A DNA stretch of 64,000 nt, taken from positions 372,001 through 436,000 of the forward strand of contig NW_002476301.1 of assembly GCF_000189635.1 (NCBI RefSeq). The letters are read 5' to 3'. The notes below the pieces were generated by a model, which was not told where the DNA came from, did not search any database, and saw only the letters and a program-made list of their open reading frames with translations. The number at the start of each line of letters is the position of its first letter. Positions within the stretch are counted from its first letter, which is position 1. The position numbers and the translations under genes were made by a program. Shown piece after piece: positions 1 through 64,000 of this stretch. Source of the DNA: Tetrahymena thermophila SB210. Its lineage: Eukaryota > Ciliophora > Oligohymenophorea > Hymenostomatida > Tetrahymenidae.

Positions 1-504
1 AATTTAACCTTTCATAGAATTTTTAAAATAAATTTGCAGAAGCTACGCCTTAATTTGAAGAAATTTGACATGAAAATATTTATGGAAAAGTGTACTGATT
101 GAATGTAATAGAGTAAATTCATACATTTTTTCAAAAGACAGTGTGCTAAGAATATATTAGGAATACAATAAACAATATACTTTTTATCTTGTATTATTTT
201 TAAAAATTGAAATTAATCAAATTCATGAGAAATCAATCAAAACAAGTGTGAATTATTTTAATTGCTTTCTCTTTTTGTTTGGAAATTAAAGTCTTAAATT
301 AATGAATTCATCAAGAAATTATTGCTGAAGAAAATCATTTGAAAAAGAGTGGAAAAGCTTGAAGAAATCAAAGTAAATAAAAATAAATTATATTGAAAAA
401 GCATAGATTCATCAAAAAAGCAAAAATAAAATATAAAAAATTAAATAAAAGCTAAACAATTTCATCAAATAAAAAAGTAAAGCAAAATTTAGAAATAAAG
501 ATAA
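1..504. other. AT-rich flank upstream of dynamin gene
   Basis: No coding frame with recognisable protein is seen. The last 150 bases are A-rich with few G or C, typical of a ciliate 5' leader, and run directly into the ATG of the dynamin-related gene. No promoter motif could be identified. Confidence 0.6.
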
Positions 505-3291
505 ATGGCTGAGCAAGAAAGTTCATTTTAGGGATCAGGTCTTTTTGATAACCTTAGAAAGTTAATTAACGTCATCGATGAATTAAGAGATGTCGGTTTA
601 CAACAATATATTAGATTGCCTAGAATCGCAGTTATTGGTTCTTAATCATCTGGTAAATCATCTCTTCTCGAAAGTATCGTTGGTATCGATTTCTTGCCAA
701 GAGGTTCTGTAAGCTTTAAAATTAAAATACTCTTAATAAGTTATTTAAATTTAATCTACCTATAACAAAATAGGGTGTAGTTACTCGTAGACCTTTAGAA
801 CTCAGATTAGTTCATGTGCCTCCCAGTAATAAAAAAGCATTTTTGTTTTTACATATTTTTATGAATATTTGAAAACAGTGAACATAAAACAATCTTTTTC
901 TAACTTAAATGAAAAAAAATTTACTGATTAGATAGAATTTGATTGCGCTAGAATAGAATATCAAAATAAATTGAATCTAAAATATGAAACATTTTATTAA
1001 TTTCAAACTATAAAAATTAGATGAAAGATAAATCAAGCCATATGCTATTTTCGATGTTGATAAATCAAAGAAGTGGGAAAACTTTGATTAGGTTAGATAA
1101 CAAATCGATTTCTTAACTGACCAAGTTGCAGGTAAGAGAAAGAAAATTATCAATGACCCTATCGTATTGACTATTTACTCAAATGATGTTATCGATTTGA
1201 CAATTATTGATTTGCCTGGTATTACAAGAATTCCCTTAAAAGATTCAGACCAATAAGAAGATATCGAAAAAGTTACTAAAGATATGGCTTACTCGTAACT
1301 TATTTTTTATATAATTACAAATGTTTTAATAGTAAATTATAGCCAAAAGCTTCCATCAAAGCAACCTTCTTTGAAAAAAATTAAAGGAGTTTTTTAACTT
1401 AAGTTATGAGGCGATTTTGTTAAAATTATCCAAATTAAAAGCAATACATCAATAAAAAATACTTAATCATGCACACATTTTAAACAAAAATTATTATAAA
1501 AATAGATACATAAAAGATGAAAGAACAATTATTTTGTGTGTTGTTCCTGGTAACTAGGATATTTCTAACTCCGATGGTCTCTAATTAGCTAGAGAAGTAG
1601 ACAGAGAAGGCAATAGAACAATTGGTGTTGTTACAAAAGTATGCAGCATTTATTTCTTAAATATAAAAAATAAATAAATATTTTAGAGGCTATTTATTCT
1701 AAATTTGCTTTATTTAATTAAAAAAGCTTGATATCATGGATGCTGATACTGATGCAAGAAAAATGATCATGGGTCTTGAAATTCCTTTGAAATTAGGATA
1801 TGTTGGTGTCAAGGGTAGATCTCAAAAGGATATTAATGACAATAAGAGAGTTTCTAAAGCTCTTGACGAAGAAAGACTTTTCTTTGCTTAGCATAAAGTA
1901 TACTCAACTATGGATCCTAAGTTCTTAGGTACTAAAGCTTTGACTAATAAGTTATCAAGTGTGCTTTTCTATCACATTAGAAATATTTTACCTGCTATCG
2001 TCAAGGAAATTAAAGATAAATTGAAAGAATGTGAAGATAGACTTAAAGACTTGGGTCCCTCTCTTCCAAGAGAACAAAAAGATAAAATGCAACTTATCTG
2101 GACCATGATTACTGATTTTACTGAAAACTTTAAAAATACAATTAAGGGTAAATACGATCAAAGACGTTCTAATATTAATACAGAATTATCTGGTGGTGCA
2201 GTTATTAAGATGATGGTAAATAAATTTACCTTATCATTAATTATTAATCATACATTTTTATATAATTAATTAAATAGTTCAATGAGCTTTATGAAGATTT
2301 CATTTAAAAAACCTTTAGAGCAACTAGAGAATATAGCGATAAAGATATTTAAACAGCTATTTAATTGCATTAAGGTGATTCTATTCCAGGTTTCCCCTCA
2401 ATAGATGCTTTCTTATATTTAATTAATCCTCAATTAGAAAAGCTAAAAGACCCTGCCTTTGAATGCTTAACTTAATGCTACAATTATTTGGAAGGTTTAG
2501 CTAATAAGATTTTGAAGAAAATATTCTCAAGATTCCCCACTGTTATGGACGAAATTGCAGATATTACAAGCAGAGTGCTTCAAGCTGTAAATTTACTTTA
2601 ATTTTTATTTAAAAAGATATTTAGCTCAATATTTAAAATTAAAATAGTAAAGAGATTAAGCAAAAGAAGTTGTTAACAATATTATTGAATCTGAATAAGG
2701 TTACCTTTTCACTAATGATTTAGGCTATCTTGCTCACAGAACTCATTTGATTCCAGTATATTTTAATATTCTCAAACTTTTTATAAATAATTTTAATTAA
2801 AAAAAAAGGCTCAAGAATCTGGTAAAGAAGGTTAACAATAGATAGATGCTGAAAAAGCTTTTATTAATGAATTGAGATCTAGAGTAGACGTTTACTTCAA
2901 TATCGTTGTCAGAAATGTAAGAGACTCTATTCCTAAGGCTATTGGTTTCTTCTTAGTTAAGGCTGCTTAAGAATAATTGTAATATTAATTATATAATGAA
3001 ATTATGAGAAGTGAAGATTCTCTTGGTAGCATTGCAGAAGTATGTTTTTTTTTTCAAATAGTTAAAACCAAATTTAATCTTATTTTTTTCTTCAATCTAG
3101 CCTGCCAACATCGCAGAAGAAAGAGATACACTCAATAAAACTATCGAAGTTCTTCAAAAGGCTCATAGAGTTATTAAGAGAGATCCTGAGTAATTTTATT
3201 TCAAAAATGTAATTGTTTAAATAAATATTTTTTTTTAAATAGTCTTCAACCCAGATATGATGGATAGAATCCTTAAAAGCAAGTTGTTTGA
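505..3291 (+). CDS. Dynamin-related GTPase
   Basis: Large GTPase of the dynamin superfamily, which self-assembles on membranes and drives fission or remodelling by GTP hydrolysis. Ten exons were placed: 505-708, 774-825, 1021-1294, 1506-1638, 1727-2215, 2278-2586, 2648-2755, 2809-3039, 3101-3189 and 3243-3291. They sum to 1938 bases, exactly 646 codons, giving 645 residues. The P-loop GSQSSGKS lies near residues 45-52, DLPG near 149-152, and the TKLD G4 motif spans an exon junction (VVTK/LD). Exons 5-7 give the helical middle region, and the C-terminus has a GED-like stretch (AEERDTLNKTIEVLQKAHRVI). No PH domain or proline-rich tail is visible, as in Drp-type dynamins rather than classical dynamin. 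In-frame TAA/TAG occur throughout. The last two splice sites are the least certain. Ciliates have several Drp paralogues, so I give no symbol. Confidence 0.93.
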
Positions 3292-4102
3292 AGAATATGA
3301 TTATTCAATGAGGATTTTAATATTTCTAAAATAATTACCAAAACTAAAAATCTAAATTATAAAATAAAAATCCAAATAATAAAATATAGAATAAATAAGC
3401 AATATCTCTAGTTAAATTTAATTTTGTTAAATCGTTTGCTCAAGAATATCTGTCTTAAATATAATATGTTAACTTAAATCAGTACATTTAGTGTATTTCC
3501 ATGTCAAATATGTATCCCAGCAATATCTATAAATGTACAAGCTTTTCCATATCAAAACATCTCTCTTAAATTAATTTATTTATTAAAAAATATTTCTTAA
3601 ATTTACTTTATTTCATTTAAAAAACGATTAGTTGCATTCAATTTTTACAAAAAGTTTATTGAAATATCTTGCTTAAATTCTAAAATAAAAGTAAATAAAA
3701 TTTTTTTTTTTTTCAATTTCAATTGAATTTGTTTAAATTTATAACAATCAACCAATCAACTAATAATTCATTTTTTTAATTTTACTTTATAAGTAAATAA
3801 ATAACAGATAAAATGTTAAATTTTTTAATTTTAATTAAGCAATTTAGAAATATTATAAAATTGAAATTACAAATTTTAAATTATGTTAAATAATAATAAA
3901 ATTGATACATTAAAAAAAAACATATTATAAAATTAAAATTTATGGCAAAAATTTCAAAGATGTTAAAAGTATTTATAAGAATAAAGTAAACAATACAAAA
4001 TTATTAGATAAGTAGTAATGGATCAGAATAATTATTAATTAGTTTTATTTATTTTTTTAAAATTAAATTTATTTTATATTATTTTGAGTTTAAATCAAAT
4101 AT
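3292..4102. other. Intergenic, convergent 3' flanks
   Basis: Very AT-rich spacer between the dynamin gene (+) and the CEP41-like gene (-), which converge here. It contains poly-T and poly-A tracts only. I see no coding frame with protein-like composition and no structured RNA. Confidence 0.6.
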
Positions 4103-5316
4103 TCAATATTTTTATTATGAAGGTTTGTTTTCTTTTCCATCATTCAAAATATTATTTATTGGTGTTCTATTGGTTTTATTTGCAGTAGTTGGTTTGGAGT
4201 TAATTGTAGAAGTTTTAGTGATACCCATAGTTGTTTTATTATCTGATGCTTATCTGCTTACAATTTTCTTTTCAGTTTAGACAATCTATTTTTTGATAGC
4301 ATCTGGGATCACACCTTCAATATGATCAGGATATTCTAAAGCAAAAGATTCAATTCCTTTGTTTAAAATGTAAATATTATCATATCCCTTCTCAAAAAAT
4401 GTTTATCCAGCTGTTATAGTTTATTTTTCATCACTTGAATAAACAATAATAACTTTGTCAGAAGCATTTTTCTATATCAAAAATAAATAATTGGTTCATT
4501 TAGTTACTTATTCAAAGGAAATTAATTTACAAATTTGTATAGGATAGGAATCACTTTGTCTCTTTTAAAATTAGTGATTGGATATGATACAGATTCTTTG
4601 ATTCTGTAGGTCTATTGTTCGGTTTCGTCTCTTACATCAAGCAGTAAAAATGAATTTTAATCCTAATTTATACATATAAAAAAGTTAGAAAATATTATAA
4701 AAATAAAAAGATATACAATATATCCCTCTTTCTGTTCAGGTTCATGAGTTTAAGTAATTCCTGACTATCTGCTATTGTATGATGCTTGTGAGACATTATC
4801 ATAATTAAATTTACCTATTTGTTCATCTTGTTGATCATTCTAATTTATAAGATCATAAATACTTTCATGATTCTTATCCAAACAAAGTAAAGTGAACAAA
4901 TATCTAGCAGAAATTCTTCCAAAATTTTCATTTTTCTTCTTAGCAATAAACTTATCACCTTTTCATGCATAATTTTAAATTAAAAAACATATTTAAGAAT
5001 ATGAAATCTTTACTTTTGACTTCAACATCTCTTGCAGTTGTACCGCTATTAATTGTTTTTTAAACATGTTCGTATTTAGTTGAAGGCTTTGTTTTCACTT
5101 AAAGAGGCTATTTATTTAGTAAAAGAGAGTAATTATTATATTTGTTTTAAATTAGAAAAGAAACAAAAGGCCTAATCTAAACTTTCTTTAATCAAATTAC
5201 ATTTGAGTTTATAACTGGTTAAGCTCATAGGTCTTTTAAATAAGTTTTTAAATATCTAATTATTTATTTACATCTTTCTTTTAGTATTGATATCCAAGAG
5301 GTTTGTGCTTATCCAT
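4103..5316 (-). CDS. CEP41-like rhodanese-fold centrosomal/ciliary protein
   Basis: The ATG at 5316 gives MDKHKPLGYQYQKKD, followed by introns. An N-terminal exon near 5018-5110 reads KPSTKYEHVQKTINSGTTARD, matching the conserved KYQHVKxRLDTG region of CEP41. The central exon (about 4715-4970) includes RISARYLF. The rhodanese-like fold begins with NSFLLLDVRDETE (about 4640) and continues as VIIVYSSDEKQT and FFEKGYDNIYILNKGIES (about 4340-4470), again close to CEP41. The rhodanese active-site Cys loop is absent (SSDEKQ in its place), as in animal CEP41. CEP41 acts at centrioles and cilia and is linked to tubulin glutamylation, which fits a ciliated cell. The C-terminal tail is Thr/Asn/Lys-rich and ends at TGA 4103-4105. 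The family call is strong, the exact introns less so. Confidence 0.8.
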
Positions 5317-6624
5317 TTTTAACTATCTGTGCTTATAAGTTTAAAATTTTTATCTACTTTCTTTTTTGATTTTTTGAAAATCTTCAGATTGTTAATTTAA
5401 AATTTTTTTTCTAAAAATCTAAATTTTGATTAATCTTATTTAAAACCATATATATATATTACTAGGTAAATAGGAGTTTTTCAATATATAATTTCTTTTT
5501 AAATGTTTCAATTTTATAGCAATTGATGGCCTGAAAAAATTATTCAAAATTTATTAAATTTATAAATTAGATATTCTTTCAAATTACCTTTATGATAATT
5601 ATATCATTTTCAAGATTTATTAGCTTTTATTGTCAGAAATTCTTAAAAAATATTTTTAAAAACTATTTATTTTTATTTTTCAACAAATTTATCAAACCAA
5701 TTAAAATTTTATTTAAAAAATGTTGCTTATTAATCTAAAATATATTATTTATGAAGAAATGAAATAAAATTTTATAATATTATATGTTTATTTGTTTTTA
5801 AAAAATAAAAACTATGAAATAAATAAATTAATTAAATTATTCAGTTATTGTTCGTTTATGTAGCCTTGAAAAAGGCAGCACCCTAGGGTACTATATATAT
5901 TTTTTTTTATAATTAATCTCTATTTTATTAATTTAATAAAATGTAAAATTATTTTAAATAATAAACGAGGTTTATTATGCTTTAAATACACTCTTAATAA
6001 ATAACTTTGGTTACTATTTATTTAGAATTTTATAAAACAGTTAAATACTAAAACCAAATTAATTAAAATTATTTATAAATATGATAAGAATTGATTGACA
6101 TTTTAACCATATTTTTAAGAAATCATTAGAAATTTGATTTAATTAAGCTCAATTTTGTAAAGTTGATATTATATAAATTAATTTTTTTGAATCTTTTTAT
6201 ATTTATTTGACAAAAAAGTAAAATATTTTAAATGCTTAAGTAAGGTTTATTACACTTAATATATTTATTTACTCTATAAAACAGGATTAATATTGATTTA
6301 TTTTATTTAAAATTGTATAACATTATTTTTTTCGAATAATTACAAAATTGAATGAAAGTTTTTATTAGATGATCCTTTAAAAGAATAGTGAATAAAGTCA
6401 GACAAATATATATGATATGTAAATAAAAAAATACTTTTATAGATTGATAAATTTAAGTGTATATGTTTAAATATGCTATGAAATAATAAGCCAATATTAT
6501 CAAAAGCTTTAATCTATTTAAATTAAAATAGTTTATTTAGTTAGTATAGGTTTAAATAATTAAGTAATAAAAAAATTAAATTTATTTTATATATTTAATT
6601 TTTTTTGATTGTTTGGATTGTTGA
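5317..6624. other. Intergenic, AT-rich
   Basis: This 1.3 kb spacer lies between the start of the CEP41-like gene and the end of the IMPDH-family gene. It has no protein-like frame. The only compositional break is a small GC-richer block at 5863-5889 (listed separately). Confidence 0.55.
5863..5889. other. Two adjacent small palindromes in AT-rich spacer
   Basis: GCCTT-GAAA-AAGGC at 5863-5876 is a perfect 5-bp stem with a GNRA-type loop. Three bases later ACCCTAGGGT (5880-5889) is a perfect 10-bp palindrome. Both stand out from the surrounding AT-rich DNA. The function is unknown; it could be a binding site or part of a leader of the CEP41-like transcript, about 550 bases upstream of its ATG. 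Confidence 0.35.
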
Positions 6625-8540
<1,916 letters not shown>

Positions 8541-9901
8541 TTTGCTAGCTATATAGTTAGAGTTTACTAAGGTGTAAGTAAAGAGGGTGTTTATTTAGTT
8601 TTGCTAAATAGTACAGAGATATTTATTTTTTTCGAGTTCGCAGATAATATAAAAAAACTGGGTTGAAATCAAATCGTATTTAAACCCAAATTTCTAATGC
8701 AAATCCTAAATTTTATAATCGGTATTGCCAGCATTTTAATTTTTATCAAAAAGTTAAGTTTTGAGTGGGGGATAATTAAAAATCATACAATTATTAATTC
8801 AATTAAAAATAGTAAAACCTTATCTATCTTTTAGGTTATAATCAAACAATAAAAAATATTGCAAAGAAATGACGTCTTATAACTTAGTTTAAATATTGAT
8901 GAATAACATATAAAAATATATATTATCCCTTAATACCACTTTTTTTACAATTAAAAAGATCTTCAAAAACAAAAAAAAAGTAAATCGGATTTTGAAAAAG
9001 AATCCATTTTTTTGCAGTTTATATCAAGGAAAAGATGACTAAATCATTTAAAAACAATTCAAATTCTCTAAAATTAAAAAATGGTTACTTATTTACCTGA
9101 CAAAAATATAATTTAGGATGAAAATTTGAAGAAATTGTAATTGAAAAATAGGATTTACAAAATTCATAGTATTTGAAACATAATTTATGTCTAAAATAGA
9201 GCAGCTACAATAAGAAAACAAAGTTTGTGTGATTTTGGTTACAAATAGATGGAAAATTCATTTTTTTTGTAATTTTTTTATTTAAAATGCCTAATAGTAA
9301 TATCTATTATCAGCGAACTAAGTTTATAAGTGGCAAAAAACTTTCATTTCTATTACTTTAGCTTTATCTACTGTTTCCCTTTTTACTTCTTAATTATTGC
9401 GCGAGCGCACTTTTTATCAAATTTGTAGAAATATTGTATCTACTTATTGTTAGCTAAATTAATATACTTGTAATATTGTTTTTCCCAATTAAAATAAATA
9501 TTTTCAACAGATTCAGTTCTTGCAAAAATAGGAATACAAATCAAGACAAATATGGATTTAAATGAAAAAAGAACGTTTGAATTTAAAATTGTGTCCTAAT
9601 TTAATTTTTGTACTCTTAAGTTTATAAAATATCTTTAATTGAAATTAGAAAGCAAAGTAGTTTTGTAATAGATTGAATAAACTTTATGTGTAAATAAAAT
9701 CTTTAAGTTTTTGTAAATTCTTCGTTCTTCCTTAAATTAAATTGACTTGCTTTTTTTAGTTTTCCCATACAAAGAAAGATATATAAAGATATTGATATAT
9801 CCTCTTTTTAATTTGTATTTTTCTTCTACTTTCACAAATATCTTGCTATTTATTCTTAAAAGCTTTCTTTGTTCATTTAATATCCACCCAAAGTTTTTAA
9901 A
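8541..9901. promoter_or_regulatory. Divergent intergenic region, IMPDH-family / LYR genes
   Basis: This 1.36 kb region must hold the 5' control regions of both divergent genes. It is AT-rich with no protein-like frame. The one clear sequence feature is the GC-only inverted repeat TGCGC-GA-GCGCA at 9398-9409, rare in such DNA and resembling an E2F-type core (GCGCG). No TATA-like element can be assigned with confidence. Confidence 0.4.
9398..9409. promoter_or_regulatory. GC-only inverted repeat, candidate regulatory site
   Basis: TGCGCGAGCGCA is a 5-bp inverted repeat with a GA centre, composed almost only of G and C in DNA that is otherwise mostly A/T. It lies between divergent genes, 492 bases from the LYR ATG and about 860 from the IMPDH-family ATG. 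It resembles an E2F/DP core, which is an inference from sequence alone. Confidence 0.3.
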
Positions 9902-10635
9902 ATGGAATATCTCAGAAGAATTTTTAGAAGAGTCCCTGTAGTCAATGATCAATATCAAAGCTACTTGCTGAAAAATGAAGAATATTTAAGAAGAAATAAA
10001 AAAGATGTGTTAGAGTTATATCGCAAATTCCACAAAACTATCCCAAAACTCTTCACTAGAAAAATAGAAAAGGCTGCGAAAATAGAAGTAAATCAAACTC
10101 CAAAGATGTATTATATATTTCATTTGATATTAAAATAGGAATTAAAATATCTCTTCCATGAAAATAAGAATGAGCAATTCATTTCAAACATAGAACAATA
10201 CAAAATAATTGCAAACGAAGGTAAAAAAACATAAATTATCATTATCAATTTCAATTAAAAATAAAAATAAAAATTTAAGAAAGTTAATTGATTTTTTTTT
10301 AAAATGGTTTATTTATGGAATAAATATTATTTATCAACTAAATAAATGAACTTTGTATGCTCAAAACATCTAAAATACCACATTTTTATTACAATTTTGA
10401 GAAAATAATTAAAAAAAGAATTCACTATTTAATTTGTTTTGGTTTTAAATTTAGAATGGGTTAGATTATTCTTAGTAATTTAAAATTAATAAAATAAATA
10501 TAATTTTTAGTGCTTGAAAAAATAGATAAGAAAGAGTATCCTCCTTTTCCTTCATATTACCCCTATAAGATGTATGACCCAAATAATTTAGAAGTTTAGT
10601 TCAGAAAAAGACACAGCAGAGATGTGCTTATTTGA
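9902..10635 (+). CDS. Small LYR-motif-like protein
   Basis: Two exons, 9902-10220 and 10511-10635, join in phase (GAA G/TG CTT) to give 147 residues and end at TGA 10633-10635. The N-terminus is basic (MEYLRRIFRRVPVV). The segment VLELYRKFHKTIPKLF carries an LYR tripeptide followed by a basic/hydrophobic helix, as in LYR-motif (complex1_LYR) proteins of mitochondria, which act as accessory subunits or assembly factors. The C-terminal part is rich in Tyr and Pro (KKEYPPFPSYYPYKMYDP) and ends RHSRDVLI. The length suits an LYR family member, but the family call rests on a short motif. It could also be an unrelated mitochondrial ribosomal or respiratory subunit. The 290-base intron is AT-rich with canonical ends. 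Confidence 0.6.
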
Positions 10636-12104
10636 AATTGTATTTAAAAATAAATCATGTTTGTTTTCTTTCTATTTTAATTTCACTATTACTAATATGT
10701 ACATTTTTTGTAAGTAAAAGTAATTGGATATATGAACACCTCTCAAATTAATAGGTTACTTAATTAACTATGTAATACTTTCATATGATATCTTTTAATG
10801 CAAATTGTTCTAAACTTTTTTTTAATAAAGAGTAATATTCATAAATCTCTTTAAAAGTAACATATCATACCAAAAAAAAATTTTATCACAAAATATTCTC
10901 CTTAATAGAATAATACTCAATTATAATTTAATATATGTTAACTTCTAAGCTTTTTAGACACTAATATTCCATGATTTAGTATTAGAAGTAAGTTTTTATA
11001 TTAAATTTTAATTAATTTAATATTAGAACAAATTTTCTATTTATAAATTACTTATATTTAAATAAAAGAATATACTTACTTAAAAAATAAAGTAAACCTA
11101 GTTTTTTTATTTATAAATACTAATATAATTAAGAATTAATTAAATATTTTTCTAAATCAATTTTTTTAATAATGATTTATCATTTATTTATATAATTATT
11201 ATTTTAACAAACAAATTAATATTTATTTAAGAATACTTCAAATAAGTTAAGATAGAATTTATTTAAAACATAAATTTTCTTAAAAATTAACTACTTTAAT
11301 AGATGCTCATATATATTTTATTTATTATGTTGTCACACACAGAATATTTTTAATGCCAATATTATTAATTTGTTTTGGAATAAAAAAGTTGCTAAATTGA
11401 AAATATATGCTTGACTATTTATTAAATTAAAATTATTTATCATATTACACATAAAATAATGTAAATAAGATTTTAATATTTTATAATAAATAATCAATTA
11501 AAATCTCAAATTAAATTTTTTTTATCATAAATATTATGCAAATTTATTTTTATTTCTTGCACTGAAATTATTTTAAACTATATCTTTGTTAATCATTTAA
11601 GTGATATTAGATCTTCTTACTTTACTATTAATTATGTTTTATTTATTTTTGATAATTTTAGATATAAAATAATTAATAATTTTTAAATCAGATTTGTATT
11701 GTTAATTTATATGAATTATATGTATAAAAAAATATTTATTTTTTAATATTTTAAAAAAAATATCAAATTTATTTATTAAAAATTTTAAATATTTATTAAT
11801 CTATTTTTATTTATGGAGCTTTTTTTAGAGAATTTGTCAACTTATTTAACAAATCAGACTAAATGTTAAGATATTTTATTAGAGTGCAAACCATTAAAAC
11901 ATTTAAAATATATATTAGACCCTCTTAATCTTATTTAATTTGTATACATAAATAAATAGTATAATTAATTATTTGCACTTGATTGTTTTTTTGCTTTGTA
12001 AAATCAATAATTATTAATATATAAATATTAAGTTGATTGACAAATACAAACAAAGCACATTCTAAAAAAAACATAGACACAAAAGATTTTATTTTAAAGG
12101 ATAA
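10636..12104. other. Intergenic, extremely AT-rich
   Basis: A 1.47 kb spacer dominated by A/T runs. I see no protein-like frame and no repeat of note. The last 100 bases form the leader of the RRM/RS gene. Confidence 0.6.
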
Positions 12105-15100
12105 ATGTTTACAAGTGTTAGAAAAAATAAAATAAAACCAGTATTGGGATCTGACAGAACCGAAAAAAGCAAAACTGATTACAAAGAATCTATCGAAGAA
12201 GAAGATATTGAATTAGATATTGGAGAAGACTTAGTTGATGATGATAAAGATGAAAAAGTTTAGTTATAGGAAAGATCTGATAAATAAAACAATCAGCAAT
12301 AAGAAAACAATCCATCTAAGGAAAATAATAATAATGAAAGTGATATTGAAGAAAAAGTAGTAGGAGGTGATTATGAAGAGCCAGAATTTTTAGGTGAAGA
12401 AGAAGCGGAAGGTGAAAACGATGATAAAAAATATGATTGGATGGATTCCGATGACGAGGAAGATGGAGATGATTAAAAAAATGACCATGATAAAAACGAT
12501 AGCAATAGCTCTCCTAATTAAAGTAAATGTTTAAATCATGATTAAAATGATATTCAAGAATTAAATAATATTTTTAAAAATGGAAAAGATGTTTTAGATT
12601 AATATCAAATATCATTTTTACTATTTGAAATTTAATTGAGATTGCTTATGGCTATTACACAAACGCTATCTTATTTGATAGAAAAATTAATTATATTTGG
12701 AAATGAATAAAAATATATTTTTTAGATATGAGATTTCATAAATCTAAAAAATGAATTAATTAATCAATTAAAAAATATCCATACATTAAAGAATAAATAA
12801 ATATTAATATGTCATATTTATCGTTTGAATCTAATCATTAAAAGGGAACAGAAAAAGCTAGAACAATATGTAAATTCCTTTAAACAAAGAAGAAGTATCT
12901 TTCGTTATTCTACTTTATTTACTTTTCTTTTATACTTAATAGAAAATTAGCTATTATAATCAAATTTATTAATTATCTAAATGAATACCCCATTTTGTCA
13001 TATTTATTCTTTTAAAATTTATTTTAATAAATTTGTTATTAAAAAAGCCTGAGTAGAGAACCATAGTTGTGACAAACTTAAATTTTGAGCTTTCAGATAA
13101 AGAAATAAGAAATTACTTCTAACAATTCGGTAACATTGAGTAAGGATTAAATATCATTTTATTTAATATCAGTCTCAATATCTATCGAAATAAAATAAAA
13201 AAGAAACAAATAAATAAATAAATTTACTTTTGGATTCATGCATATTTCGAATAAAATAGAAAAACTATAATAAAGCAGTTAATTTGTTTGAGAAAATGAG
13301 TTTTATTAGAAGTATTTTAAATTAGCAGATAATTTTATTTAGAAATAAAGCTACAAATAAAATATTCTCGATTATTTATTGAAAGAAAAACAAAATTTAT
13401 TTAATAAAATAATACTGGTATTGGCTGGGATATTATGCTTATATTCAACAAGAATAATAAAAAATATAAAATTTTAGAATTTCTTTTTCAAAAGCAAATT
13501 TTAAAATAATCAAGAATTCTTTTACAGATTATTAATTATTTTTATTTAGAATTTTTTTCAAATGAATGTAAACAAAATAATAAATTATTAAGCTTGCAGT
13601 AGAGTCAAATCTAAAGCATAGTAAAAGTTTTTGTTTCAAACAAACAAAAATAGCTGCAAACTAATTAATAAGAATATCTAAAATAATTTTTTGAGAGGCA
13701 TAAAGCCATTTTTGAATTATTAAGTTTAAATTTTTTTAAATGATTTTTAACTATCTATTACATATATTTTAAATTAATATGAAAAGAGATTTAATTGTAC
13801 CCAGAAATGAAGGATAACTATTTAACAAAGGAAGAGCGTTTGTTTAATATTCTACAGTTGCTATGGCGTAATTGGTAAGAATTTCATATTATAGAGCTTA
13901 ACTTGATATTTAAATGATTTAATTAATTTTTGAGATATTCTTCAAATTAAATTAGACAGCAAAAAAGATTTAAATTTAAATATTCTTTTAAAATATTTGT
14001 TGCATCTACAATTACATAAATGATAAAAAAAACATGAATTTATTATCTCATTAACTTGGATGTAAAATTTTGTTCTAAATCCAAATCATCATGAGGGAAT
14101 TAAATTTTGGTTTTTGGAGCTTGTTTGTTTGAGTATATTATTGAAACAATATTTTTAGAATCTATTCTAAATTTTCATATACTAACTAGCAGATCCTTTA
14201 ATATTTAAATTAACTTATTTATTAATATTTGAAAGATTAATCAATATTTCCTCTCTCTGCTTTACTGCTCTAAATAAATACCATCATCAATCAGCTATTA
14301 TTATTTTAATTACTTTTTGTTGAAGACAGATTTTGATTAAAAAGAAAAAAACAAAATTAAAAACCCACTAAAAGATACCAAAAATTTTTAAATAATGAAT
14401 AGTACCCTAAATTTAAGTATCTTGCTACTTTTAATTGAAATCAATTTAATTAAAGGGGTAGGAATTTATCTTTAGATATCAACAAATATGGCAATTTATT
14501 CCTAATATAATATACACTAGAAATGTTTGAGAGCATTTTTTTATAAATAAATTCATATTATTTTCCCGCGATAATCTCTTCAACTAAAGCCATTTTATTC
14601 AATTAAAACAAAAAAAAATATTTTTCACCTCATATTCGTTTTTTCAAATTATCATGAAGTTGATAAAATAGATTATCCAAAAAAAATAATTAATCTAAAT
14701 TCTTTTTTAATTGAGTGTCGTAATATTTAAAAATTTTTTATCCCTTTTTCCATATTCTAATAAGATCATGCATGATACATCTATTGTATTTATTACTACC
14801 AAATAATTTGCATACATATGAATTACTCTTAAAGTTCTGAAAAAGAATTCCCTTTATATTAAATTGTAAAGCAGGGTATTTTAAATAAATGATTAAAATT
14901 AAATTGACTTCATATTTGAGTGATTAAATTAGCAGCTTTACAGATTTATTTAGATTTAATATAAAATAGAAAATAATTCAAAATTTCCCTCCATGATTTA
15001 AATTTTTTCATTTATTTTTAAATTAAACTTTTTTTAAATATTAAAAATGCAAATTTTTTTAACAGTTACTTTATTTATTTTTATTAACATGCATATTATT

Positions 15101-15839
15101 TATGGATATAAAAAGGCAGCTTAAAAAAATGGTGAATTGTTCAAAGGCCGTCCACTTGAAATCAACTTGGGTCTTTAATCAGGAGTGAATATGAACAAAA
15201 AAGTGTATTGATTTCTTATATGATATAAGTCTTAGACATTTTTTAATTAAAATAAATATTAGACCTTTCATGTAAAATAAGGGCAGCAAGCACTAATCAA
15301 AGCTACTAAAATCAAGAAGTAAAAGTAGGGAAAAGAAAAGTAGTAGAAGTAAGAGTAATGAAGACAGCTATAGTAGAAGCAGAAGTAGAAGTAGAAGTAG
15401 TTCTAGCAAACGTAGTAGCAGCAGAAGTAGCAGTAGAAGTCGTAGTAGTAACAGCGGTAGCTAGAGCTAAAGTCGTAGTAGGAGTAATAGTTAAGGAGAA
15501 GATAAAAAAAGTTCTTCAAGAAGAGATTCGACTTAGCATAATCGTCATAGGGATCGCTATAGAAACTAAGATAGAAGAAAAAACGATAGCCGCAGTAGAT
15601 CTAGAAGCTAAGAAAGAAGAAACTCTTAGCACAGTCGTGATAATAACAGGCATTATAATCGTCACTAGCATGGCCGTCAATAATACTAAAACAAAAACTA
15701 TTAAAGTTAAGGGTAGAGAGGTGGTTAAGGCCAAAATAGAAGCAATTATAACAACAATAACGGTAACCGCAATTATGGAGGTGGATAAAGGCACGGAGGT
15801 TAAGGATCACACTATGGTGGCAGTGGACACAGAAATTGA
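12105..15839 (+). CDS. Acidic / RRM / RS-domain RNA-binding protein (SR-like)
   Basis: The first exon (12105 to about 12590) encodes MFTSVRKNKIKPVLGSD and then a strongly acidic Asp/Glu region with Gln/Asn stretches. RRM exons follow in consistent phase. Exon 13048-13139 has RNP2 (TIVVTNLNF). Exon 13787-13874 has RNP1 (KGRAFVQY). Exon 15116-15202 closes the fold (NGELFKGRPLEINL). The last exon, 15282-15839, is an RS domain (SRSRSRSRS-like repeats) that turns into Arg/Gln/Gly/Asn-rich sequence (RGGQ, NYGGG) and stops at TGA. RRM plus RS proteins act in nuclear pre-mRNA splicing. The acidic N-terminus plus Gly/Arg tail also recalls nucleolin/Gar2. Introns of about 650 and 1240 bases split the RRM. 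The junction between the acidic exon and 13048 is unresolved, since the only phase-matching donor is a non-canonical GTTTTA near 12590. Two separate genes is the alternative. Confidence 0.78.
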
Positions 15840-17294
15840 GTTAAGGAGAAATAAAAACATAAAATCAAATTTATAATTCATTTTTAGCTCGAGTTGTATT
15901 CGCGCTAAATAATTGTGAAATCTAAAATTAAAAAAGGCACATTACATTAAATGAATTAAAATTGATTTTTGATTCTGAAAAGAGAGAAAAACAAGCAAAC
16001 AAAAAATTAAATTGGATTGCATAATTTAAAAATTTACATACAAATTCTATCTTATTTTGATTAATAGTATTTGTGTATAGAGCTTGATAAATTTAATTAA
16101 TTACCATAAATTGGATATATAAATTATGTAAATAAATAAAGTTTTTTTAATCCTGACCATTAAATTAGAAGAATAACTGAATAGATATTTTTAAACTTTT
16201 TTTATTCAACAGATACATCGTTGATCTTTACGTTTGTCTATTCATTTTCTAGAAGTTATTTTAAAATTCTACTCTAAAGGAGTAGTAAATAAAAAGTGCA
16301 AATAAAATTTAAAAAATTAATAACCGACACTTGTTTATGTTTTTAAAATTTAGATTTGGTGGGTTTTTTAAATTTCAAATCCTATGTCATGAAATAATAT
16401 AATAGCTGGTTTATTTTTAAATTTATCAATTTTTTAATTTTTTACAATGCAAAATTTAATATCAAAATGCAGATTAAGTATATTTTTCTTTTATACTTTT
16501 TTGTCCTTTTTTTTTGTGGAAGATTCACATGTAAAGAAATATTAACTTTTTCTTAATTAATTAATCGATTTCTCCTTCTTATTTTTTAAAATTTTGCATA
16601 AGAAATATTTGTTTATGCTTAAACCACTAATTTTTACAAAGAGAACAGAAAGGAGAGCTATTCAAAAAGGATAAAATTTTTTCAGACAATCCCTCATCTA
16701 CCATATGTACAATTCTACTTTCCTTTAAATATTATAACTAGTTTTTTTATATTAGCTTTTTTAGCCTATAAGTTTTGCTTAAATGAGAAAACTAGTAGAT
16801 TTATTATGAATTTCGGATTTTGGATGAGCTAAACAAACGAAATAAAATATGATGGAGTCGAATTTCTAAAATTTATGAACAAATAAACAAAAATAATAGA
16901 TTTAAATTTATTTATTTAGCTGGGGTCAATAAATGGAGTTGATTATTTTCAACCATTTATTATATTTAATTTTTGAAGGGTTAGCAAACAAGGGTATTAG
17001 GTAAATAGAATTCCTATATACTTTTCTAAAACCTACATACCTACCCCTTTAGTAATGCTAGTTTTCAGTATTAAAAATAATTAATCTGATAATTAACTAT
17101 GTATCAAAAAAAGAGCGAGAGGGAGAGAGTATATAGATTGATATTGCTTATAAAGATTGGTAAAAGTTATTTATTAAAAGTAATAATTAATAATTTAAAA
17201 AATAAAAGCAATTTTTACCTATTAAAAAAAAAGAAGGTGAAATAATTCACAAATAAAAACCAATAAAAAATAATAAATATTAAGTCGACAAAAA
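15840..17294. other. Intergenic, AT-rich
   Basis: A 1.45 kb spacer. A possible 3'-UTR hairpin (TTTAGC / GCTAAA, 15883-15909) lies about 45 bases after the RS protein stop. A purine-rich patch (AGAGCGAGAGGGAGAGAG) lies near 17110. No protein-like frame is seen on either strand. Confidence 0.5.
15883..15909 (+). other. Candidate 3'-UTR hairpin of the RS protein gene
   Basis: TTTAGC and GCTAAA enclose a 15-base GC-richer loop (TCGAGTTGTATTCGC), about 45 bases after the stop codon. It could be an RNA-processing or stability element, or chance. Confidence 0.25.
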
Positions 17295-17855
17295 ATGTCA
17301 GCATTTTTCTTTGGTAATATAACCGTTTCCAGAAATGACTTTTTCACTTCTAACGAAGCTGTTTCTAATCTTAAAGAAGAATCTGGAAGTGCTCACGCTG
17401 CTTCACCAAAGACATCCAACATGCTTTATGCAAACTCAAGCACCAACTTCTATCAAGTAGCTGCTGCCTGTCATAAGATTGAAAGTCCTACTTGCACTAA
17501 AACTCAATAGGCTTGTCCTTCTGAAATGATTGATGAATCAGACTTCATCGGTTTTGATTTTTGCTTAAATGCTCCTCTTATAAAAAAGAGTAGCAGCATA
17601 CTTAATTCAAAAGAAATCGATGTTTCTGAATTCTCAATTAGAGAAGAAGCTAATTCATGTGAATTAAATCTCAACGCAAACGACAATATTTAATACACAG
17701 CTAACTCTAGTTAAAGTTCAATGTAATTTTTTTAATTCAATATTTCTTTTCTATCTCATCAATCAATGATTCAATCAACCAATAAGCATATCCTAATAAA
17801 TTTATTTATGATTTCCTATTTAGAATCTTTTTTCATTATAAAATTTCGAAATTGA
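17295..17855 (+). CDS. Unknown small protein, Ser/Asn-rich
   Basis: An intronless frame runs from ATG 17295 to the first in-frame TGA at 17853-17855 (186 residues). The first 140 residues have coding-like composition, with GCT, TCT, AAG and CAA/TAA codons and clearly higher GC than the flanks: MSAFFFGNITVSRNDFFTSN at the start, then Ser-, Ala- and Cys-containing stretches (AAACHKIESPTCTKTQ) and an acidic/Ser segment. The last 45 residues are AT-rich and hydrophobic and look like read-through of a 3' flank. With TGA as the only stop they would still be translated unless an intron intervenes. I recognise no domain, signal peptide or convincing membrane span. It sits alone in a gene-poor stretch. 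Confidence 0.6.
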
Positions 17856-20800
17856 CTGGGGATTTTTAATTCCAAATAATATCGAAAATGAATTTAGAGT
17901 AGAAAAAATAAACAATAATAATTAATAAAATAAAAAGTTAGCTTTTAACCGCTCGTTAAAAAATCAATAAAAAATAAAAAATTTTATTATTGTTTGATTC
18001 TAAAAAAGGAATAAATTATTATTTTCTATCATTTTAATTAAAAAATAACATGCTCATTAATTAATTTTTCTTTATAATTAAAAAGTGATATTAGTGATTT
18101 CAGCTTATGAATCAATTGAAAGACTAAAACATCAAATCTCCTTTTGCAGCCTCCTACCTGCAGTACAGAGACTTTCAGATGTTAAAAAACTCAAAAACTA
18201 ACAACTCACACATATACTTCTATTGAAGAATTCTTTCTCTCTCACTTAAATCTTCTCTATAATAAAAACCAAACATTCTATATAATAATACAATCAATCA
18301 ATAAACCAATTAATTATTTTGATTAACTATCAAAAATTTATTATAAATTCCTAAAAAATATCCATTTGGTATTTTCTTTTTATTAACAAATCCTCTATTC
18401 TACTTTAATAACGAAAAATAAGAGATCTTGAAAAAGATTTTTTAAATAAAATAACTAACTAAATAACTAACTTCAGTTCGTATCACCTAGCTTAATGAAC
18501 TAATTATTGAAATAGTGCTCACAAGTTAGCTAAGATTTCTAAGCTGATATCTATTTGATATCATTTTAAATTAAAAAATATAGCTAAGAAATATTAGCAA
18601 CTTCCAATGCACCTACTTCTTTACTTACTTACTAAAAAACAAACAATCAAACTATTATAGTTACTCGAAATGGGATTTACTTCAAGAGATTAAAAAATCG
18701 CGTAAATGTCAATTTTAGACTACTCAAATCAAAATTTGCTCAATAAAGATAGCACCAACTTACTTAAGCTAAATTGGGTATATACTTAATAATTGCAAGC
18801 ACAATTATAGTAATCAATTAAAATAGTTTTTAATAAAATTTCTCTCCATAGCTCACAAACAAAAAAAATAGTGAAGTTTTGTATGGTAGGATTTTTTTCT
18901 ATATATTTATAAATGCAGACAATAGAAAAAGTTGGTGATGAATACAGGTTTGGAAAATATTTCCTTTTAATTTTTAAATATAATTATCAAGTCTTTGCTC
19001 GCAAACTACTGTCTGTATTCTTTTCTTTTAGAAAGGGGAAAAGTAATAAATTATTAAAAGCAAAAATTTAAAAATTTACAATGAAAAAAAGTTAATAACT
19101 AATTTCTCCCCTTAATAAAGATCAATCAATAAACAAAGCAAACTCTGTCCCCACTTACAAATAATATAAGCTAATTAAATCAATAATAACTACTAATTGA
19201 CAAGCAAATTGCGCGAAAAATATATAATGATTAATCAAGTCAGTATTAAGCCTAACATATATACTAAGCTGCCAACTAACATTATTTATTCCTTGTTAGA
19301 TCATTGGAATAGAGAAACATTTTCATTAAGATAGATAAAAATTTAGTTTTACTTTAAATCTTTTTATTTTCTTAATAAAATTAATTCTTCTACTCCCATC
19401 CTAACAAAAACTTAGGCCAAACGAAATTGACTGAGGTGGCTTATTACTTATCTTCTTATTGCCTCAAACAAAAAAAATCCAAGACATTACATAACCTATA
19501 AATTGAAAGTTATTATTGTTTAGAGTAGCCAGTACAGATACTTAGAATCAGAGGATTACATCCTGACTAAAATAAAAATACCATAGTGAAAAAAAAATAA
19601 ATGATAATAATATTAATAATAATAATTATAAAAATAAAAAAAATAATAATAATAACTAATAAGATATTTTATCTTACCTCATCTATAATAATCTTCTTAA
19701 CTAAAAATCTTATCCATTAATATAAGTAAGCTTATAACATCAATTTCCAATTTTTTTGGAGTCCATAACAATATACATATATAAAAATAAATAAATAAAT
19801 AGATATAGTTATTTCATCTTTTGAAACTTTGTTCATCTTTTTATAAATTAAAATCAACATACAAATATTTGTATTCCTCATTTAACTAATATTTCTTTTA
19901 AAACGAAGAGTTATTTACTTTCCTTTTAATATATTTTTACTTCATAATCATAAAAAATTACTTATGTTTCTTTCTTTTTTCCATACTTTCATAAAATTTC
20001 TTAGGGATAAAAATCTCTTTACTTTAAAAAACCTTTATATAAGTGTGAAACTTTTTATGATAAAAAGATGTATTGAATTTGACATACTTTAATATTAGAT
20101 TTCGAATATAATAAATATAATATTTCTATAAAATAATAACATTTAATATTTCTAGCACTAAAGTAATTTAAACTCTCTTGTTTTGATTTCAACTAATTTA
20201 TATACAGAAAACTCTATTAAATTTACAATTATTTAAAAAGTGTATTGATATTTTTTCTTTTTTTCTAATTGAAATTATGTGGTAGTGTGTATTATTAACT
20301 CAACACTCTATTTTATCTGCAGAGTAATAAATATTTAAATTTTATGCCAACAGAAAAAAAAACAAAGGAATTAGATTTATCGTTTTAAAACCACACAAAA
20401 TATTTAAATTTTTTATTTTTATAGAAATTGATTAATTAATGTAAAGAATTAGGTTTTTAGCTTTACAATTCATAATAATACAAACAATAAATAACACAAA
20501 AGACAAACACAGACCGAATGACTGACTGACTGATTACAAGTTATATAAATGAATTATAATTGATCAAAATTTAATTTTAATTTATTATAAAAAAAAGGAA
20601 CAAAAGATATAAATCTTATAGTTATAATATTCCTTTTATAAAGTTTTATTCCCACCAATTATTATATTTTCAAAAGCATTGGCACTATATATCTTTTGTA
20701 ATAAATAGATAATCTTACAATTCAATTAAATTGTGATTGATTCTCCCTTCTTATTTTTTTCTCAGTAAATTACAATAATAAAAATAGTCTTACATGCCTT

Positions 20801-21026
20801 CTTTAATAAATTTTTATTATATCTTACTTTACTCATTATTTTTTTTTCTTTCTATTTTCTATGAATTTAACCATGAATTTTATTGCATTTTATAGGTACT
20901 ATTAAAATGTAGATTTAAAAACTTTATTTTACTTAGCGTAGTGTTTTCTAGGAGTAAAAGTTAAAAGTTAAGCATTATCTTAAATAACAAAAATACTTAA
21001 TTTATCTATATAAAAATATTCTTAGT
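17856..21026. other. 3.2 kb gene-poor region
   Basis: Mostly AT-rich without recognisable protein. The part at 18090-18790 is less AT-rich than usual and pyrimidine-rich in places (CTCCTTTTGCAGCCTCCTACC near 18140). A TGA-free frame at 18670-19200 is listed separately. AAT/ATA trinucleotide-rich sequence occurs near 19600-19660. It could be a long 3' UTR of the 17295 gene, a noncoding transcript or regulatory DNA. Confidence 0.4.
18670..19200 (+). CDS. Possible ORF, weak support
   Basis: Reading with TAA/TAG as Gln, a frame of 176 codons is open from ATG 18670 to TGA 19198-19200. The first third (MGFTSRDQKIAQMSILDYSN, then NLLNKDSTNLLKLNW) has protein-like composition. The rest becomes hydrophobic and AT-driven. 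In AT-rich DNA with a single stop codon, frames of this length arise by chance fairly often, so this may not be a gene. No homology is recognised. Confidence 0.2.
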
Positions 21027-22052
21027 ATGATTGGTATAACAAAGGCTCTAACTCAAGATTTTGTAAGGAAGGCACCAAAAATAGAACTACATGCTCACTT
21101 AAACGGCTGTGTTAGAAGATAGACTTTATTTGAAATAGCCCAAAGAAAGTAAATTAATGTAGACCTTTCTATCTTCGATTTGAGAAATATAAAAGGGGCC
21201 TTTTCAATCTTTTCACTCATCCATTAGGTGCTTCGAGATTTATAGGACATTCGTAGAGTTAGCAGGGAAGTTCTGGAAGATTTTAGAGACTAAAATGTAG
21301 CTTATTTAGAACTCAGAACCACCCCTAAATCTTGTGAGTTAGGTACTTACACTAAAGAGCAGTACCTTAATACAGTTATAGATGAGATTCAAAAGTTTTA
21401 GTAATAGTATGGAGACAAAATGCAAGCCAGATTATTGGTAAGCATTGACAGAGGACGTCCTTTGGAGGATGCTCAATCAACTTTAAATCATATTTTAAAA
21501 TTAAAAAATAATAATATAATTGTTGGCCTCGATTTCTCAGGAAATCCTTCTAAAAGTACCTTTAAAGAATATGAATAATTACTTGAATAGGCTCGTAAAG
21601 AAGGTTTCAAAATAACAATTCATGTGGCTGAATTAGAAGGCGAAGAATATTTATAAGAATCATTTGATATTGTTAATTTTAAACCAGATAGATTAGGTCA
21701 CTTCAATTTTTACAACTAAGACCTGTACAGCAAAGTTAGATAACTTAATATCCCTATTGAAATGTGCCCTACTAGCAATTTTTACACTGTGAACATGAAA
21801 TCTCTCAGCGAGCATCATTTTAAAGAATTTTTTTACCAGGGTCATACAATCAATCTGAACACCGATGATACATGTGTATTTGATACAGATATTACCTAAG
21901 AGCATTTCAAGATGATACAGGCCTTTAACCTATCAGAAGATGAATTTAAATCTCTTTTAGTTAGATCATCTAACATGATTTTTGATCAAGCTTATAAACC
22001 TTTATTATAATAAAGAATAAATGAATATTTTTCTACTAGTAAAAATGAATGA
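21027..22052 (+). CDS. Adenosine deaminase-like protein (ADAL/MAPDA type)
   Basis: A single-exon enzyme of 341 residues (ATG 21027, TGA 22050-22052). It belongs to the metal-dependent adenosine/AMP deaminase family. The closest subgroup by motif is ADAL (N6-methyl-AMP deaminase), which removes the N6 group from N6-methyl-AMP to give IMP. Visible motifs in order: the zinc-binding HAHLNG near residue 22 (ADAL-type HLNG rather than HLDG), LELRTTPK, the catalytic/metal motif HVAE (about residue 200), DRLGH, PTSN, and the metal Asp pair in NTDDTCVF. All expected catalytic residues appear present, and length is normal for the family. It stands alone, with about 3 kb of non-coding DNA on each side. 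Its product IMP would be a substrate for the IMPDH-family enzyme at 6625-8540; that link is inferred. Confidence 0.92.
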
Positions 22053-25000
22053 AGGAAGAGATAACTAAAAAAGCACATAAATACAAAATACTGAATTTGA
22101 AAATATAAAAAATATAAAGCTTTTGATGTATCTAACACTTATGAGACATTTTTGTACATTTATTTGTTCCATTTTTTGTTTAATGTAATTTCTTTAAAAA
22201 AATACTTACACAAAATAAGTAAATAAATAGATAAATTAAAAAAGATGTAAACATAATCGTTTGTGCATTGCATATATGAATGAATTAATGATTAATATTT
22301 TGTTTATTTACTTATTTCATAGTATATTAAAAAATTTTAGATTAAATACTTTTGAATTACAATCATAAAAACAAATAGTCTAATCCATAATAAATTTTTT
22401 AGATAAAATATTTATTTTTAGAATAAAATCTAATCTTTATCAAAATATTGCTAGCTTATTAGCATTACAAGATGCTTTTATAAACAAAAAAATCTTGAAC
22501 AAAAACTTAGAAATTCTTCTACTTTCTTTTATTATATTCTTAGATATTAAAAAATAATTAGCAAAAGGAAGACCTTATTTGATTAAGTTAGATGCTACTA
22601 AATCTTAAGTGATAATTTTTTAAATATTTTCAAATACCTTTCTTGATAATATATTTAATATAAATGTCAGATAATCTTTTGTGAATGCAAGTAAGTACAC
22701 TAAATAGATTTTAATATTAACTTTTTTAAGCGGTCAGTAAGTCTTATTTTAGTAATTATTAAGAGAGGAAAAAGAAAAATTCATGTTCCTTAAATTTAAA
22801 AATTCATTATTAATAAAGTTAGAAATTTTCTATAAGAAATTTTACATTATATGTTTGTTCTTAAAATTTAAAACTTATAAAAAGCATTTATGATTCTTCA
22901 AATTTCTTTTATTAAATTAAAATGCTCTGTAAATTAATACCAATAAGTGATAAAAAATATATTTCTTTAAGCTTCATTCAAAATTATGAAGCCATAGTAA
23001 TTATTATTTACTACTATAGATATTTTTCATTCTTTGTTCATTCATTAAAAATAGACAAATAATAGAATATTTTTAAGATTTATTTAAATAGTTTGAAATA
23101 CGAACCCCAAAAAAAGCTAAGATTGTCTTCTTAAGCAGCTAAGTAAATTTTTATATAAAATTTTATTAAAAAATTCCTATTAACCAATTTATCTTATATA
23201 ATTTAAAAATCAAGATTACACTAATTTAAGTATACCAAAACTTTATAAAATATTTTTGAATTTTACTTATCTCAATTCAATCTAAAACTTATCAAATATT
23301 ATTTGGCAATTGATTTTGTAGAATTTAATTTCATAGAGTGTAGAAGAAAATATGTAATAATTATTAATCAATATGTTATATTTGTTTACTACTCTAACAC
23401 TCCCTTTGATTTAAAATTTCTCAATATTTTTACTTTGAATTTGAATCAAAAAACTCTTAATCCTTTTATTCCTGCTAAGATAATCGGTTAGAAAACAATT
23501 CACTGCTAATCATAATCTTGATTGTAATTATATTTATAGAGTGATGATTAATTTTTGATGAAATCGTAATTTAACAGTCACAAAAAAATAATAATCATTA
23601 TTAAGCTTTTATGATACTCTATTTTTATAAATTATGTGTATTATTACATTGGCTGTAAATTTGTTTTCTATTATTATCATCATTTTGATCATATATTAAC
23701 TACAATCAAGACAGCTAATTAATTTTTATTAATTCTTGAACTCAAATATTAAAATACTTAATTGATAGGTTTAAATTATAAAAATCTATTTTATTTTTAA
23801 TTCTTCTATACAAAATAATCAAATAATAAAGTTTATTTGTAAAAATTAACTTTTACCTTTTAATAATAACTTAATAGCACTTAGCGTTTCAATTTATCAA
23901 AAAATTAGTTGAAAAATTATGATAAAATTTGATTTATTAGAACTTCGATGGTCTAATATTCTATTGATAAATTAAATAAAAAACTAATTTTTAACTTTTA
24001 TCAGTTAGCCTATCAGTTAATTTTTAAAATTTAATCTTTTAGCCAAGCAATATTTCATAGTTAAAATACCTAAATGTTTTGATTTTTGTGAAAAAAATAT
24101 TATATCCCTATCAATAAAAAGGTAAAATATAATGATTTTAAAAATAGCATCAGTGTTTTGTCTATATATTCAATGATACTTTTTAGTAAGAATTGTTAAA
24201 ACAAAAGCAACCAATTTTTACCTGAAATTTTTAATGCTATTAACACATATTTATAAATTTGAAATTTTAATCTTTAATTCACAGTTAAATATAAAAAATA
24301 ATATTAAATTTAACAAAAAAAATTATTATATTTATAACATCTTTGATCTAGTTAAAAGAAAGAAATTCATAAAAAAATATTAAATTTAATTTATGAAATA
24401 ATAATTATTTTATTAAATTAAAAAATGAACCTAAGGTTTAGCTTTTTACTCAGGGTTATTATTTTTAAACAACGAAAAAATAATAAAAAACATTAATGTA
24501 ATATTAGTGATTAGGATACTATTTTAAGATAGAATCAAAATGAAAAAACATAAAACTTGTCACTGTAAAATTAGTTTGTTTCTAAAAGAATTATTTATTA
24601 TTCCAAATAAAAATAACTAAGAAAAGTAATTATAATACAAGATAAAGAATATATCACATTTACTAATTCTTTTTGCAAAATTTTATTTTAGGGATAAATT
24701 GAAAAAAATTTTGCATTCATTGTTTTTTTATTAATCTTACCCGATTGTATCTATTTGTTGGTTTTGTTGGTACAATCTATCAAATTATATTAATATCAAA
24801 GTTATTTTAATTTTTTTGTATTTTACCTTTATTTGGTTTAAATAATATAATTTATATGTTATTTTTTTAGTCACATTTATTTGATTAAACAATTTTTAAG
24901 ATTTGATAATAGTTTTTATGTTAAATTCTATACAAAACAAATAATTTTTATGGGGTGTTTATGACACACATATATAAATTACTTTACTATTTACTATTTT

Positions 25001-25221
25001 TACGTACTTAGTTTCTTCTAAAAGCAAAAGAATTAAGTCTTTAAATTAATATAAATTACTCAGGATTAAAATACTTTTAATTTTTATACAACTGTGAATA
25101 GTTAAAAGCTAATTAACCTAATAAATAAATCGCTTATAATAAGCTATTCTATACTTGAATATTTTCTTACTTATTATTTATATAATATAGCCTATTTATT
25201 GTTTCTTTAATATATTTCATT
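22053..25221. other. 3.2 kb gene-poor region
   Basis: AT-rich, with no recognisable protein. A TGA-free frame near 22370-22880 contains a short protein-like stretch (AKGRPYLIKLDATKSQ), but most of it is Ile/Phe/Leu/Lys noise. The MITE-like inverted repeat at 23511-23713 lies here. Around 23890-24010 there are interleaved short inverted copies (TTTATCAA / TTGATAAA and AAAATTAGTTG / AACTAATTTTT). Confidence 0.45.
23505..23719. repeat. MITE-like imperfect inverted repeat, 203 bp
   Basis: The left end carries TCTTGATTGTAATTA (23516 on). The right end carries TAACTACAATCAAGA, its near-perfect reverse complement (ends at 23711). Further in, ATGATGATTA and ATTTAACAGTCA on the left match ATGATGATAA and ATTTACAGCCA on the right arm read in reverse, so the whole block folds on itself imperfectly. 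The block 23511-23713 is flanked on both sides by GCTAAT (23505-23510 and 23714-23719), a candidate 6-bp target-site duplication. No coding capacity. It is most like a decayed non-autonomous DNA transposon. Confidence 0.45.
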
Positions 25222-28200
25222 TCAATCATAATATGGCTTAAAACCTGACCAATCTTATGGTGCTTAATAGTCAGATTCGCTCATAAATTCAAGAGTAGCT
25301 TTAGTAGGTCCATCATCTTTTTTATCAATCAAAATTGTATCAAAAATTTCTTTTGATTGACTCCAATTTCCTTAAAGATATAGATCAAATGCTTTTTTAT
25401 AGATTTTAACAAATTCAAAATCAAAATCTTTTAAAATAAGTTTCATATCTTTGTCAGTAGTTAAATATTCCTTTACATCAAATACATTTGAATCCAAAAA
25501 CTGTAAATTTATTGATTTTTTCTACTTTTCTATTGACATTTTTTCTTAGATAGTTAAATCCTGTAATTTTGAAGGAGGCAACTTATCAACTTACATATCT
25601 ATAGTGTAAAATCCAATAGGCTATTTTATGGAAAATATTTTATAAATACAATAAATATATATAAAAGTGTGATTACTTTAGCTTAGCCTTTAATTTTTAC
25701 ATAATCTACCTATCTAATATATTCATGGAAGTTTGGAGTCAGTAAGTTATATATATCAGAAGAAAATAATAGTGGGACTCCATATCCTTTAGTTGCACCT
25801 TCTAAACGAGATGACATTGAGACATTTGGTGACAAATATGAGGCATCGATCTTAAATTCTGAGCCTATAGCACCCTCTATACTCCAACCAATGTGTAAAC
25901 CATATCCAATTTTTACCTTTATTTTAAAAATTTTAAATTTAAATGATTTTTTATCTTTTATATTTATTTGATGTCTAAAGAAATAAATTTTGTTTTTAAT
26001 TTGAAAAACTTATTATGTTTTTATTTGAATAGCTAAATACATATTATGAAATTTATTGTTTAAATTTAACTAGCTCATTTATTGTTTGAATTTTTTTATT
26101 TAAGTTCATATAATCTTATAAAAAATATCATAAAAATTACTAAAAAGATATGTTTTAACTCTTTTGTAAATTCTAGATTAAACAAATTATTATTAAAAAA
26201 TGATATGAGTTTTGAAATATTAAAATTTCTATTTATATAATTTGAAAGTTAATATTATAGTTTGATAAGGAACTTACTTTATAATTAGCCATACGTTAAT
26301 TAAGCCTTTGATCTTTTCTATATTCTAAAATGATAGGTTCTCTGTTAATTTTGGCTTATATTTTCATAAACGAAAGAAGAGCAAATTCTGCCATGATGCA
26401 TGCATAATTAGGGTCTTTGAAATCAATAGTATTATCTTCATTAACTTCATATTTATCCTCCTAAAATTTCCAAACAAGCAAGAAAGCATCACCAATATTC
26501 TATTTTAAAATGATATCTTTAAATTTAAAATAAAATAGAGATAATGAATTAATTACCTTATTTGCAGCTCCCATAAATCTGTCTACCATAGTATGAACAA
26601 TATCTCCTATATTGTTTACAAAGATCATAACGTCTTCCTATTTTCAAAATGAATTTATTTAAATTATAACTAAAAATAAAGTGAATTATAATTAATTTAT
26701 TACCTGTAACACTTCTGTAGCATCTGTGAAATTTCTGATATCACAAAATCCATAAATACAACACTTTTTCTTACCTGAAATCATAGGATCTACTTCACCG
26801 TGTTTGGCTATGTTGCTTCCTATAATTTCACTTCCTGCTTCACCAAAACCGAGAGCAAGCAGCGCTCCAATCTTTACAATAGCATTTTCAATAATTCTTG
26901 TTTCATACTAATCCTAAGACTCATCTATAAGCTCTTAATCTTTAGCTGAAAGTGGATCATTTGCAATTTAATTGACCTTTTATCATTATTTAGAAATTTA
27001 TTATTGATATAATCCCAATTATTTAATTTTTTTACTTTATTAATCATACGTTCAATAGGTCCAAGAGCTAACTTTTATGCATCCTATGAAAAAAAGAAGG
27101 CTGCAAGCAAAAGTACTATAGAAACGAAAATTGTTCTACAAATAGAAAGGATAGCATCTAATACTGACAAATCTCTAACATTAACAACTGATATAAAAAC
27201 AAGTGGATCATCACTTTTTAGTATTGTACCTTATGAAGATATTAAGTCAGGATGGTTCTATAAAAATATATTTCTATCTAAATATGATACAGAAGGTAAT
27301 AATTCTGAGTCTCTATAATTATCATATGAGTCCGAAACCCAATCAAGGCTAGTTTAGCTAAAAGGTTAGGTGAAATAAACACACGGAGATTTCAAACCTT
27401 ACAATGTAGTTAATGTATTTGAAATGCTTGAATATATGTTTTAAATAGAAGAGGTTGATAGTTAACAATATCTAGCAAGGGCAATAAGATGAAAGTCACT
27501 TGAATAAGGTAAATCAAAGTAAAAACTCTTTTAAAACATAGGTAAAAGAAAAAGAAGCAGCAAGATCACAATAACAACTTTCTTAGTTGTTAAATCTGAC
27601 AAACGCTTACTTACCTTGGATTCTTTAAGTTTGGCTTATTGTAATTCCTCTAACTTTTTATCAATTAAAAATTTATAAAATACAAAAAAAAAATGGAAAA
27701 AATCAATCAATAAATAAAATAAAATAAGCTCCAAAACATAAATTACATTTTCAGATTCATTCTTACTGATATTCAATTAACTATCTATATTTTGATTTGT
27801 TTAGTTGTTTTTTCTATCACTATTTCTATTTTCCTTACTTTTTGGTAATTCTATACTACCCCTTTCACCATGATTACCATCTTTGTTTGAATTATTTTAT
27901 GAATTTGTTACAGTTCCATCAGGATTCTTATTTTTTTATTTGTTTTTTAATGACTTTTTACCTGATTTATTTTAACAATTTAAGTTTTCTAATTTTTTTT
28001 TCTCCAATCTCTATTTTTACTCAACAGCTTACTTATATATTCTTGTAATTCTTATGAGCCTTATAAGACGTACAACCCTACCAGCTCTAATAATATTATC
28101 ATTTAAAAATTTTTAGCTCATTAAAACTAACTTTAACTTGAATTATTGAGAAAATATAATTTATTGATTAACTTCAAATAACATAAGTCTCCATCTATCT

Positions 28201-29441
28201 AACTAGCAAATTATAAATTCTATAAAATAGATTTTAATTCTAAGATAAAATTTTTTTGTATAAAAGTTGTAGAGGAGGAGATTAACTAAATTTATTCCAT
28301 AAAATTTAATATTTATTGAAGCCTTGAAAATGCTTATTGAGTTACAAATTTTTTAAAACTTTAAAATATTGTTAAAAATGTTAGTTAAATAAGTTAAATC
28401 AGATTTATAATTTATTAAAATGTGGTAAAATAGTTTTTAAATTTAATCAAATACTTATGCAAAAAGCTATAAGAATAAATAAAATATTTAATTTATTATT
28501 TAAATACCTGGTTCCAACACGAGAAGCTCTACTTGCTCTTGTTAACTAAATAGTGTTTCTTATATTATTTTAAAAGAATATCACTCTATTTAGAGACTAA
28601 ATATCAAGTAGCATAGTTGATGTAGATACAATATCTAGCCAAAAAAAGAATGAATATCTGTACTGAGGATAGGATATAGACTATATTATTATTTAAAATG
28701 CAAACGCTGAAATGCAAGTAATAGTTATGGCATCAAAGTAAGGATCGGCTCCCTATAATTTATGACCAATTAGTAAAATAATTAAAAGTAAAAAAATTTA
28801 AAACTAATTTTGTTAATGAGTAAAGTATGTTATTTATTTATTTATTAAAAGATTATCCTTGCTAATAAGGATATAATTTATCCAATATAAATAGAGGATA
28901 ATTGTATATTCATTTCATTTATGATATTCTACTTATATAATCTTTTTACTTTTGTAGTTGCAGCTACTCTTATATCGTCTCCAAATAGAGCATATATAGT
29001 AAATATAGCTAATATTAGTTGAAAGTATATTGAATCATGAAGTTCAGCTAGTTTTGGGTATTTTTAATTTTCATTCAAATTAAACACATCTATCTTCTTT
29101 CCATCTTTGTTTGATAATCTTTCTTTTCCTTTAGAAGATGGCTGTTGTGATAAATTAATTCTAGACATATTTTGCTATGATGCTATGTTTCTAATCTTTT
29201 CATCTGACTTTTGACTAAATTTTGAAGGTCTTCTAATATTGTTATTTAATACCTAAATCTGTTATTTAAATATGTTTGTTAACATAATTGCTTAATTTGA
29301 TCAAATTTTTACATCTGTTATATTATTCAGGTTTGAGTCAAATTATTATGTTGGACCCAACGTATTCTTTAAAATGCTTTTTCTTTAACCAGTAGCATTA
29401 TTTGGTTTTAAATTAGGTTCAGCTAATGCAACAGATTGCAT
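25222..29441 (-). CDS. Membrane class III nucleotide cyclase with voltage-sensor-like N-terminus
   Basis: ATG at 29441, TGA at 25222-25224. The N-terminus is cytosolic and Ser/Asn/Gln-rich. S1-S3-like spans follow (FQLILAIFTIYALFG; ITITCISAFAFQIII; FFFWLDIVSTSTMLLDI). Then comes an S4-like helix with Arg at every third or fourth residue (SRASRVGTRAGRVVRLIRLI), split by an intron of about 420 bases (28087-28507). A polar linker follows, then a span (VVIVILLLLFLLPMF), an exposed region of about 150 residues, a second span (IFVSIVLLLAAFFF) and the cyclase domain. The metal-binding Asp residues are in FCDIRNFT (about 26730-26750) and NIGDAFLLVW (about 26490). The domain continues as GLHIGWSIEGAIGSEFKID and SPNVSMSSRLE, and the C-terminal tail ends near GNWSQSKEIF. 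No S5-pore-S6 was found. It presumably makes cAMP or cGMP at the plasma or ciliary membrane. Some introns are provisional. Confidence 0.85.
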
Positions 29442-30759
29442 AAAATGATTCTAACTTAAATAGTATCACAATATAAAAAATAATTAACGCTAACTTCAAA
29501 GTAAGATGAGTTTTCTTTCTTACTGAATATCCGCAACCTATCTATTTATTTTCTTAATTTGTTATTTAATTTGATTTTATAGTAAAAATCACAATACTAC
29601 TTATCTTACAAAAATTTTATTTTTTTAATCAGTAATTGAGGAAATGATAAATTTTTAATTTCTTTTGCTTTTTGGTTATTTGTTTATATTGATTGTTTAG
29701 AGTTTGCTTTATTATAACATAAAATAATAGTCTCCCTCTAACTTTATTTAATAATAATTTGCATACTTTTATTCAAATTTCTTTGAAATTTCTACTAATT
29801 CAATAAATTATTGCTTCAGATGATTTTTAAATGGATTGATTTGTTCTTTTATTTATAATAAAATTATATTTAATGGCAAACAAGTAACAGAAAATATGAA
29901 TTTAATTGATAAATTTTGTATTATGATAATATGTTTAAATATTATTAAATTTCATCAAAAAGTAGAAGCTATTGAAATTTTCGAACAAAAGTATTCAATT
30001 CATTATAAAAATAAATAATTAGCATTATTTATGGCTAAAAATTAATAATTTTCATTTATATGACATATAATAATTTGTAATGGAAAAATGATATTATTTT
30101 TTTTTTTAAATTTAATTAACTAAAAAATAGGAAAAATAAATTTTATGAAGAAAGTAAAATAAAATATTCCTATACGAAATAAATATGAATATAATTTTTG
30201 AAATACAAAAATATTTAGAAAGAAAGAAAGTAGATTTATTTGTTTGTCAATAGGTAAGTAGGTAGGTATGAATGTATGTATGTAAGTAGCTAGATGGGAG
30301 ACAATTTTCTTGTGTTAAAAAAAATATTTAGGTTAGAGAAGAACTAAGTATATTAATAATTATTGTTAGGTTTATTAGGTTGAGGTAGATTATGTTTAGA
30401 TAGATATAGATTAGTTTTATATATGTATTTGAAAGCAGCACTGTTGGCTTTATAAGTTTCGCTATCAATAAATCTTTGCTATTCTGAATAATTAAAGTGA
30501 AACATTAATATTTATTTAAGTTACAACATTTTTATCTTCAAAATGTTGCTCATAAATTAGTAATTTCTTTGAAACTCTCCTCATTATAAAAAATTTGACA
30601 TATATTAAAATTAAAAATTTGTTTGGGATTTTTAAATCGAATAACTTGCAATGATTAGTGAGTGAGTGAGTTAGTTAGTTAATTAGTTTAAAGATAATTA
30701 GATAAAAACTTTTTGAACTTACTTACTTACTTATTTAGTTATTCATTATTTTACTTTCA
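29442..30759. other. Intergenic with simple-sequence tracts
   Basis: AT-rich spacer upstream of the cyclase and downstream of the Myb gene. It contains tetranucleotide-like tracts: GTAGGTAGGTATGAATGTAT near 30255-30290, and GTGAGTGAGTGAGTTAGTTAG near 30659-30680. A 60-codon frame at 29836-30018 has AT-driven composition and is not convincing. Confidence 0.5.
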
Positions 30760-33700
30760 TCATTATTTATTCATAGTATTTATTGTTTACTAATATTGGT
30801 TACCCATTTATCCTGTAGGATAAATATAATTTAAGTTGTTAGGGTTGCTTTATCCTCCGAAGTTAGGATTATATTAACTATTATCAGTATATGGGATAAA
30901 TGCTTAGTTGTTATTTGATAAGTCAAAGCTATTTCGTTGCATAAATAAAAATTATTATCCATCTTCTATTTTCATTGGATTTATTTAATTTATAGACTAT
31001 GCCATATTGCCCATATTGCCTATTACTTAGAATGAGGTATTATTTGTAGAAAATTAGGGAATACCCATCATATTTGCACTCATACCTGCGACATGAGTTG
31101 GTCCTGCAGTATTCTAAATTCCAGCTGAAAAGTGCTGGCCAGTATTTTATCCAGTATTATAATCATTATAGTAAGCAGGTTAGCTCTAATATAAGTTATT
31201 TGGTTATGTCTACTGAACGTGAGCTTAGTTTTAGTTAATTGCTGATTAAGTTAGAATTTAAGTATTATGAGCTCCACCTAATATATTAGTAGTTGCTGGA
31301 AGTATTTACTAAGGGTGAGTACTCTAAAAGCTAAGAGTTGTATCTTGCTGAGGTATTCCTATTTATTGCTGTTGATTACTATTTTATTTATGCTATTATT
31401 ACATCATTATGTTTTAATTATTTTAGGTATTTTAGTATTGTGGGATAGAATTTGTATTAACAATTGCTTTATTTTGAACTTTAATATTATTTGAGTTATC
31501 GCTAATTTTATTAAAATAAATATTCTTAATTTAAAGAAGGATTTAAAAAATAAATTAATAAATTACAATCCGTTGTTATTGTTGTTGTTGTTGCTTGTAA
31601 AATTGATCTAGTCAACTTCTTGTTGCATCTACATACTTTTATTATTCTACACTTTGGTGTTATTATTGCTGTTATTTTAAGAAGCCTAAGCCCATATTTT
31701 TTACATTTATTGCTATTGAGATGGAGGAGTCAAAAATATTTCATTTTTAGTTAAATTAACTACAGCATAGGAGTATTAATCTTACTCATTGTACTACAAA
31801 TCTTGGTAGTTCATTACTTTAAGCTTAATTTCATCTTTCATGTCAATGTGTTCCAAAGAAGGTATCTTCTGCTAAACGAATCCACCTTAGTTTTGGTTTT
31901 GCTGGTTATTTTAATTTGGAATATCTTAGTATGAGTGACTCACAAATTCTTCAATGCTATCTGCTTTAGATCTGTTTATAATATTAAAAATACAATTTAC
32001 TTTTGTAATTTTCTAAAATATTTAATTTACTAAGTAATTTAACCTCCGAGGACTATTTATTAATTAAAGAAATCAAAGTTTTAGCTTCCTATATGAGGGT
32101 TACTGGCTATATTTCCCTAGCTTGGTTGAATACCTTATTACTGTTGTTATGGAGGATGTTGCTATTAGTTAACGCCATTTTATTAGTAGATACCTTATTA
32201 CTATTAATACAATCCATTCTTCATCTTTTCATCGCTACCTTAAAGCTACTATTAATATTAACTAGGTTGATAATTATTCTATTTTTGATAGTTTGGAGCC
32301 TTGTATGGACTGTTTGAATCAATAGCTTTAGGGTTCTCAGAGTTATTTCTACTATTTTATTTAAACTAACTTTCTTGATGAATTTGTTAGCGAGGATGAG
32401 TCTAATGCTGAAGATTAGAATTACTGCTTTAGTAACCTAAAGCATTGTTGGTATTTGTATTTTCCATTTCGCCATCTTCATCTTGCTTGCATTTTATTTA
32501 ATCTGAGTAGGCTTTGCTAAAAATGGATTCTATTTTAATAAATAATTTTTTATTTTAAATTTATTGCTTTTTGTAATTTTCATATTTATTACTTTAGGCT
32601 GTATGGGGAGAAGGAGAGTGCCTTGAAGTATCATCATCAGAAGACATAGATTCGTAGTTTTTGTGAATAAATTATAGCATTTTGTGTTTTTATTTTTTAA
32701 ATGCTTTAGAATTGCGGCTTGAATCAGAATAAACAGAATTATTGTCACTAGAATAGCACTCACTGGAGTTTATTTTAAGATTGTTTTCGATATTTTTTAT
32801 AAGCTTGTTTATCAATTTTTTCTCATTGACCATATCTTTTCCTAATGGTGAATCCATTGTTCCGCCATTACCGCCGCTATTTTGGTTTTATTCGCTGCTT
32901 ACTTCTTCTGATTCATAAATTTAGGAATCTTCAAAGGAATCTTGTATTCCTGCTTTTTCATTTTTCTCAATGTGCTTTCTAAAAATGGCATGAAATCTAT
33001 TCTTCACTGCATTTTCAGTCCTACCTTTTAATTTTTTTGCTATAATTGACCATTTTTTACCAAGTTCTTTCGCCAACTTTAATAATTCTAAATCTTCTTC
33101 TTATGTCCAGCTACCCCTATTTATTTTATATAATTTAATAAACATACTTCTTCTATAAGTTAGTTAGTACTTCTTAATATCAGGATCATGATAGTTATTA
33201 AAGTGCTCTCTACATTATTTTGGTGTTCTATAAATTTTTTAGTTTGTTTCATAGAAGAGTCTTGTGGATACTTCTACCCAATCTTTTTTACCCTTTTCTC
33301 TAATTTTTACAATTTAATTTTTATGAAATATGTTTTTAAAAATTAAAAAGTTATTATTTTACTAAACTTGATTTACAATAGTGGGAAGAATTTCATTTTC
33401 TTCTTTTGTCCATGGTTCATCTTGTATGTTGACTTTACACATTTTTAACCATTTAAATCTACAACTTTCTTTATCTTTTCCGGGTACCATATTAGCTATG
33501 AATTACCAATCACTTTCAGTCTATTTAAATAAACGAATATGTTAGGTTGAGTATTAAAAATAAATTATCAATCAAATTTAAATAAAAATTTAGTGTCCTC
33601 TAATTTAACATAAGAATTAATGGTGTTTGTTCATAAAAAAATTTATTTTTAAAATTATTTATTTTTGATGATTTTCTTTTTCTCATTCACAAACTTAATA

Positions 33701-34803
33701 TTTTTAGAAAACTCCTAATTTTTATCTATGTTTAAAAAACTATTCTTACCAGGTTTTTATGGGAGGAGACATTATGGTGAGCACAATATTTCATGACACA
33801 CCAAATCAAAATTATGATATCATCTTCATTCCAATTCTTTTTGAGTGTTTTGGTTACTTGCATCCTTGTTTAAAAAAATATTAATATTATGAGAAAAAGC
33901 TTAATATTTTTAATTCTTTCAAAGAGATTAGTAAATGAAAAATTGAAAAAAACTTTCAATTTAGACTTTAAAAACTACAAAAAACTTTTATTACAATTAG
34001 AGAAAATAGATGATTTTTTATCATCTCTATAATTAGTAGTAGTAGTATTAGTTGTAGATGAACAAATAATACACGATTTAAAAATAATTTTTATCATTTA
34101 TAAACTAATAATTAATTACTTTTAAATGTCCTTCTCATACATTTTGAGTAACTCAACATAAGGAGGGAAATCCATTGGGCATTGCTTGGCTATAATGGTA
34201 TCTTTTACATTTAGTTTTGTGTCCTTCAAATTTCCTATCTATTCAGAGAATTGATGAAAACATTTGCGATTATGCTATAATCTTTCATGAAGGCTCATTT
34301 CATTTATCATTTCTTGTTGCTAATCTATAAGTTTAAGATAATTAATTTATTTATTTCATTTACAGCCAACAAGTAGATATCATCAAATGTGGAAAAGAAA
34401 AAAAAATGTAAAAAAAATGATTATTTAATTGTTGGAGCTGTTTTAACAAATCAGCTAATAGTTATGTATTTGATAATATTTTACTCATGAAATCATCTGC
34501 GTAATGCTATTGATTGTTAGCGTATTCAGCACAATAGTTAAAGTCGTAATTATTTTCTAATTTTTAAAAATAAATAATGTTAAAAAGTTCTTTCCTCCAT
34601 TCCTTCTTCTTTTTTCATCTGTAGATATGGATTATCCATTTCATAAAAATTATTGCTTAATAAGAAAGAAACATTTTGTTTGTTTCTCTCAATACATTGC
34701 AGAGAAATTATAAATTTAAATTTTAAAAGTTCTTACTATATTATAGACTATTATTGTGAATAGGGCTGATTTCGCTTAACGACGGCTTTTCCAATCGTTT
34801 CAT
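30760..34803 (-). CDS. Three-repeat Myb-domain protein
   Basis: Nuclear DNA-binding protein of the Myb/SANT class. Repeats in order: an atypical first repeat starting KKNWNEDDIIILIWC and resuming DWQFIANMVPGKDKESCRFK; a second, PWTKEENEILPTIV, then DWVEVSTRL and TPKQCREHFNNY; and a canonical third, GSWTQEEDLELLKLAKELG, then WSIIAKKLKGRTENAVKNRF (about 32970-33125). Spaced Trp residues and the recognition helices are visible. The C-terminal two thirds is Gln/Asn-rich, low complexity (encoded partly by TAA/TAG), resembling an activation domain, ending at TGA 30760-30762. Exons upstream (34803-34737, 34556 on, and about 34330-34140) join in phase to the Myb start through a GTATGA...ACAAG intron, so I model one gene from ATG 34803. 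One upstream junction near 34340 is unresolved. If those exons form a separate gene, Myb would start at ATG 33863. Confidence 0.8.
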
Positions 34804-35849
34804 AGTACGCGGGTTCTTGTTTTTTTTTATAAATCGAAATTAAAAAATAAACTTTTTTATCAAATATTGTCAAGTAATACAAATTTTATCACAAATTTTT
34901 TTTTCTTGTTTTGATTTTGTGTTCTCTTGATTTTAATAAAGTTCCTTTGTAAAAACTTAAAGTTTTTAGCTAATTTCCATTTAATTAATATAAAAATAAG
35001 AAAAAGAATAAAAGTGACTGTCTTATTTGATTATTTTATTTTATTTTAAAATCAGAAAAACAATTAACTTTTTACCTTAATTTAATATTCAATATATAAT
35101 AGTTTCTACCTCTCCATCTAAAACATGACTCTTCGATTCTCTTATTTTAATTTTAATTTATTCTTGATTTTAATTGATTGATTGACTGACTGACCGATGT
35201 TTATTTGCATGAGCTTAAGTAAGTTAATTCATTATTTAATTAATTATTTTTTCTGATAGGTACATACACTTTTCTTTTAAATTTATTAGTTAATTAATTA
35301 ATTTATTGATTCATTAATATTTTTTTCATTTTTTTCTTTAATAAAAAGAAATTTAATTGTCTAATGAAAATAAAATATTTGTATTGTTTAGAAATAATTT
35401 CAATAAATCCTTTTTTATTACTTAATATATTTCTGATTTATTTAATTTTTTTTAATGAAGAAATAAAATGAATTTTATTAAATATTGCTAAAATTTTACA
35501 TAAAAATCTTTTTAAACAAAAGAATCAGAATATTTAACATAAAAAATAGAATACATTCATGATTTCATTTATGCAATTTGCAAGTAGTTATAATAAGGCT
35601 GATATGTTTTGTAAAAAATTAATATTAAGAATAAAGCACACAAGTCAGGAGCTTTCAAACTGAATTTGGTTCCTCTTTAGTTTTTAAGTTTTTATTTATA
35701 TAATTAACAAGTAATTATTTTTTTATGGTTAATTATTATTCAATTATTTTTACTATATTAAAATTAGATATCTCATACCAAAATAGACTTTTAAGTAGAA
35801 TTAAAAGTAGATAGATACAAAATTTTTGATTATAATTAGTTGTTTAAAA
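34804..35849. other. Divergent intergenic region, Myb / cNMP-binding genes
   Basis: AT-rich, about 1.05 kb, carrying 5' flanks of both divergent genes. A GATTGATTGACTGACTGACC tract lies near 35175-35195. No coding frame is seen. Confidence 0.5.
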
Positions 35850-37721
35850 ATGAAAGAGAAACTATAAATAAATGTACATAAAGAAATCAATAATTAGGAA
35901 AGATGCAATTCAGCAGAGCCCTTCTCATCTTCTCATAATACAAATTAATCTTCATCAAAAAATGTGTAGAATTTAATTTCTCCTTCAAAGATAATTTAGC
36001 CTAAGCGAAAATCTCATTTATTTGGGTACTTATTCAAAAATTTGGTTTCCAAAGTATATCCATTTATTCAACAATTAGTTTATTAAAAAATAATAAAATA
36101 ATTTAATTAGTGTACTGCTGAGCTACTTTAAAAAAGTAGCAAGGAGAGAAGTGCTTATGATATTAAAATGATTGACAAATTTATTTGCAACTCATAAATA
36201 TTTAATGAATACTCAGAAACATTAACTTCTGAAATAAGGATGGAGTTTTGCAAATTCTTAAGATATGTTAAAATAGATAAAGGATAGATAATATAAAATT
36301 TCAGTAAATTATTTTTTGTTTAAGCTTTCATTTTAAATTAAAATCTTTAAACTAAAGATAATAGGGTCGAAAGCCTTTTCTTTTTAATATGTGGTAGAGT
36401 GAAGTAAACTGAATCAGAAAAAAAACTAAAAAAAAATAATTAAATTATGCGATTTAAAAATGAAGAAATTATAGATAAATTTATCATTTTTGATTCAAAT
36501 CAATAAAAAGATTAAGTTATTTACTCTTTTCCTAATGTTGAATTTATTACACATAATATTTGCAAATCAAAATACGAAACTCTGGAAGACTGCTACTTTG
36601 CTACAATTTCATATAAAGAATTTGAGTAAATAATGAGCAAAACTAAAAGTAAAGACCTGCTTTATGAAATTTCGTACTATTCTAGAATAAGTTTTTTCAG
36701 TAAATGGAATTTTAATACTATCAAGTTTTTAGTATAAAATTCTTTTAAAAAATAATTTAAAATAAATTAAATAGTTTTTGACTAAGAATCTGCTCCTGAT
36801 TACTGGTAAAATTAGATTAGAATTAATAATTTAATTTAATAAACATTTTGGTTACTTTTCATGAAAAATATGCTTTCTTTTAAATTACATAAAATAAAGG
36901 TATATAATTAGATAAGGCGAATTTAGTTTATAGAGATGCTTTGAAATTGAAACATCCAAGAGGTAGTAGTAAAATGATATGATGGTATAGTTTAAATAAG
37001 CAAAGAGTTTTACATAAACATAATCGATTTCTATATTGTAATAAAATGAATTCTTTGGAATTGAAGATATATTATCAAATAAAAAAAGATAGTATTCCGT
37101 AAAATGTCTAAGCGAGTAAGGAGTACTATCAGTAATTTCATCCAAAGAAATAGTCAAACTTATGAATAGAAATATTTTAATACAAATAGATATTCAAAGA
37201 ATTTTCTCAGAAAAAACCAACTTCATTTAAGAAAGAATAAATCAAATAGAATAATAATTAATTTAGTCATAGATTAAAAAAATAGAAATAAGAAGCAAGA
37301 ATATTTCAACTTAAAATCAAGTTTCTACTGTTAACTAATCTAAAGATAATATGGAAAAGATCTAGCAAGTTGAGGATATGCTGTAAATATAAGAATAATA
37401 CTCGAAGATCCATACCACAAATGGAACATTTTAGGCATCTGAAGATTTAGATGAATAAATCGAGATTCAGAAATTCCTTAAGCTTAAAGGCTTTAATTCA
37501 TTGAGTACTCACCAATAACCAACATAAGCACAGGAATAAAACAAAAGGATTTACAATGAAAATTTTAAAAAAGCATTAAAAAATGATAAAATTCTGAGAA
37601 ATGATACTCTAAAATAAAAGTAAGAGCTTCTGAATTTTTATAGAAAAATGATAGAAGACTAATTTAGCACATAAAAGTAAAAATAATCAAGGTAAATTTA
37701 ACTTAAAAATAGTTTATTGAT

Positions 37722-37772
<51 letters not shown>

Positions 37773-38796
37773 TTCATGAGTATGTTTGATTAGTGATTAA
37801 TCATTATTTTTTAAAAGTAAAGGCTTTAAAAATTACAAAATAAATTTCTTTAATTAGAAAGTTATTTAGCCAATGTAAGAAGCCCTCAAAAAAAAGAACA
37901 ATAAAATTTTAAGAAAAATGTAAAATGATAAATAACACTGTGGCACAAATTTTAACAACTTTGTTGAATCTCGTAGCTAATCTTAATACAGTCAAATATA
38001 TTCTAGTCCAATTAATTTACTCAAAAATAGCTTTTTATAAAATTAAAGCTCTGATTAAGGGTTTTAGTATTATTGTAATACTAGTGATAGCAATTTATTT
38101 CGTTAGAGTGGGTCATCAAACTCATTAGAGTTTTTTATTAAAAATAGGAAAATCAAAAGCAGCAATCCTCAGTCTGAATTTTCTAGTACTTTTTACAGCT
38201 AATCTTCAGAGCCGAATTAATTTAATGATCTTGATGCAGCAAATTTATCAAACTTTTAAACATCTCCTAACTTAAGAAGCCTCATAAAAAGAGCCATTTA
38301 AAATAATTATCAAAACGAATCCCAATTATCCAGCAACATATTTGTAAATTATGGTGATAGATTTAAAAATTTAAGTCATTAGTTAAATAGTATTTCTTTG
38401 TGCACTTAATTTAAATCAGAAAAATAAAGTTAGAGTAATTTTAAAGTTTCAACTAAAATATCACGTCTTAATTCTATAGGAAGTCCTACCCAAAAAGAAG
38501 ACAGCTCTTCTGAACAATTTTAAAATACATCTTAATCTATATTTTATAAAAGTAGTACAAACAACTTCAAGACTAATCAAACTCATTTGCCTTAAAATTT
38601 AACATAGAAATATTATAATCAAACTTCATATAATTAGAAAAATGATTATGGTGTTTCTTTGATGACTGAAGATACTCAATAAAAAAAAAGTATTTCTTTT
38701 TCTACATAGTGTAAAGCAAATCATTTTAAGCCCTCAGTTTCAGCTAAATTTCCTACTCAACCAGAATCACCTTCATATAAAAATTAACATCAGTGA
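35850..38796 (+). CDS. Protein with two cyclic-nucleotide-binding folds
   Basis: ATG 35850 (MKEKLQINVHKEINNQERCN), TGA 38794-38796. The first cNMP-binding fold reads FCKFLRYVKIDKGQIIQNF, then FFLICGRVKQTE (exons join at a 54-base AT-rich intron near 36306-36359), ending YETLEDCYFATISYKEFEQI. It lacks the usual GE...RAA phosphate cassette. The second fold reads FSKWNFNTIKFLVQNSFKK, INQIVFDQESAPDYW/YIIRQGEF (intron from 36809), then NEFFGIEDILSNKKRQYSV, where the Glu and Arg of a phosphate-binding cassette are present. A long Gln/Ser/Asn-rich tail follows, interrupted by an intron from 37693 to about 37819 that holds a TTTA microsatellite. No kinase domain or membrane span is seen. It is probably a cAMP/cGMP-responsive regulatory or scaffold protein. 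Ligand binding at the second site is inferred. Confidence 0.82.
37730..37773. repeat. (TTTA)n microsatellite within an intron
   Basis: Eleven or so uninterrupted TTTA units inside an intron of the cNMP-binding protein gene. The tract lies between canonical splice ends and does not change the reading frame. Confidence 0.9.
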
Positions 38797-39266
38797 AATT
38801 TATTCAATATTATATTGTTTTCTATATTATCATATAACTAATTGAGGAATCCAATTAATTGTCTAAATTAATTTGCATATGCTAATTTTTAATTAATCAA
38901 TAAAACTATTTTTACTCTTATCAACTAATATTTTGAGTAATTTAAAAATTACTGGTTTTTATATTTTATTTTTTTTTAATTTTATTTAAAAGTGTTTTCG
39001 TGTTGTTTGTATTTTCATTTTTTAATCAAGGAAAAAATATTTTTTTAAATATATATTAAAAATTAAAAATGTATGCTAGTATTTATTTTAAATGTAAATG
39101 ATGGTAATTTGTAACTCTTGTTAAAAATTATTCAATTTTTATTGGCCAACTTGATTTGATTGATTTATTGATTTCTTTCAATAATAATTTGCTTTGATTT
39201 TAAGAAATATTAAAAATTTAGAATTACTTTTTCAGATAATTAATTAAAAAATCTAAATATGTAAAT
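38797..39266. other. Short AT-rich spacer
   Basis: 470 bases between two tandem plus-strand genes. Nothing recognisable is seen beyond T-rich runs. Confidence 0.6.
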
Positions 39267-42050
39267 ATGATTGATAATTCTTTAAATAAGATAAACCTTA
39301 TGTAATTATATGCAGATTCAATAGATTAATAATCCTTATAGAAATACAGTTATGAAAGTGATAAGTCTTTTTTATCTAATAAAGTTAACGATAAGCAATA
39401 AGATGAGGAGTAAACTGCAAAATTATTAAAATAAGATTAAAATATGAATAAAATAAACGATCAATCTAAATTAATGTTAGTAAATTAGGAAGCAAGCAAT
39501 GAATATAAGATTTTTAAGGGTTAATTAAATAATTTAAATAGTAATATATAGAGAAAACAATTGGATTTTAACTTATAAAGAAATAGCTCACCAAATATAG
39601 CTTCATTTCTTAAAGATGATAATGTAGTAAGAAATTTAGATGAAAATGTAGCTTAAGAATCAGAAAATTTCAATACAAAAAATAAATAAAATAATGTGCA
39701 TACAAATTAACTTTTAATAGTGGGAGAAAGATAAAAATAATAAATACCATTAAAATAGAATAATTAATAAAATATTTAAAGTAATTTAGGAAGCAAGTAC
39801 TCAGATATTATGAGAAGAAAACAGACTTTATAAATGCTTAGCAATCACAATGAAAATAAATTAATTTTATAATATGATAAATATTTAAATACACATATTT
39901 ATGATAATAAATTTATTTTGTAAAGATAGAAGTAGATCAAATAAGATTAAGATTTATATATGAGCTAAAAAAGCTAAGACTAGAATATTTTAAGAGCTAC
40001 CATAAGAAAAAATAATTTATAATTACCTAATGCTTACAAAGAAGAAGGAGATTCAATTTATAAAGATATAAGATCAGAGAAGTAAAGTGGGTTTTTATCA
40101 GAAAGACTTCACTATAACGAAACGGAATTGATGTCAATCAAAAAAAATGATCATATAAAAGAGAGAAATAAGATAAGATAATTGAAATTTACAAATAACT
40201 TAAATCAAAGTTTGCTGAATGGTTTAGCTGCTTACTAAAATAGTCTCAATGGAGGATAAAGAAATTAAAATGAAAAATTTGGAACCTTTAGATCTAAATT
40301 CTTGGAAAAGAGTTTGATAGAATCCAAATTTACTTCTAGAAACACTATAAATGAAGACTATAAATTAATAAGCTTAGAATCAATTTTACCTTCAGTGAAA
40401 ACATAAAAAATGGGAAATATAAATGATGATTTTCATAAAATGACTTTCACATAAAAGAAAATATATTATAAAGAAATATTGCTTAATTAGAAGAATTCAA
40501 ATTATACGAAACTGAGCAATGACCTAACAGGTGACTAAAAAAGTTAAATAAGCTAAAATCAAGTAATTTTCAAAGAGAATTTTGAAAAATAAAAAATTAT
40601 TTAAGAGAGCATGCTAGCAAACTAGTAAACAAACAAAAGTAATAAAAGCAATCACAAAATTAATATATAACCTTTCTAGGAATCTTATTTAAATAAGTAT
40701 TAACCTAATGCTTAGCACTCATCTGTTGATGAAAAATATTTAGTTAACAAAAATAAGTTAAATAAAGAAAAAGAGGAGTTGGAAAGGAAGCAGTACTTAA
40801 GGAAAGATTTTCTAGAGTCCAGAAAGAAAGTTATATTACAAAAAGATATTTAAGAGTAAGTTGCTAAATTAACATAATTAAAAAACCCCTAAGAGTATAG
40901 CTAAATTTATAAACTTCTAAACATTTATGATGAAAGAGAAAATACGAGTGAGCGAAATATATCTTAGCACATTAAAGAGCAATCAATTTCGACAAAAAAT
41001 AAGGCTTAGAATTGTTTTTAAGATTTATCAACTCCTAAAAAAATTGGATTGCTCATTCTTACTTAAGCTCAGCAAAGCAATTCCACTTTATTTAACATTA
41101 AAAGCAACTAACAACCTATTCAGTCATAAGCTGCTAAATTAGAAAATAGCAACCAAATAAATTAAGTAGCTCCAATAAGTAACATTGACAAACTCATCGT
41201 CTATAGCAGCAGTGATAAGAACGTTAAACCATAAAAATTCATAACAAAGGATGAATATCTAAATGAATGGGTAAATGGGTTATAAGGCTTAGAAATAGAA
41301 CCAAAATAAAATACTAATAATAGCAGTAATAATAATAACATACTTGAAGGAGAGGATGAAGATGAAGGTGAATTAAATTTTTTTTTGAAATCTCAAAACT
41401 TTTAATAAAATTAAAGACATGTTATCTAATATGAAAAACAAACGAAAGCTAGAAACTCAATAAGCAGAGATATTTAAAAATCATAAATTAATTAAACTGA
41501 AAAGAAATCTTAATAATAATAAGATGCTTCAAATCACAGCAATAAAACTATCTTGAAAATTTTAAGTTACTAGACAAACAAGCAACAGCCAATTAGCTCA
41601 GATAGCAAAATAAAATTAGAATCCAATATTTAATCAAAATAAATAGATTAATAGACTTAAATTAATTAATTGAATGAAAAAGCAATAAGTGCTTCATCAT
41701 TTGATAATAATGATATTGAAAACTAAAACTCATCTGAATAGCAAAAATAAGCATCAAGCAAATTCATTTTAGAAACAATAAAAGAACCACACCAGCTTTC
41801 AGAGCAAAAAATTAACAAAAACAAAGAATTAAAAAGTAATTTGTTAAATAATGATTTAACTTCTTTTAACCAATAAAATATAATTGAAGAGTTAAAATTA
41901 AACACAAAAAGCAGTAACTAGATAAAAAAATTGGAATATAATAAAAGGAAAAGCTATGAATCATTAAAGCACTCATCAAAATAATTACCATAGATATTAG
42001 ATGGTATCTAAATGTAAATAAATTAAAGAGTCCAGACAAAGAAATAATGA
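39267..42050 (+). CDS. Large intronless Gln/Asn/Lys-rich protein, unknown
   Basis: A single frame from ATG 39267 (MIDNSLNKINLMQLYADSID) to TGA 42048-42050, 927 residues without an intron. Glutamine is written mostly as TAA/TAG, so under the standard code the gene would seem to be full of stops. Composition is Gln, Asn, Lys and Ser with scattered charged helices suggestive of coiled coil (NKLNKEKEELERKQYLRKDF), an acidic knot (EGEDEDEGE) and many short Q runs. I recognise no catalytic or binding domain, signal peptide or membrane span. Low-complexity proteins of this kind are common in ciliates. The long open frame is itself the main support: without selection, several TGA would be expected in 2.8 kb. 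Confidence 0.75.
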
Positions 42051-43886
42051 AAAAATAATTAATTTTTAATTTTCACATACAATCAAATTTTAGTAATAGA
42101 AATTTATTTTGTAGTACCATTTTGATTTACTCTCAATCAATATTATTATTTAATTAATTTACTTCAATCTTATTTTTCTATTTTTTATCATATAATTTTT
42201 GATATTGCTTTGAAAATAATAGCAATTAATAAAATAAAATTAATAGTTTGCAGTTAAAATTTCACTAAATAAACTTGCTACTTCAAACAGCAAAAACAAA
42301 CATTTTATATTTTATCTCTATTATTGTTTCCTTAATTCTAATATTGTAAATACTATAATTACTTTCTTTTGAAAAGGCACTTATCATCTCAAGGGAATTA
42401 TAAAATTAGTTAGAGTGAGTGATACAGCTCATAAGCAAATCAATATTAGGATTATTATTTTAATAAAGTAACAATGTTGAACTTTTAAAGAGTAAAATTA
42501 TTTTTAGTTAAATTTAATTAAAACTGTATGAAGAATTTTGTATAAAATTTTATAAGTGTAAATTTGAGGGTAGATTATATAAAAGATGCACTAATTTAAG
42601 ATAAGGAAAAATATTTAGCTATAAAAAAAGAAATAAATTTATGCAAGTAGCAAATATTTGAGTTTATAGAATAGATTGCAATAAATTATATTAAGGATAA
42701 AAATATTAAAAGAATATTTTTGAAATAAAATAAAAACAACAACAACAAAAAAAATAAGTGATGAATTTTAAATATTTAAGTAAATTTTTAAAGATAGTTA
42801 AGGAGTTAGTTAGATATTTGTCTATCCCTTTAATTAGTATAATATGTACTTTTTATAGAATAAAAATATTAAAACAAATATTTTTTTATCTTTAACTTTT
42901 TGCAATAACGATGTAATTAATAGTATTTTTTGTTTGTTTGCTTGTTTTAAATGCTAATCACTCACTTGCAATATATAAATCCTTCCTCTTTTTATTTTCT
43001 TAGTCTAATCAAAACAAGATCGTAAATATCTCTTTTCGTGATAAGCTTTAACTAAATTGAACGATTGATAATTACTTAAATAATAAAGAAGTTAGCGTAA
43101 AAATTAATTGAAACAAGAAAAAGAAAGAAACTTACGAAAAAATAAAAGTTAAGATTTCATATAATAATCAAAACAAAAAAAATAATAAATTATTATAATA
43201 ATAAAAGGAAAGAATTCGTAAATAGCTTAACACTCCATCTACTTATTTTAATTATAATTTCAAAGCAAAGGAAGCAAAAGCTTAAAAGACAAAACAAACA
43301 AATAAATAAATAGCATTCACAAAATTTATCTTTATAGAGAGTAATAAACTAATTCCTTATGAAGGTGAATTAAAAAAGAAATTCCTATACAAATTAATAA
43401 AATTAAGCTCTCTTTAGTAGGCAGTAGTAGTAGTAGCCAATAAATTCGGTATCATGCAAAAATCTTAAATCTGATTAGTATAGCATTTAAGATTTGAATA
43501 AGTTCAGTAATTAATTTTAACTTTCATCAATGTGACAGCGTTTAAAATCAAAGTTATTCAGATAATAAAAAATGCATCATTCCACAATTCAATTATCAAT
43601 TATCTATTATTCTTTAACTTTATTAGGGCAAGCGAAATTCACCATATGCATATATTTTTAGCTTGCTTATGGTGGCTTATTTGATAAATTTTGCTTGATT
43701 ATCTCTTAAATCATTAAAAAAATACATGTAAAATAAATAAATAAATTTTAAGAAAAATAAATGATTGATAGATTGATGTCAAAAGAAAGTTTTACAATTC
43801 AAATAAATGGAATAAAATTTAATGTCAATTTATTCTCTTTAATTCTAAATTTTATATTTAAATTATTACATACAGGTCCTAGCAAA
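42051..43886. other. 1.8 kb intergenic region
   Basis: AT-rich. It holds a possible bulged hairpin at 43629-43697 (listed separately) and an A-rich leader before the ankyrin-kinase gene. A TACAG acceptor-like site lies just upstream of the kinase ATG, so a 5'-UTR intron is possible. No coding frame is seen. Confidence 0.5.
43629..43697. other. Candidate bulged hairpin
   Basis: CAAGCGAAATT + CACCATA (43629-43646) faces TATGGTG (43668-43674) and AATTTTGCTTG (43687-43697). The inner 7 bp pair perfectly and the outer 11 bp nearly so, with a 12-base one-sided bulge. It lies about 190 bases upstream of the kinase ATG. It could be a leader RNA structure or chance. Confidence 0.3.
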
Positions 43887-46800
43887 ATGGGTGGTAAAAG
43901 TAAGTAAAAACTTATAGAATTCTAAGTACCAAGGGCAAATTTAGATTTATCGAGCTAATAGTAGGGAAATAAGGAGTATTTATAGATTTAACAATAGCAT
44001 TAGCAATCATACGGAAACATATCTTCATAAAATTTTGGTTTATAATACTAAAATAATAATTATTCAAGCCCTTCTTCTTTTGCAATATCGAGTTCAAATT
44101 CACATTAAAAATATAGATCTCACTCATCTTCTAAAATATTAAGGACACTAGAAAATAGTTTAAGCAACAACATAAATAATCCTAGCGATCAAATATTTAA
44201 TTCTCTTTGTAATTAGAGTGCTAATTAAGGAAATGTTATTAATAATAGTTAGTTGTAGCATAGCTCTAGTTTAAACACTGCAGCGAGCAGTTCGAATAAT
44301 AACAATAATATGAGTTAGTTGAATTTATCTTCAATAAATACAGCTAATATGAGTTGCAATAGTCCTAGCAATTTTATGAATTTACAAATGTCATTTTAAA
44401 ATGGATTTACAGCCTTGAATAATAGCATTTAAAACCCAATAAGTCCTAACCCTTTTACAATAAATAACACTTCTATGATTTAAAACTAATAATAAATTAC
44501 TCCAATATCTTTAAATTCTTAAATGAATAGCTCTCTTTACAGTGTAAACAATGGATAGGTATCTTCTTAAGCCTAAACAAGTCAAGGGTTTAATATATAC
44601 AGCTAATAAAAGCTACAAATTTTAGCATTAGAGCAAATGAACAAATGCATATAACTCAGTAGTTATAAGGAAGCTTAGAAAATTATAGAATCAAATAACA
44701 TCACTGCTGAGGAAATTTATTCATTTAAAGAAAGGTCTAACGAAAATATAATTTTACATAGCTTGGCACTGCGCTAGGATTCAAGTGTATTTTTAAAATA
44801 TCTAGATACCCACATGACAATAGAATTTAATTAAGTAAATAGCTCAGGATAAACTCCTTTAATGCTTGCTTGCATGAAGTAATAAATAAAAGAATTAAAC
44901 TTGTTATAAAATGCTAATTTTTTTTTTCTTTATCTATTTTAAATTAAAAATCATAATATGAATAATGCTCTAATAAATTTAACTTGTGAATTTAAAATTA
45001 CTAAAAGAACAAAAACAAAAAATAAAATTCTTGATTTCAATAGTGAATCCCTTCTTCAACTTCATTTTGAAAGCAACACTTTTACTTTATTTTAAATTTA
45101 TAATTACAAATTTTAATCCTTGGGTAGAAACAAACTAGATTACTATTCATCTATATCTATTTTCAGAATTTTTATTTTTATTTAAGAAATAAGTAATTAA
45201 TCAATCAAGCAATTTGATTAATATTTGTTCAGTATATTTTCTAGCTCAATTTCAATTTTTTTAATTCTAAATAGAAAAAATTTTTATTTATTAATTCATT
45301 GATAAATAAAATTAAACTTTTTTTATTTGTAAAAAGAGGAAATTATGATGTCGCTAGATTTTTAGTTTCGCATAAAAGTGTAGATATAAATTCCTAAGAT
45401 CTCGCAGGTAACTCATCTCTTCACTACGCCTGCATGTATGGATAAAGAAAAATTGTTGAGATGTTATTAGGGTAAAAACAGGTACAGTCTTATATAAAAA
45501 ATAATGATGAAAAGTAGCCAAAAGATATGACATAAGATTCAAAAATATTACAGCTATTTAATAAATTTAGAAAAGTGAATCTTGATTAAAGTTATAGCAG
45601 TGGTTCTGCTGCTATGAACATAACTTTAAGCTACATAAATAAGTAAGATTTAACCAACACAAGCCAATATAAAGATTCTCCAAGAACAAATTCAAGGTCT
45701 AGACAAAATAACATTTAAAACTCTGCATCTAATTCTTAGCATCATAACAACTAACTCTAAAGATCTCACTCTAATTCATCTCATTCTTCTAATCTTTAAA
45801 GTTTGCACTATAATTTTGTCAGCAAATTAAATAAATCTACCACTAAAAATACATTTCTCACTCTGAAATAAGCTCTTAATTCATAAAACTAAACTACTAT
45901 TTCAGGTTAAAAAAATGATAGCAATCCAAATTCAAACAAAGGATCATCTGTAAATAGTCCAATTATAAAGCGCCACCATTCTCCAAACATACATCTATAG
46001 AAAGCTAAATCTGCTATACATCCTCCTGCTGTATCTACATTTTTTACACAAACTTAATAGTAAGCAAATAGTCCAACTGATTTTATACTAAAAGGATTAA
46101 ATTAACTTAACGAATCACAAGTCAATTTAGGTACCAGTAATAATTATGTTAACAATAATCCAAATAATTAAACAAATTAGACAGCTTCTTAAGTTTTAAA
46201 TAACTCTATAAGCATGAATTATTTCGATAAGAATTTCATGACTCCAAATAATAATAACAACAACAATTAAAATAATCCTAATTCTTATTTATCTTCTGCT
46301 GAAGGAAGCAATAAAAATTAACCATCTTAACAATTAAATTATTCCACACTGTAATAATAAAATCAATAATTTAACCAAAGCATGAATGCATTATTTAATT
46401 TACAACCTTTCTCTTAAAGCAAGAGTATGAATAACTTTCTTTAATCAAATACTTAAAGTCTAAACAGCATAGCTAACTAAATTCATAACCCTAATACCTT
46501 AACTTAGATGAGCTAAACTTCGAGATAAATGACTTAAGGTTGTAACTAAATGGATAACGAAAGTGGTTCCTTAAATTATATTCCAATAAACTATGGTATG
46601 CTAGAGAGTGTGAATGTTAGCACAAATAATTTCACCCCATCATAATTGTAATCAAATATAACAACACAAAATAATATAGGAGAACCAATAAATGGAAAGA
46701 AAAGCAGTTAACCAAATTTAAGTTATGTAATAAATAACAGCAGTAATCTAAATGGTAACTAAAAGGCGGAATAAACTTAATTACTCTCTAATGGCTATGA

Positions 46801-48918
46801 AAATGAAGGTAGTGCTATCAATAATATTTCTTTAGTATCTCCTTCGAAAAGCATTTCAAATAATACATAATATTTCAATTATAAAACACCCAGCTAGACT
46901 ATCAATAATAATTTGAACAATGGTTCTCAAAATCATAACAGCACAGCCAAAACATAGTGTAACTCACCACTTTTGTAGAGTGCATAAATGTAGCATCACT
47001 TAAATACGATAAATAAAATTATTGAAAAAAAATAACGTAGCAGAAGCCAAAATTAATTTTCCAAAGCCAAATCTTAAGTTGGACCAATAGCTGTTAATTA
47101 AAATAATAACAATACAAACAGTCAACAATCTTAAGCGCCTTCGAATGCATAAGCAAAAATTTCAACTTTTGGTACAAATGCTGCTGCATCAACTCCAATG
47201 AATAAAGATTAAGCTTAAGAAAATAAAAACAGTTCTGATTCTAATGAGAGTACAAATAATACTTTGCAAACAGCTTCTTAGTAAGCATTTCATTAAAGTG
47301 TATCACTAAAGATTCAAGGTTCAAATAATGTTAGTTAAACTAACATCCTCACCAATAATTCATGTGGACCTCTTTCTGCCACCTCAAAAGCTAATTTTTT
47401 TAATTCTTAGAATTAATCAACAAAAAATAAATAAAACTCACAATAAAATGTTTTAGGAGCAGGAGGTTAATATGCATTTTAATCTGCCTACACATCTCCA
47501 CAACTACAGTCATCCTCATTATAACAATTTAATAATTAAATAGGTCATATTGACTAAATATTCTTAAATTCTCAAACAAATAATCAAAACAATTTATAGT
47601 AGAATCAGCAAGCTTTACTTAAATATTTGCCACATAACAAATAATCTACACCAAACTAATAAAGTTAAAATATTTCTCAAATTCAACCATAACAAAATTT
47701 CCAACTGTCTTCTAATTAATCTTAACTGTACGGTATAGAAATATACTCAGTTTATGCACATTTAGGTAGTGGTAATTATGGTGATGTTTATTTAGTTGAG
47801 CATAATAAAAATAAGAAAAAGTACGCAATGAAACTGCTTGACAAAGAAAAACTCATATGTAAAAATTAATTCAATAAAAATCAAAGTAAATTTTAAATTT
47901 TAAATATTAAAAATAGAAAAAAATATGATGAAATATGCAATTGCAGAAAGAAATGTAATGCAAAAGTGCAATTCTCCATTTATTGTAAAAATGTATCATT
48001 CATTTTAAACCGATACACATCTGATAATTACTATGGATTACTGTCCAGGAGGAGATCTTTACACTTATTTGTTATAGAAAAAGAGGTAAGAATTTTATTT
48101 AAATTGAATTTTTATTGAATCTGGCAATAAATAAAAGGTTTGAAGAGGAATTAGCTGTGAAATATTTAAGCGAAATATTGCTGGCCGTTGAAGAACTTCA
48201 CTACCATGATGTAATTTATCGTGACATGAAGCCAGAGAATATTGTGCTTGGTAGCGATGGACATGTTAAATTAATTGATTTTGGACTTTCAAGAGAAAAT
48301 ATGGGAGAAGGAGTTGCTTAATCATTTTGTGGGTCAGCAGTATATTTAGCTCCAGAAATAATTAGCAAAAAAGGTCATAACAAATCAGTTGATTGGTATT
48401 AATTTGGTGTGCTTGCTTATGAATTAATGGTTGGCTAACCTCCTTTCAATCAATTAAATCGCAAAGAATTATACTTCAATATATAAAATAAAAAAGTCGA
48501 ATATCCTCCTTACTTATCTTTTAAAGCTAAATCTTTAATATCAGCAGTAATATTATCTAAAATATACTTCATAATTTATTCAATTATTATATTTTATATA
48601 AAGCTTTTAAATAAGAATCCTGAAGAAAGATTAGGATCAGGTCGTGCTGATGCCTAACAAATAAAGGATCATCCATTTTTCGATTAAATAAACTGGTTTG
48701 ATGTTAAATAAAAGTAAAATTTGAAATTAAAATTTCTTATTAAATTATTTTAACATTTTTAAATATAAAATTGATAAAGAATATTTGACATGCCTAAGCC
48801 TCCAGCTCCTAATCCTATCAAAGACTTTAAAGTAGACATAAAAATAAATAAAAATAATTTAAGTACTAACTAATTAATACCTGGATGGTATTACATAGAT
48901 GAATAAGAATTAATTTGA
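43887..48918 (+). CDS. Ankyrin-repeat AGC-type protein kinase
   Basis: Ser/Thr kinase with an unusual build. ATG 43887 gives MGGKSK, a possible N-myristoylation site. A Ser/Asn/Gln-rich region follows, then ankyrin repeats split by an intron ([54 protein letters not shown]). Next is a very long Asn/Ser/Gln linker (about 45550-47720). The kinase domain is last: [12 protein letters not shown] (Gly loop), [10 protein letters not shown] (Lys), [47 protein letters not shown] and [21 protein letters not shown], followed by an AGC-like tail ([12 protein letters not shown]...) to TGA 48916-48918. All catalytic motifs are intact. Introns interrupt the ankyrin region and the kinase domain (for example 48087-48137). 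Ligand and substrate are unknown. The ankyrin part may anchor it. Confidence 0.87.
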
Positions 48919-49886
48919 AATTAATTTATATTATTTTTTCCAAAACCCAATTCAATATAATTTTCGGCTTCTTTAAATAATTATCTAGATAAATAAAGTT
49001 CTTCTTCAAAAGTAAAATAAATCTCATCTAAAATCCTACATTTATATAAAATTAATAAGCCTAAAATTGTATTCTAATAACCTACTTACCTATCTATCTA
49101 AATTATTACCTACCATACCTGTTCTGTTGACACTCTTAGTGAGAATTGCTAGTATGAACATTTAACTTAAATCAATAAATAAGTTATACTAATTTCTACT
49201 AATATAAATATCTGTATAAAAATTACCAAATAATATTAAACAAACAATCAGAATAGCGTTTCTTATAATAAAATTAATTTTGGAAGACAAAAAAATAAAA
49301 TTTTAAAAGGGAATGAAAGGCACAATTAAAAATTTATTTACATTCATTTGATTGATTGCTTTAAGTAATTTATTCAATCTGATATATGATGTACAGTATA
49401 AACCATTATGGATCTCAATAGATCTAACTAAAGATTAAGTCATAACATTTTGAGAAAAGTCCTTTCTTAAATTATCGTATTAAATATATTTATATTACTC
49501 TCTCTTTATATTTTGAAATACTAATATTGATTCATATTTATCTGGAAATAAAATTTCTTTTCTTTTAACATAATTATAAATATATAAAAAAACAACTTTC
49601 TTAAATTTATCTTACCTAAATCTGATACTATTTTTTCACCATTATTTTTTAAAAAATCTAATTTGTGAATAAATATTAATTCAATTTAATAAAATAACAA
49701 AATAAATAAATAAATAAACAAATTTATCTAAAAGATTCTCTAAAAAATATCTTAGTTGATTAGAATATGTATGCAGTTAACAATATGTATTTTCATAAAT
49801 ATATTATTTATTTTTTTATTTAATGCATTGTATTCATGTTTTTATTTAAAATCACCATAAAATAGGTTATTTTAACTAACAGTTTT
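48919..49886. other. Intergenic between convergent genes
   Basis: AT-rich spacer. A TGA-free plus-strand stretch (about 48960-49390) includes a protein-like fragment (SYNKINFGRQKNKILKGNE) but has no start or fitting splice site that I can place. It might be an extra 3' exon of the kinase gene or chance. Confidence 0.4.
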
Positions 49887-50747
49887 TCATCTAAATTCAA
49901 CCTTCTTTTTGTAATCACCAGGAATTCTTGTGAACTTTGATAAATCATCTACTTTACCAATAACAAAGCTGCCAAAAACTCTGTCTTCATCATGATTTAA
50001 GTTTAAGAATTAACGCATTTCTTTGCTATCTCTAGCGTGTCTAGCAAATGTCATACTTGACCAATAACCACCAAATCCTTTTGCTGCAGTTTATAGGTAG
50101 ATATTTTATACAGATGTTGCAACTGCTGCTATTTCTTCCCATTCTGGCATAACATTTTTTTCACTTGCATATCTTTTCATGCAGAGTAAAATAATATGAG
50201 AAGCTTTTGAAATTTCTGAGAATTTATTTTCAATTTATTTAAGTGTTTTTTCTCTTTCTTCATCGTTACTAAAAATCTTTTAACCATTTTATTTATACCA
50301 ATCCTTAACAAAAGTGAAAAATTGATTAAGGGTTTCTCTCTTGTAAACAACAAATCTCCAAGGCTCATTTTTACCATGAGTAGGAGCAGTATTTGCACAT
50401 TCTAAAATATGGTGAATATCTTAATCATCAATCAGTTAATCATTGTAATCTTTAGGAGTGATAGATCTTCTTTTTTTCATTATGCTTTCAAGAATCTTAG
50501 GTTCATCAATCTTTGGTTATTATTGCTATTATGGGGTATCTTTATTTGATTAGGTTAGAATATAATAAGAGCAACTCAAAATAGTAACGAAGCAGGTAAT
50601 TAATAAATCAATTAACAAATCCATTTGTTGATCCTAATCTTCTGCTCTTCCCTTGAAAAAATCTTTAATGTAGTCCTTTGCATATTTCTTCAATACACCA
50701 TTTAATAATAATATACCTCCTGCTATATAAATAATTTAATTGTTCAT
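49887..50747 (-). CDS. Membrane-anchored nitroreductase-family protein
   Basis: A single-exon gene (ATG 50747, TGA 49887-49889), 286 residues. The N-terminus has two hydrophobic stretches (IIYIAGGILLLNGVL and LLIDLLITCFVTILSCSYYIL), then a Gln-rich linker and an FMN-dependent nitroreductase fold: MKKRRSITPKDYND, ILECANTAPTHGKNEPWRF (the FMN-contacting RR-S and PWRF motifs), EWEEIAAVATSVQNIYL, and AAKGFGGYWSS. Soluble bacterial relatives (YdjA-like) are about 180-190 residues; the extra 90 residues here are the membrane anchor. The family reduces nitro compounds, quinones or halogenated aromatics with NAD(P)H. A membrane anchor recalls iodotyrosine deiodinase, but the motifs look closer to YdjA. 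Substrate is unknown. Confidence 0.85.
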
Positions 50748-51006
50748 TTTTATTTATCTTTTTTTAATTTTTTAAATCTTTAATTTATTTAAAAATAAAT
50801 ATCAAATTTTTTTTATTTCAGATATAAAATAGAAGTGTAGAAGATAAAAAGATAATTAAAGAAGGTTTCCAAAAAATTACAATGCTAATTGTAAAACTCT
50901 GGTATTTTTACATTTGTTTTGAATTAGATTGAAGTAATCTTAGATATTCTATCCTTTTCTTTTTATGAATTTATTGTGAGGAATAGTAATTCTATATAAA
51001 TTAGAA
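50748..51006. other. Short divergent spacer
   Basis: 260 bases between the nitroreductase start (-) and the small plus-strand gene at 51007. AT-rich, with nothing recognisable. Confidence 0.4.
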
Positions 51007-51589
51007 ATGATAAATTCTTATGACTTACTACAAATTTTTAATTATTCCTTGTAAGTAAATAATTTTGATAAAACCTGACTTTAGTAAATGTGATGAAAGT
51101 TATTTTGATAGTTATACTTTAAAATATCTTAGAACTTAATAAGAAGAAAGAATAATATTTTAGGAACAAATTATTCCTTCTAATTTAATGAAAATGTAAA
51201 AACTATTTTCAAAAATCATAGAAGAAATAAATAATAATAAAAAAGAAATTTTAATTTCAACTTATAGCTATTTATTGAATTTAAAAAAAAGGAAACGAAC
51301 AAATGGAAATATATTAACAAACAACCAAGCTTTATTTACAATGTTTGATTTATAAATTATATTAATGAATTTTAACAATTAAAAATAAATTTAAATTAAC
51401 TAAAAATATCAATTTTTTCTTTATTTTCCCTTAAATTAAACTTTTTTAAATCCTGGCATATTAGGTTCTTTTAATATTTTAATTGGTTTTAAATCTTCTT
51501 CCTTTTAATTTTATACCACAGCCTTTTATTATTCAGAAGGTGCAGGCTATACTATAACATCTCTCTATAGCTAAGTTAAAAATTCATGA
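51007..51589 (+). CDS. Small orphan protein, overlaps convergent EF-hand gene
   Basis: Exon 51007-51050 (MINSYDLLQIFNYS) joins in phase across a very short 34-base intron (51051-51084, GTAAGT...TTTAG) to a frame with good protein composition: CDESYFDSYTLKYLRTQQEE, then IIPSNLMKMQKLFSKIIEE and YSYLLNLKKRKRTNG, up to about 51390. The first in-frame TGA is only at 51587-51589, inside the opposite-strand EF-hand gene, so either the two genes overlap tail to tail by about 180 bases or another intron exists. Lys/Glu-rich, probably helical. No family recognised. The 34-base intron is at or below the usual minimum and weakens the model. Confidence 0.4.
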
Positions 51590-53988
51590 AAATTAATTCT
51601 GCCTGAATTAGCTGTGAAGCTTAATCTTTTAAATATTCCTATAAATTCTTCTTTTTCATAATCTCCTCCTTTTTAATTTAAGTAATCTACTAAATCATTG
51701 ATAACTAAAAAACCTTTTTAGCTTTTATCTAGAGATTTAAATATCTTAAAAAGAATTTCTTCATCCCCTTACATGTCTTTAAAGCTTTGAATAGACTTTT
51801 CTATATTAATCAAGTGAGTAAACAATTATTAAATAAGTTTTTTTTATTCTTCGCTGATATTTGACTATTTATTTAAATAATCTTGTATAAAAAGCAGAAT
51901 AGTAAATAAATAAATTGGTTAAATAATACGCTTAGGTTTTTGATGAATTAGAATGATTTTTTTTGTTCTTTAATAACTCCATTTTTTGGTCCTACAAAAG
52001 AAAATATTTGATTTATCATTGTGCCTTATCTTTAAATAATATTTTAAGAATTAGTTTAATTTGCTCAAAATAAAATTAAATTATATTTATTACTTTTTAT
52101 TCTATGCAAAAATCTCGGCGAAGTCACAATACCTATAAATAAAATAATTTATTGAAATTCTTTAACTAATATTTAAAATATACCTTAGTTGTTTATTTTC
52201 ATCTTGTAAATAACGAGAAAATATCTTCTAAACATAAACTTTAATATAAGGAATAGATAGATTTTCTAGTCCTTCTAAAAAGCTATTAATGTCGATACTT
52301 TTCTTTTTCTTTTTATCAAAGAAGTTGAACATAATCTAGATTGAAAATTCTGTCGACTTTAATATTTCATCTTTAACTTTATCTATTTCACTGTCAATTG
52401 TTATTTATTCTACTAGAAATTTGATAAAATAAACCTATTCTGCATCAAGTTCGGTAGTTATTTTGTTTAAAAAATTCTATGATTATACTTTTGATCTTAT
52501 CTTTTCAATCATAGCAACTTACTTAGATTTATAATGATTGATAGAATCTGATTTATTATTTTTTTGCTCTAGTTTTTCAAGAATGTTATTCTTTTAAGGA
52601 GACTATTGTTTTAAGTATTATTTCAACTATTTGTTGAATTCTTATTCTTAGAGATTCTATTAGAATTACTAAAATCCTATTTCTTTTTGCTACCTTTGAT
52701 GAGAGATGAATAAATCATAATATTCTTTGCTTTTAAATAAAGATGGATCATCAGTAGGTGTGGGCTCAGTTCTCTATTTTTTCTGTTCGTTATATTCTTT
52801 AAAGAAATTCTACTATTACTGAGGTTATTGTTATAATTGCTGTTTTTTAGTTTCCTATTTTTTTACTTCAGCAAATGGTAAAGTTAAGTCAAAGTTTACT
52901 GGGGATTACTATGGTTTTTCTAAGACTTAATCATATCTATTTGCCTGTTTAACTTAGTTATTTTCAATAGAAAAATTAAATGAAGGTTAAGGTAAATAGC
53001 TTGTACTTTTATTGATATTTTCATAGTTAGCTTCTGGTTAATTATATGATGGATTTTTAATTTAAAAATCTACAAGAGATCTGTTTTTGTCTCTTTTTAT
53101 ATATATACTTTCTCCAACATGCTAAGTGAAAGCAGGCACATTAGACTTCTAATCAAAAATTACTCTACTTTGAACTTCAGGTCTTTCATCGAATTTATCT
53201 TTGTTATACATAGGTCCAGAAACTACAGGATCTTATGAATATTTGCTAACTGGTATAACTTATGGGTTTGGTTGTGCTTAATAGCTTAAAACTTGATTTG
53301 CTTAATTTAGCGTTGTGGAATTTGAGTAGACAGGTGCAGATTTATCAACAGGATAGTTTTTAGGCAATGTTTTAGCATTAACATCAAAATTTTCTAAAGG
53401 ATCTTTAAAGTTTTCGAAATATTTATCAACATCAAAATAGTTAGATCTTTTAGGAGATTATTCAAAAGCATATTTCTTTTAATTTAAAGAGCCAATAGGG
53501 TTATTAGAAGATGAGAATTTATTGGGTGCATTTAGCTTATTTAATTCGAAATCTAAATCATTAAATGGTTTTGGGCCTGCATTTCCTTAAAATTAATTAA
53601 ATTAGCCTTCAACTGAACCGCTCACATATTTGTTTGATCCTAAATATTAATTAACTGGTCCATTTTGAGATGAGGGAGGAGCAAAGGGTTTGTTATAAGA
53701 ATAGGCATTATTAGATATAAATGAAGAAGTAGATGGATAAATATCTTTTTATCCAACTCCTGATTGGAAATCACCAAACTAATATTGCTTGTAAGTAGAC
53801 TAAGGACTCAGAATATTTAGACCTGCTCCGTAACCACCATATTGCTTTGGTGGAGAAACATTCAGTTAATGAGATATCGGTGTAATATTATTAATATTAT
53901 TTGGTGCACCATAACTTCTAATAGCTGGAGTATTTTTATCATACTAATTAACCTAAAAATAAGAACTTGGGTTAAAACTTGACGCCAT
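51409..53988 (-). CDS. EF-hand-containing protein with long disordered N-terminus
   Basis: ATG 53988 (MASSFNPSSYFQVNQYDK), TGA 51409-51411. The first 400 or so residues are Pro/Gln/Asn/Ser-rich with repeated Phe/Tyr-Gly and Gln runs, likely disordered. A Gln-rich coiled stretch follows (QQFQQNLQEQEFNKQLKQYL). The C-terminal half is helical with EF-hand-like units: FNFFDKKKKKSIDINSFLEG (loop with Asp, Lys, Lys, Ser, Asp), IFKSLDKSQKGFLVINDLVD, and FKRLSFTANSGRINFHEFL. Several loop positions are not the usual acidic Ca2+ ligands, so some hands may be structural. Two introns lie near 51840-52075 and 52140-52185. Possibly a cytoskeletal or membrane-trafficking Ca2+-linked protein; no specific family was recognised. 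Confidence 0.72.
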
Positions 53989-54758
53989 GTTAAAATTAGC
54001 TTCTGATTTTATTTTTTCTAAGTCTCTTTAATACCTAAAATATGATTTTTTGTTATTGATATCTTAATTTCAAGAAGAAAATACTATCCAAAAAAAAAAT
54101 ATATCTAATAATATCACTTTTTTATTTTGTTTTATTTTCAAATTAATAAACAAATGATCAATCAATCAATCAAATTATCAAGCAAACTATTAAATAAATA
54201 AATAAATAAATTAACAATTAGCTGCTTTGTATTTATTTATTTAAAATTTGTTTGCTTTTACAACTTATAAAATTTATGAAAAACTTATTGTTAATTATTA
54301 AATTTGAAAATCATAAATATTAGTAAATACTCTCAAAATAATTTATTTTTCAGATACTAGCAAACTGAACCCATTCTATGCTTATAAAAAATTATAACAC
54401 ATATTTATCAACCTTAACAAAAAGTCAGTTAAGTGCTACTCTATTTTATTTTAAAATAATAAATTTCAAAAATGTTAAAAATAAAAAAAATTGTTTTTGT
54501 TTTTTAATTTATTAATTTTTCTGTTTATTTTTATAAAATTATCTATTTAATTTAAAATAATTTATTAAATTAATTTTAACAAATTATTCAAAAAAAAAAT
54601 ATTTTTTTGTTAAAAAAACTATTTCTGATGTGTGATCAATCTTATTAGAAAACATCAAAAATAGCTTTGGTATTTTTGTTTGAAACAAATTTGTGGTAAA
54701 AATAACTTAAAATTTTAGGCTTTAATGACAATAAATTCAAATATAACATATATAAAGC
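53989..54758. promoter_or_regulatory. Divergent intergenic region
   Basis: 770 bases separating the EF-hand gene (-) from the orphan at 54759 (+), so it must carry both 5' control regions. It includes a run of CAATCAATCAATCAAATTATC near 54151-54175 and AAATAAATAAATAAAT. No motif can be assigned. Confidence 0.4.
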
Positions 54759-55739
54759 ATGATAGCATTTTAAAAAATTTAAAAGTAAAAGTAGCTGAAA
54801 AGAAATTCAGTAGATAATACTTTGAAACAAAAATAACCAAGCTCTATAGTCCTTGAAGGCTCTAACTATAGATATAAAAGTAAGGATGCTTTTCTTGAAG
54901 AAAAAACATTATAAGATTAAAAAACCATAGCCAATAATTTATCACAAGAAAAAATAAAGTCAACTAAAAACCAGCACAAAAACCATAAATTTGAGGAAAT
55001 GAAAGTCCTTAATCTTGAGAAGGTTTAATAACAAAATTAAAAATAATTCGCAGAAGAAGATTCTAACAGTTTAAGAAAGAACTAAAAAAATATAATTTGG
55101 AAAGATTTACTAAATCTTTCTTTGAATATAAATGGAAATGAATCAAGTAGAATATAAAATAGAATAAAAACTCCTTAATGGAGAGTAACTCGTTTTCATG
55201 GTTTTTAAACTTTTAATAAATCTTTAGAACAATATAATGATTAACATCTTAATTTATCCATAAATAGCATAAATTAAGGTAATGGTTTTTAAAAATAAAG
55301 TTTATCGCCTTCACCTGAATTGGATAATAATACCTAATTGCATTCATAGCATCAAAATAAATCTAATAATGAAAATTTGATATTTGTAAGAAGAATATAG
55401 ACACCAAATAAATTCTTGAAACCTTAATTAAAATCACCTAATAAATATAATAAAGATAAACAGGAAGTGATTATATTTTAAAATGAAATTCTATAAAAAA
55501 ATACCTTTTTACTATAAAATTAAGATTTGTCTAAATCTTATCTTCCTTAGATTAAAATTGATAAATAAAAACGAGAATTGAGGTAGAAAGAAATATAAGA
55601 TAAAATGAGATAATATTTTGTAAAAAATTAGATAAAATTAAAGCAAGAAAACGATAGCTTTATCTACGATAAATATACAATTAGAGGATTAAGTGTTACT
55701 CCTTAGTAAAAATAATAAAGTTTAGCAAATTAGTTTTGA
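54759..55739 (+). CDS. Unknown Lys/Gln/Asn-rich basic protein
   Basis: Single exon, 326 residues: ATG 54759 (MIAFQKIQKQKQLKRNSVDN) to TGA 55737-55739. An ATG just upstream at 54725 opens a frame that soon meets TGA, so 54759 was chosen. Basic and low complexity, with recurring Ser/Thr-Pro sites (RIKTPQW, SLSPSPELD, RRIQTPNK, KSPNKYN, LSVTPQQ) that could be targets of proline-directed kinases. A lysine/glutamine-rich coiled stretch lies near the C-terminus (KQKRELRQKEIQDKMRQYF). No domain recognised; possibly cytoskeletal or basal-body associated by composition, which is only a guess. Confidence 0.7.
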
Positions 55740-56025
55740 TGATAAATACTACTTTAAATACAAATAAAACCCTTAAAAGAGTTTAGTAAACTAAGAAAGA
55801 GATGCACTATGATAAAAATTTCATGTATATATAAAAAATTTTATTATTATATTTTTATTATTATTATTTAAAACTAATGAAAAACATATCAAGAAAATAA
55901 AAATAAATATTTGTTTTTTATTCATTTATATATTTTTTTTACTTTTTAATTATTTTATTATAGTTTTAATGGTAGATTAAACATAAAACTCAACTATATC
56001 TATCTTTATTGGTTGATTCAATTAA

Positions 56026-59000
56026 TCAATCCTCACACTCTTTTATTTGACATATTCTCCTAAATGTTTCTAACTCTGGCTTATATGGTCCTCTCATGTG
56101 GAATAAAACTTCTATACTAATATTGTTTGAATTTTTCGATAATCTTTTTTTAACATCCTGATTACCTTATGCTTTTTTATTTGGATCTTTAATTTCTTTT
56201 TACTTTGGTGGTTTAAATTCTACTTTCTATTAAAATATAAAATTATAAGTAAAAAATGCAATTTATTTATTTCAATAAGTCACCTTTTTAAGGTTTGATC
56301 TTCCTGTACTTAAAATTAAATCATTTTTAGCTTTTTACAAGTCAAATATAACCTCAATGGCTTTATCCCTCATTTAATTTTTAGCTATGAACGTAGTATA
56401 ATTTGCTTCTCTTTAAAAAAAAATAAAATTAATAATTTAACAATATTAAATATAAAAATTTACTTATAGTACTAAGCATAAACATATGCTTACATATTAG
56501 ATTAATCTCCTCCTTAGTATTTAAAATCTTTATTAAATTGAGTAATAATTTGATCCGTTTCTTTTTCAGTATTATGGAATATGTGTCTAGCAGCTCTTTA
56601 ATCTAAATCAGTTTCTATAGCATCTCTAACTATCACCTGTTTTTTGTTGAATTATTAATTTATTATCCAATAAAATTTGAGTTAAATTAAATTGCATTAC
56701 TTCTAGGGGAACATCGCTATGTAGACTAATAATAAAGCACCTAGATCTAATACTATATAAGCTCTCGTCATACCCAATTTTTTTAAATTTAGCTAAGAAT
56801 GAATCAATATTTTAATTTTAATCATTTTTTATTTTTTCTGTCATATATTAAATGAACCCTTCCTATGACAAACATTTATCAGGGCTTGGATATTCTTCTA
56901 ATAAATCATAAAATTCTTTTCTGAACTCCTATTCATCAGCTTGATTTTCCTCCATGCAATATTTAAATGCCACAAATTACTATTCAGACATCTTTCTAGT
57001 AAGTCTCATATCAAATTTTCTAAATATATCTAAAAGAGTAGATTCAACTAATTGAGCTAATCTTTGATTTTCAGCTTTATTTTCTTGATTTTAACCTGAC
57101 TTATTGCTTTGTTTATCATTTTTTTTTCTAAGAAAACTTTTCATTTTACTTTTTTCTATTAAAAATTTTAATTTGATATTTTTTCCAAAAAAATAAATTT
57201 ATTTATTTATTTACTAGATTCTCTAAAGCCTAGTCCGTTAGTTCTGGGTAGAATTATGTAAATTCCTTTTTCTTCGATTTAAAATGAAAGTTAAATTTGT
57301 CTCTCATGCTAAAATTAATTATCCGAAACTTTTATCAATGTAAATTTAGTGTGATGTAGCCTCTTATAATAATCATTATCATTTCCTTATTTCTTTTTAT
57401 AATCATTTTCATTTTGATAGCCTTTTTTGCTTACTAACTAGAATAATGCTAATTAAACATCTAAATATGGACGACCATCTTCAACACCCATTATTAATTC
57501 ATCTTCTTAGTGAAGAGTGATAATTACTTCTATGTTATTATTTGCTTTTTACAAGCAATTTTCTGTAACTTCGAACTAATAGTACCATTTTGACATAAAA
57601 GTTTCAATAGAGGAGTCATTAGTGTCAACAACTTTCACAAATTTTCCTTTTATTCTCACTTCATTCCAGTCTTAGATTTTACAAATATTTACAAACTTAA
57701 ATTATTCCCTTTAAAATAATTATTAAATATCACAAATAGTCTTTCATTTATACTTCAATATCAATTAAATGAATGAATTCATATTACTCATAAAATTTTA
57801 GTTTAAAAGTAAATTAATTGCTTTTACTAAGATTTTATTGATTTTGATAAAATTTGAAATTAAACAAATAAACTTTGATTTTACTTCACATTTTCGAATT
57901 TCATCCATGTTTGTTTAGGATCATTAAGGTCTGGATTAAGCTATTTTCTAGCTTTATCATCCCATAATTCGCTATGATTACTCCAGTCTCCTTCCCATTA
58001 AAGATTTTCCCAAATGTCTATTTTAAAACAAAAAGTTAAACTTGAAAAAATTGAATAATTCTCACCTCTTATGTTAAAAAGCCAGGTACCATCATAGTTT
58101 TCTAACCTAATAATATAATATGCATAGCCAGTTGTATCTTTTTATTTATCTTCTTTCTAAAGGTTCATCAAGTACCCTCTTTTATTTTTATAATTTTCAA
58201 TGGTTTAAATTTCTGAATTTGAATCGATCTTTATTTTTTCAACAGGGCATCCTGTAAGGTCAATTAAGGCATTTTCACATTTTTTTTATGATCCATTTTT
58301 AAGTTTAAAGTAATCTCCATGAATCTTAGCATATGCCTATTTTTAAATTCAATTTTAGTTAATATCTTCTTACTTTAGTAATTATTGTAAATTTATATTT
58401 AAATATACTTTTTCTAATATAAGTAGCCATGTTTAATGACAATTGTTATTTGAAGATTTAGAAATATCGCTCTAATCTTCATCTTGTTGACTATCAATGT
58501 GGGAAAATATTGGACCATCTAAAGGATAGCAAGGAAAATAATCATCTACATTTACAGATTGCCACTCTCCATTTTTACATATTTTAACTCTATAAAAGCC
58601 TTATTCATTTATATCTTAAGTTAGAAAAAGCCTTTTGATCTATTTATTTTTTAAGATACAATTTCTACTTCATATATGAATAAATACTAATTTAAAATTA
58701 ATTACACATTCCTGCTTTTCAGCTAATAAAGCTACTGAAGAAAGAAACCAAAAATTTGACAGTTATCCAGGTATTATATCACAAACATTAATTTTTGAAG
58801 GGAAAACTCTTATTTCTTTAGTATTTTCAAAGATATTTTCAGGTCTCCTCCATTAAATAAGTGTATCAAATGCACTTCCATCATTTTCTCCAAAAATACT
58901 ATCCTAATTTAAATAAAATCTTTTTATCAGGATTCTACCTAAATAAACTTACATTAATTGGCAAAAAGTAAGGATCTATGTATTTCGAAAAACCATCATT

Positions 59001-59591
59001 CTTTTTCTTTTCTTTCTCTAATATTTACTTTAAATAATGTAAGCACTCCCCTGTTGTTAGTATTGATAAAGGTAAAATTTTTAATTTCGGAGCTAATCTT
59101 TCTTCTTCTTATATTCTCTTTTTTTCTTCGTCATGTTCCTTAATTGTATCTTTCTACTTTTCTTTTGGAGCTGGCTTAATTATATACCTGGTTTATATAA
59201 AAATAGTTAATTTTTTTAAATTATTTAATAATAGTAAATGTTAATTATTGATTTACTTAAATTTACTTTTGAGCTCCCATTATGCAGAATCTATTATTTT
59301 AACTATACAAACTATTTCATCTGTGCGAGGTTAAATAATTGTTTTTTGTATTTTTGATTATCTTTATATATCTTTTACATTATCCTACCCATTGGAGCCA
59401 GCTTTAATAGGAACAGACTCTTTCAATTCTATGCCTCTAGACTCACTAAAATCAGCTATAAATTCTATTATATTTAGTCTTCTGTTAATAAGCTTAAACT
59501 CATATTAATTTTAATCAGCAGCTTTCTTTTTTTACAGTATTATATCCTTTTATAAGGGTATTTCTTAATAATCCTAATCGCTCTTACTCAT
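56026..59591 (-). CDS. Calpain-like protein lacking the catalytic triad
   Basis: ATG 59591 (MSKSDQDYQEIPLQKD), TGA 56026-56028. Order of parts: an N-terminal region; a calpain CysPc fold (WRRPENIF; IIPGQLSNFWFLSSVALL; GEWQSVNVDDYFPCYP; YAKIHGDYFKLKNGS; GYAYYIIRLENYDGTWLFNI/RDIWENLQWEGDWSNHSELW); a C2-like domain III (DWNEVRIKGKF to GIYIILPRTNGLGFRE); then, across an in-phase intron, a helical EF-hand-like region (LLDIFRKFDMRLTRKMSEQQ). In active calpains the motifs are GDCW, GHAY and RNPWG. Here Cys is Phe (SNFW), His is Tyr (GYAY) and Asn is Asp (RDIW), so it should not be a protease. It is likely a regulatory or scaffold pseudoenzyme. The 3' third might be a separate gene starting at MKSFLRKKN, but splice phase favours one. 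Confidence 0.82.
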
Positions 59592-60317
59592 CTCTAATCT
59601 TAGTTTATATATGCTTAGCTAGCTATTGATCTTTAGTGTTAGTTTCAAGTATAAATGTATGTATTTATGTTTGCTATTTTGCTTATTTGTTAAAAAATTA
59701 ATTGAAATTATTTGAAAATTTAAATATAAAATTTTTCTTGAAAATATTATTTAATTCAACTAAATATTTTTTGGCGTAAATGTTCAGTTATTAATAAAAT
59801 AGAAAAATAGAATGTCTTAAGAGTATCCTCAATTATTTATATAAATATCTGATAAAAAAATTTAAACAAGTACGTTGTAAACACTCTATTAAGGTAGGTA
59901 CAATTACCAGCGAAATAATAAATAAACAAACACTAATTTGTATATTAATATTAATAGATATCTTTCTTGAATGATATGATATAACTGAAATATTTTTATC
60001 ACTATCAGATTTCTGGACAGTTATATTACTAATTATGATATTGTTTATAATATATTTAGAAAAGTCTACTAATCTTTACTGATAATGCAAATTTATTCCA
60101 ATAATTTTGAGCTTTGTGAGCTAAATAAAATTAATCAATAATAAATAGGTAATTAAGTTATTAATTAAAATCTTTACATGATACTGTATTCATATTTATC
60201 ACTTCCACAAACACTTATAAATAGTTGTTAATAAGATAATTTATTAAATTAATTATTATAAAAAATTATCACAAATCAACTTTTCTATTTTTCAAATAGT
60301 AGCAAACTATACAATAA
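59592..60317. promoter_or_regulatory. Divergent intergenic region
   Basis: 726 AT-rich bases between the calpain-like gene (-) and the ULK-like kinase (+), so both 5' control regions lie here. No recognisable element or coding frame. Confidence 0.4.
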
Positions 60318-62226
60318 ATGATCAATTTAAAACATGTAGGCTCAGAAAGTGATTCTCTCAAGGATCAGTTCTTAATAAATTTAGATAACATGGTAGGTAA
60401 AGGATCATATGGAAAAGTCTATCTTGCATATAACTGTGAAGATTATTAAAACTAATAGCTTAATAATCCTATTTGCGCTAAAGAGATACCTAGAGGACTA
60501 ATATCAGATAAAATAGTTAAGTCCATAAGAAATGAGGCATAAATTCAAATGTCTAGCAAGTCTCCTAGAGTTCTTAAAATGTATTCTTTTAAATAGACTA
60601 AATCAAATGTATGCAACAAACAAATTTTTCAAATAATACTAATATTTAATTCTAATTTTAATAGGTTTATTTCTTTTTAGAATATTGCCCTGATGGTGAC
60701 CTTAAATAACTTATCTACAATAGTGTAAATTTTTTTATGAAATTATTCATCTTTTTCTAGCTTATGTTGTCCTTTAAAAAATATCTAATATGCTTCTACC
60801 ATTTTAAAAATATAAAAAAATGAAATTTTGAAATATTTTTTAAAGAGTTCTAAAGAAAAAAATAACGATGAATCTATTATAATAAATAAACACTCTTTAT
60901 AATATATAATTTAATTAATATTTAAATATCAAGAATCTTACAGAGAAGTAAATTATCTATCTATTTGGACAAATAGCATAAGCTCTTAATGAATTAAAAG
61001 ACGAACGAGTTTACCATAGAGATTTAAAGCCAGAAAATATTCTCATAAAAGATGGTGGTATTAAGATAGCAGATTTTGGATTTTCTAAAATCGTAACAGA
61101 ATTTACAAAAAACAATACCTAGGTAGGAACTCCATTATACATGTCTCCTTAAGCATTATCATCAAGCTACTATGATTTAGAAAAAAATGACGTTTGGAGT
61201 GCAGGATGTTTATTGTATGAGATGGTTTATAAGAAACTTCCATGGAAAGTGAATATAGATACTAGTGTTGGAGGGTTATTCTAAATAATCAGTACTGGAA
61301 ATATTAATTTTCCAAAAGAAGTGAATGTATCTCAAGAATTAAAAGAATTAATTAATTTAATGTTGGAAGTTGATGAAGAAGGAAGACTAGATTGGGATGA
61401 TATAATTAATAAAGAAATAATCAAAAAGAGCTAATAAGATCAAGCGATTAAGGGTTAAATCTAATAAATAGCTTTAAATAACAGATAAAAGCTTCTAAAT
61501 GAGTAGATAGCAAAACAATAGCAGCTCATGGCCTAAAAGCAGTAATAATAAAAATGTTAATAATAATAAGAAAATTAAAGTTAGGCTTAGTTGAAAAAAG
61601 CAGGATCAAATGTAGAAAATGTAAACTCAGACGAAGATGAAGACATTTTCGAGTCAAGCAATGACTACTAACAAGAAAATATATCTTTAAAAATATAGGA
61701 TGATACACCTTAAATATGGAAAATAATTTAAATGCATAGAGCCCTGTATAAATAAATATAAGCTAATCTGTAAGAGTCTAGTGAGAAATTTAATTTTTTA
61801 ATTTGCCTAAAACACGAGGAATTTTCTCTTTGCAAAAAATATGTTGCTCTAGCTGAAAAACAAAAAAATAAACTTGATTCTAATATTTATGATTAAATTT
61901 AGTTTTTGATTTAAGATATTTAAAAAGGAAATTAATACAAAGAGCTATAACAAAACCTTTAATAGCTAATTAATATTACCAAACAAAATGTCATCATAAA
62001 TAAAGAAAATTATTTGTCTATCCTACAAAATACTTATCTCAAATACAAATAAAAGGAGCTTGAGACAATTAAAACTAAAAGTGAGCAAGAGCAGCATTTT
62101 ACACTACTTTTGCTCTCAAAAATAAAATTTATCGCTTATCACGATTATGAATACAGAGGAAGTTACAAAATTTCTAATTTAGATGAGCTTTAAACTAGCC
62201 AACTTCTTAATTACATAATAGTTTGA
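60318..62226 (+). CDS. ULK-like Ser/Thr protein kinase
   Basis: ATG 60318 (MINLKHVGSESDSLKDQFLI), TGA 62224-62226. Kinase motifs in order: GKGSYGKVYLAY, CAKEIPR (ATP Lys), LEYCPDGDLKQLIYN, then after an AT-rich intron (about 60725-60955) FGQIAQALNELKDERVYHRD, LKPENILIKDGGIKIADFGF, VGTPLYMSPQAL, NDVWSAGCLLYEM and GRLDWDDI. The APE Glu is Gln (SPQ, written TAA), a change I associate with ciliate ULK-type kinases; other catalytic residues are intact. After the kinase domain come a Gln-rich stretch and an acidic patch, then about 170 residues of predicted helix (IQDIQKGNQYKELQQNLQQL), perhaps a regulatory or EAT-like region. Small introns also lie near 60609-60664. ULK kinases act in autophagy or cilia; which applies here is unknown. 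Confidence 0.85.
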
Positions 62227-62800
62227 AACTATGTAATTAAAAAATATTAATTATTTTCAATTCTAGTTTTCTGCGTAGATATCAAGTTTATATTAACGAA
62301 TGAATGAATGAATGAATGAATGAATGAATGAATGAATGAATGAATGAATGAATCAATTAATTAATAAATTAATTTCAAATCAAATAAAAAAATATTATAA
62401 ACTCAATTTATTTATGCTTTTTTATTTATATAAATAATTATTTGTTTACTTACTATTTCTTACTTTTATTGAAAATTATTTAATCTGACTGTATTATAAT
62501 TATAAAAAATATTTTGGATTTTTCTTTCTATAAAAAATCTTTTGAGCTTAAATCTTTAATCAAAATTTAACATCAAATTTTTGTTTTCAAAATATTGAAG
62601 TGTAATTTAATTTTTAATTAGAAAAACAACAATTTTACTGTATCGTTTTTCGAAATTTGCATAAATAAATAAATAAATAATATTTCTAAATGTATTAAGC
62701 CTCAATCAAAAATTTTATTTTTTTCTCCTAATATTTAAAAGTAGAAACTGAAAATTCATTATTAAATTATATATTTTATGGTAACTATATACTTTGTTAA
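62227..62800. other. Intergenic with AATG microsatellite
   Basis: AT-rich spacer. A tetranucleotide array follows the kinase stop closely and the rest has no features. A frame from ATG 62778 is open to about 63017 but looks AT-driven. Confidence 0.5.
62298..62353. repeat. (GAAT)n microsatellite
   Basis: Thirteen or so tandem GAAT units about 75 bases after the kinase stop codon. Each unit pair supplies TGA on the plus strand, so no plus-strand frame stays open across it. Confidence 0.9.
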
Positions 62801-64000
62801 AATTGGTAAGTGTAAAAAAACTTTAGCTTACCTCAGAAGGTTAATCTAACTCTCTATCTTCACAACTATTTAAAAATTAAATAAATAACTTTAAGATTTC
62901 GTTTATATTTAAAAAGATAGAGCAAGCTTTGATCTAACTAATTAATAAAAAAGAAAAAACTTTCCAGTTTTAAAAATTATAGAAGGGAATAAAATAAAAT
63001 AGCAGAAGGGTTTTAGATGAAAACCGCAATCCTGAACAATAACAAGAATTTTTATTTTTCTCGTAGACTCACTCTTATCCAAAATAAAATCGTAGTTTAC
63101 ACTCAAATTCCATCTTACAATGGTAGCATACTTTATTTAAAAAAAATCCTATTAGCTAATGCTATAGAAGGAATCATATATTTTTTTAAAAAATAAAAAT
63201 TTAGATGATAAAATTGTTAGAATTTAGCAGGATATAGATTATATTAGAGAAGATAGAGTATAGTAGTCAGTAAATACTATTTTTTATATTTTAAATTAGA
63301 AAGAATATTTATAATTGCATTTAAGTTAACTTCTACCTTATTTTAAAGCACTTGTCGATAGGAAAATTAAGATATATAGTAAGTGAATAGATAAACAGGG
63401 TAAGATCGATAGAAGATGCTTTTTCTCAAATAATAGCCTTACAATAATAACCTGAACAGAGATCTATTTCTATTTAGTTTTACTTGGCTGAAATTTGTTC
63501 TTAAATATCAGAAAAGCAAATTAACTAGAGAAATTCAATGAGAATGTAAAGATTGATTTTCTAAGACTGCTCTTCAGAGCTTATTGAAGAAGTAGTTAAA
63601 TTTTTTTATAGCGCTGAATGGAGAGCTGATAGAGTAAACAGAATAGAATATATTCTTTTTAAAAACTGCTATATAAACGATTTTAAGCTTATAAAGCTAA
63701 TTTAGAGGTTTGATTATTTTTATTCTTAGAGATTCGAATCAGCAAGTTAAAAAAATAAGCAAGATTCTACTAAATAAGATGATGAGTTAATATCTTTTAG
63801 CAATGTTGAAATTTTGATTGATAATTGCCCAAATATTACTTCTTATTTTTTAAGCTATCTTGAAAATTGGACTATCGTTTAAAATGCTTTGACCAATGTA
63901 TAAAGCAATTATTTGACAGATTTTACTTATGAAAGAGTTAAAAATTTTAATTAAAACACAAAACTAGCAATTAAAGATATTTAAAACGACCTTAGCCATA
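62800..64000 (+). CDS. Partial gene, unknown protein, runs off right edge
   Basis: One TGA-free frame extends from about 62755 to the window end. From about 63000 it is protein-like: NSRRVLDENRNPEQQQEFLF, RSIEDAFSQIIALQQQPEQR, IEEVVKFFYSAEWRADRVNR, NCYINDFKLIKLIQRFDYFY, and ILIDNCPNITSYFLSYLENW. No in-frame ATG is seen at the 5' side, so the start exon or an intron is unresolved (an intron near 63268-63325 is also possible). The protein looks helical and rich in aromatic residues. No family recognised. The C-terminus lies beyond the window. Confidence 0.55.

Follow-up and report, generated by a model that had tools for sequence, protein, structure and literature searches.

The window, the 64,000-nucleotide stretch of Tetrahymena thermophila DNA analysed here, holds a gene in which a voltage-sensor-like domain is fused to a class III nucleotide cyclase and no S5-P-S6 pore lies between them. 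In all likelihood the gene encodes an ordinary alveolate ion channel/adenylyl cyclase rather than a pore-less offshoot of that family. We consider it likely that this is an intact member of the voltage-sensor/adenylyl cyclase family, whose product works as a pore-less, voltage-driven membrane enzyme making cAMP. Overall, a sequence-only reading of the same DNA was partly supported: the sensor-cyclase fusion that it proposed was confirmed by an intact ten-exon gene model and by Ion_trans and PF00211 matches, and some of its other claims had to be amended, as given below.

Gene structure and domain order

The gene runs from the ATG at 29441 to the end of the TGA at 25222, exactly the limits that the sequence-only reading had given. 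Its ten exons are readable in ciliate code 6 without a frameshift, with the frame open throughout, and the exon borders were reproduced by a spliced aligner given the 951-residue protein. The introns are of the GT-AG type and 81-89% A+T, compared with 65-75% A+T for the exons. From the N- to the C-terminus, the protein consists of S1-S4, a polar linker, TM5, an exposed region, TM6, a single class III cyclase and a tail (Table 1).

Table 1. Features of the sensor-cyclase gene, with positions in the window and residues of the predicted protein.
Feature	Residues	Position	Strand	Remarks
Whole gene		29441-25222	minus	10 exons, 951 aa, NCBI code 6
Exons 1-5		29441-29313, 29258-28950, 28752-28508, 28086-27747, 27653-27036	minus	
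Exons 6-10		26976-26704, 26637-26557, 26499-26278, 25916-25677, 25620-25222	minus	
S1-like span	122-142	28962..29024	minus	hydropathy; Ion_trans match begins at residue 121
S2-like span	152-172	28675..28737	minus	F163, Q166 (codon TAA); alignment with Shaker S2 F-x-x-E
S3-like span	179-197	28600..28656	minus	by homology, no hydropathy peak; D186
S4, first part	218-228	28508..28539	minus	codon 228 split by intron 3
S4, second part	228-246	28032..28086	minus	
Polar cytosolic linker, exon 4 part	247-341	27747..28031	minus	13-24% identity among paralogues (approximate, some paralogue linkers being hand-trimmed)
Intron 4		27654..27746	minus	93 bases, 86% A+T, open in frame; sole intron from S4 to TM5
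Conserved LSDLTTKKV and TM5	359-385	27522..27602	minus	TM5 = 367-385; model helix 354-381
Exposed region	386-507	27156..27521	minus	about 120 residues; no recognised fold
TM6	508-529	27090..27155	minus	hydropathy, AlphaFold model
GFGEAG	590-595	26833..26850	minus	within conserved block preceding cyclase
Class III cyclase domain	about 618-823	25609..26766	minus	D626, D669, K665, R776, S772
C-terminal tail	824-951	25222..25608	minus	23-32% identity to paralogues

Relatives and family membership

A telomerase fragment, 79/79 identical to PDB 6d6v, indicates T. thermophila as the source of this genome. Searches for relatives gave six sensor-cyclase genes in it, namely the window copy and five paralogues, and a seventh, L044, on a protist contig. 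The order of parts is the same in all six genomic copies and in L044. The contig of the latter is intron-bearing and evidently eukaryotic, and had been binned with a bacterium. Virus and prokaryote sequences were scanned in stretches holding either of two conserved peptides, a filter that distant relatives would escape; tblastn gave no relative among 138 such virus stretches and one among 263 prokaryote stretches, that one being L044. A genome search with PF00211 gave 50 matches, which were grouped by eye (matches a few kb apart) into 14 clusters plus C36 and C171; it missed all six sensor-cyclases and is therefore not exhaustive. At C36 and C171, which resemble soluble-type cyclases, no K+ filter motif was present in the 9 kb read.

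The family has been known since 2004 from Paramecium, Tetrahymena and Plasmodium as 'ion channel/adenylyl cyclase' (Weber 2004, also ACalpha; as told in the citing papers PMC6243130 and PMC5632652). The window copy and the five paralogues most likely belong to it because a GXG-type motif stands at the same place, an assignment that rests on features reported in papers rather than on alignment with Paramecium or Plasmodium sequences. As these features are reported, the N-terminal S1-S4, six spans, GXG after TMD6, single C-terminal class III cyclase and occurrence in Tetrahymena are all shared, and we found no architectural difference in the window gene. The six spans of the latter comprise four seen by hydropathy and S3 and S4 placed by homology, with a weak peak at residues 575-593 left uncounted. 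The sequence-only reading had set the gene against 'established' pore-bearing cyclases of ciliates and Plasmodium; this contrast did not hold, since the literature puts their GXG after TMD6, as in the window copy and five paralogues.

Two proteins of Phytophthora parasitica, PPTG_13136 and PPTG_13761, are described as combining an Ion_trans sensor half with a C-terminal Guanylate_cyc domain and no pore homology (PMC12223298, 2025), and the window gene shows the same combination. Compared by description only, they differ in that the account depicts neither a GXG nor two spans flanking an ectodomain. The absence of a pore was thus already reported in 2025 for these relatives, and the same account restricts the sensor-cyclase family to Stramenopiles and Alveolates.

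The voltage-sensor half

The Pfam Ion_trans model has 241 positions, of which residues 121-246 matched just 3-110, the S1-S4 half. The score was 27.8 bits when the sensor was scanned alone (cut-off 25) and 21.7 bits, below the cut-off, in the whole protein; six of the seven family members were matched, with a best E of 1.8e-11. When a profile of the seven sensors was compared with PDB, all 13 sequences retrieved at E up to 10 were voltage-gated K+ channels, with Shaker as the best (E 0.009). In hydropathy plots S1, S2, TM5 and TM6 stood out, and S3 and S4, without clear peaks, were placed by homology. The AlphaFold models covered unchanged translations of single exons and contain no sensor, which is split over more than one exon in all six gene models.

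S4 carries R218, R221, R224, R228, R231, R234, R237, R240, R243 and K246. The sequence-only reading's 'about nine Arg' at three-residue spacing was thus borne out as nine Arg plus one Lys, with one four-residue step from R224 to R228. The densest stretch, with seven basic residues on eight three-spaced places, was equalled twice when the protein was shuffled 2000 times. The basic residues at three-residue steps are largely retained across all seven members, as are the S2 Phe and the S3 Asp (7/7). The S2 Glu is present in the five paralogues and L044 (6/7), and the window copy alone has Gln (Q166). This conservation points to a working sensor in the family; the sensor of the window copy may be altered or weak, given Q166. 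In its S2-S4 and in the S2 Phe-x-x-Glu of the family, the protein resembles the canonical Kv channel Shaker, from which it differs in having neither S5-P-S6 nor a filter between TM5 and TM6.

No S5-P-S6 pore between S4 and the cyclase

As the sequence-only reading had proposed, the S5-P-S6 pore is absent: the one intron between S4 and TM5 is too short to hold it, exon 5 encodes TM5 through TM6 without interruption, and the TM5-TM6 stretch contains neither a G-aromatic-G string nor any other K+ filter motif. The linker after S4 was correctly called polar, as hydropathy gave no hydrophobic peak from residue 247 to about 355. The S5, pore helix, TVGYG-type filter and S6 of a voltage-gated K+ channel are therefore not found in the window gene. 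A pore hidden in an intron was considered and rejected, given this short intron and the linker, and also because all six copies keep the same order of parts. A coding role for intron 4 was also considered, since its open frame continues that of the exons and its translation would insert a hydrophobic segment, but its A+T content matches that of the other introns; the paralogue gene models show no counterpart of it. Its retention in some transcripts is conceivable.

G-aromatic-G strings occur at three places in the protein: one, at 590, follows TM6, and the other two, at 743 and 783, lie within the cyclase. The first, in GFGEAG, lies about 60 residues past TM6 with no further span before the cyclase, and is most likely the GXG that the literature places after TMD6 (PMC3283738). 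Judging from the even number of spans it would be on the cytoplasmic side, where the K+ pore-loop has been placed (PMC6243130, PMC5632652, both citing Weber 2004). GFG is identical in all six Tetrahymena copies and is AFG in L044, which has AFGEAG. AlphaFold drew the motif in a helix at pLDDT <50. Residues 575-593, which lead into it, gave a weak hydropathy peak (1.38; threshold 1.3) and might be in contact with the membrane.

This identity of GFG and the weakly hydrophobic residues before it would suit the proposal of Weber et al. of a true K+ channel fused to a cyclase, in which the GFG block folds into the membrane as a non-canonical filter and the enzyme is controlled by K+ flux. K+-channel properties were reported in 1992 for the cyclase purified from Paramecium (told in PMC5746546 and PMC3283738), exocytosis of Plasmodium sporozoites is blocked by K+-channel inhibitors and by K+-free medium (PMC2279260), and a 2023 review still describes the pore, while noting that the recombinant protein lacks definite functional characterisation (PMC10651576). 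We nevertheless regard such a channel as improbable: the motif is far past TM6, no inner helix stands between it and the cyclase, L044 has Ala in place of its first Gly, TM5-TM6 holds no filter, and the Phytophthora relatives are described without pore homology (PMC12223298). PMC3283738 itself declines to class the family definitively as functional K+ channels, and the K+-channel activity of Plasmodium ACalpha is called unconfirmed in PMC5746546. The anatomy gives no support to the published 'K+ pore', and the K+-channel label of the family looks doubtful. The sporozoite data and the 1992 report, unless a channel co-purified in the latter, count against the pore-less reading.

The exposed region and its flanking spans

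TM5 and TM6 (hydropathy peaks 2.36 and 2.45, respectively; threshold 1.3) flank an exposed region, as the sequence-only reading had it; its length is about 120 residues rather than the 150 proposed. Identity to the paralogues is 14-30% in this region, 37-53% in the sensor and 46-68% in the cyclase, so the exposed region diverges much faster. Neither a Pfam scan nor the AlphaFold model of exon 5 (mean pLDDT 62.7, pTM 0.38, model residues 88-157 <50) revealed a ligand-binding fold in it. A HAMP domain after TM6, which looked likely by eye (PIxxM...NPL), was rejected, as Pfam scans up to E 1 did not report one.

Fast divergence is often seen in receptors, and the TM5-ectodomain-TM6-cyclase half could be a ligand receptor with an outside ligand as its main input and the sensor a vestige or mere anchor. 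Paramecium responds to L-glutamate with a rise in cAMP within 30 ms, whereas other chemical stimuli that hyperpolarise similarly do not have this effect (PMC8964087). The same source reports that lowered outside K+ alone raises cAMP. The divergence may equally reflect a mere lack of constraint, no ligand-binding fold was recognised, and the S2-S4 residues described above are conserved; we therefore think that a receptor with an idle sensor is unlikely.

The cyclase domain

PF00211 matched at 32.1 bits (cut-off 21.9) when the first 103 residues were left off and was not reported in the untrimmed scan. Both metal Asp residues (D626 and D669), the adenine-type Lys (K665) and the transition-state Arg (R776) are present, these roles being transferred to the window protein through alignments. 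The transition-state Asn is replaced by S772 and is retained in the six other members, so that this loss and that of the S2 Glu are found in the window copy alone. The enzyme probably makes cAMP, and, given S772, it may be weak or altered.

In the PDB, a profile of the six cyclases found CyaB as well as photoactivated adenylyl cyclases, the latter at a best E of 2.2e-14. Foldseek of the cyclase gave OaPAC and bPAC as top matches (E 3e-7), and by both sequence and fold searches these two are the nearest cyclase domains of known structure. OaPAC and bPAC are soluble and carry a BLUF light sensor; unlike the window protein, they have no voltage-sensor helices.

The window copy could be a specialised half-enzyme that pairs with a paralogue supplying Asn and Arg, like mammalian C1/C2, if the catalytic residues are divided between the chains as in known class III structures. 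The paralogue L043 would be a fitting partner, since it has Ser at the position of metal Asp 626 and retains Asn and Arg, so that each copy keeps what the other has lost; the window frame is also open throughout. The Ser may still permit slow catalysis, or the losses may merely mark decaying copies, and we give this pairing a low probability. It is compatible with the preferred explanation.

Proposed mode of action

In the pore-less, voltage-driven enzyme that we favour, the four helices S1-S4 would form the voltage sensor, and a shift of S4 would be relayed through the flexible cytosolic linker to TM5. A signal from the exposed region, if any, would join there, and the relay would continue through TM6 and the conserved segment, reaching a cyclase dimer that produces cAMP. 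No ion pore would be built, and the GFG 'K+ filter' would be part of the segment before the cyclase. Control by both membrane voltage and an outside ligand, as the sequence-only reading envisaged, might operate in this scheme. The voltage-sensing phosphatase Ci-VSP, in which a pore-less voltage sensor drives a soluble enzyme, may serve as a working analogy; the window protein differs in that its enzyme is a cyclase, separated from the sensor by an exposed region and two further spans, and no phosphatase domain was found in it. The 575-593 peak, the losses at S772 and Q166 and the low pLDDT of GFG count against this explanation.

In Paramecium, cAMP rises on hyperpolarisation (PMC4588038), a coupling with which the pore-less reading ties in. 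The role of cAMP in beat frequency is disputed (PMC8208649).

More tentatively, the family as a whole, whether from ciliates, apicomplexans or stramenopiles, might be no K+ channel but a voltage-switched enzyme tuned by its exposed region, with voltage and an outside ligand both acting and GFGEAG as a coupling element. If so, this would explain why L-glutamate raises cAMP in Paramecium when other chemical stimuli that hyperpolarise to a similar extent fail to do so (PMC8964087). K+ conduction by the adenylyl cyclases of ciliates and malaria parasites has been debated since 1992, and the anatomy of six paralogues and one distant relative offers a concrete counter-reading, with GFGEAG and the S4 Arg as the residues to target.

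Gene and protein structure

The gene in the window requires the ciliate code (TAA and TAG for Gln, TGA for stop). Its exon borders were recovered identically by a spliced aligner with its own protein as the query, and the A+T content was 81-89% in introns and 65-75% in exons. The sequence-only reading had described a voltage sensor followed by a class III cyclase and lacking a pore. This was confirmed as a whole, in an intact ten-exon gene with the parts in that order, and the end points proposed for the gene coincide with its start and stop codons.

Positions of the window gene, of the predicted parts of its protein and of related loci
Feature	Position	Strand	Remark
Window gene	29441-25222	minus	ten exons, GT-AG introns, 951 residues, intact
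S1	residues 122-142
S2	residues 152-172
S3	residues 179-197
S4	residues 218-246		9 Arg, 1 Lys
Polar linker	between S4 and TM5
TM5	residues 367-385
Exposed region	residues 386-507
TM6	residues 508-529
GFGEAG	residues 590-595		about 60 residues past TM6
Cyclase	about residues 618-823
C-terminal tail	after cyclase, to residue 951
Tetrahymena sensor-cyclase loci			six: window, L040, L039, L041, L042, L043
L044, distant relative	1-6910		JAIYDP010000293.1, contig binned in a Verrucomicrobiaceae MAG

The sensor alone matched Pfam Ion_trans at 27.8 bits (cut-off 25), and only within positions 3-110 of the 241-position model, which make up its S1-S4 half; the full-length protein scored 21.7 bits, under the cut-off. 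With E no higher than 10, a profile of seven family sensors retrieved 13 PDB sequences; each is a voltage-gated K+ channel, and Shaker ranks first (E 0.009). The cyclase matched PF00211 at 32.1 bits (cut-off 21.9). Photoactivated adenylyl cyclases were the nearest PDB matches to a six-member cyclase profile (E 2.2e-14), and a single-sequence search reached them at E 1.7e-8. The product is presumably cAMP, because Lys 665 and Ser 765 occupy, as mapped through alignments, what we take to be the purine positions.

Relatives in Tetrahymena and beyond

Over 79 of 79 residues, a telomerase fragment encoded in this assembly matches PDB chain 6d6v_A (telomerase reverse transcriptase of Tetrahymena thermophila) without a difference. 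In the genome (101,022,631 bases, 445 contigs), the window protein and the most divergent copy, used as separate queries, retrieved the same six loci. L040 lies ~100 kb from the window copy on the same contig, and the two are sisters (ultrafast bootstrap 100; tree rooted with L044); L041 and L042 start about 16 kb apart. The order of parts is identical in all six gene models, the five paralogue models being approximate in the linker and exposed region. Two further cyclase loci, L046 (C36) and L047 (C171), resemble soluble-type adenylyl cyclases and have a nucleotide-binding-like segment adjoining the cyclase, both judged by eye.

Prokaryote genomes and viral contigs were scanned at sites carrying either of two conserved peptides. 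Of 263 candidate stretches from the prokaryote collection, a single one (L044) encodes a relative; the 138 viral candidates include none. The L044 gene, translated with the standard code, has several introns of 34-37 bases, and its contig is probably a protist contaminant binned by mistake. The gene shares the part order of the window gene, with a shorter S4-TM5 linker; its modelled exposed region differed between the two guide sequences used.

In S2 the window copy carries Gln 166 (codon TAA) instead of the Glu found in all six others, and in the cyclase Ser 772 instead of their Asn. In L043, Ser replaces the first metal Asp (D626 equivalent; FCSIKNF), with Asn and Arg intact. Since these losses are complementary, the sequences allow an obligate mixed dimer of the window copy and L043, although the losses may equally mark decay.

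Absence of S5-P-S6 and the GFG motif

As judged from the genomic sequence, there is no space for S5-P-S6 in the gene, because only a single intron of 93 bases and the polar linker separate the S4 end from TM5, and TM5, the exposed region and TM6 are all encoded in the unbroken exon 5. Hydropathy gave no hydrophobic peak in the S4-TM5 linker, and no G-aromatic-G string was found between TM5 and TM6. The pore-less anatomy of the sequence-only reading therefore stands at this level. Its interpretation is supported in part: the contrast drawn with the established ciliate and Plasmodium cyclases is not borne out, as GFGEAG after TM6 fits that known family, the alveolate ion channel/adenylyl cyclases (Weber et al., 2004), in which a GXG motif follows TMD6 (PMC3283738). 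The block before the cyclase is IGxLLAxGFGEAGS in all six Tetrahymena proteins, and PMC6243130 and PMC5632652, citing Weber et al. (2004), place S4 N-terminally and the pore-loop on the cytoplasmic side. The window gene is thus most likely an ordinary member of this family.

We consider it improbable that the GFG block forms a real K+ filter in the family. The counterpart in L044 is AFGEAG, and in the seven aligned members no span was seen to follow the motif before the cyclase begins; both points argue against a filter. A weak hydropathy peak of 1.38 at residues 575-593, leading into GFG (TM5 2.36, TM6 2.45), lends a channel somewhat more weight, as this segment might contact the membrane. 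A pore-less protein also leaves unexplained the K+-channel properties reported in 1992 for purified Paramecium cyclase (cited in PMC5746546), and PMC2279260 describes Plasmodium sporozoite exocytosis as blocked by K+-channel inhibitors and K+-free medium. What has been described as the family's pore is most likely not one. This, and not the family itself, is the new point. Phytophthora relatives show no pore homology (PMC12223298, 2025). Cited work also places one protein mainly on a single flagellum. PMC10651576 still ascribes a K+ pore to the 2004 proteins and states that recombinant protein has so far had no definite functional characterisation. The literature searched, mostly outside subscription, yielded neither a paper studying this Tetrahymena gene nor a published argument against a filter role for the GXG block in such cyclases.

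The exon 5 model (A2; alignment of 11 rows, mean pLDDT 62.7) predicted TM5, one exposed helix and TM6, with nothing reliable between these helices. A second model covered the L039 exon that runs from TM6 into the cyclase (A3; alignment of 17 rows, mean pLDDT 70.6, pTM 0.47); its first Foldseek matches were OaPAC and bPAC (E 3e-7, TM-score about 0.3). GFGEAG (A3 residues 120-125) was modelled as a helix at pLDDT below 50, too low to decide its structure.

Possible mechanism

A predicted shift of S4 under voltage would be relayed to TM5 and TM6 through the linker and the conserved LSDLTT stretch that precedes TM5, and a conserved segment past TM6 would then set the dimeric cyclase. Tentatively, the whole family might be a non-channel enzyme, switched by voltage and tuned through the exposed region by an outside ligand, with GFGEAG as a coupling element. 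In Paramecium, cAMP rises on hyperpolarisation (PMC4588038), and at similar hyperpolarisation L-glutamate is the sole chemical stimulus raising cAMP, within 30 ms (PMC8964087). Such responses would be consistent with voltage and a ligand acting jointly, the exposed region being a hypothetical ligand site. A review reports beat frequency unchanged by cAMP injection at constant voltage (PMC8208649).

Neighbouring open frames

Upstream of the gene and on the same strand, a frame at 31943-33571 (minus) contains three stretches of Myb DNA-binding type (PF00249, 97.6 bits). Plus-strand frames encode a dynamin central region (1211-2512; PF01031, 161.9 bits), ankyrin repeats with a weak match to a protein kinase domain start (45218-48115; 24.2 bits, under cut-off) and the C-terminal part of a protein kinase domain (60832-62223; PF00069, 139.5 bits). 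Close to the C-terminus of an 886-residue frame at 51412-54069 (minus) lies a pair of EF-hands (PF13499, 34.1 bits).
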